64,000 bases of DNA from Absidia repens. Taxonomy: Eukaryota; Mucoromycota; Mucoromycetes; Mucorales; Cunninghamellaceae. Within the stretch, counting starts at the first letter, position 1. The number at the start of each line of letters is the position of its first letter. Positions 1 to 64,000 of the stretch are shown in pieces. The notes below the pieces were generated by a model that was not told the DNA's origin, did no database searches, and saw only the letters and a list, made by a program, of their open reading frames with translations. Position numbers and translations under genes: made by a program. The DNA lies in the NCBI GenBank assembly GCA_002105175.1, contig MCGE01000055.1:5001-69000 (forward strand). Direction: 5' to 3'.

Positions 1-333
1 AACTCGCTGATTTTGTCAGTGTAGCGCGCGTGCGGCCCAGAACATCTAAGGGCATCACAGACCTGTTATTGCCTAAAACTTCCACTGAATTGAATTCAGT
101 AGTCTCTCTAAGAAGCTGGGGCTCCGAAGAACCATAGCGCCAACTAAAAAGTTGACCCAGCTATTTAGCAGAATAAGGTCTCGTTCGTTATCGGAATTAA
201 CCAGACAAATCACTCCACGAACTAAGAACGGCCATGCACCACACCCATAAAATCTAGAAAGAGCTTTCAATCTGTCAATCCTTCTTATGTCTGGACCTGG
301 TGAGTTTCCCCGTGTTGAGTCAAATTAAGCCGC

Positions 334-388
<55 letters not shown>

Positions 389-1519
389 TCCCATACTCCC
401 CCAGAACCCAAAGACTTTACTTTCGCTAAGCTGCTGAACCTGACCAAAGGTCAAGGCCCAATCGCTAGTCGGCATAGTTTGTGGTTAAGACTACGACGGT
501 ATCTAATCGTCTTCGATCCCTCAACTTTAGTCCCTGATCAATGAAAACGTCCTGGGTCAAATGCTTTCGCAGTAGTTTGTCTTCGGCCAATCCAAGAATT
601 TCACCTCTAGCGGCCAAATACAAATGCCCCCAACCGTTCCTATTCATCATTTCTCAATGTCAAGTAAACCAACAAAACAAGACTCGAGTCCTATTTTATT
701 ATTCCATGCTAACACATTCAGGCGCGTAGGCCTACTTTGAGCATTCTGATTTGCTCATGGTAATACGCCTGGCCAGGGAACTCAGCCGACCGAAGCCAAC
801 CAAGCTATAGACCAGACTTTATCACCGGGCCTGAAACCAATCCAGCTCAATGAAGAACCGGCGGTTCAGGCACCAGGTGTAAATTCGACTACGGACGTTT
901 TAACTGCAACAACTTTAATATACGCTTTTGGAGCTGGAATTACCGCGGCTGCTGGCACCAGACTTGCCCTCCAATTGATCCTCGTTAAGGGATTTAAATT
1001 GTACTCATTCCAATTGCTAGGCAAAAATGCCCAGCATTGTTATTTATTGTCACTACCTCCCGAATTGGGATTGGGTAATTTGCGCGCCTGCTGCCTTCCT
1101 TGGATGTGGTAGCCGTTTCTCAGGCTCCCTCTCCGGAATAGAACCCTAATTCCCCGTTACCCGTGGTAGCCATTGTAAGCCTCTATCTTACAATCAACAG
1201 CCTGATAGGGCAGAAAATCGAATGTACCGTCGCCGGCGCAAGGCCATGCGATCAGCTAAATTATTATGAATCACCAAAGAACTGGTTTTACCCAGGAAGG
1301 TTTTGATCTAATAAGTGCAGCCCTTCCGAAGTCAGGCCTTTTCTGCATGTATTAGCTCTAGAATTACCACGGTTATCCAGTAGTAAAGTAATTGTCATGT
1401 AGATCATAACTGATTTAATGAGCCATTCGCAGTTTCGCTGTAAAAATTTGCTTTTACTTAGACATGCATGGCTTAATCTTTGAGACAAGCATATGACTAC
1501 TGGCAGGATCAACCAGGTA
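1..1519 (-). rRNA. 18S (SSU) rRNA, 5' part, cut by window edge
   Basis: Structural RNA of the small ribosomal subunit. The reverse complement begins at 1519 with the universal 5' end (TACCTGGTTGATCCTGCCAG) followed by TAGTCATATGC, and carries the standard internal landmarks: the V4 flank with CCAGCAGCCGCGGTAATTCC (near 950) and the GAAACTTAAAGGAATTGACG block (near 370). About 1.5 kb is visible; the 3' end lies beyond position 1. No break or insertion is seen. Frames that can be read through it are chance. The large-subunit genes would lie to the left of this window. Confidence 0.97.
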
Positions 1520-2215
1520 ACTACTAAAGGCCCAAATGATCAAGGGAGAGGTTGCCAGTTAATGAAAACTTTTCACCATCCCCCCGGTCCTAGGTTCGTT
1601 ACTAATTGGTTGGCTCCCTCTTGCGAAGGAAACTAATCGGTTACTGAGAAGCGCCCGGCCAAAAATAAATTCAGCTGGACTTTCCCAATATCCATCCATA
1701 TTGCCAGTTCGACAGTTTTTCTAGCATATCGCTATCCCTGGGAAGAACTCCCAAGGAAAGGACAGCCAGGATGAAGGTTTTGTACTGAACAAACCAAAAG
1801 GTTCATACCGCACAGCTGCCTTCAAGTGAATTTAAACGAGTAATCCTAGCCAAAGGCCATCGTACACATTCATCTTCATTCCCCAGCAGGAATCCACAAA
1901 GGGCTCCTACCGGTCTTTAGATCGGTTTCATTTACTTGATAACAAGTAGCAGATCCCTAGGCCATCTTCCGCCTTTGTTGGCCCAAGAGCCTCCAAAAAC
2001 TTCCAATAACCTTTGCTAAAGGCTTATCGAGGGCCAAAAAAATAAATTTTTTTTTCCTCTTAATTTTTCTGGGGGTCGAAATTGCCAAAGGTATGTTTGG
2101 AGACCACTTTTACGATCTCCGTTACTAAAGGTCGACTTTTTGGCTTAAAGTCCGCGCCCGTCCCCCCCACTTTTCAACTCCTCCCGCCCGCCGGGCCAAA
2201 ACCAACTCCTTTTAT
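1520..2215 (-). other. 5' external transcribed spacer of the rDNA unit (approximate)
   Basis: This stretch lies directly upstream of 18S on the transcribed strand. It is richer in C and G than the DNA beyond about 2216 and has no open frame of note. The outer limit is set only by the change to AT-rich sequence, so it is approximate; I could not identify a Pol I promoter. Confidence 0.55.
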
Positions 2216-2633
2216 GGCAATATTTTTGAATATTCTATAGAAATGGCTCTAGATATAACAATGGCGCTTCTTTTATGTGATGCATATGGGATATTTTATC
2301 AATTTGGCTATTAAAAACATTGATTTTATAAGAAAAATAATAGTTTATTAAAAAATAAAACATTTACTAATAAAATAGCTGGTGTCAGTAATCTAAAAAG
2401 AATGATATATGAGGTAGTGTATAGAAGAAAAAAGGGACATATAGGAAAACGTTGGAATGGCCGATAAAACGTATTGTAGGCTAATTCTATCTATTTGAAA
2501 AGGTAGATCCCGCAAAAAAAGCCACAGCTCACATATTAAAAAAAAAAAAAAAAGTGAACTCCGCACAGCCAAAAAAAAAAAAACGATAATCTGCCCATGT
2601 AAAAAAAAAAAAAAAGCGATACTATACACAATC
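2216..2633. other. AT-rich intergenic spacer between ETS and 5S
   Basis: Intergenic rDNA spacer with several A13-A15 runs (2520-2640). No gene is seen. Short frames here are driven by homopolymers. Confidence 0.5.
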
Positions 2634-2641
2634 AAAAAAAA
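2634..2641 (-). terminator. Pol III T-run terminator of the 5S gene
   Basis: Read on the minus strand, the 5S gene runs directly into an uninterrupted T tract, the usual RNA polymerase III stop signal. Confidence 0.75.
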
Positions 2642-2757
2642 ATTACAGCATATCGTATTCCCACGTAATCTCTTACCGTAGTACTGACGATACTGTAAGG
2701 AGTTTAACTGCAGAGATCAGACGGGATCTGGTGTTTTCTCCATCATATGGCCGTAAC
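2642..2757 (-). rRNA. 5S rRNA
   Basis: The minus strand starts GTTACGGCCATA and ends ATATGCTGTAA. In between are the conserved blocks CACCAGATCCCGTC, GATCTCTGCAGTTAA and AGTACTACGGTAAGAGA, then ACGTGGGAATACG, which include the internal promoter boxes of fungal 5S genes. The two ends pair (GTTACGGC with GCTGTAAT, allowing G-U), giving 116 nt, close to the usual 115-120. It sits about 1.1 kb upstream of 18S on the same strand, so 5S is linked to the rDNA here. The helix III arms (GGAG/CTCC) still pair although they differ from what I recall of related moulds, which favours a working gene over a relic. Confidence 0.88.
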
Positions 2758-3029
2758 TTGGAGAAAATGGGTGTACACGCTATATATGCATGACTTGGCA
2801 AAAAAAAAAAAAAAAACGAAACCAAACCAAAGTCAATAATGTATAAAAAAGACAACTCATTGTGTTCAAAAAGAAGAGTAGTCCAATATAGTATAGTATA
2901 GTATAGTATGGTATATGGGTGAATGTATTGGTAAATGTCTGAGATGCACAGCAACTATGTGTCTTTTTTTTTTTTATTTGCTCATCATAGTATCCCCCTA
3001 AAAAAAAGTCTGGTTTGGTTTGAGCCAAA

Positions 3030-3985
3030 ACCAAAAGGCCTGAAGAAGGAATGATATATAAAAAAAAAGGGATCACTAAAAGGGATCTGTAAGAGGGATT
3101 TCTAAGAGGGATCTGCAAGAGGGATCTGCAAGAGGGATTTCTAAGAGGGATCTGTAAGAGGGATTTCTAAGAGGGATCTGCAAACTGAAACACACATTTT
3201 ATTGAAGCAAACACACGTTTTAATGAAGCAAAGATAAATTTTACTGACCCAAAGACAAATGCTTTTCAAAAAACTAAGCTAATCACGACAACCCCTCCAT
3301 CCTAACATCAAAATGAAAGGGTTTCCCCATGCATCTTGTCATGCCCTTTCTAAAACCCTTCTAAACTAGTCCTAACAGAAAGCCAAAGACACCAGCTGCA
3401 CAACAAGTCAAAAACCGCGACGAAAAAATAATTTTTCATAAAAAAAAAAAAAAAGAAAGAGAAAGAGAGAGAGAAAATGGAGAATGCCGCCTAAAAAATA
3501 ATTCACGCCGAGCGGACTTTGATTTTCAATCCCGTCACAGGAAATCTGGACGCCCGTCAACAAACAAAAAAAAAAAAGCCGGGAAAGCCTACAGCCATGC
3601 TATGCGTCAGTATTGCTTACAACATTATACATTCTACACCCATTTATCTTACAAAATTGGTTTGGTTTATAGATAACTACACTTTAAGGATACCGCTACA
3701 AACAAGAATAGTCTCTAGACCAGATGACCACAGAATAATAGTCTCTTCATTAGCATGCACATTAGCTTACAGCCATAATACAAAACCACTTTATACAACG
3801 TTGAAGCACTCACCGTAAAAACTTGGTTTGGTTTATAGACCATTACACTATAGGGATACCCCTCCAAACAAGAATAGTCTCTAGAATAGATAATAGTATG
3901 TACATTAGTATCCACATTAGCTTACTCCCATAATAAAAGCCTTCCATTGTTTACAACATTATACCTTCTACACCCATTCTCCCTA
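3030..3985 (+). repeat. Dispersed repeat, copy 1 (inverted copy at 25554-26530)
   Basis: A stretch of about 950 bp recurs inverted at 25554-26530 and, interrupted by LTRs, at about 21935-23111. Shared landmarks are the 13-bp repeat block, a segment with CATGCATCTTGT between GGTTTCCCC and CATGCCC, and a segment beginning GCTTACAACATTATAC. Short open frames in copies 1 and 2 resemble each other only because the DNA does. The class is unknown: no terminal repeats and no protein similarity were recognised. A shorter scrap occurs at 16118-16190. Confidence 0.75.
3069..3185. repeat. 13-bp tandem repeat, about 9 copies
   Basis: Units alternate between GGGATCTGCAAGA and GGGATTTCTAAGA. The same array, inverted, is at 26388-26490 inside the second copy of the dispersed repeat. 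Confidence 0.85.
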
Positions 3986-4384
3986 CAAAATTCGTTTGGT
4001 TTATAAACCATGACACTATAGACATACCCCTCCAAACAAGAATAGTATGTACATCAGATGACCACAGTAGAATACTCTCTTCATTACCATGCACATTAGC
4101 CCACCACATAGGGATCTCCAGCTTTCCCCCCAACAGCCCGAGCGGGCTTTCATTTCAAAAATACGCGCGCCCGTCAATAAACAAAAACAAAGCCTACAGC
4201 CATGCTATGCGTCACTATTGCTTACAACATTATACAATCTACACCCATTCTCCCTACAAAATTCGTTTGCTTTATAGATAACTACCCTATACGCATACCC
4301 CTCCAAACAAGAATAGTCTCTACAACAGAGCACCACACAATAATACTCTCTTCATTACCATCCACATTAGCTTACTCCCATCTC
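3611..4384. repeat. About 170-bp tandem units, 4 imperfect copies
   Basis: Units at roughly 3611-3783, 3805-3940, 3942-4109 and 4211-4384 share CTCCAAACAAGAATAGT and CACATTAGCTTAC. They belong to the dispersed repeat. From 4385 to 4655 I see no gene or repeat. Confidence 0.7.
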
Positions 4385-4654
4385 CAACCCCCATCTGCAA
4401 ACTCTCATCATACCCATCTCCAACTTTAACCACATTCTTCAAACCAAACACATCTTCTTTTTCATCCAACCCTCCAATCTTTCAACCCAAACACATCTCT
4501 GCTTTCCTCGCCTCCTATTGGCTACTTTCCCAAACTTTCCTTAATCAGTAATTTTTTCTCTCACACAACTCTCATTTTTCCCTTTTTCGGCCCTATCCTC
4601 CATTCCCACACTATATACCCCTCCTTCTGAATCAATCATTCACTTTTTCTTTTT

Positions 4655-5425
4655 ATGAAACAGCTGTCTATCAAAAATAAAAAAACGGATCCAACTGTCT
4701 ATCAAAAATAAAAAAAAAAAGACTTCCACCTGCAAAAAAAAAAAAGACTGCTGTCTTAAGCCTGTCTTAAGCCTGTCTTAGAAAGGAAAAAAAAGAGACA
4801 CTGCTGTCTTAAAAAAGAAAAAATGAGAGAAACCGCTGCCTTAAAAGGAAAAAAAATGACTTCCTGCTGTCTTAAAAAAACGCGCTATCTTCATTCTTCA
4901 TGAATGAATACACTTTTCTTTTTATTCAAACATCACTACACTTTTGCATCTCTAAACTAAACCCATCGCCTGATTTCTTGCACATCTGACGATCCCAGCC
5001 CGTGAAAAAAAAACCGTGCCAGCTGTCTATCAAAAAAAAAGGGGGTATCCTCATTCTTCATGAATGAATAAAGCTTTTCTTTTTATTGAAACATCTCTAA
5101 ACTAAAACCATCGCCTGATTTCTTCAACATCTGATGAAGCCATCCCGTGAAAAAAAGGGATCCAGCTGTCTATCAAAAAAAAAAAAAAAAAGAGATCCAG
5201 CTGTCTATCAAAAAAAAAAGAGAGTTCCAGCTGTCTATCAAAAAAAAAAAGAGAGAGTTCCTGCTGTCTATCAAAAAAAAAAAAGAGATCCAGCTGTCTA
5301 TCAAAAAAAAAAGAGAGTTCCTGCTGTCTATCAAAAAAAAAAAGAGATCCAGCTGTCTATCAAAAAAAAAAAAGAGAGTTCCTGCTGTCTATCAAAAAAA
5401 AAAAAGGGTTCCTGCTGTCTTGAAA
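4655..5425. repeat. Minisatellite with CTGTCTATC plus poly(A) units
   Basis: From 5160 to 5425 there are eight or nine units of about 30 bp of the form GATCCAGCTGTCTATC + A10-18 + GAGA. Degenerate forms (CTGTCTTAAAAA, CTGTCTATCAAAAATA) extend back to 4655. The lysine-rich frames that cross it exist in more than one register and are artefacts of the repeat. Confidence 0.85.
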
Positions 5426-5427
5426 AA

Positions 5428-5590
5428 AAGGAAAATATCATCGACAGAGCGTGAAATCTGGGAGCAAATTTTTTGCATGAACCGGCACTTTCCTAATAAT
5501 ATTTAGCCGGATAACCGTTCGTGATTACATTATTTCTTTTTGCATCACTTTATTAACCTGCGTTCCTATTTGCCTCCTGTATCATCATTG
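5428..5590. repeat. Duplicated 160-bp segment, copy 1 (copy 2 at 7083-7240)
   Basis: Begins GGAAAATATCATCGACAGAG and is matched at 7083-7240 with point changes and small indels. No coding potential is seen. Confidence 0.75.
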
Positions 5591-5776
5591 TTGTATTTCG
5601 CACTTTTTACAGTATGTAGTATGTAGTACCAATTACATCAACAATCTGATGATTGATTCCACACTTTTTTTGCGGTACTATAGGTAGTACCAACCATATT
5701 CATCATGTGTTTATATTTTACAACACTTTTTTTGCAGTATGTATTACCAACATCGTGAATCGTTTGTTTATTCTTC

Positions 5777-6045
5777 TTTGCCTGTTGCACCAACATCACG
5801 AATAATCTTCTTATAGTATTCCGCACTATTATTTTTACAGATGTAATGAGTCATTTGTTTATTCATTCTTTTTTCTTGGTCTGTTGCACCAACACCACGA
5901 ATGATCTGTTTATAGTATTCCGCACTTTTATTTTTATAAGAGTAACAGGTCATTTGTTTATTCATTCTTTTTTCTTTGCTTGTTGTACCAACATCACGAA
6001 TAACCTGTTTATGGTATTCCGTCGGTACCACCAATATCAAGAATG
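5777..6045. repeat. About 100-bp tandem repeat, 2.5 copies
   Basis: Units start near 5777, 5880 and 5980 and share GCACCAACATCACGAAT and CATTTGTTTATTCATTC. From 6046 to 7082 I see no gene, only T-rich unique sequence. Confidence 0.75.
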
Positions 6046-7082
6046 CATCATTTGTTTATTGGAGACTAATTATATCTCAGTTAATTTACATACTGTAACT
6101 GTAGCCTCATCTTTGAGTGCCGATAAAAACAAACTCCTGCTATTTGGATGACTTGAAATGGAAGAATGCAACCCATTTTTTTCTCATCATCTCTGTATTG
6201 TACCTCTCACGCAAAAAGATGTCTTTTTTTTTTTACCAACCTTTTAATGCATGGTGCTTTTTTAATTAAGTGTCCTTATCGCCCACGGTTTTCTAATGGC
6301 CTCCTTTTTTTGCTCCTTCCACTATTTTTGATCATCGTCGCTCTTACTCTTACGTCATTACAGCGCAACACTTGCCCACAAACTGCCCCGTTTCTAAAAA
6401 TAAAACAAATGTTTTGTCGCCCATAACCTTGTCTTTATAAAAAAAAAATACGCTTGAGATCTAAAGTTTTTGTTTTTTTGACCTGCTTTTTCCCATCCCG
6501 TCTGCCCTAACATCTGACGATAAATTCCCGCCTGTTACACCGCGCACGAACCACACCCGTCATGATTTACTGCGCACGGACCACCGCCCGCTCTAAATTT
6601 TCATTATCGTCTTATCTTATGAATATCATTGGTCGAGCACCACCTTTTTGTCAGATCAAACCTTATCTTATTCCCATCTTCAGATCTGTCAGATCCACCA
6701 GAAATCCCAGAAGCAGGTCCCCCTTTGTTTTTTTTTTTTACCTAAAAATCTACGATGATCTTCTTTTTGACTATATAATCATGAAATAAACACGGATTAT
6801 CTTATTTATTCATCCACTACCATACTATGTCCTATTTTTTAGAAGCTAATGGTTCAATCGTTTTTCTTTCAAAAAAGAAAATCCAAGTTTTATCTTCTGT
6901 AAATTGCTTCATCATCTTTCTTGCTTTTTCAATTCTCGAAAGTCATTCTTTTTTTCAATCAAAATCACTCCATAGCGATATCCGACTATAATCATATTAC
7001 CACAATACCCAGTTCACCGTTATATTCAATGTACTGTAATCGTGCTTTATTAATATCATTGACATAGACATCGTTTACTCAA

Positions 7083-7240
7083 AAAGGAAAATATCATCGA
7101 CAGAGCATGAAAGCTGCGAGCGTATTTTTTTGCATGAATCGAATAATATTTTTCCCGGTTCGTGATTGTATTTCTTTTTGCTGTCACATCAATTATCCAT
7201 TTTATTAACCTGTCTCTCCTATTCGCCAGTATCGTCACTC
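7083..7240. repeat. Duplicated 160-bp segment, copy 2
   Basis: Diverged copy of 5428-5590. It leads into the next minisatellite just as copy 1 leads into the previous one, so the two blocks may share an origin. Confidence 0.7.
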
Positions 7241-7290
7241 TTCATTTGTTTGTCCAACATAATCCATCATCTCTTCTAGTACTACCAACC

Positions 7291-7800
7291 TCATCGATCA
7301 TTTGTTTACGTTACTCCTTTTACTTCCATCAGCTTCATCGATCATATGTTCACATTACTCCTTTTCATCAGCGTCATCACTTATTTTTCTACATCAGCTT
7401 CATCGATCATTTGTTTACATTACTCCTTTTCATCAGCTTCATCGACCATATGTTTACATTACTCATTTTCATCAGCGTCATCGCTTATTTGTCTACATCA
7501 GCTTCATCGATCATTTGTTTACATTACTCCTTTTCATCAGCGTCATCGCTTATTTGTCTACATCAGCTTCATCGATCATTTGTTTATATTACTCCTTTTC
7601 ATCAGCTTCATCGATTCTTTGTTTACATTACTCCTTTTACTTCCATCAGCGTCATCGATTATTTGTTTACATCAGCTTCACCGCTTCTTTGTTTACATTA
7701 ATTCCTTTTTTTTCCACCACCTTCATCGATCATTTATTTGCATTACTCCTTACACTACCACCAATATCATGAATCATTTGTTTGTAATAATCCTCACAAT
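7291..7800. repeat. Minisatellite, TCATCGATCATTTGTTTACA units
   Basis: About a dozen units of 36-40 bp (CAGCTTCATCGATCATTTG, TTACATTACTCCTTTTCA) with higher-order alternation of two variants. It is readable in all three forward frames, so the frames are not evidence for a protein. Confidence 0.85.
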
Positions 7801-8289
7801 ATCACTTTTTTTAGTTTGCAGTAGTACAGCTTCATGCATCAATTCCTGATTTTATTACTTTTTTTTTTCTTTCGCAGTGCTACCTATATCAACCTCATCC
7901 ATTTTTGGTTTAGTCTTTTCACTTTGCAGTACTACGAACATAAGCCCATGCTTTCCGGATTGCCAATTATAGAATAACTCATTACTAAATCCTCCTTAAT
8001 TATAATACATCACCTCCTCTTTTTCTTTTTTCAGTACCCTCATTGTACCACTCTTAGTCACAAAAAAAGAAAACCATGCTTTCCGGATTGCCAACTATGG
8101 AATAGCCTCCATCCCTTTTAAATACCTTTTCCCACTTTTCCTTTTTTTTTCCTTCTCTTTCTCTTCATCTTTTTTTTCCACCACCCGAAGCCTCTCTTCA
8201 AGATCTTTCTTAATGCCATTTTGTCTGCTGTTATCATCGATATTGACACTAAAGATGCCCTCTTTTCAAAATTGCCTCTGAAGTTGCCT

Positions 8290-9040
8290 TTTTTTTATCA
8301 GGATTCCTCATTAATGGTACGTTGTTTAATAGAATTCCTCTCTTTTCTGATCGCATTTCTCATTAACAATACTTTTTTCTTTAAAAATTCCTCATCGGTG
8401 GTGCTTTTTTTTTTTTTTTACCAAGTTTCCTTTTCGATGGTATGGTACTTTTTCTATCAAGATTCCTCATTAATGGTACGTTTTTCAAAAAAAAAAACCT
8501 CTCTTTTGATCACATTTCTCATTAACGATGCTTTTTTCCAAGGTTTTCTCTTCGATGGTGCTTTTTTTCCCAAGGTTTTCTCTTCGATGGTACTTTTTTT
8601 TCCCAAGGTTTTCTCTTCGATGGTACTTTTTTTTCCCAAGGTTTTCTCTTCGATGGTACTTTTTTTTCCCAAGGTTTTCTCTTCGATGGTACTTTTTTTT
8701 TTTACCAAGATTCCTCATTGATGGTACGTTTGTCCAAAGAATTCCTCTCTTTTTTGATCACATTTCTCATTAACGATCCTCTTTTCTTTGAAGATTCCCA
8801 TACGATGGTGCCTTTTTTTTTACCAAGATCCCTTTTCGATGGTATGGTACTTTTTTTTAACCAAGATTCCTCATTAATGGTACGTTTTTCAAAAAAAAAA
8901 CCTCTCTTTTTTTATCACATTTCTCATTAACGATCCTCTTTTCTTTAAAGATTCCCATACGATGGTGCTTTTTTTTTTCTACCAAGACCCCTTTTCGATG
9001 GTATGGTACTTTTTCTATCAAGATTCCTCATTAATGGGAC
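8290..9040. repeat. Nested minisatellite, 33-bp units inside longer repeats
   Basis: Between 8529 and 8700 five copies of CCAAGGTTTTCTCTTCGATG plus a T8-T9 run occur at a 32-33 bp period. A longer unit (CTCATTAATGGTACG through ACATTTCTCATTAACGAT) recurs near 8465, 8712 and 8868. From 9041 to 9588 there is no gene. Confidence 0.85.
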
Positions 9041-9588
9041 GCCCGTCATAAAGATTCTTCTGCTTTTTCTGATCAAGATTTCTCACTGATGATATTGTCT
9101 TTATCAAGAGCCCTTGTCTTACCAAAACCCGTCTCACTAAGGCCCTCCTTTATGATACTGTATTTACCAAGATTCCTCTTATGATGCTCTCTTTATGAAG
9201 TTCCCTTACTCTCATCATCGATCTCTCTCTCTGGATCTTCTAATATCAAGAACTCTATCAAGTCTTTTATAGCTCATCATCAAGTTTTTTTATTTGACAC
9301 GTTCCTACTACTATCAACCCTTCTCTGGTCAATCAACATGTTTTTTACAATGGACTCACCATTATCAAGTCTCCCTTCTCAAGGCCTCCTCCCCATCAAC
9401 TAGTTGATTCAATGCATTTATCTCAAGTCATCTTTGTACTGGTGCTGCTGTCACGTTATCATCAATGGTGTCTCTTTCAAGTCTTCCATATTGCTCTTAA
9501 AAGGTCGATTTATTGAAACTCCCATCCGGTGTTTTTTCACTTCAATGGTGGTATTATCAAACAACTTTCTTCATTGATGCTACTATCA

Positions 9589-9775
9589 AGTGTTTTTCTG
9601 TCCATCATCAAGTTTTTTTTTTACTATGGGCTGCTACTATCAAGTTTTTTTTTTTACTATGGGCTGCTCCTATCAAGTTTTTTTTTTTTTGCTATGGCCT
9701 GCTCCTATCAAGTTTTTTTTTTTTTTACTATGGCCTGCTACTATCAAGTCTTCTTTTTTCAATGGATCTCTCATC
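9589..9775. repeat. Minisatellite, CTATCAAG plus poly(T) units
   Basis: Five units of 31-38 bp, each GGCTGCTACTATCAAG followed by T9-T14 and ACTATG. Confidence 0.85.
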
Positions 9776-10929
9776 AAGTCAATAACCGGCTAGAACCTTT
9801 AAGTCTTGGTCTTCCTTTCACCATCCTATTGTCACCTCCCCCCCGCCAATGTTACTTTCATTCTCAATGAACCATGCCTCTCTTGTCAACCTTTTTTCCA
9901 CCATGGATGGTCCGACTACTCTCCCCACAAGCCTTCTACTATCAAGTCCTTGAATATCTCCTTTCTTCATGGATGAACCATCAAGACTTGCCCTCACCGA
10001 CAACGCCCTATATGATTTTCCTCCCTCCATCGTTCTTTTTACGATGCTTTTTTTTTTTAACATCCATTGCCTATTCCGATGTTTAGCTCTTTGATCATTC
10101 ATCATTTCAATACGACTACCGCTAGTAGCAACAGTAGCAACAGACGTAGTTTAATTGTCAGCTTTTTTTTTATAAATAAAAATAAAAACCACATTTCCAT
10201 TCTTATACTGCTCACTGTACTGTATGTCTTTGCAAAAAGAAAAAAAAAGGAATACGTCTATACTGTAGCTTTACTGAAGCTTTGGTGGCTTGTGTCATCT
10301 TTATATGTACGAAAGGAATCCTTTAACAGTGATCACTATGTTATTTTTATTATGATATTGTGCAGTATATATGTTTTCAATAATAGCTGTATTGTGGTAG
10401 TGCAGTGCAAATATTATACAAAACGACTTGTCTTTTTTTTGCCCGCCGCCTTCGTTCCGCACATCCACCCGCCGCCATACGCACAACAATTCAGGTTATA
10501 GCTTAGTAGTTGCCAGGATGAGTTATGGGTCTATTTCACGTAGAAAAAAGAAAAGATGATGGTGTTAATTATATACAGTACAATAGAAATTGGCAGTTTG
10601 ATATGAAGAAATAAGTTTTTATTTTGGATCATAAGGATTCATACAAATGATGGATGTACTATTCTAATGTAAAGAATGGGTGTGATGAAAGGTGTTTTGT
10701 GGAGCGGATGATGATAATGGTATGGATAAAAGAAGAACGAGAGTGTTTTAAGATAAGCAAAGTAAAATGTACTCAGAGATTTTTCACTAAAAAAAAGAGC
10801 CATTGGGTATGCAAAGCGAAGAGATCGGTTCAGGGAGAGATGCATACATTAGGACGAAAAGAGTGGAGGTGCAACTACCAGGAGTCCTGGTGAGCTGTGT
10901 ACGTCTCAGAGAGCTTGTATTTGTTGAGA
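9776..10929. other. No gene recognised
   Basis: AT-rich sequence with scattered homopolymers. Frames up to 144 codons occur but have no recognisable motif and low-complexity composition, so I leave them out. Confidence 0.4.
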
Positions 10930-11050
10930 AAATGTTATAAGATTAAGTGATATAACAGATATGGTTTTTATTGCATAAAATGAAAAAAAGGAAGATTGTG
11001 GATGTGGTCGGAGAATGATAATTTGAGGCTATGGGTGTCAAAAACGAGAC
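10930..11050 (-). repeat. LTR fragment related to the chromovirus LTR
   Basis: Contains AAGTGATATAACAGATATGG and GGTTTTTATTG, followed by ATAATTTGAGGCTATGG. The same blocks occur in the same order and strand as in the LTR at 30904-31203. The rest of that LTR is missing. Confidence 0.6.
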
Positions 11051-11298
11051 AAGACAAGTCAAGGGATGAGTTATACAGTACTTCACAAGAGACGAGAGTA
11101 GGACAGAAGATCTTACCTAGGTGTAATGTAGATCAAGCAAGGAATAGAAGAGGCTGTTGAATGATGTTTAAACTCGAATGAGAAATCAAGACGAAACGGA
11201 GAGGGAGTTGTTTTAGAATCGGGCAGTGAGGAAATGAGGAATGTATTTTTGCGAGATGAATAAATACCAGGACAGAGATAGAAACAAGAGAGTGTCGT

Positions 11299-11501
11299 TG
11301 TCGTTTTTGTCATCCTCTATATTTACATTATAAATCAATCTATCAAATATATCAAATGTCAGACTCAAATCAGGCACTAACTGTCATATTCAATCCCGAT
11401 CTGTCAGTACACTAATAATAAAAGCCTTCCATTATTTTACTGAAATAAAAATATAACTTTGTCTCACTTATTTGACTAGTTTCTCTACTACCAGCATTAC
11501 A
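11299..11501 (+). repeat. Internally deleted solo LTR (relative of 22334-22658)
   Basis: Begins TGTCGTTTTTGTCATCCTC and ends CAGCATTACA. It matches the inverted LTR at 22334-22658 at both ends but lacks about 120 bp in the middle. No target duplication is visible. From 11502 to 12853 I find no gene; long A runs occur near 12350 and 12740. Confidence 0.6.
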
Positions 11502-12853
11502 AAGTGGAAGAAGAAATATGCAATAGATGGCAGTGATTTCTATGGTTATCCTTATACTTTTTGTTTTGATGTAGTAGTGTTATGGGCTCGCTAGATCTGT
11601 GAAGATATTCGCAACCAGAACGGTGTGATTACAAGCAAACCTCAGTGACATGGGATTCACATGATTAAGGATCGATGGTGATTGGAGCAAGCATTGCAAA
11701 ATTGGTGTAAGAGGAAAACAATGCGAAGATGGATGCACAAGAACCCGATGCACTGACTGTCATAGTCTAGGCATTTGTTGACTCTTCTACTTCGATGCCT
11801 TTACGACGTTTACAAGCTGATCTACTGTACGTAACTGTATGCTGGTACAAATCCATAATTTTACTGTTTTGTAGTAGTGTACGAAAGAATATAGACTAGG
11901 CATACTATATTTATTCATAGTGTAGTCATTAGTGTGTATTGAATAAAAAAGGGATGATGATTGATTGGCGTTTTTTTTTTTTTTTTTGTCTCCAACATCG
12001 AGTCGTTTTCCCAAAGTCGATAATATATATCATCATAATAACCTCCGTGAGGCACTAGTCAATTTGGATTGGTGGTCAGAGATTAAATCAGGGCCATTTT
12101 GAAAAATGCAATACAACTATACATGGGGAAACTCTATGATCTTGAATTCGTACCTTGGGAGCACAGTAGAGTAGCCTTCATCTTAATATGGTCTCATAGA
12201 ACTAACATATCTCAAGATTAGCATTAGTTGTCATAGTTTATATTTTTATGTGAATAAATATATCTTGGATTTCGATCAATAATTTACCAATAGCCTCCCC
12301 GGCGTTAAAATTATCTCGTCAATTAGACAGTAGAAGAACATATGTCTGCAAAAAAAAAAAAAAAAAAAAAAAAAAAGGTGGGACTGACTAGTATTAAATC
12401 ATGGACGAATTCACCCCACCATTGCGATCAGTGCTATAGCAAAAGGGTTGTGTCATATATAAATATAGCAGACTGTGTATGCTAAAAACAACAATATAGT
12501 AGCGAGCATCCGCTGGGAGCTTAGCCTTCGTACTGAGCTTTGCGTCTATGGGATTCCCCTCGTCAAAAAAAAAAAACACATCACTGTCACATCCTACAGC
12601 ATAATATGATGTCAACAAGTCCAAAGAATTCACTCCTTTGTTTAAACCCCCTCACCAGCAAGCATCCCCTACAAAATGTCAATAGATGATATGCAATGTT
12701 TTCTTTATTGAAATAGAGATAAGAAAATACAATGACAAAAAAAAAAAAAAAAAAAAAAAGGACGGCACTATTCAAAACTACATTAGACTACAACATCCAC
12801 AAGATAAGACTAATCAGATCGGCTAACCAATGTACTGTACGTTCCTCTATTCC

Positions 12854-14429
12854 CTAAGCACTCCGTATCTTGACTATATCATGTTCATCCAAGCGCAAAT
12901 AATCGCTGTTGTCGTCATCAAGCGTTTCCAAAATGTCAGTTGCCTTAATTTGATCACATTGCCGAAATTGGACACGCTCCAACCGTTGGCAATTTTGAAT
13001 CCACTGACGTGCACCACGCGAAGAGATACCGTTCATCCTAGTGAAGATACATCCACGAAGATCACAAAGAGACACCGCCATGGCCGCCAGACTTGCATCG
13101 GTCAATGCTATTGCATCCTTTAAACGAATCTCCTGGAGATGAGGATGCGCTTTGATAAAGCAGATCAAGGTAGCGTCGTCTATATCTTCGCAAAGGTCAA
13201 GACTGAGGTATTTCAAGTGAGGCCAGGGAACACCCGTCGTAATCTTGTTATTGGCGATGGTCATGATAAGACTGGAAGGTTCAAAAAGAGTGAGGTCGAG
13301 ATGGGTCAAGTCTTGGAACCGTGTCATATCCATCACCATTTTTTCAGTCAACATGCCCTCGGTGGCATCATAGGAAAGTGCAATTTGTTGTAATGGGCAA
13401 TTGGCAAGAGCAGCGAGCAAATCATCAGATAAGCCAACGTTGGCATGCACGGTGAGTTGACAAAGTCGGCGGCAATGCTGGCCTATGGCGCGGATGGTAG
13501 CATCCGACAGATGAATGTTAAAGAGTTTGAGAGACGTGAGCTGGGAACAATATCGTGGAAGGTGCTGTAGGCCTGTGCTGGTGATGGGTGAGAATTCGTT
13601 TGTAAAATTCAAATTTTCGATCGAAAGAGTTTCCAAATGACGGACATGTGTCATCAAGAGTAAAAGTTGGATGTCGGTGCAAGTGGCGTTGTCTAACTGG
13701 AGTTTCTTGACATGATTTCCCAGCGATTGTTCTGTTGCGGCCAAACCGTCAAGCCATTGTTGTAAATGCATGGTATCCACATCAAACACGGGTTCCTGCC
13801 ATAACAATGGATTGGCTATTGCATAAAATTGCCTGTTGACTAAAGTGCATGTATGAAGATCGCGTTGTTGATCAGGCTGCCGACCCTCAGTTATTATGTA
13901 ATGAGGTAGTGTCGCTTCATCGACATGGTGGATAATTCGTGCCAGGATTTCGTTCGGAAGTTGTCGAGGATGAGGGGTAATAATAACTGTGCCATCAGAT
14001 TTGACTTGAATGGTGCTTCGTTCATGTTGAAGAATTTCCTCTGCGTAGCGTTTGATTTGCTTGATATCGCCACCTATAAAAAAAAATCCAGTGCAGTACA
14101 GTACAAAAAGTCAGTTCACACTTTTCATCTAGTGAGTTAACATGAACGTGTCTTTTTTCTTTCATACGTGTAAAGTGAGAGTATCCGTGTTCATTATCAT
14201 CAGATTCGTATTGATTGTCTTTAGTTCCATCTGTTATTTGAGTCTAATGGCAATAATAAAAACAGTATAAGTATCAAAGCGTATCAAAAAAATATCGCGT
14301 TCCTCATAGTATCCTTACTAACTGAGGGACTTCATCAACATTACCCATTCTTTGCTTCGGCAGGGTGGAAGAAGAAGATATTTGCTGATCAGAGTTGTAG
14401 TGACGTTGGTAATTTTTCGAGATGGTCAT
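12854..14429 (-). CDS. F-box and leucine-rich-repeat protein, 3 exons, 468 aa
   Basis: Likely substrate-recognition subunit of an SCF (Skp1-cullin-F-box) ubiquitin ligase; this role is inferred from the family. Model: exon 1 14319-14429 (ATG at 14429), intron 14244-14318, exon 2 14168-14243, intron 14074-14167, exon 3 12854-14073. Both introns have GT..AG ends (GTAAGG; GTATGA) and the phases join without a break. The F-box spans about residues 101-150 (LPNEILARIIHHV, then LHTCTLVNRQFYAIANPLLW). After it come LRR-type strands of about 26 residues to the C-terminus (for example LETLSIENLNF, LTSLKLFNIHL, LKYLSLDLCEDI). The N-terminal 60 residues are low-complexity. It is the only apparently intact host protein gene in the window; a decayed relative lies at 15176-15985 on the same strand. 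The start was chosen because it is the only ATG that joins to both downstream exons in frame. Confidence 0.85.
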
Positions 14430-14453
14430 GGTTTAACACTAGTCCAAAATGTC

Positions 14454-14494
<41 letters not shown>

Positions 14495-15175
14495 CGTTTG
14501 GTTTCAAAATGTATGACAATTCCCCCTTTTTTTGCACACACATATCAAAAGTCCGCCGTGAATCATACCACACATAACATAGACAAAGAAAAAACGTTCA
14601 TCAATTAAAGGATTTGGTTTTATTGGTATAGGGTATCATTAATAATAATAATAGTAATTATACAAAATAAATGCTATGTAACTATAATCTGTAAAATGCC
14701 CCTAATTTTTTTAAGGAAAAAATACGCAATAAACGGACTGACGGAGAGTCTGGTGATAAATCGATAGCTGCTGTTTGCGACCCACTCACAAAAAAAAAAA
14801 AAAAAAAAAAAAGGCATGATGATGATTAGTTTGAGACAAAAGGCACGCGAGTCTTTTTTTATTTCAATTCATTGAGGTCAGTGGTACATACTAATTCTAC
14901 AGCAATGAGCTAATCCATACTAAAAACCATGGATGATGGTGTAATGCTAATACTGCTAACAATACTACAATACAATAAGAGGGTGGAAGTCGACCCACTA
15001 TTATATGTTTGGTATAAAGGTTCAGTAAAATGAGATCTAGATATGGAAATCAACCATTAAAATAAAAAATCCACAATCAACTCGAAAAAAGTCAATACTG
15101 ATAATGAATACAACGTCTTTTTTTTTTTTTTTGAATGTTCACCTTTCCAGTGCCTAGAGCAGCCTCAACGTATCA
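14430..15175. other. Intergenic, homopolymer-rich
   Basis: Long A tracts (14455-14492, 14790-14811) and a T tract at 15118-15132. Probably the promoter side of the F-box gene; no specific element was recognised. Confidence 0.4.
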
Positions 15176-15985
15176 TGGCAAGTGTCGTTTCCTTCAACGT
15201 AAAAAAAAGGTACCACTACCTCCGGGCAAAAGGTCACCCAATACAATTGGATCACATTTCGCCAGACAAACCACTTTCAATCCTAGACAATGTCGAATCA
15301 GTTGACGTACACCGTCTGCGGAGATCCCTTTCACTCTTAGCAAGTGCAACTCGTGAAGATTGGGGAGTGACATGGCCATTGTATCCAGACTTCTATCCGT
15401 CAAAACACCGCATGACCTAAACGAATATATTCAAGATGGCGATGTGTTTTGATTGAACCTAATCAAGGCAAGGTTGTTTTCACCAATGGTAGCGTAACGG
15501 ATGAGATCGAGTTTCTTCTTCAAATGAGGCCAGGGCGACGGAAAAGGAGTAAGAGTCGTGTGGGCTAATGTCATGAGGAAGACCAGAGGGATCAAAACTA
15601 TTCATCTTCCAAAGATGTCAAGCCTGGAAAGTTTGTCAACATATCCATCGCCATTGTTTCAGTCAACGTTACCGTCGCTCGTTCATAAGAAGTGATACTA
15701 AGGGCGGCCAAAGGACAATGTGTAAGAGCAGAAAACAAGGGTTGCCATGGAACGGCGCTGAGATGCAGTGTGAGTTGACGGAGATGGTGGCAATGCTGAC
15801 CTATGGCGCGGGCAGTGGGTTCCAAAAGGTGAATGGAATGGATCTCGAGGACGGTGAGCTAAGAACAATAACGAGGCAGGAATTGTAGGCTTACGTTGGA
15901 GATCAAGGGTGGTGATGGTAGAGGTGTTAAGACCGTGTGTAAATTTGCATCCACTTGATCTGCAACCCACTTCAATGAATAGCAT
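15176..15985 (-). pseudogene. Decayed paralogue of the F-box/LRR gene
   Basis: Minus-strand segments match the LRR half of the 12854-14429 protein in the same order: LQFLPRYCS then LEIHSIHLLEPTARAIGQHC (about 15890-15790) against LQHLPRYCSQLTSLKLFNIH; LTETMAMDM against LTEKMVMDM; and LTDRSLDTMAMSLPNL (about 15400) against LTDASLAAMAVSLCDL. A TAG at 15859-15861 stands where the intact paralogue has Gln. Several frame changes separate the matching blocks, and the F-box half is missing. Tandem duplication followed by decay is the simplest reading. Confidence 0.8.
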
Positions 15986-16032
15986 TTTTCACGAGCCGCC
16001 CACGTGAATTTTTATATTCTCCCTGTTTTTTC

Positions 16033-16066
<34 letters not shown>

Positions 16067-17112
16067 TCCTTCTTCATCATCGTAATTCTCTTTTAGGTCA
16101 TGATGGATGTGGACTAGTATTAGGAATAGTTTAGAAGGGGTTTCAGATCAGGGATAACAAGATGCATGGGGAAACCATGTCATTTTGGATCTAAGATCTA
16201 CAGCCACCATTTGATGCCTTTTTGGGGCTTCCACTAGCCTAGAGTAGCTTGGTATTAATGTATATCTACATTTGAATAAAATATATGTTACATACTTCAA
16301 TGAAAACATGTCCCTCTCGCCTTTCTCTCTCTTTCATGTCATATGTAATAGCTCCCTTTTTTATTACATAGTGTTGACCGTTGCTGTGCTTTCAATAACG
16401 AATGTCCCTTTAGTCATCCTCATGTCTTGTATAGTATATTAGGTCACATTTTACAATTTGGTCTCTTTAGATTAGTGTCGACCATTCTGCAACTCTCACA
16501 TGTCTGTCGCCCTCATGATTACTAGAGGTAACCCTCCGTTCATCAGTTCCCTTTTTATTCCCTATAATAGTTTTTCTGTGAGAAGTACTACCATTGCATT
16601 CAACGTACCTTCACTGTATATTCTTCTAAACTGCCATGTCGATCCGCAATCCCCTCTCATCCCACTTTTTTTCAGCACAGCATAAAAAATCAAAATGATG
16701 ATGATGATAATACAATCAACGGTTTTTATTCTTTATTTACAAAACAAACATAGGCAACTACACTATTAATGTAAGACTAAGACGAAGCTATTTCCAACCC
16801 AATTTCTATCCATTGCATATATCCAACTATACCGCATGTACCGAAACGTCCAAACCATCCTCCAGCACTTAGCGGTTTGCAAATACATCCCGCGCCAAAA
16901 GAGCCCATCACTACAACTACTACAGAACCCCCCCCAAATATTATCATCCTTTCCAAATCAAAGCTTAAAACATAGTTGTGTTGGTTGTTACCTTAGTCCG
17001 CAGGTGTGGGTGTCAAGTCATATCTTTGATGATCCATCAGTCCAAACGTAAAACAGTCGTCTGTCGTAGTCGGTAAAGTCAATGAACGTTAGCTGTGAGA
17101 TGATAATTCATA
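15986..17112. other. No gene recognised; scrap of dispersed repeat
   Basis: At 16118-16190 there is a piece of the dispersed repeat (AGATGCATGGGGAAACC). A T33 run lies at about 16030-16062. Nothing else was recognised. Confidence 0.45.
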
Positions 17113-17322
17113 AATATGCAAAGTAGTCCGTGGTGCTGCTAGCGCATGGAATTACGAGGAGGTCCAGTCGCCTGTGGTGTGGTTTCGGTGTAGTGGTGTG
17201 ATTCATCTCGATCGCTTTGCTTTGACAGAATGGTGTAGCGTAGCTGCTCGTTTCCGAGATGATCTTGCTGCTCATTATAGTAGTCCTTGGAAAGTATTCG
17301 TTTAAGCACAAATATAGAGATT
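17113..17322 (-). other. Possible last exon of an unrecognised gene
   Basis: On the minus strand a pyrimidine-rich stretch ending CCCTAG (near 17322) is followed by a frame without stops for about 65 codons, with polar, evenly mixed composition (SKDYYNEQQDHLGNEQLRY), ending at TAG. It reads more like a real exon than the surrounding low-complexity frames. No upstream exon could be placed and no family is recognised. It may be a chance frame. Confidence 0.2.
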
Positions 17323-18242
17323 GGCTAGGGTAATAGAAGTGAGCGAATGGTGCTGTGATGACACTATTGATTGACGTTCCAGCCAAGTTTCTGTGGTGCA
17401 AAAAAAAAAAAAAAAAAAAAAAAAAGTGTGCGTATTAATACTTCTATTGCTGTTGACATAGATTTTGAAATCATTACCCCAGCATGTATCAGGTATTCAT
17501 GTGAGTTTTTGTCATGAGTTTCGTAAGTTAATACTCTACTTATAGGCATTGGATAATAAATTGAAGGTTGGTTCATTAAAAAAGAGAAAGTAAAAGCTCG
17601 AACTTTTTTTTTTTTTTCTGGGACCTAGGGTGTGATTTTTTTTCAAATACCGAATAAACCGGTCTAGTGAGATCTTGAGATCCACTTCTTTCCTTTTTTT
17701 TTTAGCCGACCATTCTTCTTGATTTTCGCTTTACTCTCTTACTAAACTACTTGCAATAAAAATACTACTGATAGAAACTGCTTTAAACATGACCAACAAA
17801 AAGGGGTAAAGCAGTGTACATTTTACTCATTTCCTATACTCATCCTCTCCTTCTTACGAATAGATGGCACACGTCAATTGTACAACACAGCGACCTTCAT
17901 AGCACCTTGTCATATTTGACACACTTTTGATATCGGTACGTACACAGTTTTTGTTTTATCATGCTTATTAGCATCCAGAACAAAGAACAACCATAGGGGG
18001 TAGGAGTGGGATTTATTATTAACGGAAATCACAACATGCGTTTTCCTTTGAACTCATTTTTTATTTTTTTATCCTCTCTTCTTTAACATAGTTCTTGTAT
18101 ATCCTGAGGAAAAATGTCAGCCACTTTTATGTTATCATTAAGGAAGTCAAGGAAGACCAAAACAGCCTTCTTCTTTTTCTTTGATGGACTTTGTTGCGTT
18201 ATGGATCCTTCCACCTCCATTTTGCGTCTTCTTTTTGCCTCT

Positions 18243-18274
<32 letters not shown>

Positions 18275-19761
18275 GGTACATACAAGTTTATCGCCCTACT
18301 GTCTTTTTCTTCCGTATATTGACTTTTTTTTTTAAACTTTAGTCCTTCATCGTGAACGTCTGTCAACATCAACCTGAACACCACCTTGCACAAAACGCTT
18401 TCACCAAATCGATGGGAAGCAGCAAGCCTGTTTTTTTTTTTTTCTATTCCAATCCACTGGCGCCTTCGACTATGATCCTTTCTTGATTTCCAACAAACGT
18501 ACTCAATAGAACAGTCGATTTAGCACAAAACCCGATTTCTATCTTTTGTCAAGATTTACTTCTGTAAGGATACACATGCGTACATATGGAAAAAAAGGAA
18601 TAGATTCTGATCTTGTTTATAGTATTAATGACATGGGACACGATGTGATTCGACAGGCGATGAAATACATACAAACACAGTGTAACAGTATACGGACTAG
18701 ACGACCCTACAACACAAACAAAATGAACTTTTTATTATGAATAATCCTCGCGCACAACTGTCATCATGTATGAGTCCCATCAACAGCGATGCTACCATGA
18801 ATCACCATCACCCTGTCCCCCCCCCTCAGCAAATATCGAAAACGGCATCTCTCAATATTGGAATCATATGGATGACCATATTTCCTGGTTGTCCATTATT
18901 AGCCTGCAACATGAATCGACAACTCGCGCACACCATGACTGATCTAGCGACGAACAGTGGAACTGAATCTATTGAAATGTAATGTGAAAGGAGGGATGAG
19001 AGTGATGGCTAAGGCTTATACCTTTTTTTTTTTTTTTTTTTTTTTAGGTGGCGATAATGTGGGCTTTCAATGTTGAACTATACACGACGGATGAACTATG
19101 ATTGCAAGTAATTCAAGAATGGATAATCATTTGATGTTATGAACAATGATGACTCTAACTACGGACGATATCTATTCTCATGTAAGTCGATCAATACAGC
19201 AGCTATTAAGGATAGTAATAATAATAATAAAAGGTCTCGTCTGATTTTTTTTTTTTTTTTTAGTGTCATAGTCTACTTTACGTGCGATTCGGTTTTACCT
19301 CCACAACACTTTCATGACGATAAATGACGATTTGACGAATTGAACATAACCTTATATTCCTTGGGATCGAAGAATGGAAACACACATTGTAACGAACGAT
19401 AGCTCAATGATTGGGTCTCTCCACATGACCACGGATCAATGGGGATGATTGGAAGACAAGCTTTTGTGTGCTGTAGTAGTGTAGGAAGTAGCATAGAGTA
19501 TATATTCTCCATTTGATCCTGATGGTGTTAGTTATTAGTAGTCATGGAATAAAACAATGGTCGTTGACCTTTTTATCCGTTTTCTATCTTGTCTCTTTTT
19601 TTTTTTTTTTGTTATTGTTATTGTTGTTGTTGCCTGCATTCACAATGCAAAATCCAAATTACACTCGCTAAAAAAAAAAGGATCTCTCAGGTCCCTGCGG
19701 CTGATTAGAAATAGAAAAGGATGATGGGCTCTTTTTTTTTTTTCTTGGAAATATCTCAAAA
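17323..19761. other. No secure gene; intron-like signals
   Basis: Several long pyrimidine tracts ending in TAG (19022-19046, 19240-19262) and a GTAAGT at 19180 suggest a spliced gene or its remains. The frames at 18546-18740 and 18737-18982 could not be joined into a model and match no family I know. Confidence 0.3.
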
Positions 19762-21010
19762 ATGACATCAACACAACGACCGGAAAAAATAAGCAATGTC
19801 GATCTGGATACAAAGATGACAAGAATCTTACGCCTTCTCCATGCTCAACAAACCCAATTAGATACCATCGAACAACATTTACGCAAACGACAAAAATGCA
19901 CTCCCGACTGTTCAGTTTTGTACAGTGCTGAAGAATTAATGCCACGGCCAACATATACCGATGACAACAATAAAGTCAAATCTACTCCTATATGCCGACC
20001 CCTCGTAATAGAAACCGTCATGAAATGCATGCTTTCGGATGCGACCATTACCTTTGTTGTATTTGTCATTTGTCATCATCTACACATATTAGATACGCGG
20101 TTATCCATCACGACCCAACAATTGTACCTTGTCATTATTTAGCATAACCTCACACTGGCTATGCTTCACTTGGTCTACAATCAAGATCAAAAATTAATCA
20201 TCCATCTATTCTATGGTACACTATTTTATTCCCTCATCTCGAACTCTATCAATAATCCATGATCATCTATCATCATAGAAATTTATTATTCCAACATCCG
20301 CTTCCCCTAATTTTACTATAAAAACCCACTGTCATTCTATTCAATAAAAACCATATCTGTTATATCACTTACTTGATTGACTTTACCTTTACAAATTATT
20401 ACAACCTTCACCAAACATAGAGTGACGGACAAACGCAACAACCTGAAATCAAAACTCACGACGGCAAGCTTGAGTGAGAACTACGTCCAATCAGCCTTGA
20501 TATATGACCTCGTGCGCAACATGACGAAAACTGTATGCGATAAGGCAGTGGATGAATCAAAACGACGTGCCTAATAAACACTTATCTCATACGGACAAGG
20601 AGCAGCTACAGCATCAATTGAATGAACGGGCGAAGGAACATGGCGTCCATCTAGGCAGGGCAGACGGTGACTGGCGGGCAAATCATTTTATAAGCAAGCA
20701 CTTTGGGAATGTAGCCGATGCCATCAAAAGCGCCAAGAAGAAATCCGAGGTATGTATCCAATATCCGTTTGGACATCATCTAAAAATAAATTGGAAAGCC
20801 ACACGAGAAACGCTTACTTTTTTTTTTTTTTTTCTACTTTAGAAAGCCAAGGGTGATGTCGATTGAAGCAACAGCGGAAATGAGGATGGCGACGGCGATG
20901 ATGGTTTTGACAGTGACACTGCAATCGATTCTGACGACGATGCTAGAAACAACAATTATGGAAGGGCAGGTCTTTTTGTTACGCCTTTCACACCAGGGTT
21001 CCCAAGGTAA
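19762..21010 (+). pseudogene. Broken host-type gene of unknown family, split by a solo LTR
   Basis: Starts with ATG at 19762 (MTSTQRPEKISNVDLDTK). The first block has heptad-like spacing (LRLLHAQQTQLDTIEQHLRK), suggesting a coiled coil, then a CTPDC stretch. At 20055 the frame is entered by a solo LTR. LTR plus one target copy is 354 bp (a multiple of 3), and the same frame resumes at 20404 and runs to a stop at 20572-20574. The next part is one frame over (from 20552: HGVHLGRADGDWRANHFISK) and reaches GAG at 20749. It is followed by a GTATGT..TTTAG intron (20750-20842) and a final exon with a TGA at 20864-20866 before an Asp-rich end (GRAGLFVTPFTPGFPR, stop 21008-21010). So there is one insertion, one frameshift and one nonsense codon. 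I do not recognise the family. Confidence 0.65.
20055..20403 (+). mobile_element. Solo LTR with 5-bp target duplication ACCTT
   Basis: Runs from TGTTGTATTTGTCATTTG to CAAATTATTACA, 349 bp, TG..CA. The five bases before (20050-20054) and after (20404-20408) are both ACCTT. It contains TATAAAAAC, AATAAAAACC and TATATCACTTA, as in the chromovirus LTRs. A near relative is inverted at 27579-27912. It disrupts the 19762-21010 gene. Confidence 0.92.
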
Positions 21011-21104
21011 AAAAATGTTACACGCAAATCGATATAGGTTTCAATACAAATGATCTTTCTCTTCTTCAGTAGAAAATGAAAGCAACAAAAGCAGCAATCA
21101 CCAA

Positions 21105-21345
21105 AGAAACTGAAATGGTTGTGAAATAAAAAGACAAGAGTAAAATAAGTGGTACAATTGATATCATTTTTTTATTTAATTGATAAAATGTCAAGTCTTT
21201 TTATAATAAAATGAAGATATTTGTGGCTGTGGATGGGAGCATGATAACGATATATTTGAGACTACGGATAATTGAGGCTGTGTGCTATCTGATGTGTTGA
21301 ATGACAAGTGTGAGAATAAGTGGGGAATTCAGGGGTAAAAAATAG
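21105..21345 (-). repeat. LTR-like arm, inverted partner of 21715-21950
   Basis: Contains AATAAGTGGTACAATTG and TTTTTATAATAAAATGAAG, matched in reverse complement at 21715-21950 (CAATTGTACCACTTATT). The two arms are separated by about 370 bp without a recognised gene. Probably two solo LTRs of one family in opposite orientation. Confidence 0.6.
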
Positions 21346-21714
21346 AGTGGAGAGATAAGTCGGATATACAAATGATGATGGTATAGATGCTTCTGATGTA
21401 AATATTGCTAATCAGGAAGCAGGAATACGACAGAAACGAAAAAGAACAAACCGAGGATGAACAGCTAACAGAAGTACCAGAACAAAGACCATCTCAAGGA
21501 TATTCAGCAAATTCCATCTCTTCCTCAATATTTTAACCAATAGAAACAAGCCGAATACGAAGATAACCAAGTCGCGAAATAAATAAGCAGAAAAAACAAC
21601 GTGGATTGTACTGATGTGTTGCACCCTGATGAATCAAAATAAAATGAGAAATGGTGTATTCCTAGCTCCTGATTATCAATATACTGTACATATCAAAGTA
21701 GCTAAATCGTCATC

Positions 21715-21950
21715 ATTTGTGTATCCGCGATTATCACTTTATTTTATTTTTACCCCTGAATCCTCCACTTACTCTCACACTTGTCATTTTACACATCAGA
21801 TTACACACACAACCTCAAATATCTTCATTGTCTTATAAAAAGACTTGACATTTTATAAAATAAAAAGCAGATACAATTGTACCACTTATTTTCTACCTTT
21901 GTTTTATTTTATTATCACAACTATTTCAGTTGTGGACCTGGTGACCTTGG
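21715..21950 (+). repeat. LTR-like arm, inverted partner of 21105-21345
   Basis: Reverse-complement partner of the preceding arm. It carries TTATAAAAAGACTTGAC and a CACTTATT motif near its 3' end, as in other LTRs here. Confidence 0.6.
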
Positions 21951-22014
21951 CTTTCTGTTAGGACTGGTTTAGAAGCGGTTTCAGAAAAGGGATTACAAGA
22001 TGCATGGGGAAACC

Positions 22015-22297
22015 TGTTTTACCAAATAAAATAAAGATATACTAAAACCTGTTTATTGCATAAATAAAGATTAAATATAAAATAAGAATATAATAAAATA
22101 AGAGAGGGGAGGAGACAAAAAGGTACTTACCGTTATATTGAGAACGGTTTAGAATATAAATAAAATAAGAATATAAGGTGAAGAAAAAGAGAAAGAGAGA
22201 TAAAATATAAAATGTCAAATATAAAAAAAAGTCTAAAGTCTAAAAGAGGAGTCGGAGTAAGAAGAGAGAAATAAAAAAAGTAACCATTATTACAACA
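22015..22297. mobile_element. Solo LTR-like insertion with 5-bp duplication AAACC
   Basis: 283 bp from TGTTTTACC to ATTACAACA. AAACC stands on both sides (22010-22014 and 22298-22302). In the related repeat at 26200-26215 the same site reads without an insert (GGGGAAACCCTTTCATTTTG). Orientation is unclear. Confidence 0.82.
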
Positions 22298-22333
22298 AAA
22301 CCCTTTCATTTTGATTCTAGGATTTAGCGGTTG

Positions 22334-22658
22334 TGTAATGTTTGGTAGTAGATACAGTAAGTCAAAGTCAAATAAGTGAGACAAAGTTCTATTTTTATTT
22401 TAGTAAAATGATGGAAGGCTTTTATAATAAAATTGGGGAAGCGGTTATTGGAATAATAAATTTCTACTACTAAAGTATTATTGGATAAGATAGAGATGAG
22501 GGAATAAATCATTGGACTGTGATTAGATGATTGAATGATTATTAGTGTACTGACAGATCGGGATTGAATATGACACTTAGTGCCTGATCTGAATCTGACA
22601 TTTGCTATATTTGATAGATTGATTTATAATGTAAATATAGAGGATGACAAATACGACA
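22334..22658 (-). mobile_element. Solo LTR with 5-bp target duplication GGTTG
   Basis: 325 bp. On the minus strand it begins TGTCGTATTTGTCATCC and ends AAACATTACA. GGTTG stands at 22329-22333 and 22659-22663. The unoccupied counterpart is at about 26220-26250 in copy 2 of the dispersed repeat (GGGGGTGTCGTGATTAGC). It contains AATAAAAATAGA and TCTCACTTATTTGAC. Confidence 0.92.
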
Positions 22659-23111
22659 GGTTGTCGTGATTAGCTTAGTTTGTCTCTTTTCTTCAATACG
22701 ATTTGTCTTTGGTTCAATAAAATTTGTCTTTGATTCAATGATGTGTGTTTCAAGGTCATTAGAAGTTTGCAGATCCCTATGATTGCTTAAATGAAGGGTC
22801 ATTAGAAGTTTGCAGGTCCCTTTTGGAGATCCCTTTTTCATGTACACTAGCTCTTAGATTTTCTTCCCTTTAGTATAGTCTTGACTCTGGTGATTCAATA
22901 AAAGTTTTTTTTTATTTTGCAATGAACAATGGGTGAGAAAGCAATTCTACTGTGCTAGACTAATCTGCATACTAATGAACATACAATTATACTGTGGTAA
23001 TCTGTTACATACTATTCTTCTTTGGTAGTGCATCTCTATAGTGTGGTGATCTATTTTCCAAACCAATTTTGTACGGTAAATGCCTCTACATGTTATAATG
23101 TTGTAAGCAAT

Positions 23112-23465
23112 TGTCAAGATTTAAAGAATGGGGAATAGTGTACTTGCACCTAGAGTGATAGGTGTGCACGTCAGGAGATATGGGTAGAAAGGATTATTAG
23201 AACAATATAGATTAGCATAACTATTATTGAATGGGTCTTACAATAATAAAGAACAGAAGGAAAGTATGTATATATAGTAAGAGAGAGGACTAGGCGTAAC
23301 TAGAGATATAGAATACTAAAATATACTATTAGACAAATGTATTATGCAATAGGCATACAGTAATGCCGAAGGACGCAGCGGAGATCAAATTACATTTTAG
23401 GGGCGAGACAATTAGGTTCAACAATGGAAGACGAGACAACCAAAAATAATGTCTGATGAGGACAA
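23112..23465 (-). mobile_element. Truncated LTR of the 46270-47086 family
   Basis: Begins TGTCAAGATTTAAAG and then matches, inverted, 47086 to about 46719 (TGTACTTGCACCTA, GTGTGCACGTCAGG, GTCCTTCGGCATTAC in reverse complement). It stops abruptly where integrase coding sequence begins, so a deletion or recombination joined the two. Confidence 0.7.
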
Positions 23466-24052
23466 GGAATTATTGAACGATTAAATGGAACAATGGGTGC
23501 AATAATCAACAAAAATACAGCTGAAGATAAAATAACTTGGGATCAATATCTACCGGCTGCCCTATTTGCATATCGAACCATCAAACAAAACACAACTCAA
23601 TACTCACCATTTTTTCTCACCTACGGATATTATCCAAAAACACCTTACGACCAATCTCATCTCGAATTTGATCCATCATCTTACAAATATCAATACCAAC
23701 TGGATCAACGCACCCGTCGCGAGATGTATACTTTAAATCAAATCAGAAAAGATGCACAAGATTTCATCAAACGATCACAAGTCACTCAGAAAAGGCTATC
23801 GACAAGAAAATAAACAACGAACTTCGACAATGGAAACCACCATTCAAGCTCGGTGACCTGGTGACCCTCTTCGTTGGTATCAGGCCAAACTCTTGGACAG
23901 GAAAAATCTCTGATAACTGGGAAGGTACATATATCATTCATCAAACACTAGGTAAAGGCACTTACATGATCAAGTCATACCATGACGATGCCAACCGATT
24001 AAAAAGAATGCATGGATGTCGTATCATGAATAAAAATGTTCTGCCTGAATAA
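23466..24052 (+). pseudogene. Integrase C-terminal fragment of a Ty3-like element
   Basis: Starts in the last part of the integrase core (GIIERLNGTMG, whose Glu is the third catalytic acid), then LFAYRTIKQNTTQYSPF, typical of Ty3/Gypsy integrases. A frameshift near 23790 moves the reading to the frame with KLGDLVTLFVG and WEGTYIIHQTLGKGTY, the GPY/F-like C-terminal module. The N-terminal zinc finger and first two catalytic acids are missing. The last 12 codons may lie inside an LTR starting at 24017. Confidence 0.8.
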
Positions 24053-24438
24053 TAAGCAGAGCGGCATTTGAATAAATTCAGGTACCAGTTAATCATTTAT
24101 CCATTTCAAAAACCAAACCAATGATCTCTATATAAGATATGAACATACACTTATCATGATTATTATCCATTATTTTTATTTGTAATCATTATGATATGAT
24201 TTATAATCCTTATAAGAAAACCAATGAAAAAGTTTTCTTACTAGTTCCAATTGTATTAACACCAATCATGATCAAATAACCAACATCATAGATTACCCTT
24301 TCTCAAACGTTATTTTATTCTTATTTCGTATAAATAGTCTTTAGTATTTTATTTTTATTTTTATCATCAACATCAATATTAAAATAAAGATATCAAAGAA
24401 TCTCACTTATTTCTTACACAAAAACACTATATTCAACA
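24017..24438 (+). mobile_element. Probable LTR downstream of the integrase fragment
   Basis: TGTCGTATCATGAATAAAAA to ATATTCAACA, about 420 bp, with AATAAAG and AATCTCACTTATTT near the 3' end. Start and end resemble 25145-25553 (TGTCGCATCATGAA; CTATTCTACA). No target duplication was found, so the limits are tentative. Confidence 0.45.
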
Positions 24439-24660
24439 ATGGAAACTGATTAAAGCTATACTCCTTGCCTGATGTATTCTGGAAAAATGATGATCAGCGA
24501 ATATCAGCTGAGTTGTACTCCACTTTGTTGTAATAAACAACATACACATATTTTGGTGCTCAAAAAAAAAAAAAAAAAAAAAAAAAACTATATATACGTA
24601 CCACAACAAATTCGATATCAAGTATACAATTGGATTATATTCTACACAACAATAACCAAA

Positions 24661-25157
24661 ATGAACTCTACTTACCCTACTCCTTCCGTTACCCCTGCCA
24701 ACCCCATTGACTCTGAAGCATGGTCCGACGATTGGTTAGTGACTGAAGACTTGATAGATCTAACATCGAAAGATAAAGGTGAAATAGTCGACACCCAGCA
24801 AGACACCACTTGGCATCCAAATGTGATGGAAATGGAATTGTTATCAATGAACATACTGTACAACTCACTAAGACGGCCCTGGACAAGTTTAGCCAAGCCC
24901 ATTGGGAAAAGAAGAACGCTTTGGAGGTCGAATTGGTTCCTCGCTTGATTGAACTAATACACCAGATCTTCAAACCACGGCCCACCCCTGAAGCATACCG
25001 GGAATTAGCAAGGAGCTTCATACATGCCACATTAAACCAAGAACAACAGTCGGAGTCCTTCAGGCCCATCTGGAGAGAAATAAATGTCCAAGACCCATGG
25101 CTGAAAGCTGGAGGACCAGCTTCTTCTGGCCTGGCGGATATCGGTGTCGCATCATGA
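24661..25157 (+). pseudogene. Frameshifted relative of the element accessory ORF
   Basis: ATG at 24661 (MNSTYPTPSVTPANP) opens a frame that must shift near 24840 to continue as ALDKFSQAHWEKK, VELVPRLIELIH and AYRELARSFIH, ending with DPWLKAGG. These blocks follow the order of the accessory protein at 48765-49193 (FSERQHYWSKH, NHLVPNLLELIH, RRERRRFLV, DEWDQNAG), and both proteins begin MNS. Upstream are a poly(A) tract (24562-24587) and TATATATACG about 70 bp before the ATG, the same arrangement as at 49193. The last three codons before the stop read into an LTR-like start at 25145 with the same codon phase (xxT GTC). Function unknown. Confidence 0.65.
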
Positions 25158-25553
25158 AAAATGATGGCATAAAAATAAAACCTGTTCCTGAAGAAATTGA
25201 AATGCCGATTAGGAACACTGCATGATAAAAATAAATAATCACGCAACATTGTGATAGAAGAAAAGAAAATAATGATTCACTTCATGAACTCATTAGGTCC
25301 CATAAAATATAATACCCTTGCAATAACATCAATCATATCATCATACACCTAATATCAGAACATCATACGATTATAATAAAAATAATAATAACAATAAACC
25401 CATGTAATATCTATTTCCAATGAATCATAAGATATAGTATATAAAGAGTGACATTTTTATTAATAAAAACCATATACAAGAATCTCACTTAATTCTACCT
25501 GTCTCATTTCAACCTTTTATTTTTTTTATTTTCTTTATATACGCTATTCTACA
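25145..25553 (+). mobile_element. Probable LTR after the accessory ORF relic
   Basis: TGTCGCATCATGAAAAATG to CGCTATTCTACA, about 409 bp, with TATATAAAGAG, AATAAAAACC and AATCTCACTTAATTC in promoter/polyadenylation order. Limits are inferred from similarity to 24017-24438. Confidence 0.45.
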
Positions 25554-26530
25554 ATGGGTGTAGAAGGTATAATGTTGTAAACAATAGAGGCTTTTTATTA
25601 TGGGAGTAAGCTAATGTGGATACTAATGTACATACTATGATCTATTCTAGAGACTATTCTTGTTTGGAAGGGTATCCCTATAATGCGGTGATATATAAAC
25701 CAAACCAATTTTGTACGGTGAGTGCTTCAACTTTGTATAAGGTGGCTTTTTATTATGGCTGTAAGCTAATGTGCATGCTAATGAAGAGACTATTATTCTG
25801 TGGTCATCTGCTCTAGAGACTATTCTTGTTTGGAGTGGTATCCTTATAGTGTAGTTATCTATAAACCAAACCAATTTTGTAAGGTAAATGGGTGTAGAAT
25901 GTATAATGTTGTAAGCAATACTGACGCATAGCATGGCTGTAGGCTTTCCCGGGTTTGTTTTTGTTTGTTGACGGCCTCTCCAGATTTCTTGTGACGGGAT
26001 TGAAAATCAAAGCCCGCTCTGCCTGAATTATTTTTCAAGCGGCATCCTCCATTTCCTCTCTCTTTCTCTTTCTTTCCTTTTTTTTTAATGAAAAATTATT
26101 TTTTCGTCACGGTTTTTGGCTCGTTGTGGACCTGGTGGTCTTGGCTTTCTGTTAGAACTAGTTTAGAAGGGTTTTGAGAATAGCGATTACAAGATGCATG
26201 GGGAAACCCTTTCATTTTGATTCTAGTATTTTGGGGGTGTCGTGATTAGCTTAGTTTGTCTCTTTTCTTTAATAAAATTTGTCTTTGCCTCAATAAAGCT
26301 TGTCTTTGCTTCAATAAAACTTGTCTTTGCTTTAATAAAACCTGTCTTTATTTCAATGATGTGTGTTTAAACGTCATTAATGTTTGCAGATCCCTCTTAG
26401 AGATCCCTCTTAGAAATCCCTCTTAGAAATCCCTCTTAGAGATCCCTCTTAGAAATCCCTTTTAGAAATCCCTCTTAGTGATCCCTTTTTTATACAGTAC
26501 ATCATCCCTTCTTCAGGTATTTTGGTTTAC
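25554..26530 (-). repeat. Dispersed repeat, copy 2 (inverted relative to 3030-3985)
   Basis: The longest uninterrupted copy. It serves as the empty-site reference for the solo LTRs in copy 3. It includes the 13-bp repeat array at 26388-26490 and several AATAAAA motifs spaced about 20 bp apart (26265-26345). Confidence 0.75.
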
Positions 26531-26618
26531 CTGTATCGTATTTGTAATCCTCTATATTTAAATTATAAATCAATTATCAAATATAGCAAATGTCAGACTC
26601 AGATCAGGCACTAACTGT
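26531..26618 (+). mobile_element. 5' fragment of an LTR of the 22334-22658 family
   Basis: TCGTATTTGTAATCCTC through GATCAGGCACTAACTGT matches the first 85 bp of that LTR family. The match ends exactly where the TIR element begins, and the LTR does not resume on the other side. Confidence 0.65.
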
Positions 26619-27020
26619 TAGGGCTCTTAACAATACCTAAATGAGGAGTATTGGTATTGAACAATACCATGTTAGCGGGATTAGCAATACCAATACCTTA
26701 GCGGGACGGTACCACTTCTAAGTATTGGTATTGATCAATACCTCTTAGCGGGATTAGCAATACCAATACCTTGGCGAGACGATACCACTTATAAGTATTG
26801 GTATTGATCAATACCTCTTAGCGGGATTAGCAATACCAATACCTTAGCGGGACGGTACCACTAATAAAAGTTGGTATTGATCAATACTTCTTAGCGGGAT
26901 TAGCAATACCAAAACCTTAGCGAGACAATACCGCCAGTAGGTATTGGTATTGATCGGTACCAGGTATTGAGGACTTTTTCTCAATACCATAATCGGGACG
27001 GGACCAAATTAAGAGCCCTA
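26619..27020. mobile_element. Small TIR (MITE-like) element with internal 73-bp repeats
   Basis: 402 bp bounded by TAGGGCTCTTAA and its exact reverse complement TTAAGAGCCCTA. Inside are four units at a 73-bp period (TTAGCGGGATTAGCAATACC at 26672, 26745, 26818, 26891), each itself partly palindromic (GGTATTGATCAATACC). No coding capacity. The flanks (CTAACTGT / GATCGAAT) do not match, so no target duplication is visible. The TIR start TAGGG suggests hAT-type, but this is a guess. Confidence 0.8.
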
Positions 27021-27578
27021 GATCGAATACAGCAGCCAAATGTTCCAAATGTTCGTCAACGTTTTTTGAATAAATAATGATATCGTTGATGAAAACATAT
27101 ACACAACAGCCAATCAACTTGCCAAGGATTTGTGTCATTACACGCTGGAAGGTCGCTGGAGTGTTTGCGAGTCCAAATGGCATTACCAAAAATTCATATT
27201 TGGGGGAGGTTTCACGTTTCTTCTTCCATGTAGGTGTCTAATACCCGCCATCACGTTGCTTGCGAAAGGTGTGCCATATTTTGTCGTAAACCCCGTTTTT
27301 TTCGATAGAATCCGCCGCCATAGGAATTTGCCAGAACCCCAACGCAGCATCCAGAGTAGAGAAAACACAAGAATCACCAATAGAGTCAATAATATCATTG
27401 ATATGCGGCAGTGGATATGTACTGTATCTTTCACCGTGATACTGTTTAATTTCCGATAATCTTGACACAAACGCAGATCGCCAATTTTCTTGTCTACAAA
27501 TACAGTATACTCTGTTATCAAATACATTAATAATGGACAACTCTTTTTACTCTACTTTATTTTTCTATCAGTATTTAC
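27021..27578 (-). pseudogene. Reverse-transcriptase remains of a wrecked Ty3-like element
   Basis: Minus-strand pieces in two frames carry Ty3/Gypsy RT motifs: YPLPHINDIIDSIGDSCVFS then TLDAALGFWQIPM, and then MPFGLANTPATFQRVM with VFINDIIIYSKNVDEHLEHL, where the catalytic FxDD has become FIND. Several frame changes and stops separate the pieces. It belongs with the protease and Gag remains up to 30319. Confidence 0.8.
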
Positions 27579-27912
27579 TGTAATAATTTGAGTATGGTAA
27601 AGTCAATCAAGTAAGTGATATAACAGATATGGTTTTTATAGTAAAAGTATGGGAAGCGGATGTTGGAATAATAAATTTTTATGATGATAGATGATTGTAG
27701 ATGATAGCGGATTATCGGTAGAGTTCGAGATGAGGGAATAAAATAGTGTATTATAGAATAGATGGATGATTAATCTTTGATATTGATTGTAGACCAAGTA
27801 AAACATAGCCAGTGTGAGGTTATGCTGGAGAGTGACAAGGTACAATTGTTGGGCCGTGATGGATAACCGCGTATCTGATATGTGTGGATGATGACGAATG
27901 ACAAATACGACA
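27579..27912 (-). mobile_element. Solo LTR, relative of 20055-20403
   Basis: 334 bp. On the minus strand it begins TGTCGTATTTGTCATTCG and ends CAAATTATTACA. It shares TTGTACCTTGTCACTCTCC and TATATCACTTACTTGATTG with the solo LTR at 20055. The flanking 5-mers (TTTAC / ATTTT) differ, so age or a deletion has erased any duplication. Confidence 0.8.
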
Positions 27913-28314
27913 ATTTTCACATCCATTGTAGTTGTTGTACACTTTGTTGCCGATCTTCTTTCGATCTGACTGTTTCTGTGTATAGTTGTTGTTGTTGTAA
28001 TGGTGTCGTATTTCATAAGCTATTTCTAAGAGTAAGGGGTGTTGTATTTCATAATCTAATTCTAAGGATAAGGGATGTTGTACTGTATTTCATAATCTTA
28101 TTCTAAGGGTAAGGGATGTTGTGTTCTAATTACTACTAAAGGGTAGATCTAAACTATGATCAAATCGATCAAGAAGTATTTTTTTTTCTTCCTCTTCACC
28201 CCAATATAATCTTTCTTCTCTTTTCACCACTGCATTCACTTCTTCACTGCCTATTTTCGAATGGAACACTTTCGCTTTATTCGCACCGATATCGCTACTT
28301 ATGTACTGTACGAC
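27913..28314. repeat. Non-coding stretch with a 41-bp tandem repeat
   Basis: Three units of TTGTATTTCATAATCT plus TCTAAGGGTAAGGGATG between about 28000 and 28125. The rest shows nothing recognisable. Confidence 0.6.
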
Positions 28315-28657
28315 TTAACCATAAATCACTAACTTGGCCTTACTGCTTTGTTTGAGGGGGCAATTCAATTTTGGATTCGCTGGGATACGCAACCACGGCA
28401 TTCCCAATATCAACAAATCATCAGAGCGTTTTTGCACCACAAAGTTGTCGCTTCGCACATAATCACCAACCATGACGGGGACGGATTCGCACACACCACC
28501 AGGTAATGTTTCAGTTTGATCCATGTTTTCCACGGAAATCTTGATGTTCTTGTTGACTGACAATTCCAACTTCTTTACTAGCGCAGAACTTATCACAGAA
28601 ATAGACGCACCAGTGTCGACCACCGCTTTTAATTCTTCACCATTGATGTCCACAGGT
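28315..28657 (-). pseudogene. Retropepsin domain remains
   Basis: Frame with VVDTGASISVISSALVKKL (active-site DTGA) and LLILGMPWLR, the usual hydrophobic-GxxW/L motif of Ty3-type aspartic proteases. The upstream end of the domain is cut by the solo LTR at 28658-28981; beyond it VPQLTIP continues the domain in the matching frame. Confidence 0.8.
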
Positions 28658-28981
28658 TGTCAAGAACCAGACAGGACGGAGATGAGTTATACATCCAGGC
28701 AGAATATAAGTTTGATATAATAAATAATCTTACCTAGATTGAGTTTTCAATTCAAGGAGATCAAAAGTAGAGAGTAATTGGAGAGAAGAGCAGAGACAGT
28801 TTATTGATAAAATATAACAGGATATCAGATAAAGATAATAAACTAGAGTGGGGGAGATGGGGGTTATTTATACTAAAACTAATAAGTGCTGAGCACTTCA
28901 AGAGGTGCGGGAACTGAGAAGACAAGAGGTGTGGGAACTGCGAAGACAAGAGATGTGGGAACTAAGGAGACAAGAGTGACA
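28658..28981 (-). mobile_element. Solo LTR with 5-bp duplication CAGGT inside the protease relic
   Basis: 324 bp. CAGGT at 28653-28657 and 28982-28986. TG..CA ends (TGTCAAGAACC; GAGTGACA on the plus strand). A minus-strand TATA box (AGTATAAATAACC) lies near 28870. A 27-bp tandem repeat (GAGAAGACAAGAGGTGTGG) lies at 28900-28975. Confidence 0.88.
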
Positions 28982-28986
28982 CAGGT

Positions 28987-30319
28987 ATTGTCAATTGGGG
29001 TACATTGTCGCAGTTGGTCCAAGTCGTAGGTGTTGTTTATTTGTGTATGATCATCTTCAGCCATGGGTAGGAACGAACCTTCAACATCAGAGTCGATTTC
29101 CGTAAACTCTTGATCACTTGTATGGACGGACGACACCTCATCTAAATCATCTTGTCGACTTCCCTTACAGTACGTTGGTTTTATTCACGTTATATCCCAT
29201 ATTTTGCACGTGGTTGTCTTCAGCAGGTCTTTTTTCGTCTTCTTCCATGTAAATGTCACCAGCGAAAGGTTTGTTCAACTTGATCAATTGGGCAATGGAC
29301 ACTTCAGTCTTGGTGTTCTTGAGGACTTCCCATGGATCGACGCCATCGACTTCGACTTCAACCTTCTTCACCGGCTTACGTTTCGCTTTCACCTTTGGCT
29401 CCATCGACACCAATTCACCGTTCTTCGACACACCCTTTCGTTTCTTTGGGGGCGGCTGACTGTTCCAAACATTTACCCCTTGGATGGTGTAGGCTGGTCT
29501 TACTTCATCCTCAGTAGGTCCTACATTGTTGGTACTATAATATGGGATTTTTTTTTTTTATTTTCTTGGACAATAGGGTTCCCATTTCCTATTGCCCCGT
29601 GCCTTTTCCCAACTCTTCACTTAACTTCTCTATTGGAAAAATGACGACTCATGTGGCCTACGTCCCCACAGTTATAACAGGCAAAACGTGCCATCGGTTG
29701 TTGTTGATTTACCAGGAACACTTGTAGGCTCTTGAAATTTTCAAAAAGGCTGTCCATACTGTCTTCCATGGAAAATCCGCTGTCATCCTTTTTGAAATTT
29801 TGGTGTTTGGCCAAAAGTAGATTATTTTTAGTATTGTTTTCCATGTTTTTGTAAATAAAGTATTTTTTTTTCGTTGTTTTTTATATTTTTATACTTAAAG
29901 AAGAGCATTTCTGCCTTCTTAACAAACTTCATCGTTTCACCATAGCTTTTAAGACCTTCTTTCTCCACTTCATAGGCCAGTTCAGGTTTTAAGGACTTCA
30001 AAAGGTAACGCTTCTTCAATCTTGTCGTCGGTTACTTCCAAGCGGACGAACAATTCTTCCAAGGTGAGTTGCAGGTCATTCACCGAGCCTTCACTTTGCT
30101 TGACGTTTTCAAGTTCGGCCCACCAGGATTCTTCAATAACGGCGGAGACAAAAAAATTCTTGAATTTTTTTTTTGAAATCTGTCCAATCCTTGACTGAAG
30201 CTTTTTCTATGTCCCTCCAGGTAGCAGCATTTTCCTTCAAGAAGGTGGGTACGATTTTCAATGTATAGTTTTCGTCCATACTGACGGCGTCCTTCCGGTT
30301 TTCGATGTTTCTTATCCAA
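28987..30319 (-). pseudogene. Gag remains of the wrecked element
   Basis: Blocks in several frames: KKRYLLKSLKPELAYEVEKE (compare KKRYLLKALNPPLAYEVEKA in the Gag at 36529-37347) and a zinc knuckle CYNCGDVGHMSRHF, in which the last Cys of CX2CX4HX4C is replaced by Phe. Numerous indels, several at homopolymers. Confidence 0.75.
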
Positions 30320-30500
30320 AGGAGGGGGGTTTTAAGAGTGATAACCGTAGAAACGGTTAGGGTTAAACATTGCGGGCTTTCTAAAAAAAACGTTTTTCTT
30401 CAAATAGGGGCAGGGGTTGGGTTGGGGGAGCACAACAGTAACAATAAAAATAATAAATAAGGGGCTTGTGTAGTACAGTACAATAATAATAAATAAAATA

Positions 30501-30524
30501 ATGCAATGCCCAGATTCTCCACCA
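30501..30524 (-). other. Probable primer-binding site of the wrecked element
   Basis: Minus-strand TGGTGGAGAATCTGGGCATT starts with the TGG expected opposite a tRNA CCA end, two bases from an LTR-like end (TGATACGTGTGG, 30527). The tRNA was not identified. Confidence 0.45.
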
Positions 30525-30526
30525 AA

Positions 30527-30860
30527 TGATACGTGTGGTGCTTAATACTTGCAGTGAGGGTGTTCGGCAAAAGGTTACAAATCGTATTACTTGTCAATAC
30601 GATATTCAACAAATAAAATACAAATTCAACTTCTGTGATCAATATACAATTCGAGATAAAGATGTGTTTTATTTAGCTGTCAATAAACGCTCTGGCGCTC
30701 CGCTGGAGCTTTTGGAAATCTTTCGATTTACTGGGTGTCACAGTTTTTTTTTATTAAAGTGTGGGTTTCGATGGGATAGGATTAAAACCTCCGCCATTTC
30801 GCACTTTGGTGGGCGGCCCCTTGGGGCCCAACCGTCGTGCTCAGCGCGTCGTCAATAGAT
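30527..30860 (-). mobile_element. Probable LTR of the wrecked element (right limit uncertain)
   Basis: Starts TGATACGTGTGGTG, like the LTR at 37790 (TGATACGTATGGTG). The right part is unusually GC-rich (30690-30850) and not shared with that LTR. Confidence 0.4.
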
Positions 30861-30903
30861 ACCTTTTTTTAAAAAAAAATGGAAGGTCGAAAAATAAGGT
30901 GAC

Positions 30904-31203
30904 TGTAATATTTGATAGAAATAATAAGAAGACGTTATAAAAATAAGTGATATAACAGATATGGTTTTTATTGAATAAAATGAGGAAGGGTTTTTATAAT
31001 AAAATGGGGAAAAGAAGGCTGTGCTAGTTGTGGCTGTGGATATGGTCGAAGAATGGTAATTTGAGGCTATGGAAAGTTGGTTATATGTAGATATAAGTAT
31101 ATATGCCTAAGTAGTGGATACTCGAGGCTGTGTTTTATACCTGTATAGGAATGACAAGTGTGATAGTGTGGGAAATGATTAGTGACAGATGACAAATACG
31201 ACA
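30904..31203 (-). mobile_element. 3' LTR of the chromovirus (300 bp)
   Basis: On the minus strand TGTCGTATTTGTCATCTGTC to CAAATATTACA, 300 bp, the same length and nearly the same sequence as 36229-36528. It contains TATAAAAACCC and, downstream, AATAAAAACC. Confidence 0.95.
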
Positions 31204-31217
31204 TCATCCCCTTCCAG
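31204..31217 (-). promoter_or_regulatory. Polypurine tract of the chromovirus
   Basis: CTGGAAGGGGATGA abuts the 3' LTR on the minus strand; it is the expected primer for plus-strand DNA synthesis. Confidence 0.7.
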
Positions 31218-31343
31218 TTTGAATAAACGTTTTTTGAAAAGGATGTATTTGTGAAGTCGTGTGTGAAAAGATTTTTTTTTCTTTATGCCGATCTTCTCAG
31301 TCTCCTGATTTTCAAGTCGTCGGCATTGTTTTTGATTTTTTAC

Positions 31344-34300
31344 CTAGCGGGCTCTTTTATGTCCTCTACTGGTATTTTTATCTTTTTCAATGTCCGTCCG
31401 CTTTCTTTTCAGTGCTGGGGTCGGTCGATTTATATTTTTGTTTCTTTCTTTGTTATTTTTTTCCTTTTGATCGGTGTCTTGTCGTCTTTTCCAATATATG
31501 TCAATTTCATCTTGTGCATTCATGTCTTGTGCCTTTATCCATTGATCATCTTCGGATGTATATCCTTTCCAACGAACTTTGTATTGACGTCGTCCAGGTG
31601 TTCCTTTGTGGTCTAGGATGGCTTCGATTTCATACTCGTCATCATTATGTTCATCGTGCGAAACGGATTTCAACTCTGATGGAACGTAGTTACGAGAAGC
31701 TAGTGCACCTGTCATGTCTTTTAGGACGTAAGTACCGTTTGTTGTTTTTTGCATGACTTCAAATGGACCGTCGTATAATGGAGCTGATTTATTTTTTCTT
31801 GTAGGGATTTTTGCGACTACGAAGCTACCAACGGGAAAGTCAACAATACGGTGTGTTTTATCGAATGCTTCCTTTTGTGAATCTATTACTAGTTGTGTAC
31901 GCTCTTTGATTGCCGGAAATACAACATCTGCCATATATTCGAGTCGTTTTACCAATTCTTCATAGCTCATGGGTTTTAGAGTGGCAATGTTGGTTTGTGG
32001 ATCACCGGTAAGCGTGGGTTTATTCATATGTCGTGCAAACATCAAAGAGAATGGGGGTGTTTGAAGACGTTTTGAAATCTTGTTATTCATTACCAATTGT
32101 GCATTAGGTACGTACCAGTCCCAGTCTTGTCTAGTTCCTTGGCTTTCTTTGTTTATTATTGTTTTGGCTACTTGGACGTAACGTTCAGCAAGACCATTTC
32201 CTCTTGGATGATATGGTGTGGAAAACCTACGATCGATTCCCATAGTCTTGTGTAATGCTGTGTCGAGCTTGTTTTTGAACTCGGTGCCGTTGTCCGATTG
32301 TATGATTCTTGGATAGCCGAAATCGCCAAATACTTTGATCAACGTATGAATAAGTGTGTCTGCCTTTTTGTCAGGTAATGCGCGTAGAATTGTGAATCGT
32401 GTGCAAACGTCAACCATTACTAATAACCATGTATTTCCTTGTGTAGAAACTTTAAATGGTCCAGCTAGATCGATAGCCCAGTGGTCGGTTGGTAGATATG
32501 CATGTACTGGTCTCAAGGGATTGTAGCCTCTTTTTCCTATATTGTATTTTTGGCAAGGTGGGCATTTTTGGACAATGTCAAGTGCTTGTTTGTACATGTT
32601 GGTCCAGTGTAATCCTTCATGATGTGCAGCTTTTACGATTGCTTCTGCTCCGAAGTGTCCGTATTCATGTAGTCTTTGTAGAATGGCACTGTGTTCTGTG
32701 GTCGGAGGTGTGATGTAATTCATATCCATGGATTGGATTGCGCGAAGGTGAATGTCTTCTTCTGTGGTTTTGTTTTTTATGGATGGATCCAGTTGTGTTT
32801 TGTGTTTATTGGCTTGAATGTGTGGTGTCTGATTACCCCCTGGGATTTCTTTGTGCGGTGTGGCAAGTCGTGACAAGAAATCAGGAAAAATATTCAAGGC
32901 TCCTGGTTTGTGTATGACGGTGAACGAATAGTCCAGGATGGTATCCAACCAGTTAATCATCATGGGTGATGCGATCTTTTGTGTATGAATGTAAGTGAGG
33001 GCTCGATGGTCAGTGTACAATGTGAATGGATTACCCCAAAGATACTTATGAAACTTTTTTAGGGCAAAGACAATTGCAAGCAGTTCCCTTTTGTTGGTGC
33101 TATAGTTACGCTCAGAAGTGGACAATGATCTGGCCATGTATCCTATGAAACGTTCTTTCCCATGGATGATTTGGTACAAGGCGGCACCGATGCCGTAGTT
33201 GGAGGCATCTGTGGCTACGTAAAAGGGTTGATTCAAGTCTGGAAAATGAAGTAAGGTATCCCTTTTTAGTTGTGTTTTGATCAGTTCGAAATGCTTTTGA
33301 TGTACTGATGTCCAATCTTTATCTGTGATTTGATTATAGTTGCGTAATGCATCAAGTGGACTGGTGAGCGTGGCAACGCCAGCAAGATGGTTACGGAAAT
33401 AGTTTACGATACCGAGGAATTGTTGCATTGCTTTGCCGGAGGTAGGTCTGTTCCATTCAAGAACATTGCAGACCTTTCGTGGATCAAGATCATAGCCGTC
33501 TTTGGAAACGCAGAAACCAAGTAGGAATACAGCTGTTTGGGCCCAATGGCATTTTTTGGGATTCAAGATCAGATTTACTTCGGTCAGCTTTGTGATAGCG
33601 ATGGCAACATGCTTGGTGTGTGATTCCATGTTGTCTGAGAACACTACAACGTCGTCAATGAAGGTGTGTACAAAAGGTAAGCCTTGGAAAACTTCATTCA
33701 TAACTCGTTGGAATTTAGCTGAAAGGGTTTTCAGTCCAAATGGTGCTCCTTGGAACATGTACTGACGTCCTTTATTTGTGAACGTAGTTTTATGTTGGTC
33801 TTCTGGATGTATTTGGAAACGGTGGAATGCGCTTTTCAAGTCCAGAGTGGTGAAGACAGCGGCTCCATGCATGGATTCAAAGATGTCTTTTATCAAAGGT
33901 AAGGGATATACATCGTCCTTCAAGTGTTTATTGATGTGACGTGGATCTAGGCAAGGTCGCCGACCAGTAACAAAACCTTTTTCATCTTTTTTAGGTGCTA
34001 GTGTTAGCGGACTATTCCATGTAGTATCAATTGGAGCATCAACGATCGTGCCATCAGCAAGCCATTGTTTTACAGCTTCGTCGACGAGTGGCTGCAACGT
34101 GACGGGGATTGGGTACTGACGATGATTAGTGCGATCGGTTGGCATGTCAGGTGTATCTAGTCTGACCATTGATGTAGGTAAGGTACAGAAAGATGTGATT
34201 GGTATTTTTTGATTTTCATCAGCTAACGGTAATATTTTGTTTAGGAAGTCTTTTCGCTCCGTGGCAGTACCAGCGGGTGAATCATTCGGTGTTGGTGGAT

Positions 34301-36167
34301 TGTCAATGTTATGATTTTCTTTTGGTGATCTCAAGTGACTATTTGGCCAACTGACGGGAAGGTTGACGACTTCGATATTAAAAGTAGACATCAAATCATC
34401 AGCAATCAAACAATCAAAGTCTTTCGACAAGTCAGTGACTTGGAAGGAATGCGATATAGTGACGTTATTGAAAGTGATCAACATTGGAATAGTTTTACCG
34501 TAGCTTTTTGTAGTCTTATTGCCTGGTAGATATATAGTAGTAGTATAGTTTGAATCAATTTTTATTTTATTTATATCAATAAACTTTTTATCTATAACTG
34601 AAACATTGGCTCCGGAATCACAAAGGGCAAACGCTTGTTTATTCTGTAAAAGAAGTGGAAAAACGTATTTTTTAGTTGAGGGCAAGTTTGTGATCATGTT
34701 GTGGCAATAGACCTTTTTATTTTTATTTTTACCTTCGATGTTATCGAGCTGAGCTTCGATAGCCAGTGCATTCAAAGAGGCAGTGTAGTTGTCCATCTCC
34801 GTGTCGGCAGGGTGGCTGATATCTAGGGCATTGAGACGAGCATTGCGTGCCGCAAAGTATTCACGACCTTCTTGACACTTGTGGCCAATGGTGTAGGGTA
34901 CCTTTTTGCAATACCTGCAAAGTGGAGCGGAGGAAGAGGCAGCAAAGGCAGAGGAAGATGCGGTTGGAGCAGATGAAGAGATGGCAGAGGCAGATCTAGG
35001 GGCATGATCGATGGCACGGCCTTTTCCCTTCTTGTTGCGGTTGAGGCGTTGGAGTTCCCTACAATCCTTGGTGGCATGAGAGGCGTTATCACCGTGATGA
35101 GAGCAGAAGAGTCCAGTACGCACGGATTTGTCACGTTGGTGGCGTTGGCGGCGACGAGGGCGATGAGAGGAGTCGGAATCAGAATCAGAGTCAACATGGT
35201 TGAACGAACGTTTTTGAACGTGTAGCTGTGTTGCGATCTTGATGACTTCTTCGGCGGATTGAGGAAGACCATGGGCTTGAGCTTTATTGTAGTGAGCGGC
35301 CATGACTTGTTCCCTAAGTCTTTCATTGAGTGCCTTGAAGCAGATAACAGCTAAGACAGGACCATCATTCCAGTTTGCTTGCTGGGAAAGTGTTTGCAGA
35401 CGAAGACCAAACTTAGACAATGATTCGGAGTGCTTCATACGTAGCGCAGCAAGGGCGAGGATGGCAGCAGAGGCATCATTCTTGAAAGAGAATTTTTCCA
35501 CCAATTTTTTCTTGGCAGCAGACCAGGGCATCGAGACGTTCTTCATGTTATTAGCATACCAAACGTCGACGTCTTCACCACGCATAGCATAATCAAGGTA
35601 GCGGGACCAATGTATATCAAGATCGACTTCACCAAGATTCATCACTTTTTCGAAAGCTCTGATAAATTTATCGACCGATGTAAAAGAGGGGAGCTCACCA
35701 TTTATCATAGTTTGCCCTTCCACTTGGAATACCGGGATTTCATTTATGAACCTGAAGTGGGGTGCAGAGGAGACAGCAGGAGGAGCATGGGCTAGAGTAC
35801 GGTTGATTAGGGCAATCTTGGATTCCAATTCATCCAAAACCTTTCTTTCATCGACCAAAGAGGGATCATCAGAGTTGGCGGCGGCATGTAAGACATAGGC
35901 CATTGTTTTTTCTTGAGCTTCTTTCACATAGGTGTCATGTAATTCCTTCAACGTGGGCTTAGGGGCATGCTTGGAGGCAGAAAGACCAGGTGTGACAGCA
36001 GAAGGGGTAGGAATGACATCAGGAGAAACAGTAGTGGCAGAGGTGGCATCAACTTCCATGGCTACAGCAGATGAAGGAGTGGCATCAATTACAGTGGTGG
36101 TAGGATCAACATTGATGGCATCAGCGGAGCTTGAAGGTTGAGCAGTAGAACGGGTAGTAGCAGGCAT
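31344..36167 (-). CDS. Gag-Pol polyprotein of a chromodomain Ty3/Gypsy element, 1607 aa
   Basis: Single uninterrupted frame. Gag region at about 140-330; Cys/His motifs CSHHGDNASHATKDC (about 360) and CRYCKKVPYTIGHKC (about 430); retropepsin CDSGANVSVID (about 516); reverse transcriptase with TLDLKSAFHRFQI and catalytic FIDDVVVFS (about 839); RNase H ATDASNYGIGAALY (about 987); integrase with HX3H and CPPC zinc finger (about 1170-1207) and the D, D, E residues in AIDLAGPF (about 1234), SDNGTEF (about 1294) and NGLAERY (about 1325). A C-terminal chromodomain lies at about 1509-1560 (EYEIEAILDHKG, YKVRWKGYTSEDDQWI). The chromodomain places it among chromoviruses, where it is known to steer integration to methylated chromatin. 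Flanked by intact LTRs, so potentially active; a near-identical copy starts at 62475. ATG chosen as the first in frame, 62 bp after the LTR. Confidence 0.96.
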   Translation of the reverse strand: MPATTRSTAQPSSSADAINVDPTTTVIDATPSSAVAMEVDATSATTVSPDVIPTPSAVTPGLSASKHAPKPTLKELHDTYVKEAQEKTMAYVLHAAANSDDPSLVDERKVLDELESKIALINRTLAHAPPAVSSAPHFRFINEIPVFQVEGQTMINGELPSFTSVDKFIRAFEKVMNLGEVDLDIHWSRYLDYAMRGEDVDVWYANNMKNVSMPWSAAKKKLVEKFSFKNDASAAILALAALRMKHSESLSKFGLRLQTLSQQANWNDGPVLAVICFKALNERLREQVMAAHYNKAQAHGLPQSAEEVIKIATQLHVQKRSFNHVDSDSDSDSSHRPRRRQRHQRDKSVRTGLFCSHHGDNASHATKDCRELQRLNRNKKGKGRAIDHAPRSASAISSSAPTASSSAFAASSSAPLCRYCKKVPYTIGHKCQEGREYFAARNARLNALDISHPADTEMDNYTASLNALAIEAQLDNIEGKNKNKKVYCHNMITNLPSTKKYVFPLLLQNKQAFALCDSGANVSVIDKKFIDINKIKIDSNYTTTIYLPGNKTTKSYGKTIPMLITFNNVTISHSFQVTDLSKDFDCLIADDLMSTFNIEVVNLPVSWPNSHLRSPKENHNIDNPPTPNDSPAGTATERKDFLNKILPLADENQKIPITSFCTLPTSMVRLDTPDMPTDRTNHRQYPIPVTLQPLVDEAVKQWLADGTIVDAPIDTTWNSPLTLAPKKDEKGFVTGRRPCLDPRHINKHLKDDVYPLPLIKDIFESMHGAAVFTTLDLKSAFHRFQIHPEDQHKTTFTNKGRQYMFQGAPFGLKTLSAKFQRVMNEVFQGLPFVHTFIDDVVVFSDNMESHTKHVAIAITKLTEVNLILNPKKCHWAQTAVFLLGFCVSKDGYDLDPRKVCNVLEWNRPTSGKAMQQFLGIVNYFRNHLAGVATLTSPLDALRNYNQITDKDWTSVHQKHFELIKTQLKRDTLLHFPDLNQPFYVATDASNYGIGAALYQIIHGKERFIGYMARSLSTSERNYSTNKRELLAIVFALKKFHKYLWGNPFTLYTDHRALTYIHTQKIASPMMINWLDTILDYSFTVIHKPGALNIFPDFLSRLATPHKEIPGGNQTPHIQANKHKTQLDPSIKNKTTEEDIHLRAIQSMDMNYITPPTTEHSAILQRLHEYGHFGAEAIVKAAHHEGLHWTNMYKQALDIVQKCPPCQKYNIGKRGYNPLRPVHAYLPTDHWAIDLAGPFKVSTQGNTWLLVMVDVCTRFTILRALPDKKADTLIHTLIKVFGDFGYPRIIQSDNGTEFKNKLDTALHKTMGIDRRFSTPYHPRGNGLAERYVQVAKTIINKESQGTRQDWDWYVPNAQLVMNNKISKRLQTPPFSLMFARHMNKPTLTGDPQTNIATLKPMSYEELVKRLEYMADVVFPAIKERTQLVIDSQKEAFDKTHRIVDFPVGSFVVAKIPTRKNKSAPLYDGPFEVMQKTTNGTYVLKDMTGALASRNYVPSELKSVSHDEHNDDEYEIEAILDHKGTPGRRQYKVRWKGYTSEDDQWIKAQDMNAQDEIDIYWKRRQDTDQKEKNNKERNKNINRPTPALKRKRTDIEKDKNTSRGHKRAR

Positions 36168-36228
36168 ATTGAGTTTAAAATAGATTTTTGTAAAAAGATG
36201 AAAATAAAATAATATTCACTTAAAAAAA

Positions 36229-36528
36229 TGTAATATTTGATAAAATAATAAGAAGACGTTATAAGAAATAAGTGATATAACAGATATGGTTTTTATTGAA
36301 TAAAATGAGGAAGGGTTTTTATAATAAAATGGGGAAAAGAAGGCTGTGCTAGTTGTGGCTGTGGATATGGTCGAAGAATGGTAATTTGAGGCTATGGAAA
36401 GTTGGTTATCTGTAGATATAAGTATATATGCCTAAGTAGTGGATACTCGAGGCTGTGTTTTATACCTGTATAGGAATGACAAGTGTGATAGTGTGGGAAA
36501 TGATTAGTGACAGATGACAAATACGACA
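36229..36528 (-). mobile_element. 5' LTR of the chromovirus (300 bp)
   Basis: Same length as 30904-31203 with only a few differences. The flanking five bases (CTGGT at the right, GTGAC at the left end of the element) do not match. The right flank is Gag coding sequence of another element; the left flank is not. Confidence 0.95.
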
Positions 36529-37347
36529 CTGGTACTGTGGGTGGTATTGTCGAGATCTGCTTGGTTGTTGGTAATGAGGGTTTGCTGGTACAAAAGGTTG
36601 TTGCTGCTCACTGGCCTTTACATTGGCTTGAGGGATAAGGTGTACCTTCATTGCTTGCATGTTCCTGGTGAGTTGATCGATGGTGCTTATCATGCTGGAT
36701 GTAGTCATGTTGTCGTCGGTGACCAAGTTGGAAGACAAGTAAATTGGTGTCTTTTCGGTTTGTCCCGTAGCGTATTTATTCTTCAAGGATTCTAAACGTT
36801 TGGCTTCCTGGATTGTTGATAAGAAAGATGTTGTCCGAGCTTTTTCCACTTCATAGGCCAAGGGTGGGTTTAGAGCTTTTAACAAATATCTTTTTTTTGC
36901 TGGCGATCTGTCATCCAAAGAGAGTCTTGTAAATAATTCCTCGAGATAAAGCTGGAGCTGCGCGACAGTTCTGTCACCTTGCTTCGCATTTTCTAACTCG
37001 TTCCACCACGCATCCTGAGTCTGGTCGGATACGAAGAAGTCTTCGAATTTTGCCTGGAAGTCGGCCCATGTCTTGATATTCTTTTCCTCCATATCCCACC
37101 AAGAGGACGCCATTCCTTTCAATTTGCTTGCTGCTATAAAGACCATATCGTGATCATTGAAGCGAGCTCCGGTCTTCAGTAAGTTCATATTTCGGAGCCA
37201 TTGGTACGGATTTTCGGCTTCTGTGCCGTAGTAGCGATCCGGCTTGTCAATGTAGTTCTTTACGAACGCATTGTGGTCGTCGTTTTCGTGTGGTGCATCG
37301 GCGAGAGGCGTTTTCGAGGTTTTGATTTTTGTGTCTTGCGATTCCAT
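36529..37347 (-). pseudogene. Gag gene of another Ty3-like element, cut by the chromovirus
   Basis: Frame from ATG at 37347 (MESQDTKIKTSKTP) with a capsid-type region (NPYQWLRNMNLLK, LKGMASSWWDMEEKNIKTW, QLQLYLEELFTRLSL, KKRYLLKALNPPLAYEVEKA) that stops being Gag after RQYHPQYQ, exactly at the chromovirus LTR. The zinc knuckle and all of Pol are missing from this copy. The same Gag family is at 28987-30319. 37348-37767 is its A-rich leader without a gene. Confidence 0.85.
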
Positions 37348-37767
37348 CGTTCAATTGAGACCCAAAAAAAATAAGAGGGAGAGGAAAAAAAAAAATGTGT
37401 AAAGGGGATCGGAGTTCTGCAAAAAGTAAGGGGAGTGAGGGTAACAAAATATAAAGGGTGAGGGTGTTGTTGGTAAAAAAAAAATATACTGCACTAGACA
37501 AAAAAAAATATGAAATCACTAAAAAAAATAAAACTGCACTAACAATCAAAAAAAATAAAACTGCAAAATAAAAAAAACAAAATCGCCTAAACTAAATAAA
37601 AGGGGCAAATCAGCCAATCAGCGGCCAAAAAAAAAAATCAAGTTACTAAAGTGATAAAAAAAATAATCTAAAAACTAAAACGTTTCATCCACGACTGAAG
37701 GTAGAAGGATGTGTATATAAAAAAAAGGAGGATAACACGAAGACGTACACCTATAGTTGCTCTATAA

Positions 37768-37785
37768 CCCCTGGTAGTCTCACCA
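37768..37785 (-). other. Primer-binding site of the Gag-only element
   Basis: Minus-strand TGGTGAGACTACCAGGGG, four bases from the LTR end. The same 18-mer is the PBS at 46247-46264 of the neighbouring element, so both use the same, unidentified, tRNA. Confidence 0.7.
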
Positions 37786-37789
37786 GAAA

Positions 37790-38095
37790 TGATACGTATG
37801 GTGTTAGTGGTTGTATACTGAAGAGATAAGGGTGGCTGCGTGTAGATCGAGTCCGTTACTGGTTGATATAATAGTATAGATCAAGTTTAAGTTGTGTTGG
37901 GACGAGGCGTAGAGCAATATAGGAATTTTTGATAAAAAAAAATATCGGAAGGAAAGCTTGCTTTTATTCAGAATGCATATCAAGATCAACTAAATACAAA
38001 AAAAAGGAAGAGGGAGAGGGTGATGGCAGGGCTTGGGTTCCACAATATTCCTTATAAGGAAAGAGGACGGATGTGGTTGACCACTCAACGTATCA
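37790..38095 (-). mobile_element. 5' LTR of the Gag-only element (306 bp)
   Basis: Bounded by TGATACG and its exact complement CGTATCA. Followed by aata (38096-38099) and then the next LTR, the first link of the chain leading to the tRNA gene. Confidence 0.8.
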
Positions 38096-38099
38096 AATA

Positions 38100-40062
38100 T
38101 GACACGCCGTCGATGTTACATTTCACTCTCCGAAGGACTGTAGAATCAGTGAATGACTCTGCCGTGGTGTCATCATTCACGTATTTTGCATTTTGACATT
38201 ACTTTTATTTTACCTTATTTTACTTTTCCCCTTTTTATTTTTATTCACCGCTTTACTTTATTCTCTCCGCATTGTTATCTCTTCTTACCTGTCATTATAT
38301 TATACTGATCTTCTCGTATTTTAATAAAACATCATCTCTCTCTCTTTTACTTCACTTTTTTGGGTATATATCTTTCACTCAATATTTATTGGGTAAACGA
38401 CCTACATTTTATTATCACTTATACTCTTCGTAAAGGACTTCGTTGGTATCAAGCGTTATAAACTCTCCTCCTACCACAGTGGAAAAAAAAATCGGTCAAT
38501 CAATTTTAATCAATAAAAGGCCATATTTTTTGATTAAAATTGATTGAATTGATTGAAACTGATTGAATATTGATTGAACATGTCGCCTATGTCAACGGAA
38601 GATTCAGTTGATGTATATTTTTACAAATATACCCCAATCAGGCAATAGATGAAGATATTGTATGAGTCATCTTTTTACAAACACCCCCTCCCCTCTTCCC
38701 CCTTCATACGAGTATTCACAAATACAACATGTCTACTGTGAGTATTTCTCTTCCACAACACAACACTACTATATCCAACAAAAATCAATATAATACATAC
38801 CCTACAAAAACAACACATACCCTACAATAGATAAACAACACATATCCCTCAAAGAATAATATATTTAACACGAAAACAACACACGTATTCCACAAAAACA
38901 ACGTACACAAATATTTTTTTTCAAATGTGATTTTCTTTATTGCAGTGATAACATGATAAAATAGACAGTAATAGTAAAATAAAAGACAATTTATAGTAAC
39001 ATATAAGAGATGAAGAGGATACTAAGATGAAGGGGCAGATGATAGGAATGATGTGCACACTAAATAATGGGAATTAAGTTCACTAGTGTGGAGAGGGGAT
39101 GATGGAGATGAGCACTAAAGTAAAAAAAAAAAAAAAAGACGAAAGAGAAGGAAAGAGAGGAATTTTATAGCACTCTTATCATATTCCTCACAGTAGCCCG
39201 ATGATTCAATCCCCGCCATTATTTTTTATTTACTTTATTTTATTCTTATTTTTTATATTGCTTCTTCTTCCTTTTTTTTTTTTTTTTTTTATCATCACCC
39301 TAGCCATCATGGATTTCTTGTAAGGTGTTTTTGTTTTTTGAATAGGTAACTGCTATGAACCATTCCAACCAGCAACCGGTGATGTTTGTTTGTCTCTTTT
39401 CTTCATCTCTGTTGACAGCCCGGTAAGCATCTGAAAGTAGAACCCCCCAAAAAAAAGGCATTCTCACTTATCACTTCTGCCTTTTTATCCTTTAGAGCTG
39501 TACATTGCTCTTGTCTTTTTTCTTCATCTCTGTTTACAACCCGGTAAGTATCTGAATGTATACCCCCCCCCAAAAAAAGGCATTCTCACATATCACTTCT
39601 GCCTTTTCTTCATTTCTGTTTACAGCCCGGTAAACATCTGAATGTAGAACCTCCCCCCCAAAAAAAAGGCATTCTCACTTATACTTGTCTTTTTATCCTT
39701 TAGAGCTGCACATTACTTTTGTCATCTTTTGTGAAGAATAACTAGAAGGTAAGAAAACTGGGTGGTGAAACATCATTACGTGTCGCTTTTTCACACATAC
39801 TAAGTTTTTCATATCCTTTTTTCTCGTAGACCAAGTTTTTTTTTTTTTCTTTTTTTACAGTAGATATGACTCGGTTCCCTTGTACAACATTACAAATATT
39901 TCCCAAGAGGTAAGGTAATTGAACGAACAAAACAGTACACTCATACTATTCTCTTATAGCACAACTTCCCCTGCTTCATACTGAAATGTTGCTGCGTCTG
40001 AGGTGATAATGGCATATCTTTGCTTCTGTTGGAGGAAGCTCCCTCAGAAGCTATTTAGTAGT

Positions 40063-40093
<31 letters not shown>

Positions 40094-40684
40094 GTTAAGT
40101 ATGTAGAACATAGTATGTAGTATGTAGTATGTAGTATCTCTTCTTTACTTTGTAGTATAGTTGGTATTCGTTGTATTTTATTATTATTATTATTATTTGT
40201 ATGTAGTATTGATAGTATCGTTATTATTACGTTTGAATAAAAGAAGCCCTGTTTGTTGACCCAATTATATGAATGTATGGAAGCTATAGTATTGATGTCA
40301 AGGAGTGTGTATTTCAAATGAGTCATCGTATCAGTCCGTATATACCCTTGTATCGTCCAATAAGTGACCATCATAAACCCGTTTATACCCTTGTATCGTC
40401 CAATAAGTGATCATCATAGACCTGTAAATACTCATTTATCGTCCAATGACATTGTCCATTATGAGAAAAATATAGACGAGGATCAATCAATATTTTATTG
40501 ATTTTATTGATTGAATTATTGATTAAAATTGATAGATTTATAAGAAGTCAATCAATATTTTAAATATTGATTGAACCTTATTTTAAGCCCTGAATCAATC
40601 AATAATCAATCAATAAAATCAATTTTTTTTTCCGCTGTGTACATCGCAGTCAGTCCTCTTTTTATATAAGCCCTCCGTTTGTCA
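38100..40684 (+). mobile_element. LTR Y, copy 1, split by a DNA transposon
   Basis: TGACACGCCG (38100) to CCGTTTGTCA (40684), inverted ends TGACA/TGTCA. The left part (38100-38474) and right part (40640-40684) match the uninterrupted copy at 47424-47876. Flanked by aata on both sides. The insert is 38475-40639. Confidence 0.85.
38475..40639. mobile_element. Non-autonomous TIR DNA transposon, 2165 bp, duplication TAC
   Basis: Ends are CACAGTGGAAAAAAAAAT and the inverse of CACAGCGGAAAAAAAAAT, with longer inverted stretches built of TCAATCAAT motifs. TAC lies on both sides (38472-38474, 40640-40642), and the empty site is visible in LTR Y copy 2 near 47834. CACAG ends with a 3-bp duplication resemble the CACTA/CMC group, which is inference. 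No transposase is seen. It holds a 130-bp tandem repeat (39390-39720, three units with AGCCCGGTAAGCATCTGAA), an AGTATGT run (40094-40140) and a 57-bp duplication (40326-40440). Confidence 0.85.
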
Positions 40685-40688
40685 AATA

Positions 40689-41019
40689 TGATAGAGTAAA
40701 AAGTTTAGGGACAAGAAAAATGACTGGAAAAGATGATGTTTATTTAGAAAATATAGGTTCTAGTTTTATACAATCGTAGGATAGATTCCGACTTCTTTTT
40801 AGTATTAGCGTAGAATAGATTCACTGATTATGAAATAAAAAAAAAAATAAAATGAAAAAAAAATGAAAGTGCGTCGCTGTCTAGTTTGATAGAAAAATAA
40901 AAAAAAATAAAAAAAGAAGGGGGAAAGAAAAGGGGACATATGATTGGCGGAGAGGGCGCTTGTCGCTCCACGTGCAGAGACTTTTAGAAGGGATTTAAAA
41001 TCCAGTCCTCAATCTCTCA
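40689..41019 (-). mobile_element. 3' LTR of element A (331 bp)
   Basis: TGATAGAGTAAAAAG to CCTCAATCTCTCA on the plus strand, matched at 47092-47419 with a few indels in A runs. aata precedes it (40685-40688). A purine stretch (AACGGGGGTAAT, minus strand, 41020-41031) abuts it as polypurine tract. Confidence 0.92.
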
Positions 41020-41078
41020 ATTACCCCCGTTCAGACCGAATCGCCAAAAAAAAGGTTCCTTTTTCTGCTTACGATTCT

Positions 41079-42404
41079 TTATTGTCCACCAATGCGACCT
41101 AACCACGCTTCAAAGCACTGTGCGGCACGGTTTACTTGTACATCCGGTATCATATTCTTCTTATAACGGTATGGAATCAGACAATCACCATTTACTGCAC
41201 CTTCTAGACGTCTTCCCTTGGGACCACTTAGCCAATACGTGCCATTCTTGTTCACTTTCGTCACCAACATTGGACCCAACCATTTATTTGCAAACTTGGA
41301 CGGCGGCACTTGGTCTTTCATCAGAATTTGTTCACCCAACTGGAACCTAGGTTTCACAGCAACATTGGAATCATACCGGCGTTTTTGTTCAACTTGCTTG
41401 CGTTTTACATTTTCCTTTGCTTCTACACGGAATTGGTCTGCTATCTTCTTGATGTCTTCTACCCTGTTTGCAACCTCACCAACGATATCACCTTCAACAT
41501 AGTCATCTCGTGGTGCCGGCCAGGTACTAGGCGTACGTAAGTCATATCCATAAAGTAATTTGCCAGGAGTAAAACCAGTAGACTTATTCTTCATTGTACG
41601 TATAGCAAGTAGAGCGGAATCCAAGTATTCGTCCCAGCGATCTTCAGTTCCACGGTCGTGAATGATTTTAGAAAGCGTCTGCACCAAAGTCTGATTCATT
41701 CTTTCGCATAGTCCATTGGTTTGCGGGCGGTATGAGGTAGTAGTTATGTGTCTACACCCAAGTTGTTGAAGGAAGCTTCGGACATAACCAGAGGTAAAAT
41801 TAGAACCGCGATCAGTCAGAAGGAAATTGGGAACACCACGATTAATCACCACTTGCTTGTATAGGAATTCTGCTGTCGTCACTTCGTTGATATTAGGGAC
41901 TGCTAAGGCCATGGGCCACTTAGTTAGATAATCAACAGCAACAAGGATGTACTGGTTATTGGATTTGGATAGAATCACTGGACCAACAGCATCACAACCA
42001 ACCATGAAGAAAGGGTCTCTAGGAAGAGGGATCGGCCTTGCCACTTCAGTTCTCTTGTGCATCTTCTTGGCGCGCATCTGACAAACTAAACACGTACGGA
42101 CAACATCAACCACACGTTCCATCAGTTTAGGAGCAGTGAACCGGACCTTGACCTTATCGTAAGTGTTGCTGATACCTAGATGACCTTCGGTGTGTACTTG
42201 ATTGATGATGTTTTCGATATTCCCTTCATGTAGTAGTTCCAAACCCAGTTCACCTGAATCCACCTTAGTATACAGTCTTCCACAATGAGCAACATACTTG
42301 GCACCTTGTCTTCGAATGCGTCTCTTGATGACTTCGGTACAGTCGATGGGATACGACTCCACGGTTAAATATTGGTAGACGGCAACATAGGTAGGATAAT
42401 CCAT
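41079..42404 (-). CDS. Integrase of element A as a separate ORF, 441 aa
   Basis: Joins element cDNA to the genome. Zinc finger H..H..CLVC (about residues 70-110: HTEGHLGISNTY, CLVCQMR); catalytic D, D, E in GCDAVGP (about 139), LTDRGSNF (about 197) and GLCERMNQT (about 234); GPY/F-like C-terminal module at WLGPMLVTKVNKNGTYWL (about 378). In Ty3/Gypsy elements integrase is normally the end of Pol; here Pol stops after RNase H, 238 bp upstream, and integrase starts with its own ATG in another frame. Poly(A/T) tracts and a TATA-like TTTATAAATAAAC (42482-42495) about 80 bp before the ATG suggest its own transcript. Looks intact. Confidence 0.93.
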   Translation of the reverse strand: MDYPTYVAVYQYLTVESYPIDCTEVIKRRIRRQGAKYVAHCGRLYTKVDSGELGLELLHEGNIENIINQVHTEGHLGISNTYDKVKVRFTAPKLMERVVDVVRTCLVCQMRAKKMHKRTEVARPIPLPRDPFFMVGCDAVGPVILSKSNNQYILVAVDYLTKWPMALAVPNINEVTTAEFLYKQVVINRGVPNFLLTDRGSNFTSGYVRSFLQQLGCRHITTTSYRPQTNGLCERMNQTLVQTLSKIIHDRGTEDRWDEYLDSALLAIRTMKNKSTGFTPGKLLYGYDLRTPSTWPAPRDDYVEGDIVGEVANRVEDIKKIADQFRVEAKENVKRKQVEQKRRYDSNVAVKPRFQLGEQILMKDQVPPSKFANKWLGPMLVTKVNKNGTYWLSGPKGRRLEGAVNGDCLIPYRYKKNMIPDVQVNRAAQCFEAWLGRIGGQ

Positions 42405-42642
42405 GACAACTTGACTTCCAATACAAGGAGACTAAACGGTCTTTTCCCAAACAAATAGATTGAATACAACAAACGAGTGTTTATTTATAAATTGAATAAA
42501 AGGTAAAAAAAAGTGATGAATAAAAGATAAAGATGGTTTTTTTTTTTTGTGTGTCTCCTCAAAAAAAAAAATCTTATTCTACAAAAAAAATTTTTTTTTT
42601 GACTAATATACTAACTTCCATTCCGATCTATACTAGTAGGCT

Positions 42643-45387
42643 TCAATTACCAATCAATCGTGAAAGGGAATCAGCGGGATTTTCCTTGCCGGGCTTGTAG
42701 ATGATTTCGAAATCGTATTCCATCAATGCGGCGGACCAACGGACGACTTTAGGTGGTGGCGAATCCTTGTTAAAAATAAATACCAGGGCGGCGTGATCAG
42801 TCTTCAACTTGAAATGGCGTCCAGCAAGGTAGTGACGAAAGGTTTTGACGGCCCACACCACGGCAAGCGCTTCCAGATGTGTAGTGGCATATCGCACTTC
42901 CGGACCACGGAGGGTACGGCTTGCATACGCAATCACCGTTTCTTTACTTGGATCGTCATGCGGATGTTGGGACAAGATGCTACCGAGGCCACGACCAGAA
43001 GCGTCTGTTGTAAGGACTTGTATGCATTTGGGATCAGGGTAAGCCAAGACGGGGGGAGTGACCAATACATGTTTCAATTTACTAATTGCATTTTCGCATT
43101 CATGTGTCCATTGGAAATCCATATTTTTCTTCAGTAGATCCGTCAACGGTAGGGCAAGTTCAGCAAAATTTGGTACAAAGCGGCGGTAGTAGTTGGCTGT
43201 GCCGAGGAAGGACCTTACACCATCGACGGAATTGGGCGACTTCATATCCAACAGTTTTTCGATGTTTCTTTTGCACGGGGAAAGACCAGCAGCACCAACA
43301 ACATGACCAAGATATTCCACCTGTGGTCGACCGAAACGACACTTTGACCTTTTTAAGCGTAGATTGGCGGAATCGCACGTTTCGAATACCTTTGACAGAT
43401 GGATCAGATGTTCTTCGACCGACGACGAAAAGACGATAATGTCATCAATGAAGACAAAAACGAATTTACCCAGGAAAGCAGACAACAAATTTGACATCAC
43501 TCTTTGGAAAGTGCTAGGCGCGGAAGTCAGGCCGAATGGCATCGCCAAAAATTCGTACGTGCCACTTTTTGCGATGAAACCAGTCTTGTTGATTGATTCT
43601 TCTTCCATGGGGACTTGCCAAAAGCCGGACGCAGCATCAAGAGTTGAAAAAATGACGGCACCACCAAGAGAGTCAAGTAAGTCATCAATATTTGGCAAAG
43701 GGAAAGAGTCTTTCATAGTAATCGAATTTAATTTACGGTAGTCAATTACCATTCGTAGGTCACCACCTCTTTTCTTCACGAAAAACACCGGGCTAGCCCA
43801 CAAGCCATTGGATGGACGGATTAGACCAAGCTTCAGCATTTCAGCAATTTCGTTTTGGAGATGTTCTTCTTCTTCCCATGTTAAGCGGTATGGTTTGGAT
43901 CGGATAGGTGGCGACGGCAAAACAGGAATACTATGTTCAGCACAAAGCACTCTTCCAAGTCCAGCGGATTCGACAAAACAATGGTCGTACTTGTCGATGA
44001 TGGGAACCAAGGCAGGCAGCGTCGCTTCATCTTCTTCGGGCTGGTCCAATACAACATCGTCATAATCTTCAAGGTTTTGATCCAAACGAGCATTCACAGA
44101 AAAGGTAGCGGGAAGGGCAGGTAAGTCTTCAGTATTATTGTTATCGCCAACGCGATCACCGTACAGTTCGACGGATTCAGAGTGGTTCTTGGTGGGAATT
44201 ACTAATTTCCTTGCTTGTACATCTTGTTTCACACCATAGGCGTCAAACCAGGTCATGCCTAGCAGCAGCATTTTCTTCTGGCCATCTTGTTTGATACACA
44301 TGTGTTCCGGACGCAATTTGCCAGCCACACGAATAGGGACATCAACGGTTATATTGCACGGATAGCGAGCCTTTCGATCGAATGAAGTCAAAGTCAGCAC
44401 ATCACCAGTTGGTACCAACCCAAGCTCATCAGCCAAATCGCCACTAATCACGGAAACGCTTGCACCAGAATCGAAGGTAGCTTTTACCACGGACGTTCCA
44501 ATCACCACCGGGGCAACAAACGGCTTGCTTTTCTTCATACGTTGGATGTCGTATGGATAAACGTATTCAGTATCGTCAGTGTCATAGCCATTATCATCTT
44601 GATTATCAACATCATCATCGGAGTCAGTATACCAAGAATCCGAAGTAGCAGAATCATTAGCACCATCCACCGAACTAGTATCGTCGTCATGAAGACCAAC
44701 TCCGAAATTGCCAATATCTGATTCGAAATCATTTAGATCCGCATCCATAATACGATCCCGACGAATGATTCCATTACCACCAACAGTACGAGGGCCAAAC
44801 ACACCAATGACAGACGAATTTGTTTTTGCACTAGCGCGATCACCAGTAATACCCAGACCAGAACAATCACCGACATTACCATTATCATCGACATCAAGAG
44901 CTTCCCGATAAATTGCACCATCATCACCGACGATACGGGGGCCAAAAGGACGACCACGGATCATTGATACATCAGCATTAGTAAGACCGACCATTCCTGG
45001 ACCATCATTCGCAACAGAATTTGGACTAGCAGTTTTAGATCGCCTTCCATACAGATACCGCAGACCATCACGGACATCTTCGTAAGCATTTCGGTCTAGC
45101 GACAACCAATCCGCGACAGACAGGCCAGAATCCAACTCCATCAACTTAGTCCATATGTTTCTTTTGGGGAAAACGACTGGCAATTTCCGAACGGGGCGTC
45201 TTTTTTTGGGTCTATTCGTAATCACCTTCCGTTTGACAGCAGGGGCAGCATTGCTAGTAGTGGAATTATCTGACTTGGGTCTCTTAGCAGCAGCAAACAC
45301 CTTCACTTCATCATCATCAACACCAGACGCAGTTTCCACAACATTTACAGTAGTAGGTGTAGAATCAGGGACATCAGCTACACCATT
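42643..45387 (-). CDS. Protease, reverse transcriptase and RNase H of element A
   Basis: Frame reaching back to 45390, read by -1 frameshift from Gag. Low-complexity Asp-rich N-terminal third; retropepsin TFDSGASVSVISGDL (about 307) with LLLGMTWF; RT with WASPVFFVKKRGGDLRMVID and FSTLDAASGFWQVPM and catalytic FIDDIIVFS (about 648); RNase H TTDASGRGLGSIL (about 798) and LKTDHAAL; ends PADSLSRLIGN. About 915 codons counted from the first possible in-frame codon. No integrase follows in frame. No internal stop. Confidence 0.94.
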   Translation of the reverse strand, partial: NGVADVPDSTPTTVNVVETASGVDDDEVKVFAAAKRPKSDNSTTSNAAPAVKRKVITNRPKKRRPVRKLPVVFPKRNIWTKLMELDSGLSVADWLSLDRNAYEDVRDGLRYLYGRRSKTASPNSVANDGPGMVGLTNADVSMIRGRPFGPRIVGDDGAIYREALDVDDNGNVGDCSGLGITGDRASAKTNSSVIGVFGPRTVGGNGIIRRDRIMDADLNDFESDIGNFGVGLHDDDTSSVDGANDSATSDSWYTDSDDDVDNQDDNGYDTDDTEYVYPYDIQRMKKSKPFVAPVVIGTSVVKATFDSGASVSVISGDLADELGLVPTGDVLTLTSFDRKARYPCNITVDVPIRVAGKLRPEHMCIKQDGQKKMLLLGMTWFDAYGVKQDVQARKLVIPTKNHSESVELYGDRVGDNNNTEDLPALPATFSVNARLDQNLEDYDDVVLDQPEEDEATLPALVPIIDKYDHCFVESAGLGRVLCAEHSIPVLPSPPIRSKPYRLTWEEEEHLQNEIAEMLKLGLIRPSNGLWASPVFFVKKRGGDLRMVIDYRKLNSITMKDSFPLPNIDDLLDSLGGAVIFSTLDAASGFWQVPMEEESINKTGFIAKSGTYEFLAMPFGLTSAPSTFQRVMSNLLSAFLGKFVFVFIDDIIVFSSSVEEHLIHLSKVFETCDSANLRLKRSKCRFGRPQVEYLGHVVGAAGLSPCKRNIEKLLDMKSPNSVDGVRSFLGTANYYRRFVPNFAELALPLTDLLKKNMDFQWTHECENAISKLKHVLVTPPVLAYPDPKCIQVLTTDASGRGLGSILSQHPHDDPSKETVIAYASRTLRGPEVRYATTHLEALAVVWAVKTFRHYLAGRHFKLKTDHAALVFIFNKDSPPPKVVRWSAALMEYDFEIIYKPGKENPADSLSRLIGN

Positions 45388-46193
45388 CACTGACGCCCCG
45401 AATCTTTTCCCGACGCATCTTGATTAACAGGTTTGGGACACATTCGACGCGGATGCCCGACTTCACCACAATTCCAACATTCCAAAGGAGGACGAGACCT
45501 GTTAGCGTCGTATGCAGAAGGACCATTGGGACGGGGGCCCATCTTCAAGGCTTGGACATCAGCAGTCAGATTCTTGATATTCTGTGTCAATTCTTCATAA
45601 GACGGCGTGGCTTTGACATTGGCATGATTGACAGCAGAATAGTACTGTGTGGACGACGACGAAGGTACGGCAGCCAAATATCGACGATTGACCTTATCAA
45701 TATTGACCGCTTGCGCCGCCACTTCATCATACGTATTGCCAAGACCGGAACGTTCCACCCATAGAGCAACTTCGGAGTCGATGGCCTTCAGGAAAGTGCG
45801 GATCATTAGACTGTCGTTGGTGATGTTGACTAACCCAAACAATTCCTTCAATTTTAAAGCGACTTCTTCAACGGTTTGGCCAGGCTTTTGAGTGATGCTT
45901 GCGATTTCTTCCCAATAGGTAGCTTCGAGATGACGGCAGAACTTCACCTTGAACAACACTTCGAAATCCAACCAAGTCTTCACACGATCTTCATGAATAG
46001 ACCACCAAGTTTCGGCCATTCCACGAAGATGTGATCCAACAACCAATAAGGCATCCACATCAGCTAACGATGCACCACGACGGATACGATTGATACTTCT
46101 TAACCAAGCGACAGGGTCTTCACCAGGTTGGGCAGCAAAAGGAGAAGGGTCCCCGAGGAAACGAGTAGCACGGCCTTTAGATGAGTCAGACAT
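45387..46193 (-). CDS. Gag of element A, 268 aa
   Basis: Structural protein of the virus-like particle. Capsid-type helices (PVAWLRSINRIRRGASLADV, LRGMAETWWSIHEDRVKTWL, TVEEVALKLKELFGL) and a perfect zinc knuckle CWNCGEVGHPRRMC (about 237-250). ATG at 46193. The stop (45387-45389) overlaps the Pol frame. The same layout as the T-element Gag, except that one lacks a knuckle. Confidence 0.93.
   Translation of the reverse strand: MSDSSKGRATRFLGDPSPFAAQPGEDPVAWLRSINRIRRGASLADVDALLVVGSHLRGMAETWWSIHEDRVKTWLDFEVLFKVKFCRHLEATYWEEIASITQKPGQTVEEVALKLKELFGLVNITNDSLMIRTFLKAIDSEVALWVERSGLGNTYDEVAAQAVNIDKVNRRYLAAVPSSSSTQYYSAVNHANVKATPSYEELTQNIKNLTADVQALKMGPRPNGPSAYDANRSRPPLECWNCGEVGHPRRMCPKPVNQDASGKDSGRQ
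45405..45411 (-). promoter_or_regulatory. -1 frameshift slippery site G GGA AAA between gag and pol of element A
   Basis: In the Gag frame the codons read TCG GGA AAA, so the heptamer G-GGA-AAA is in the exact register for -1 slippage, six codons before the Gag stop. After slipping, the Pol frame is open. I did not fold the downstream RNA. Confidence 0.7.
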
Positions 46194-46246
46194 GTAGTAA
46201 GTTGGAAGTAAAAAAAATCGATCGAAAGAAAATGAATGTAGAAAAA

Positions 46247-46264
46247 CCCCCTGGTAGTCTCACC
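46247..46264 (-). other. Primer-binding site of element A
   Basis: Minus-strand TGGTGAGACTACCAGGGG, identical to 37768-37785. It was next to the LTR (spacer aaaaa) before the insertion of 46270-47086. Confidence 0.7.
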
Positions 46265-46269
46265 AAAAA

Positions 46270-47086
46270 TGTAATGATCATATTTTGTTACTCATATTTT
46301 ACTATTTAATTTTTATATATAATGATCATAGTTTACTACTTAATTATTTTACCACTTAACTTTTATTTATAATGATCATAGTTTACTGTCCCATTTTTAT
46401 ATATAATAGCTAACTATTTTATTTTACTTCCAACCACATTCTTTCCATCACACTCTTATATATCCCCTAACATCCTCTACTGCTCCAACCCTTATCACTA
46501 TTAGCATTTTACTTCTTATTCATCTTTTTACTACCACTTTCCCCAATCGGAACATTCCACCGATTTAATATAAAAAGATGAACCAAATCAAATCAAATAA
46601 AAGACATTCAATTATCAAAGTTCAAATATCACTGTTTTATTTTCATAAACATATATCAAACACTACTATCAAAGATCCACTTATCTTTCCAGTGTTCCTT
46701 TTTATATATCACGCTATATGATTCCTTGTCCTCATCAGACATTATTTTTGGTTGTCACGTCTTCCATTGTTGAACCTAATTGTCTCGCCCCTAAAATGTA
46801 ATTTGACCTCCGCTGTGTCCTTCGGCATTACTATGCCTATTGCATAAATACATTTGTCTAATTGTATATTTTAGTATTCTATATCTCTAGTTACGCCTAG
46901 TCCTCCCTCTTACTATATATACATACTTCCCTTCTGTTCTTTATTATTGTAAGACCCATTCAATAATAGTCATGCTAATCTACATTGTTCTAATCACCTT
47001 CCTTTTCTACCCATATCCCCTGACGTGCACACCTATCACTATAGGTGCAAGTACACCTTTCCCTTCTGTAGTGTTTACCCTTGACA
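46270..47086 (+). mobile_element. Solo LTR inserted between LTR and PBS of element A, duplication AAAAA
   Basis: 817 bp, TGTAATGATCATA to ACCCTTGACA, with aaaaa at 46265-46269 and 47087-47091. Relative of the truncated LTR at 23112-23465. It carries AATATAAAAAGATG and AAATAAAAGAC in promoter and polyadenylation order on the plus strand. Repeated AATGATCATAGTTTACT motifs lie near its left end. A composite of two insertions cannot be excluded. Confidence 0.75.
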
Positions 47087-47091
47087 AAAAA

Positions 47092-47419
47092 TGATAGAGT
47101 AAAAAGTTTAGGGACAAGAAAAATGACTGGAAAAAGATGATGTTTATTTAGAAAATATAGGTTCTAGTTTTATACAATCGTAGGATAGATTCCGACTTCT
47201 TTTTAGTATTAGCGTAGAATAGATTCACTGATTATGAAATAAAAAAAAATAAAATAAAAAAAATGAAAGTGCGTCGCTGTCTAGTTTGATAGAAAAATAA
47301 AAAAAAATAAAAAAAGAAGGGGGAAAGAAAAGGGGACATATGATTGGCGGAGAGGGCGCTTGTCGCTTCACGTGCAGAGACTTTTAGAAGGGATTTAAAA
47401 TCCAGTCCTCAATCTCTCA
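47092..47419 (-). mobile_element. 5' LTR of element A (328 bp)
   Basis: Direct repeat of 40689-41019. aata follows at 47420-47423, matching aata at 40685-40688: a 4-bp target duplication. Confidence 0.92.
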
Positions 47420-47423
47420 AATA

Positions 47424-47876
47424 TGACACGCCGTGGAAGTTATATTTCACTCTCCGAAGGACTGGAGCTACGAAGGACTGTAGAATCAGTGAATGACTCT
47501 GCCGTGGTGTCATCATTCACGTATTTCGCATTTTGACATTTCTTTTATTTTACTTTATCTTATTTTTTATCTCCTCTACATTATATTTTATTCAACGCTC
47601 TCTCGCTATTAGTTTAGTTTCATACTACTTTCTCTTAGTCGTACCTTAGTATATAAATACTCTGTTATCGAATACATTAATAAAATAATCTCTTTCTCGG
47701 ATTGATTTCACTTTATTTTGGTATAAATATCTTTCACTCAATATTTATTGGGGAAACGACCTCAGGAATATTATCACTTATACTCTTCGTAAAGGATCTC
47801 GTTTGTATCAAGTATAATATATCCTTCTCCTACTCGCAGTCAGTCCTCTTTTTATATAAGCCCTCCGTTTGTCAAA
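47424..47876 (+). mobile_element. LTR Y, copy 2, solo, 453 bp
   Basis: TGACACGCCG to CCGTTTGTCA, aata on both sides (47420-47423, 47877-47880). TATATAAATACTC (about 47650) and AATAAAATAATC downstream show plus orientation. It ends 7 bp before the tRNA gene. Confidence 0.88.
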
Positions 47877-47883
47877 TATATCA

Positions 47884-47957
47884 GCTCGCTTAGCTCAGTT
47901 GGTTAGAGCGTGGTGCTAATAACGCCAAGGCCACAGGTTCGACCCCTGTAGTGAGCA
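47884..47957 (+). tRNA. tRNA-Ile (anticodon AAT), 74 nt, no intron
   Basis: Seven-base acceptor stem GCTCGCT/AGTGAGC (one G-U), D arm GCTC/GAGC, anticodon stem TGGTG/CGCCA around loop CTAATAA, T arm ACAGG TTCGACC CCTGT, discriminator A. Consensus A and B boxes are intact (TAGCTCAGTTGG; GGTTCGACCCC). A T5 run follows 5 bp after the end. The gene is hemmed in by retrotransposon DNA 7 bp upstream and 14 bp downstream yet keeps all tRNA features, so it is probably active. Confidence 0.97.
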
Positions 47958-47962
47958 TTATA

Positions 47963-47967
47963 TTTTT
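47963..47967 (+). terminator. Pol III terminator of the tRNA gene
   Basis: TTTTT run 5 bp after the tRNA. The first LTR of the downstream pile starts at 47972, directly behind it. Confidence 0.8.
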
Positions 47968-48004
47968 GCCATGTTGTGGCTGTTTTTAAGTTTTGTTATA
48001 GGTG

Positions 48005-48837
48005 TGTTACGGGTATTTTTGAGTTAATAAAATAAATGTAATGTACCAAATATGTATGGTTTGTTGAAATAATATGAGCCGTAACGGTATGAAGTTAACC
48101 TTTTAGTTAAGTTCAAGTAGTATTTTACACCAAATAGATAGTGTATAAGTGTTTTCTTGTTCTTGCTTGAACGGATTTGCAGTGAGGACCAAAATATATT
48201 TTTCCCCTGAATCGGAATTTGAAATGTCCTTTTTTGTTTACTTGACTCGTAGTCTTGAAAAATAGAGAGTACCAAATATCCAATTAAATTATTTGATATA
48301 AGTAGAAAGTACCAGATTTGTTATTGGTAATAAGTAGTGAGCACCAGAACCTTTGTAGATAAAGTCCAACTTGAAATAAAAGAAGTTTTTAAAAGAAAAC
48401 TTGATAAAATAAAATAAAGTAGAAGTATTGACCTTAGCTTGGTTCAATAAAAATAAAAAAGAGTATAGCTGACTCTGAAAATAAAATAAATAAAGATTTC
48501 TATAGCAAAATAGAAATGACTTGATAGCTTGATGTTTTTATAAAAAAACTTTAGATTGACTTTTTATTTTTATTGAGAAAAAGAATAAATTGAAAAAACT
48601 GAAGAATAATATTTTATAACAAAAAGTTGGCCCTTTTATACTAATTTTTAAGGAGCGGAGTGGGTTTGGTCGTCGACGAGATTTGGAGGAGCGAAGTAAA
48701 ATGATAGGTGGAGGAGAGCGGAGAAGAAGAAGAAGTCGACGACGAGATGACGATGGCTGCGGCATCATTCAGTGGTAGCCCACGCCATCAGTTCGCCCAA
48801 ACCAAAGAGATTGGCCAATTCCATGTTATGGTCCACA
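48005..48837 (-). mobile_element. 3' LTR of the T element (833 bp)
   Basis: Minus strand TGTGGACCATAAC to ACCCGTAACA. Same length as 53601-54433 and no difference noticed. The first 73 bases encode the last 23 residues and stop of the accessory protein. TATA box AGTATAAAAGGG near 48635. Four internal copies of the tRNA-Ile 3'-end motif (near 48190, 48274, 48314, 48345). Confidence 0.95.
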
Positions 48838-49193
48838 TGTCCCTCCCCTGGGAAAGCGACACCGGCGTTTTGATCCCATTCATCAGAGTCGGCAACCTTT
48901 CTTATGACGGCATTGATGTGGCGGCGGTTGCTGTTTTGTAACAATTTGACCAAGAAGCGACGTCTTTCCCGACGATAAGTAACATATCCCAAAGCAGAGC
49001 TGGGTCTTTCCATCTTGAGGTGAATAAGTTCAAGCAGATTTGGCACCAAATGATTGTTTAGAGTGGAGTGTTTTGACCAATAATGCTGCCTTTCCGAAAA
49101 GGCGTGAGCTTGGTAAATGTCAAAGTGGTGGTTAACCATGTTTTCCAAATAGATTTCTTGATCTTGTTCAGTTACGTTCCAAGAGGAGTTCAT
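48765..49193 (-). CDS. Accessory protein of the T element, 142 aa, tail encoded in the LTR
   Basis: Occupies the place of integrase. ATG at 49193. The body (about residues 1-118) is predicted helical, charged and aromatic (FSERQHYWSKH, HLVPNLLELIHLKM, YRRERRRFLVKLL, INAVIRKVADSDEW) and resembles the relic at 24661-25157. Residues PGEGH are encoded by the polypurine tract CAGGGGAGGGAC. From 48837 on, the frame is inside the 3' LTR and gives VDHNMELANLFGLGELMAWATTE. No integrase zinc finger or DDE triad, and no family I know. A poly(A) tract and TTTATATAAATATC (about 49270) lie about 75 bp upstream of the ATG, suggesting a separate transcript. The role is unknown; an acidic-amphipathic end would fit protein tethering. 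Confidence 0.8.
   Translation of the reverse strand: MNSSWNVTEQDQEIYLENMVNHHFDIYQAHAFSERQHYWSKHSTLNNHLVPNLLELIHLKMERPSSALGYVTYRRERRRFLVKLLQNSNRRHINAVIRKVADSDEWDQNAGVAFPGEGHVDHNMELANLFGLGELMAWATTE
48838..48849 (-). promoter_or_regulatory. Polypurine tract of the T element inside the accessory ORF
   Basis: AGGGGAGGGACA on the minus strand, directly before the LTR start TGTGG. It is translated as part of the accessory protein. Confidence 0.75.
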
Positions 49194-49276
49194 TTTTGAT
49201 GTTTGATAATAAGTGGGTTGAATGAGTAAAAAATTATACAGGGAAATTTTCCTTTTCTTCGATCTTGATATTTATA

Positions 49277-49308
<32 letters not shown>

Positions 49309-49440
49309 GATTAGTACAAATGAGATGAACGAGCACCAACTATATTATTTTTTCTTTTGCACCAAATATATGTATATAGTATCAAATATATGAGAGTTTT
49401 CAAACACCCAATATGTGTTCACCAATTATAATTCGTCTTT

Positions 49441-52440
49441 CTAGTAGCCGAGCCTACTCATAAAGTCAACAGCTTGGTGTAGTTTGCCAGATTTGTATCT
49501 TAGTTCAAAATCATAGTCGGTTAGGTATTGTACCCATCTTGCCACTATGCCAGAAATTTTCGGCGATTCAATTATCCATTTTAGAGGTTGATGATCTGTG
49601 ATCACAATAAACTTTTGCCCTAATAAATAAGGTCTAAATTGTTGTACGGCAAATACTAGAGCCAAACATTCCAACTTGCTTGCGCCATAGTTTTTTTCAG
49701 CTGCCCGTAATCCTCTACTTGAAAATATAATGGGGTGTTCCTTGCCATCTTCATCTTTTTGACATAATATGGCACCTAGTCCCAGTTTGCTGCCATCACA
49801 GTGTACTATAAATTCTTTTTCAAAATTAGGCCTCTTCAATATTGGCGTAGTTGTGAGCATTGTTTTTAAAGTTTCAAATGCTTTTGTTTCTTCTATTCCC
49901 CAACTTGTACGATCATTTTTAGTTTGATTGTGTAAGGGTCTTGCTATTTTGGCAAAGTCCTTGATAAAACGGCGGTAGTATGACGCTAAGCCAATAAATC
50001 CCCTCACTTGTTTGATTGTAGTGGGTACCGGATAATTTTTCACTTTCTTGATTTTTTCTTCATCGGTCTTGATTCCGTCACTGGTTATGATGTATCCCAG
50101 GAATTTTAATTCACTTCTAAAGAAGGTACATTTTTCCACATTAAATAAAAGTCCACCTTTCCGAGTGAATCTGAATAGTTGTTCCAGATCGAGTAGGTGT
50201 TGGTCCGTATTTTTTGAATGGACATTTAAATCGTCAATAAACGCGACTAGACATTTATGCAAAAGTTGTTGGTAGCATAAATCTATTAATCTTTGGAAGC
50301 ATGCTGGTGATCCTTTTAATCCCATCGGTAGTGTGATATATTCGTAAACTCCAAATTTTGTTGTAAAACCAGTTAAAGGTTTGCTTTTTTCATTCAAAGG
50401 TACTTGATGAAATCCTGATCGTAGATCCAAAGCTGAAAAAATACGTGAATCACCCAATTCATCTATTAAATCATCGATCCGCGGAAGTGGATATGGATCA
50501 TCCCTAGTTTGTTGATTTAATTTTCTATAGTCCACTACCATTCGATATTCACCATTTTTTTTCTTCACCAATATTATAGGAGATGTATAAGGTGTATTTG
50601 AAGGCTTGATAATTCCCATTTTACATAGTTTATCCAATTCTGCCTTAAGATGCTTTGATTCCTCAGGGCTTATTCTGTATGGCCTGTGTCTTATAGGGGT
50701 GACTTCCTTTTCGAGAACAATTTCATGCTCAGTTAGATTTGTTAATCCCATCTTGTCATTATTCCAATCGAATATATCTTGATAGTGGTGAATTAGTTTA
50801 TAGAATTTTCTTTTTTGTTCTGGGGTTACTTCTCCCATCTGTAATTTTTGTATAATGTTTGGATCCAATATAATTTCTTTGCCATCATCCTGGTTAAAAA
50901 TAGATTCATATGTTTCAGCTGAATTCCAGGTTTTTAATTCATAGGCACTGTATTCCATTATTTCTTCATTTTGATCATTTAATAATTGAGTATGGAATTC
51001 CCCAAGTACTTGTTCCGGTGGTATTCGCATTTCCTCTTCGGTTTGATTAATAAAGCTTAGTGAATTTTCTTTATTGCGAATATTTATCATGCTTGCCAGC
51101 GGTTGGTAAACAAAAGAGGCTTCATGATTTTCGGGATTTAAATTTATGCAGCAGGCTGCATAAGGTGGAATATTCAAACCGGCATTCTGTGTAGATACTG
51201 TTAGTGTATTTTCTATATTATTTTCACTTACTCGAATATTTTGTTCAAGGCTATCCATGATATATAATTCTTCTTCTTCTTCTTCTTCTGATTCTGATTT
51301 TTCATCATGTTCCCATCCTTCTGATTCGGTTTCTTCATCTGTTGAATTTTCTTCTGAATCCTCAGATTCATCTTGTGACCATCCAATATCTTTTTCATCT
51401 GCTTGATAATGTACATGATTCACTTTTATGGGCACAAACTTCTTATCGGTTGATTTGACATAAGTAATAGGTATCTTCTGTCGCTGCCGTTTATATGTGA
51501 GCTTTAAATATCCTGTTTTAAAGTCGATAATAGCTTGCACATGGCTTAACCAGTTATTTCCCAAAATAAAATGCGCAGGGCACCTTGGTATTACTTCCAT
51601 GTTTGATGGAATAATAATTTCATTCCCCACATTGATTGGTACGTCTTGTATCATTCCCAAAGTAGGCTGTTTATTTCCATTTCCAAGGGTGAATACACTA
51701 TTTGAAGATGTATCGATTTCCAAATCCAAAGCCTTCATCATACTTCTAGACATAGATGATCTGGAGGCACCACAATCAACTAGGCCTTTTATTTTTTTAT
51801 CACCTATTTGGAATTCAGCATAGACTGCGGTTGTGACTACATCGGTTTCTTCCATTGTATTCATTGTGACATCTTTGTCTGCATCTTCAGTGGGAATTCT
51901 TTTGTGTCTTTGATCCCTACAAGCTTTTACCAATTTTGTTCGTAGTGGTGTAGCTATTTTTAATAATTCACCCAGTTCAATATTTGCTTTTTGTTGAAAC
52001 ACATCTTGCACAATATCATATTTAATGTTGGGTGTGGTGTATTTTCGCCGATTTACTTTTTTTGTGGATTTTTCAATTTCAGGGGTAACTGTTGATTTTG
52101 GTGTAACAATTTCCTGAATAACAATATCCTCATTTATAGGTCGATTATTTTCAAGGTCTTGACCTATTTGTTCCTTGTGATGTTTTATGGCTTGATTTCC
52201 CTTTTTATTTTTTGGTGTTGGTTTTGTGATAACCTTTCTGTTGGAAGCAGTTTTAACTTCAGGTGGTTTTTCTTCCCGATGAGCTGCTGCTACGTAAAAA
52301 TCTTGATAATAGTCATCCTCATTATCTTCAGTTAATAATATATTAAAGTCTTGATTGGATTGTTGTGGATTAGATTTATACAATTCATTTGAATTTTTGT
52401 TGATGGTTTTTTGATGTTGTTGAGCCAATTGACCATCATT
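49441..52440 (-). CDS. Protease, reverse transcriptase and RNase H of the T element, no integrase
   Basis: About 1000 codons, frame open back past 52443 and entered by -1 frameshift from Gag. Retropepsin-like GLVDCGASRSSMSRSM at about 222, with Cys at the usual Thr/Ser of D-T/S-G. An acidic run (ESEEEEEEEL) at about 395. RT with SPIILVKKKNGEYRMVVDYR and FSALDLRSGFHQVPL and catalytic FIDDLNVHS at about 735. RNase H IVHCDGSKLGLGAIL at about 880, LECLAL and ITDHQPL. Ends HQAVDFMSRLGY and stop. The frame ends where integrase should begin, and nothing with integrase motifs follows before the LTR. Confidence 0.93.
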   Translation of the reverse strand, partial: NDGQLAQQHQKTINKNSNELYKSNPQQSNQDFNILLTEDNEDDYYQDFYVAAAHREEKPPEVKTASNRKVITKPTPKNKKGNQAIKHHKEQIGQDLENNRPINEDIVIQEIVTPKSTVTPEIEKSTKKVNRRKYTTPNIKYDIVQDVFQQKANIELGELLKIATPLRTKLVKACRDQRHKRIPTEDADKDVTMNTMEETDVVTTAVYAEFQIGDKKIKGLVDCGASRSSMSRSMMKALDLEIDTSSNSVFTLGNGNKQPTLGMIQDVPINVGNEIIIPSNMEVIPRCPAHFILGNNWLSHVQAIIDFKTGYLKLTYKRQRQKIPITYVKSTDKKFVPIKVNHVHYQADEKDIGWSQDESEDSEENSTDEETESEGWEHDEKSESEEEEEEELYIMDSLEQNIRVSENNIENTLTVSTQNAGLNIPPYAACCINLNPENHEASFVYQPLASMINIRNKENSLSFINQTEEEMRIPPEQVLGEFHTQLLNDQNEEIMEYSAYELKTWNSAETYESIFNQDDGKEIILDPNIIQKLQMGEVTPEQKRKFYKLIHHYQDIFDWNNDKMGLTNLTEHEIVLEKEVTPIRHRPYRISPEESKHLKAELDKLCKMGIIKPSNTPYTSPIILVKKKNGEYRMVVDYRKLNQQTRDDPYPLPRIDDLIDELGDSRIFSALDLRSGFHQVPLNEKSKPLTGFTTKFGVYEYITLPMGLKGSPACFQRLIDLCYQQLLHKCLVAFIDDLNVHSKNTDQHLLDLEQLFRFTRKGGLLFNVEKCTFFRSELKFLGYIITSDGIKTDEEKIKKVKNYPVPTTIKQVRGFIGLASYYRRFIKDFAKIARPLHNQTKNDRTSWGIEETKAFETLKTMLTTTPILKRPNFEKEFIVHCDGSKLGLGAILCQKDEDGKEHPIIFSSRGLRAAEKNYGASKLECLALVFAVQQFRPYLLGQKFIVITDHQPLKWIIESPKISGIVARWVQYLTDYDFELRYKSGKLHQAVDFMSRLGY

Positions 52441-53510
52441 CACAATTGGCTGTTGAAGTTTTTTGACAAGTTTTGTTTATGCAAATTGGAAGGTTGCTGA
52501 GTTTGATTCTCATTTTGGCGTTGGTAACCATTATTACGTGGCCTATATTCTTGTTGCCTATTATTTCCATATTGCTGAGCACCAAATGTGTGGCTTTGAT
52601 ATCTATTATAATTATTCCTGAATCTGTTTTGTTGATATCCTTGTCCTTGACTCATTTCTTGTCTTATCGTTTGACGGATTAGTTCTTGAATGTCATCAGG
52701 TTCAGTTAATTCTTGGGGTTTGCTTGTCTTTTTTAATTTTTTATCTTCAATAAAAATATTGTCGGACTTCTGGCTCATTTTATCAGCCACTAAGGTTGCA
52801 AGCTTTTCCAAGAAACCATTTTGATTTAAATCGTCTTCATCCACTGAAGTATCCATAACATTTAAGCTAGTGGGTTGTATCATAGGCATGCTATTGGCAA
52901 AATTAAAAGATTTGGCCTTCTTGATGGTACTTTTTGTTCCATTTGTGGTTTGATTTATATTTTCTGATCGATAGGCCTTCCACCAATCTTCTGAATGTTT
53001 TTTCCATTCTTCTAAGGTAGTGGCTCCAAAGGCTAAACAGTGTGCTCTAATAGGAGGAAGCAGTCCTGTTCTGAATCGATTCAATAACACAGTTTGATCA
53101 GTACTCTCTGCCAATTTAGCAGCTGATCTCAATCTTGTATAGTATGACTGGGGTCTTTCATCATTTTCTTGAGCCATATCATTGTATGCGAAATTATATT
53201 GCTGGATTAATTCAGTTGTGACATATTGATCCTTTAAAGCGTCAATGGCACCATGATATGTTAAAGGTCCTTTGAGAGTATCTTGCCAATCTTCCATGAA
53301 AGCTTCAGCTTCTCCATATAAAAGAGAATTGAGAATAATAATTTTTCGATCATTGGCAGTAATGTTAGTCAGGGCAAAGTAGTTGTCCAATAGTTTTTTA
53401 AATTGACGGAAGTCTTCTCCTTCCTTAGCTGAGAAAGTAATAACACGGGGCTTAAGTCCCTTGAGATGTTGCTCATGTGTGCTAGCCAACACAGTATGTT
53501 CTTGATCCAT
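52440..53510 (-). CDS. Gag of the T element, 356 aa
   Basis: ATG at 53510 (MDQEHTVLAST). Capsid-type region (FRQFKKLLDNYFALTNI, SLLYGEAEAFMEDWQ, ERPQSYYTRLRSAAKL, LLNRFRTGLLPPIRAHCL). No CCHC knuckle; instead an Asn/Arg/Gln-rich C-terminus (NRFRNNYNRYQSH, NNRQQEYRPRNNG) that could bind RNA. Stop TGA at 52440-52442. Intact. Confidence 0.92.
   Translation of the reverse strand: MDQEHTVLASTHEQHLKGLKPRVITFSAKEGEDFRQFKKLLDNYFALTNITANDRKIIILNSLLYGEAEAFMEDWQDTLKGPLTYHGAIDALKDQYVTTELIQQYNFAYNDMAQENDERPQSYYTRLRSAAKLAESTDQTVLLNRFRTGLLPPIRAHCLAFGATTLEEWKKHSEDWWKAYRSENINQTTNGTKSTIKKAKSFNFANSMPMIQPTSLNVMDTSVDEDDLNQNGFLEKLATLVADKMSQKSDNIFIEDKKLKKTSKPQELTEPDDIQELIRQTIRQEMSQGQGYQQNRFRNNYNRYQSHTFGAQQYGNNRQQEYRPRNNGYQRQNENQTQQPSNLHKQNLSKNFNSQL
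52458..52464 (-). promoter_or_regulatory. -1 frameshift slippery site A AAA AAC between gag and pol of the T element
   Basis: Gag codons TCA AAA AAC place the classic heptamer A-AAA-AAC in the correct register, five codons before the Gag stop. The -1 frame then runs openly into Pol. Confidence 0.78.
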
Positions 53511-53577
53511 GTTTGATATGATCTTAATGTTTCTTGTAGTTGTTTATAAAAATTGACTTGATTTTTTTTTTTTTGTA

Positions 53578-53596
53578 ACCCCTGTAGTGAGCACCA
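53578..53596 (-). other. Primer-binding site matching tRNA-Ile(AAT) of this locus
   Basis: Minus-strand TGGTGCTCACTACAGGGGT is the exact complement of the last 16 bases of the tRNA at 47884-47957 plus CCA, 19 of 19. Four bases (TATT on the minus strand) separate it from the LTR end. Confidence 0.93.
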
Positions 53597-53600
53597 AATA

Positions 53601-54433
53601 TGTTACGGGTATTTTTGAGTTAATAAAATAAATGTAATGTACCAAATATGTATGGTTTGTTGAAATAATATGAGCCGTAACGGTATGAAGTTAACCTTTT
53701 AGTTAAGTTCAAGTAGTATTTTACACCAAATAGATAGTGTATAAGTGTTTTCTTGTTCTTGCTTGAACGGATTTGCAGTGAGGACCAAAATATATTTTTC
53801 CCCTGAATCGGAATTTGAAATGTCCTTTTTTGTTTACTTGACTCGTAGTCTTGAAAAATAGAGAGTACCAAATATCCAATTAAATTATTTGATATAAGTA
53901 GAAAGTACCAGATTTGTTATTGGTAATAAGTAGTGAGCACCAGAACCTTTGTAGATAAAGTCCAACTTGAAATAAAAGAAGTTTTTAAAAGAAAACTTGA
54001 TAAAATAAAATAAAGTAGAAGTATTGACCTTAGCTTGGTTCAATAAAAATAAAAAAGAGTATAGCTGACTCTGAAAATAAAATAAATAAAGATTTCTATA
54101 GCAAAATAGAAATGACTTGATAGCTTGATGTTTTTATAAAAAAACTTTAGATTGACTTTTTATTTTTATTGAGAAAAAGAATAAATTGAAAAAACTGAAG
54201 AATAATATTTTATAACAAAAAGTTGGCCCTTTTATACTAATTTTTAAGGAGCGGAGTGGGTTTGGTCGTCGACGAGATTTGGAGGAGCGAAGTAAAATGA
54301 TAGGTGGAGGAGAGCGGAGAAGAAGAAGAAGTCGACGACGAGATGACGATGGCTGCGGCATCATTCAGTGGTAGCCCACGCCATCAGTTCGCCCAAACCA
54401 AAGAGATTGGCCAATTCCATGTTATGGTCCACA
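53601..54433 (-). mobile_element. 5' LTR of the T element (833 bp)
   Basis: Direct repeat of 48005-48837. GGTG at 48001-48004 and 54434-54437 is a 4-bp target duplication; the unoccupied sequence survives in relatives near 58503-58550 and 61776-61830 (TTGTTATAAGTGAATACC). Confidence 0.95.
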
Positions 54434-54490
54434 GGTGAATACCAAATATGTTATGGTAGTGTTGCGGCTAAATTTGTGATTTTAGTCCAA

Positions 54491-55397
54491 TGTTACGGCT
54501 ATTTTTGAGTTAATAAAATAAAAGTGTGTACCAAATATATGTGGTTTGTTTAGTTTATATGAACCGCAACGAAGAAAAGTTAACCTTTTTGTTGAATTTC
54601 AGTTATATTTTACACCAAATGGGTAGTGTATAAGTGTTTGCTAGTTGTTGCTTGAATGGATTTGGTAGTGAGGGTCAAAAAATGTTTTCCCCTGAATCGG
54701 AATTTGAAATGTACTTTTTTGTTTACTTGACTTGTAGTCTTGAAAAATAGAGAGCACCAAATGTTTTATTTGATATAAGTAAAAAGTACCAGATATGTTA
54801 TTGGTAGTAAGTAGTGAGCACCAGAACTTTTATAGATAAAGTCCAACTTGAAAGAAGTTTATAAGAAATAAACTTGAAAAAAATAAAAGATATTGACCAG
54901 TAGGGTTCAATATAGTAAATCAATAGTGTATATATGAAGATATATAGCACTGCCAAACAAAATAAAAGTACTAAGACTTGAGATTGGTTTTAAAAAAAAC
55001 CTTTTATTGAGAGAATTTATAAATAAAAATTAACTGAAGAAGAAGAGTACAAATAGGAATTTCTTCCTATTTATACCTTTTCTTTAAACAACTGGGAATG
55101 AATTCCCAGTTAAAAAACAATAAAAAAGAACTAAAAAACGATAAAAAAAAGGACGAAAAAGAAGTTAAAAAAATGATAAAAAAAACGTTAAAAAAAGGAT
55201 AAAAAAGAAGCTAAAAAAAAGCTAAAAAAAAGAAAAAAAAGAATAAAAAAAGTTGCAAAAAACAACGGAGAAAAAGAAGGGGTCAAAAAACAAAAATAAA
55301 CGACCCAGCAGAGTCACAAAACAATCCTTAATTTTGAGCCCAGTTGAGCAATTCGTCGATATCAAATAATTTTTCTAGACTGAAGTCATCGCTGACA
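54491..55397 (-). mobile_element. T-family solo LTR 1, duplication CCAA
   Basis: 907 bp; CCAA at 54487-54490 and 55398-55401. Its tail (55397 to stop 55328, 22 aa) is VSDDFSLEKLFDIDELLNWA, then QN. TATA box GGTATAAATAGG near 55075. Outside the tail it is almost the same as LTR 7. Confidence 0.88.
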
Positions 55398-55458
55398 CCA
55401 ACTGGATTGTGTTTTTGTAGGTTTTTTTATGTTTTTCTGGGTTGAATAGGATGTCTTG

Positions 55459-56186
55459 TGTTACAGCTAATTTGGGTTGGAAGCTTGTAACAGAGTAGTG
55501 TTTTTGTAGGTTTTTATATTTTTTTGTGCTGGATAGGATGTCTTGAGTTATCCTTTAGTGTAGCTTTTGCTTGTTTAGAGCTTGAATATGAATTTGTTCC
55601 TTAGGCGGAATTCGAAATATCTTGCCCCTGATTTGGACAAAAATAGAATATAGAGTAGTGAGCACCAGAACTTTTGTAGATAAAGTCCAACTGTAGAGAA
55701 AGTTTATAAAGAATAAACTTGAAAAAGTAATATAAAATAAAAATGAAAAGTATTGACCTTTGTTGGTTCAATAAAAATATAGTGTATAACACACAGTAAA
55801 AATAAAATAAAAAAAGGACTTGTAGTCAGAAAATAAGGAGGTTTCTATGATCCAATAGAAACGGTAGATAATTTGGTGGTATAATAACCTTTGTACTGAG
55901 TTTTATTTAATATATTGGGAAAACTTGAAAAAAAAAACTAAAGAAAAAAATAAAAGGATAAAAAAAGGTGGGATATTTATACTAAAAAAATAAAAGAAAA
56001 TAAAGTTGGACTGAAGCGAGGCGAAACAAGAAAAAAAGTAAAAAGTGATCTGAGATCCAAGATCTGGACCAGGGCAAGCTTCATTCATTCAAAGCCCAGT
56101 CACGGAGCTCTTGCGAGCTGAAGACGTTATTAAACCCGTCCTCGGACTCGCCATCACTGGAAGCAGTCTCGGACTGTTCCTCGACA
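55459..56186 (-). mobile_element. T-family solo LTR 2, duplication CTTG
   Basis: 728 bp; CTTG at 55455-55458 and 56187-56190. Tail (56186 to stop 56081, 34 aa) starts VEEQSETASSDG and ends FNNVFSSQELRDWALNE. TATA box AGTATAAATATCCC near 55975. Internal tRNA-Ile 3'-end motif GTAGTGAGCACCA near 55655. Confidence 0.88.
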
Positions 56187-56190
56187 CTTG

Positions 56191-56878
56191 AGTGATCCTT
56201 TGGTGTAGCTTTGATCGTTTAGAGCTTTGAAAATAAATTTGTTCCTTCGGCGGAATTTGAAATATCTTGTTCCTGAATTGGACAAAAATAGAATTGATAG
56301 TAGTGAGCACCAGAACTTTTGTAGATAAAGTCCAACTGTAGAGAAAGTTTATAAAAAATAAACTTGAAAGAGTAAAAAAATAAAAAAGAAAAGTATTGAC
56401 CTTTGTTGGTTCAATAAAAATAAGTGTATAACACACAGTAAAAAAATAAAAAAGGACTTGTAGTCACAAAAAATAAAAGAAAGTTTCTATATAGACGATA
56501 GAAACAAAATAAAAATAAGACAGTGATTTGGTGGTTAAAAAACCTTTGTACTGAATTTTATAAAAAAGGTTGAGATAAATATGTAAAAATAAATAACTCA
56601 AGAAAAAATAAAATTGTTGCGGGGGAAGTGAAGGTATTTATACTAATCAAAAAAGGGTGGTCGAAAGCAAGAGGTAGTTAAAATATAAGGGTCGTTCGAA
56701 TTCACCATTGTCAAAATCGACAGAGTGTTTTGGGATCGAACTTTAATTCGAGAGTGCCCAGTCGATGAGCTCACGTGTGTTAAAAGCACTTGCAAATACG
56801 TCTTCGACTTCAGCATTACTTGAGTCAACTTGCATTGGATCTTCACTATCTGTATCAACTTGCATCGGATCTTCAACA
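56191..56878 (-). mobile_element. T-family LTR 3 (left end rearranged)
   Basis: Minus-strand start TGTTGAAGATCCG at 56878, followed on the plus strand by CTGG. Tail (56878 to stop 56743, 44 aa) has a duplicated heptad EDPMQVD and ends FASAFNTRELIDWALSN. Its U5 continues left of LTR 2, which is inserted into it. Confidence 0.7.
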
Positions 56879-56900
56879 CTGGGTTAAATAGGATGTCTTG

Positions 56901-57702
56901 TGTTACGGCTAATTTGGGTAAGAAGCTTGTAACAGAGTAGTGTTTTTGTAGGTTTTTATATTTTTCTGGGTTGAATAGGATGTCTTGAGTATCCTTTAGT
57001 ATAGCTTTTGCTTGTTTAGAGCTTGATAATAAATTTGTTCCTTGGGCGGAATTTGAAATAACTTGTTCCTGATTTGAACAAAAATAGAATATAGAGTAGT
57101 GAGCACCAGAACTTTTGTAGATAAAGTCCAACTGTAGAGGAAGTTTATAAAAAATAAACTTGGAAAAGTAAAATAATATAAAAAGAAAAGTATTGACCTT
57201 TGTTGGTTCAATAAAAATATAGTGTATAACACACAGTAAAAATAAAATAAAAAGAGGACTTGTAGTCAAAAATAAAAGAGGTTCCTATGATCCAATAGAA
57301 ACAGTAGATAAATTGGTGGTTAAAAGAACCTTTGTACTAAGTTTTATTTTATAATACGAGAAAACTTGAAAAAAAACTAAAGAAAAAATAATTTCTTCAA
57401 AAAAGTCTGGCTATTTATACTAAAAAAATAATTAAGGTTGGCCAGAAGCAAAAAGTGTCGAAAGCGAAAGATGTCAAGAGCAGAAGGATGTCAAGAGCAA
57501 AAAATGTCAAAAGCAAAAAAAGTCAAGAGCAAAAAGTGTCGAGAGCAAAAAGGTAAACAAATAAGTGTCGGAGGTAAATAAAATTCATTGCGAGCGGGCC
57601 CAATCAAAGAGTTCTCTTGTTCCAAGCAGCTGCGCGAACACATCTTCACCAGAGCTGGAGTTGGATTGCAGTTGGTCTTCGACCTGAGGCTGTTCTTCGA
57701 CA
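56901..57702 (-). mobile_element. T-family solo LTR 4, duplication CTTG
   Basis: 802 bp; CTTG at 56897-56900 and 57703-57706. Tail (57702 to stop 57585, 38 aa) starts VEEQPQVEDQLQSN and ends VFAQLLGTRELFDWARSQ. Upstream of the LTR start the frame stays open for tens of codons. A tandem GTCAAGAGCAAAAA repeat lies at 57455-57560 in U3. Confidence 0.88.
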
Positions 57703-58468
57703 CTTGAGTGATCCTTTGGTGTAGCTTTGATCGTTTGGAGCTTTGAAAAATAATTTTCTTCCTTCGGCGGAATTTGAAATATTTTGTTCCTGAATCGGAC
57801 AAAAATAGATTTGATAGTAGTGAGCACCAGAACTTTTGTAGATAAAGTCCAACTGTAGAGAAAGTTTATAAAAAATAAACTTGAAAGAGTAAAATAAAAT
57901 AAAAAGAAAAGTATTGACCTTTGTTGGTTCAATAAAAATAAGTGTATAACACACAGTAAAAATAAAATAAAAAGAGGACTTGTAGTCACAAAAAAAATAA
58001 GAGAAAGTTTCTATATAGACGATAGAAACAAAATAAAAATAAGACAGTGATTTGGTGGTTAAAAACCTTTGTACTGAATTTTATAAAAAAAGATTGAGAT
58101 AAATATATAAAAATAAATAACTAAAGAAAAGAGAATTGGCGGGGGAAAGGTGGGGTATTTATACTAAAAAATAAAGTGGCGGCGAGTGGGTGTCATGTAC
58201 CTGACAAGTGTTATGTGCATGATAGGTGTTATGTACGTGACAGAGGTAGTAATTTGATGAGAAGATAATATATATGAAAGAACCAATAAAAATAAGATAA
58301 TAAAAGAAAAAAAGAAAATAATTATACACCTTTATTCCTCCATTGCCCAACCAAGAGCATCAGTTACGCCAAAGGCGGCAGCAAGGAAATTGTTGTTGTT
58401 CGTTTCCATGACAGTAGTGTTACGGCTAATTTGGGTAAGAAGCTTGTAACAGAGTAGTGTTTTTCTGG

Positions 58469-60233
58469 TGTTACGGCTATTTTTGAGTAAATAAAATAAA
58501 AGTGTTGTGGCTGTTTTTAAGTTTTGTTATAAGTGAATACCAAATATGTTATGGTAGACTTGACGTTTTTGATGTTATTTGTATAGTTTGGTATAGATAA
58601 AGTAGTATCTTGCACCAATTGTGTCTTGTAATAAATTAATTTTTCTTCCTAGTGAGAGTCAAGAGCGATTTATTTTTCTCTGGACGGAATTTGAAATTTG
58701 GTTTTCTGTGGTCCCTGAATTGACTTTTGTTTATAGAGAGAGCACTAGAGATGTGTCACACCAAATATGTATTTGATAACGAGAAGTGAGTTCCAGATAT
58801 GAGTTTGGATAATAAGTAGTGAGCACCAGAACTTTTATAGATAAAGTCCAACTTGAAATAAAAGAAGTTTTAAAAGAAAACTTGATAAAATAAAATAAAA
58901 TAAAAGTATTGACCTTAGCTGGTTCAATAAAAAATAAAAAGTGAGAGTATAACTGACTCTAAATAAAATAAATAAAGATTTCTATAGCAAAATAGAAATA
59001 ACTTGACAACTTGATAATTTGGTGGTTAAAAAAAACCTTTGTACTGACTTCTATTTGATAATTGAGTAAAGTATATAAAAAAAACTAAAGAGAAAGAAAA
59101 GGATAATAATAAAAAGGTGGGGTATTTATACTATTTTTTGTTGGTTTCGTGTGGTGATGAGTTTTATATTTTTTTTGGTGGTTTTGTTGCTTAGGGCTTT
59201 TTATATTGTTTTTGGTGCGAGTGGTGACATCGCTTCGTTGTTGTGGGGTCAGTCGTTACTTAGACCCCATTCCAAAACCTGATTGATATTGAAAATATCA
59301 GCGGCTATAACACTTGCCGTGTCAGTGGGGTAGTTGGCGGCAGCGGTGTTGGTGGTGTTGGTGGCGGCTTCCACAACAAAAGTGTGTACCAAATATATGT
59401 GGTTTGTTTAGTTTATATGAACCGCAACGAAGAAAAGTTAACCTTTTTGTTGAGTTTCAGTTATATTTTACACCAAATGGGTAGTGTATAAGTGTTTGCT
59501 AGTTGTTGCTTGAATGGATTTGGTAGTGAGGGTCAAAAAATGTTTTCCCCTGAATCGGAATTTGAAATGTACTTTTTTGTTTACTTGACTTGTAGTCTTG
59601 AAAAATAGAGAGCACCAAATGTTTTATTTGATATAAGTAAAAAGTACCAGATATGTTATTGGTAGTAAGTAGTGAGCACCAGAACTTTTATAGATAAAGT
59701 CCAACTTGAAAAAAAATAAAAGATATTGACCAGTAGGGTTCAATGTAGTAAATCAATAGTGTATATATGAAGATATATAGCACTGCCAAACAAAATAAAA
59801 GTACTAAGACTTGAGATTGGTTTTAAAAAAAACCTTTTATTGAGAGAATTTATAAATAAAAATTAACTGAAGAAGAAGAGTACAAATAGGAATTTCTTCC
59901 TATTTATACCTTTTCTTTAAACAACTGGGAATGAATTCCCAGTTAAAAAACAATAAAAAAAGAACTAAAAAACGATAAAAAAAAGGACGAAAAAGAAGTT
60001 AAAAAAATGATAAAAAAAACGTTAAAAAAAGGATAAAAAAGAAGCTAAAAAAAAAGCTAAAAAAAAGATGAAAAAAGAATAAAAAAAGTTGCAAAAAACA
60101 ACGGAGAAAAAGAAGGGGTCAAAAAACAAAAATAAACGACCCAGCAGAGTCACAAAGCAATCCCTAATTTTGGGCCCAGTTGAGCAATTCATCTAAATTA
60201 AATAACCGCTCCAGATTAAAGTCATCTCTGACA
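58469..60233 (-). mobile_element. T-family LTR 7, duplication CTGG, containing LTR 6
   Basis: CTGG at 58465-58468 and 60234-60237. Tail (60233 to stop 60164, 22 aa): VRDDFNLERLFNLDELLNWA, then QN. Sister of LTR 1. Confidence 0.85.
58503..59378 (-). mobile_element. T-family solo LTR 6, duplication AAAG
   Basis: 876 bp; AAAG at 58499-58502 and 59379-59382. Tail (59378 to stop 59249, 42 aa) starts VVEAATNTTNTAAANYP and ends IAADIFNINQVLEWGLSND. TATA box AGTATAAATACCCC near 59130. Confidence 0.88.
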
Positions 60234-60975
60234 CTGGGTTGAATAGGATGTCTTGAGTTATCCTTTTGTATAGCTTTTGCTTGTTTAGAGCTTGAAAATA
60301 AATTTGTTCCTTGGGCGGAATTTGAACTATCTTGTTCCTGATTTGAACAGAAATAGAATTGAGAGTAGTGAGCACCAGAACTTTTGTAGATAAAGTCCAA
60401 CTGTAGAGAAAGTTTATAAAAAATAAACTTGGAAAAGTAAAAGAAAAGTATTGACCTTTGTTGGTTCAATAAAAATATAGTGTATAACACACAGTAAAAA
60501 TAAAATAAAAAGAGGACTTGTAGTCAAAAATAAAAAAGGTTTCTATGATCCAATAGAAACAGTAGATAAATTGGTGGTTAAAAGAACCTTTGTACTAAGT
60601 TTTATTTGATATAATGAGAAAACTGAAAAAAACTAAAGAAAAAATAATTTCTTCAAAAATGTCTGGCTATTTATACTAAAAAATAATTAACGTTGGCCAG
60701 AAGCAAAAAGTGTCAAAAGCAAAAAGTGTCGAAAGCGAAAGATGTCAAGAGCAGAAGGATGTCAAGAGCAAAAAATGTCAAAAGCAAAAAAAGTCAAGAG
60801 CAAAAAGTGTCGAGAGCAAAAAAGTAAACAAATAAGTGTCGGAGGTAAAATATGATTTCATTGCGAGCGGGCCCAATCAAAGAGTTCTTTTGTTCCAAGC
60901 AGCTGCGCGAACACATCTTCACCAGAGCTGGAGTTGGATTGCAGTTGGTCTTCGACCTGAGGCTGTTCTTCGACA

Positions 60976-61771
60976 AAGTGAATACCAAATATGTTATGGT
61001 AGACTTGATGTTTTTGATGTTATTTGTATAGTTTGGTATAGATAGAGTAGTATCTTGCACCAAATGTGTCTTGTAATAATTAATTTTCTTCCTAGTGAGC
61101 GTCAAGAGCGATTTATTTTTTCTCTGGACGGAATTTGAAATTTGATTTTCTGTGGTCCCTGAATTGACTTTTGTTTATAGAGAGAGCACCAGATATGTAT
61201 CACACCAAATATGTATTTGATAACGAGTAGTGAGCACCAGAACTTTTGTAGATAAAGTCCAACTTGAAATAAAAGAAGTTTTTGAAAAGAAAACTTGATA
61301 AAATAAAATAAAGTAAAAGTATTGACCTTAGCTGGTTCAATAAAAATAAAAAGTGAGAGTATAGTTGACTCTGAAAATAAAATAAATAAAGATTTCTATA
61401 GCAAAATAGAAATAACTTGATAACTTGATAACTTGGTGGTTAAAAAAACCTTTGTACTGAACTTTTATTTGTTAAATGAGAAAAGTGTGTAAAGAAAAAC
61501 TAAAGAGAAAAGAAAAGGATAATAATAAAAAGTTGGCTATTTATACTAAAAAATTGATATCTATAGAGATGGTTTGTTTTTGTGTTTTTCATCTATGGAA
61601 TGTATTTTCTAATTTTTTTTGGATGTATATATGTATTTTCTATTTTTTTTGAGATGTATGAATGTATTTTCTATGGACTAGTTTTCATTCATGGCCCAGT
61701 CCATTAATTGGTTAAAACCAAAAATGTCAGCAGCAATTTCCCCAGCGGTGTCTTCAATGCTGGACCCGACA
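60976..61771 (-). mobile_element. T-family LTR 9 (left end not resolved)
   Basis: Minus-strand start TGTCGGGTCCAGC at 61771. Tail (61771 to stop 61678, 30 aa) starts VGSSIEDTAGEIAADI and ends FGFNQLMDWAMNEN. TATA box AGTATAAATAGCC near 61545. tRNA-Ile 3'-end motif near 61232, followed by further ACCAAATAT motifs. Confidence 0.75.
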
Positions 61772-61775
61772 GTTG

Positions 61776-62114
61776 TGTTGTGGCTGTTTTTAAGTTTTGT
61801 TCTAAGTGAATACCAATTATGTTATGGTAGACTTGATGTTTTTGATGTTATTTGTATAGTTTGGTATAGATAGAATAGTATCTTGCACCAAATGTGTCTT
61901 GTAATAAATTAATTTTTCTTCCTAGTGAGAGTCAAGAGCGATTTATTTTTCTCTGGACGGAATTTGAAATTTGATTTGCAGTGGTCCCTGAATTGACTTT
62001 TGTTTATAGAGAGAGCACTAGATATGTGTCACACCAAATATGTATTTGATAACGAGAAGTGAGTTCCAGATATGAGTTTGGATAATAAGTAGTGAGCACC
62101 AGAACTTTTGTAGA
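61776..62114 (-). mobile_element. T-family LTR 10, 3' part only, cut by the chromovirus
   Basis: TGTTGTGGCTGTTTTTAAG as at 47972 and 58503, running to GTAGTGAGCACCAGAAC, where the chromovirus LTR begins at 62115. Its tail-coding end is not in the window. Confidence 0.7.
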
Positions 62115-62413
62115 TGTCGTATTTGTCATCTGTCACTAATCATTTCCCACACTATCACACTTGTCATTCCTATACAGGTATAAAACACAGCCTCGAGTAT
62201 CCACTACTTAGGCATATATACTTATATCTACAGATAACCAACTTTCCATAGCCTCAAATTACCATTCTTCGACCATATCCACAGCCACAACTAGCACAGC
62301 CTTCTTTTCCCCATTTTATTATAAAAACCCTTCCTCATTTTATTCAATAAAAACCATATCTGTTATATCACTTATTTTTATAACGTCTTCTTATTATTTT
62401 ATCAAATATTACA
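62115..62413 (+). mobile_element. 5' LTR of the second chromovirus copy (299 bp)
   Basis: TGTCGTATTTGTCATCTGTC to CAAATATTACA, almost the same as 36229-36528, opposite strand. It is inserted into a T-family LTR. Confidence 0.94.
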
Positions 62414-62474
62414 TTTTTTTAAGTGAATATTATTTTATTTTCATCTTTTTACAAAAATCTATTTTAAACTCAAT

Positions 62475-64000
62475 ATGCCTGCTACTACCCGTTCTACTGC
62501 TCAACCTTCAAGCTCCGCTGATGCCATCAATGTTGATCCTACCGCCACTGTAATTGATGCCACTCCTTCATCTGCTGTAGCCATGGAAGTTGATGCCACC
62601 TCTGCCACTACTGTTTCTCCTGATGTCATTCCTACCCCTACTGCTGGTACACCTGGTCTTTCTGCCTCCAAGCATGCCCCTAAGCCCACGTTGAAGGAAT
62701 TACATGACACCTATGTGAAAGAAGCTCAAGAAAAAACAATGGCCTATGTCTTACATGCCGCCGCCAACTCTGATGATCCCTCTTTGGTCGATGAAAGAAA
62801 GGTTTTGGATGAATTGGAATCCAAGATTGCCCTAATCAACCGTACTCTAGCACATGCTCCCTCTGTTGCTCCTCCTGCTGTCTCCTCTGCACCCCACTTC
62901 AGGTTCATAAATGAAATCCCGGTATTCCAAGTGGAAGGGCAAACTATGATAAATGGTGAGCTCCCCTCTTTTACATCGGTCGATAAGTTTATCAGAGCTT
63001 TCGAAAAAGTGATGAATCTTGGTGAAGTCGATCTTGATCTCCATTGGTCCCGCTACCTTGATTATGCTATGCGTGGTGAAGACGTCGACGTTTGGTACGC
63101 TAACAATATGAAGAACGTCTCGATGCCCTGGTCTGCTGCCAAGAAAAAATTGGTGGAAAAATTCTCTTTCAAGAATGATGCCTCTGCTGCCATCCTCGCC
63201 CTTGCTGCGCTACGTATGAAGCACTCCGAATCATTGTCCAAGTTTGGTCTTCGTTTGCAAACACTTTCCCAACAAGCGAATTGGAATGATGGTCCTGTCT
63301 TAGCTGTTATCTGCTTCAAGGCACTCAATGAAAGACTTAGGGAACAAGTCATGGCCGCTCACTACAATAAAGCTCAAGCCCATGGTCTTCCTCAATCCGC
63401 CGAAGAAGTCATCAAGATTGCAACACAGCTACACGTTCAAAAACGTTCGTTCAACCATGTTGACTCTGATTCTGATTCCGACTCCTCTCATCGCCCTCGT
63501 CGCCGCCAACGCCACCAACGTGACAAATCCGTGCGTACTGGACTCTTCTGCTCTCACCATGGTGATAACGCCTCTCATGCCACCAAGGATTGTAGGGAAC
63601 TCCAACGCCTCAACCGCAACAAGAAGGGAAAAGGCCGTGCCATCGATCATGCCCCTAGATCTGCCTCTGCCATCTCTTCATCTGCTCCAACCGCATCTTC
63701 CTCTGCCTCTGTCGCTTCTTCCTCTGCCTTTGCTGCCTCTTCCTCCGCTCCACTTTGCAGGTATTGCAAGAAGGTCCCTTACACCATTGGCCACAAGTGT
63801 CAAGAAGGTCGTGAATACTTTGCGGCACGCAATGCTCGCCTCAATGCCCTAGATATCAGCCACCCTGCCGACACGGAGATGGACAACTACACTGCCTCTT
63901 TGAATGCACTGGCTATCGAAGCTCAGCTCGATAACATCGAAGGTAAAAATAAAAATAAAAATAAAAATAAAAAAGTCTATTGCCACAACATGATCACAAA
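62475..64000 (+). CDS. Gag-Pol of the second chromovirus copy, N-terminal 508 aa, runs off the window
   Basis: Open from ATG at 62475 to the window end. Nearly the same as the first part of the polyprotein at 31344-36167, with small differences (an extra SVAP stretch near residue 130, an extra SSSASVA stretch near 410, and a longer Asn/Lys run near 495). It covers Gag and both Cys/His motifs and stops short of the protease. No stop or frameshift, so possibly a live element. Confidence 0.95.
   Translation, partial: MPATTRSTAQPSSSADAINVDPTATVIDATPSSAVAMEVDATSATTVSPDVIPTPTAGTPGLSASKHAPKPTLKELHDTYVKEAQEKTMAYVLHAAANSDDPSLVDERKVLDELESKIALINRTLAHAPSVAPPAVSSAPHFRFINEIPVFQVEGQTMINGELPSFTSVDKFIRAFEKVMNLGEVDLDLHWSRYLDYAMRGEDVDVWYANNMKNVSMPWSAAKKKLVEKFSFKNDASAAILALAALRMKHSESLSKFGLRLQTLSQQANWNDGPVLAVICFKALNERLREQVMAAHYNKAQAHGLPQSAEEVIKIATQLHVQKRSFNHVDSDSDSDSSHRPRRRQRHQRDKSVRTGLFCSHHGDNASHATKDCRELQRLNRNKKGKGRAIDHAPRSASAISSSAPTASSSASVASSSAFAASSSAPLCRYCKKVPYTIGHKCQEGREYFAARNARLNALDISHPADTEMDNYTASLNALAIEAQLDNIEGKNKNKNKNKKVYCHNMIT

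What the first reader, a model, noticed from the sequence alone, without database searches (positions are those of the whole stretch)
48765..61771. Accessory protein with an LTR-encoded, interchangeable C-terminal tail
Seen: the accessory ORF of the T element runs through the polypurine tract into the 3' LTR and stops 73 bases inside it. Nine other T-family LTRs (1-9) each start with a frame in the same codon phase (LTR first base is codon position 3, then GTN = Val). Coding lengths to the stop are 70, 70, 73, 82, 94, 106, 118, 118, 130 and 136 bases, all 3n+1. The tails differ strongly at their N side (22-44 aa) but end in one short motif, F-x3-[EQD]-[LVA]-x2-W-[AG], two to five residues before the stop (LFGLGELMAWA, VFSSQELRDWA, AFNTRELIDWA, DIFNINQVLEWG, and so on). 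Inference: the tail is a selected, swappable module carried by the LTR, like an acidic amphipathic interaction or activation helix, perhaps for tethering. The LTRs are related, so the shared phase is not ten independent events.
Basis: partly seen in the sequence, partly recalled or inferred. Interest (0 to 1): 0.9.

Follow-up and report, generated by a model that had tools for sequence, protein, structure and literature searches.

The report
Swappable retrotransposon gene beside tRNA genes
In the mould Absidia repens, a family of mobile elements often found just behind tRNA genes carries a small unknown gene whose protein tail is written in the element's own end repeat, and this gene is exchanged between otherwise near-identical elements.

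Summary
The window is a contig of Absidia repens (Mucorales). The T element (minus strand, 48005-54433) carries a 142-aa accessory gene that crosses the polypurine tract and ends 73 bases inside the 3' LTR. The ten LTR tails are open in the same phase: 0 stops in 319 codons against 9 and 34 in the other forward frames. Five of the nine other tails recur on accessory genes elsewhere in the genome. Most pairs show purifying selection (tail dN/dS 0.04-0.38; one 0.56; several saturated). Accessory bodies, with or without tail and U3, are swapped between backbones 87-100% identical, so 'interchangeable' is right. The four accessory-free integrases near sampled tRNAs lie upstream instead. The gene probably has its own promoter. 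My preferred reading, unproven, is an adaptor whose LTR-encoded peptide docks on the Pol III machinery; a trans-activator of the element's own LTR is the main rival. LTR-encoded tails (plant CRM) and insertion downstream of tRNA genes (Skipper-2) have precedents, so this is a new variant.

The parts
48765..49193 (-). accessory gene of the T element, 142 aa, stop included in the coordinates
   Evidence: no Pfam match
48765..48837 (-). LTR-encoded C-terminal tail (VDHNMELANLFGLGELMAWATTE) with stop
48838..48850 (-). polypurine tract, read through by the accessory frame
   Evidence: read directly; same layout in relatives
49270..49308 (-). putative internal promoter of the accessory gene: A-tract followed by TATATAAA, TATA about 85 bp before the ATG
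48005..48837 (-). 3' LTR of T
53601..54433 (-). 5' LTR of T, identical to the 3' LTR
52440..53543 (-). gag-position ORF of T (no Pfam match)
49441..52476 (-). pol ORF of T: protease, reverse transcriptase, RNase H; no integrase
47884..47957 (+). tRNA-Ile(AAT) gene; T and the LTR stack lie downstream of it in antisense orientation
48001..48004 (.). 4-bp target site duplication of T (other copy 54434-54437)
54434..62115 (-). stack of nested solo LTRs of the same family, all in one orientation; 6 of the 9 have a matching 4-bp target site duplication (61771, 60975 and 56878 do not); outer end of the stack read by eye
61678..61771 (-). LTR tail VGSSIEDTAGEIAADIFGFNQLMDWAMNEN
   Evidence: same tail on L039 and L040
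60858..60975 (-). LTR tail ending LLGTKELFDWARSQ
60164..60233 (-). LTR tail VRDDFNLERLFNLDELLNWAQN
   Evidence: same tail on L035
59249..59378 (-). LTR tail ending DIFNINQVLEWGLSND
58332..58413 (-). LTR tail VMETNNNNFLAAAFGVTDALGWAMEE
   Evidence: one residue different on P0006 and L050
57585..57702 (-). LTR tail ending LLGTRELFDWARSQ
56743..56878 (-). LTR tail ending AFNTRELIDWALSN
56081..56186 (-). LTR tail VEEQSETASSDGESEDGFNNVFSSQELRDWALNE
   Evidence: same tail on L052, one residue different on L051
55328..55397 (-). LTR tail VSDDFSLEKLFDIDELLNWAQN
   Evidence: same tail on L024-L029
47440..47883 (+). LTR-like sequence of an accessory-free family, ending next to the tRNA-Ile gene on its upstream side; start not delimited
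   Evidence: sequence, similar by eye to the sequence before tRNA-Thr in L099

Best explanation
Shown: a clade of Ty3/gypsy-type elements in Absidia repens carries a further gene between integrase and the 3' LTR. In intact copies its last 22-48 codons lie in the LTR and end in a short acidic, hydrophobic motif, about [F/L]-x4-[L/V/A/I/T]-x2-W-[A/G]. The gene is mostly under purifying selection and is exchanged between near-identical backbones, with or without its tail and U3. The elements are found downstream of Pol III-transcribed genes, antisense to them, with 4-bp target site duplications. Inferred: the gene is transcribed from its own promoter. Exchange follows from reverse transcription: minus-strand strong-stop DNA jumps to a second RNA at R, copies that RNA's U3 and accessory gene, and one template switch returns to the first RNA. 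Inferred, most likely function: the protein is an adaptor. Its helical body joins the element's integration complex, and its LTR-encoded C-terminal peptide docks on a constant surface of the Pol III transcription machinery. It does the job a chromodomain or the CR motif is thought to do at the C-terminus of integrase in other elements.
For: Coding and selection. The tail motif persists on proteins only 22-56% identical to T (16 proteins) and in a second species, A. cylindrospora P0007. Cassette exchange: and conflict of integrase and accessory relationships. Location, sampled from the tRNA side: of 63 scored tRNA genes, 12 have an accessory or tail match within 3.5 kb, all 12 downstream and antisense (11, a twelfth from rows first left out); about 1 expected by chance. 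From the element side: a Pol III gene lies 3' of the element in 28 of 90 loci (L009-L098): 27 with the nearest tRNA antisense and 1 with an antisense U6 gene; 20 of the 62 misses (L039-L058) are about 1 kb or shorter and do not span the LTR. The seven loci that reach 5' of an element (L002-L008) hold no tRNA. Accessory-free integrases near the same 63 tRNAs: 4, all upstream and in sense. TSDs: 6 of 6 elements with both edges located (the C11 element was not testable). The one integrase of the clade tested has no Pfam chromodomain. Internal-promoter pattern in 16 of 23 loci, 72-102 bp before the ATG, and once in 72,125 other bases of those loci.
Against: No direct evidence links the accessory protein to targeting; the correlation compares one accessory clade with a few accessory-free families (4 integrases). 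If the target is always the same, it is unclear why the adaptor body diverges and is swapped so much. The body has no detectable homologue outside Absidia, no domain and no fold match (inconclusive). 62 of 90 loci showed no Pol III gene; many are nested, truncated or short in flank, but this was not sorted case by case. The most diverged pairs show weaker constraint on the tail (pooled tail pN/pS 0.66). Tail helices have low model confidence (pLDDT about 50-66). The 63 tRNAs are the best-scoring of 1,766 first-look candidates, not a random sample.
Confidence: 0.42

Rival explanations
1. The accessory protein is a transcriptional activator of its own element, comparable in role to foamy-virus Tas: the body binds U3 or the internal promoter and the acidic, aromatic LTR-encoded tail is the activation domain. 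Gene and cis target would then travel as one cassette.
For: All 17 tails scored are acidic (net -2 to -11). In 24 sequences (some the same protein twice) the C-terminal 30 residues combine negative charge with 4-9 W/F/Y/L/M residues. U3 is exchanged with the gene in some pairs: T against L012 (body 53%, U3 61%, backbone 97%), L019 against L038 (body 28%, U3 56%, integrase 87%). A likely internal promoter precedes the gene; foamy viruses have one upstream of tas (PMC3798896, passages).
Against: L027 and L035 keep 99% identical U3 with bodies only 71% identical. In A1, W is invariant and F and A nearly so at fixed spacing (17 proteins), stricter than usual for activation domains (general knowledge). 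For several tails the charge and composition are not rare: 9-20% of gag/pol windows are as extreme. No DNA-binding domain was recognised.
Confidence: 0.27
2. The accessory protein counters a host defence (for example RNA silencing or heterochromatin), and its rapid diversification and swapping reflect an arms race; the tail docks to a conserved host factor.
For: The body is the most diverged and most exchanged part of near-identical elements. Some N-terminal extensions hold motif-like stretches (PTPPLSP; a SUMO-interaction-like LIDLTSEES) (motif names recalled).
Against: In unsaturated pairs the body is under purifying, not diversifying, selection (dN/dS 0.03-0.25). No homology to any described family.
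Confidence: 0.13
3. The shared tail is a by-product: the LTR 5' end is constrained as integrase and U3 DNA, and the open frame has no protein role.
For: The invariant Val at the junction is explained by the LTR terminus TGT alone (and direct reading). The LTRs are related by descent. In the most diverged group tail pN/pS is 0.66.
Against: In the two other groups tails change mostly at synonymous sites (pooled pN/pS 0.28 and 0.17; pairs share sequences). The frame has 0 stops in 319 codons while the other forward frames have 9 and 34. W138 is invariant in 17 proteins, 16 of them 22-56% identical to T.
Confidence: 0.03

Closest known systems
Plant centromeric retrotransposons, CRM group A (chromoviruses)
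   Different: There it is the C-terminus of integrase and the target is the centromere. Here it is a separate small protein with its own likely promoter, in a fungus, beside Pol III genes.
Skipper-2 of dictyostelids
   Same: Ty3/gypsy elements found about 7-136 bp downstream of tRNA genes; reported as the first LTR elements with that preference (PMC5006619 and PMC5911963, passages).
   Different: Skipper-2 has a diverged chromodomain on integrase. The one Absidia integrase tested shows no chromodomain by Pfam, and the clade has the accessory gene. In Absidia the nearest tRNA was antisense in 27 of 27 cases; orientation was not compared for Skipper-2.
Ty3 and other elements upstream of Pol III genes
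   Same: Accessory-free Absidia families L099-L101 have integrase frames ending 0.3-0.7 kb upstream of a tRNA gene in the same sense, reminiscent of Ty3 or DGLT-A (PMC5911963, passages).
   Different: Opposite flank and orientation to the accessory clade. LTR edges of L099-L101 were not mapped, so exact distances are unknown.
Foamy virus tas/bet; lentiviral nef; MMTV superantigen
   Same: 3'-terminal accessory genes; tas/bet driven by an internal promoter (PMC3798896, passages). Overlap of such genes with the 3' LTR is recalled, not from a call.
   Different: No similarity was found by the searches run, none of which compared these proteins directly. The Absidia gene is exchanged with or without U3 as a cassette.

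Membership tests
Ty3/gypsy (Metaviridae) LTR retrotransposon | LTRs TG...CA, PBS, PPT, order PR-RT-RH-IN | tested here: met
   LTRs, PBS TGGTGCTCACTAC and PPT read directly; PR, RT, RH; H2C2 plus rve integrase upstream of the accessory in other copies. The window copy itself lacks integrase.
Chromovirus | chromodomain at the integrase C-terminus | tested here: not met
   L010 integrase ORF: H2C2 and rve, no Chromo at E up to 0.1; a chromodomain is found in another element of the window. Only one integrase of the clade was scanned.
CRM group A | CR motif on integrase encoded by the 3' LTR | tested here: not met
   In the 12 loci whose integrase C-terminus could be read, integrase stops 106-164 bp before the accessory ATG, hence before the LTR; the LTR-encoded tail belongs to a different protein. 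The CR motif itself was not searched.
Elements found downstream of Pol III genes (Skipper-2-like behaviour) | insertions within about 150 bp downstream of tRNA genes | tested here: met
   Own LTR end to tRNA 48-241 bp in 18 measured loci, 15 of them within 150 bp; LTR ends located by pattern. 12 of 63 sampled tRNAs, all downstream and antisense; U6 in one case.
Skipper-2 lineage | common descent with Skipper and diverged chromodomain | not tested
   No dictyostelid sequences were compared.
Acidic activation domain | transcription activation by the tail | not testable with these tools
   Composition is compatible; no assay.

The most novel reading that the evidence does not exclude
A retrotransposon clade has moved target choice out of integrase into a separate, promoter-bearing adaptor gene. 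The adaptor's docking peptide is written in the LTR, so that each round of reverse transcription can swap the adaptor as a cassette onto another backbone. The cassettes keep one peptide motif that recognises the Pol III machinery on the downstream side.
Probability: 0.33. Interest if true: 0.87.

Novelty: new variant of a known kind. Interest (0 to 1): 0.72.

Why it matters
How LTR elements come to lie on the downstream side of Pol III genes is unsettled; Skipper-2 is called the first LTR case in the review passages read. Here one fungal genome holds accessory-bearing elements downstream, and a few accessory-free relatives upstream, of tRNA genes, plus natural cassette swaps that act as ready-made domain exchanges. 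A short peptide (about 22-48 residues) with an invariant Trp gives a direct binding test. The exchange pattern also shows a tidy consequence of strand transfer: genes next to U3 are easy to swap.

Tried and rejected

Bias: the solo-LTR tails L079-L098 were found by protein similarity and are not used for the selection estimates, which rest on body-found copies (13 pairs that share sequences, 17 genes) and the window stack. Several copies are near-identical or overlap, so counts of loci exceed independent events. In the internal-promoter test the pattern also occurs once on the plus and three times on the minus strand of the window, T's own presumably among the latter.

Papers: PMC3059260, PMC5006619, PMC5911963, PMC11963269 and PMC3798896 were read as found passages only; PMC4600332 and PMC8632968 were seen as listings with the start of the abstract. 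That no paper describes this family rests on searches in open-licence PMC papers; subscription journals were not searched.
Full report
Setting. The window is G000:C51:5001-69000. Database relatives of the accessory protein lie on Absidia repens contigs whose lengths equal those of G000 contigs, for instance 668870 = C14, 815227 = C11, 2241197 = C34 and 151171 = C51, so the host is A. repens (Mucorales).

The element. T lies on the minus strand, 48005-54433, with two identical 833-bp LTRs and a 4-bp target site duplication (CACC). It has a gag-position ORF, then a pol ORF with protease, RT and RNase H but no integrase. In other copies an H2C2/rve integrase ORF lies between pol and the accessory gene. 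The C38 copy also lacks it: no rve hit near C38:135 kb, and its pol 3' end aligns with that of T up to the accessory region. Both integrase-less copies carry target site duplications, so integrase can probably be supplied in trans (inference).

The accessory gene. It runs from ATG 49193 to stop 48765. In intact relatives the frame crosses the PPT in the same phase and ends in the LTR. In an alignment of 17 chosen proteins, identity to T is 22-56%, yet Trp 138 is invariant and Phe 130 and Ala 139 nearly so. Outside that set P0009 has Asp after the Trp. The invariant Val at the junction is not evidence of protein selection, since the LTRs read begin TGT. A homologue from Absidia cylindrospora (P0007) ends in TTFDFQELINWAKSD. 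No relative outside Absidia was found in three searches. Broken or cut copies are common: among others L014, L017-L022, L031, L036, L042, L044-L046, L049, L053, L055-L057, L090 and L098.

Selection. NG86 on body-found copies gave tail dN/dS of 0.04-0.38 in unsaturated pairs, with one higher value of 0.56 (L041/L043); bodies gave 0.03-0.25. 13 pairs were compared, several saturated at synonymous sites and sharing sequences. Pooled tail pN/pS was 0.28, 0.17 and, in the most diverged group, 0.66; pooled body values were 0.42, 0.22 and 0.42. The ten window tails have 0 stops in 319 codons, against 9/319 and 34/329 in the other forward frames.

Exchange. Comparing copies piece by piece: T and the C38 copy (L012) are 97% identical in the last part of pol and in U5, but body 53% aa, tail 65% and U3 61%. 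L019 and L038: integrase 87%, body 28%, tail 26%, U3 56%, U5 95%. L024 and L027: integrase 98%, body 85% aa with synonymous sites near saturation (pS 0.74), tail 100%, U3 97%. L024 and L035: integrase 98%, body 75%, tail 77%, U3 93%. L027 and L035: integrase 100%, body 71%, tail 77%, U3 99%. In these five pairs the exchanged stretch includes the body, the tail in four, and U3 clearly in two. Integrase relationships put L019 with L038, while the L019 accessory is closest to the T type. A jump of strong-stop DNA between two RNAs at R plus one template switch would yield the U3-including class (inference); the other classes need an extra switch.

Internal promoter. An A-tract of 12 or more followed by TATA[A/T]A lies 72-102 bp before the ATG in 16 of 23 loci with the ATG. 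It occurs once in 72,125 other bases of these loci and in 2 of 4,600 shuffles. The seven loci without it are L014, L015 (shorter A-tract), L018, L020, L021, L030 and L033. The loci are related, so this is not 16 independent events.

Where the elements sit. A tRNA-Ile gene (47884-47957, +) ends 47 bp from T's 3' LTR. The LTRs from 54434 to 62115 are nested insertions in a single orientation, 6 of 9 with a matching 4-bp duplication (7 of 10 with T). New insertions at a similar distance from the tRNA gene, each splitting the U5 end of the previous one, give such a stack (inference). Across the genome a tRNA gene facing the element's 3' end was found in 27 of 90 loci fetched (L009-L098), and U6 in one more; 20 of the misses (L039-L058) do not span the LTR, and others are nested or truncated. 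The nearest tRNA is antisense to the element in all 27. In the 18 loci where an LTR end was located, it lies 48-241 bp from the tRNA, within 150 bp in 15. The seven loci reaching 5' of an element (398-517 bp in the six whose LTR start was located) had none. Starting instead from tRNA genes lessens the element-side bias: of 63 scored tRNAs (the best of 1,766 candidates), 12 have an accessory or tail match within 3.5 kb, all downstream and antisense, where about 1 was expected. Four of the 63 have an accessory-free integrase within 3.5 kb, all upstream and in sense. Three of these four loci were read: their integrase frames end 0.3-0.7 kb before the tRNA gene and no accessory-like frame follows. 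In the window, LTR-like sequence resembling that of L099 lies directly upstream of the same tRNA-Ile gene, so one gene may show both modes. In a tree of 12 integrase sequences (7 accessory-linked, L099-L101, window family 2 and the window chromodomain element; L016 dropped as too short; root chosen by me) the accessory-linked ones form one group, next to L099 and window family 2 (28-29% identity to L010).

Function. AlphaFold predicts a confident four-helix body (block means of pLDDT 85-97 over residues 11-110) and low-confidence tail helices. No fold match was found. The tail is short, acidic and aromatic with fixed spacing, which fits a docking motif for a constant partner. The cassettes share both the motif and the surroundings, so I prefer an adaptor to the Pol III machinery. 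A trans-activator of the element's own promoters fits composition and U3 linkage almost as well. The cost of the adaptor reading is that it does not by itself explain why bodies diverge.

Known and new. LTR-encoded C-terminal motifs occur in CRM group A (PMC3059260). LTR elements downstream of tRNA genes are known from Skipper-2 (PMC5006619, PMC5911963). I found no report of a separate, exchangeable accessory gene with an LTR-encoded tail in a Pol III-associated fungal element. Hence a new variant of a known kind.

Noticed in passing
window 41079-46259 (-) and about 47440-47883 (+): An accessory-free Ty3-type family (gag, pol and integrase as separate ORFs); LTR-like sequence resembling that of L099 lies directly upstream of the tRNA-Ile gene.
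   Followed up: partly
L100 and L101 (G000:C11:74500-76700, C10:561300-563600): Two further accessory-free families with integrase frames ending upstream of tRNA genes; long acidic stretches follow the integrase core.
   Followed up: partly
P0005, P0006, L044, L048, L056: Some accessory proteins have an N-terminal extension with a TPPxSP-like stretch (resembles a phosphodegron), and P0005/P0006 also EPWSDDWL...LI[ND]LTS (resembles a SUMO-interaction motif); names recalled, not tested.
   Followed up: no
window LTRs, e.g. 48334-48346 and 53930-53942: The LTRs contain GTAGTGAGCACCA, complementary to the element's own PBS and like the 3' end of the tRNA-Ile primer, outside the PBS itself (read by eye).
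   Followed up: no
window 31344-37350 (-): A Ty3/gypsy element with a chromodomain on its pol ORF; two identical 263-bp repeats (30941-31203 and 36266-36528) enclose the pol ORF.
   Followed up: no
window 62477-64000 (+): A further ORF that reads like gag (by eye) begins beyond the outer edge of the LTR stack.
   Followed up: no
T (window) and G000:C38:133-140 kb: Two integrase-less copies with target site duplications and different accessory cassettes: a non-autonomous subfamily probably mobilised in trans.
   Followed up: partly
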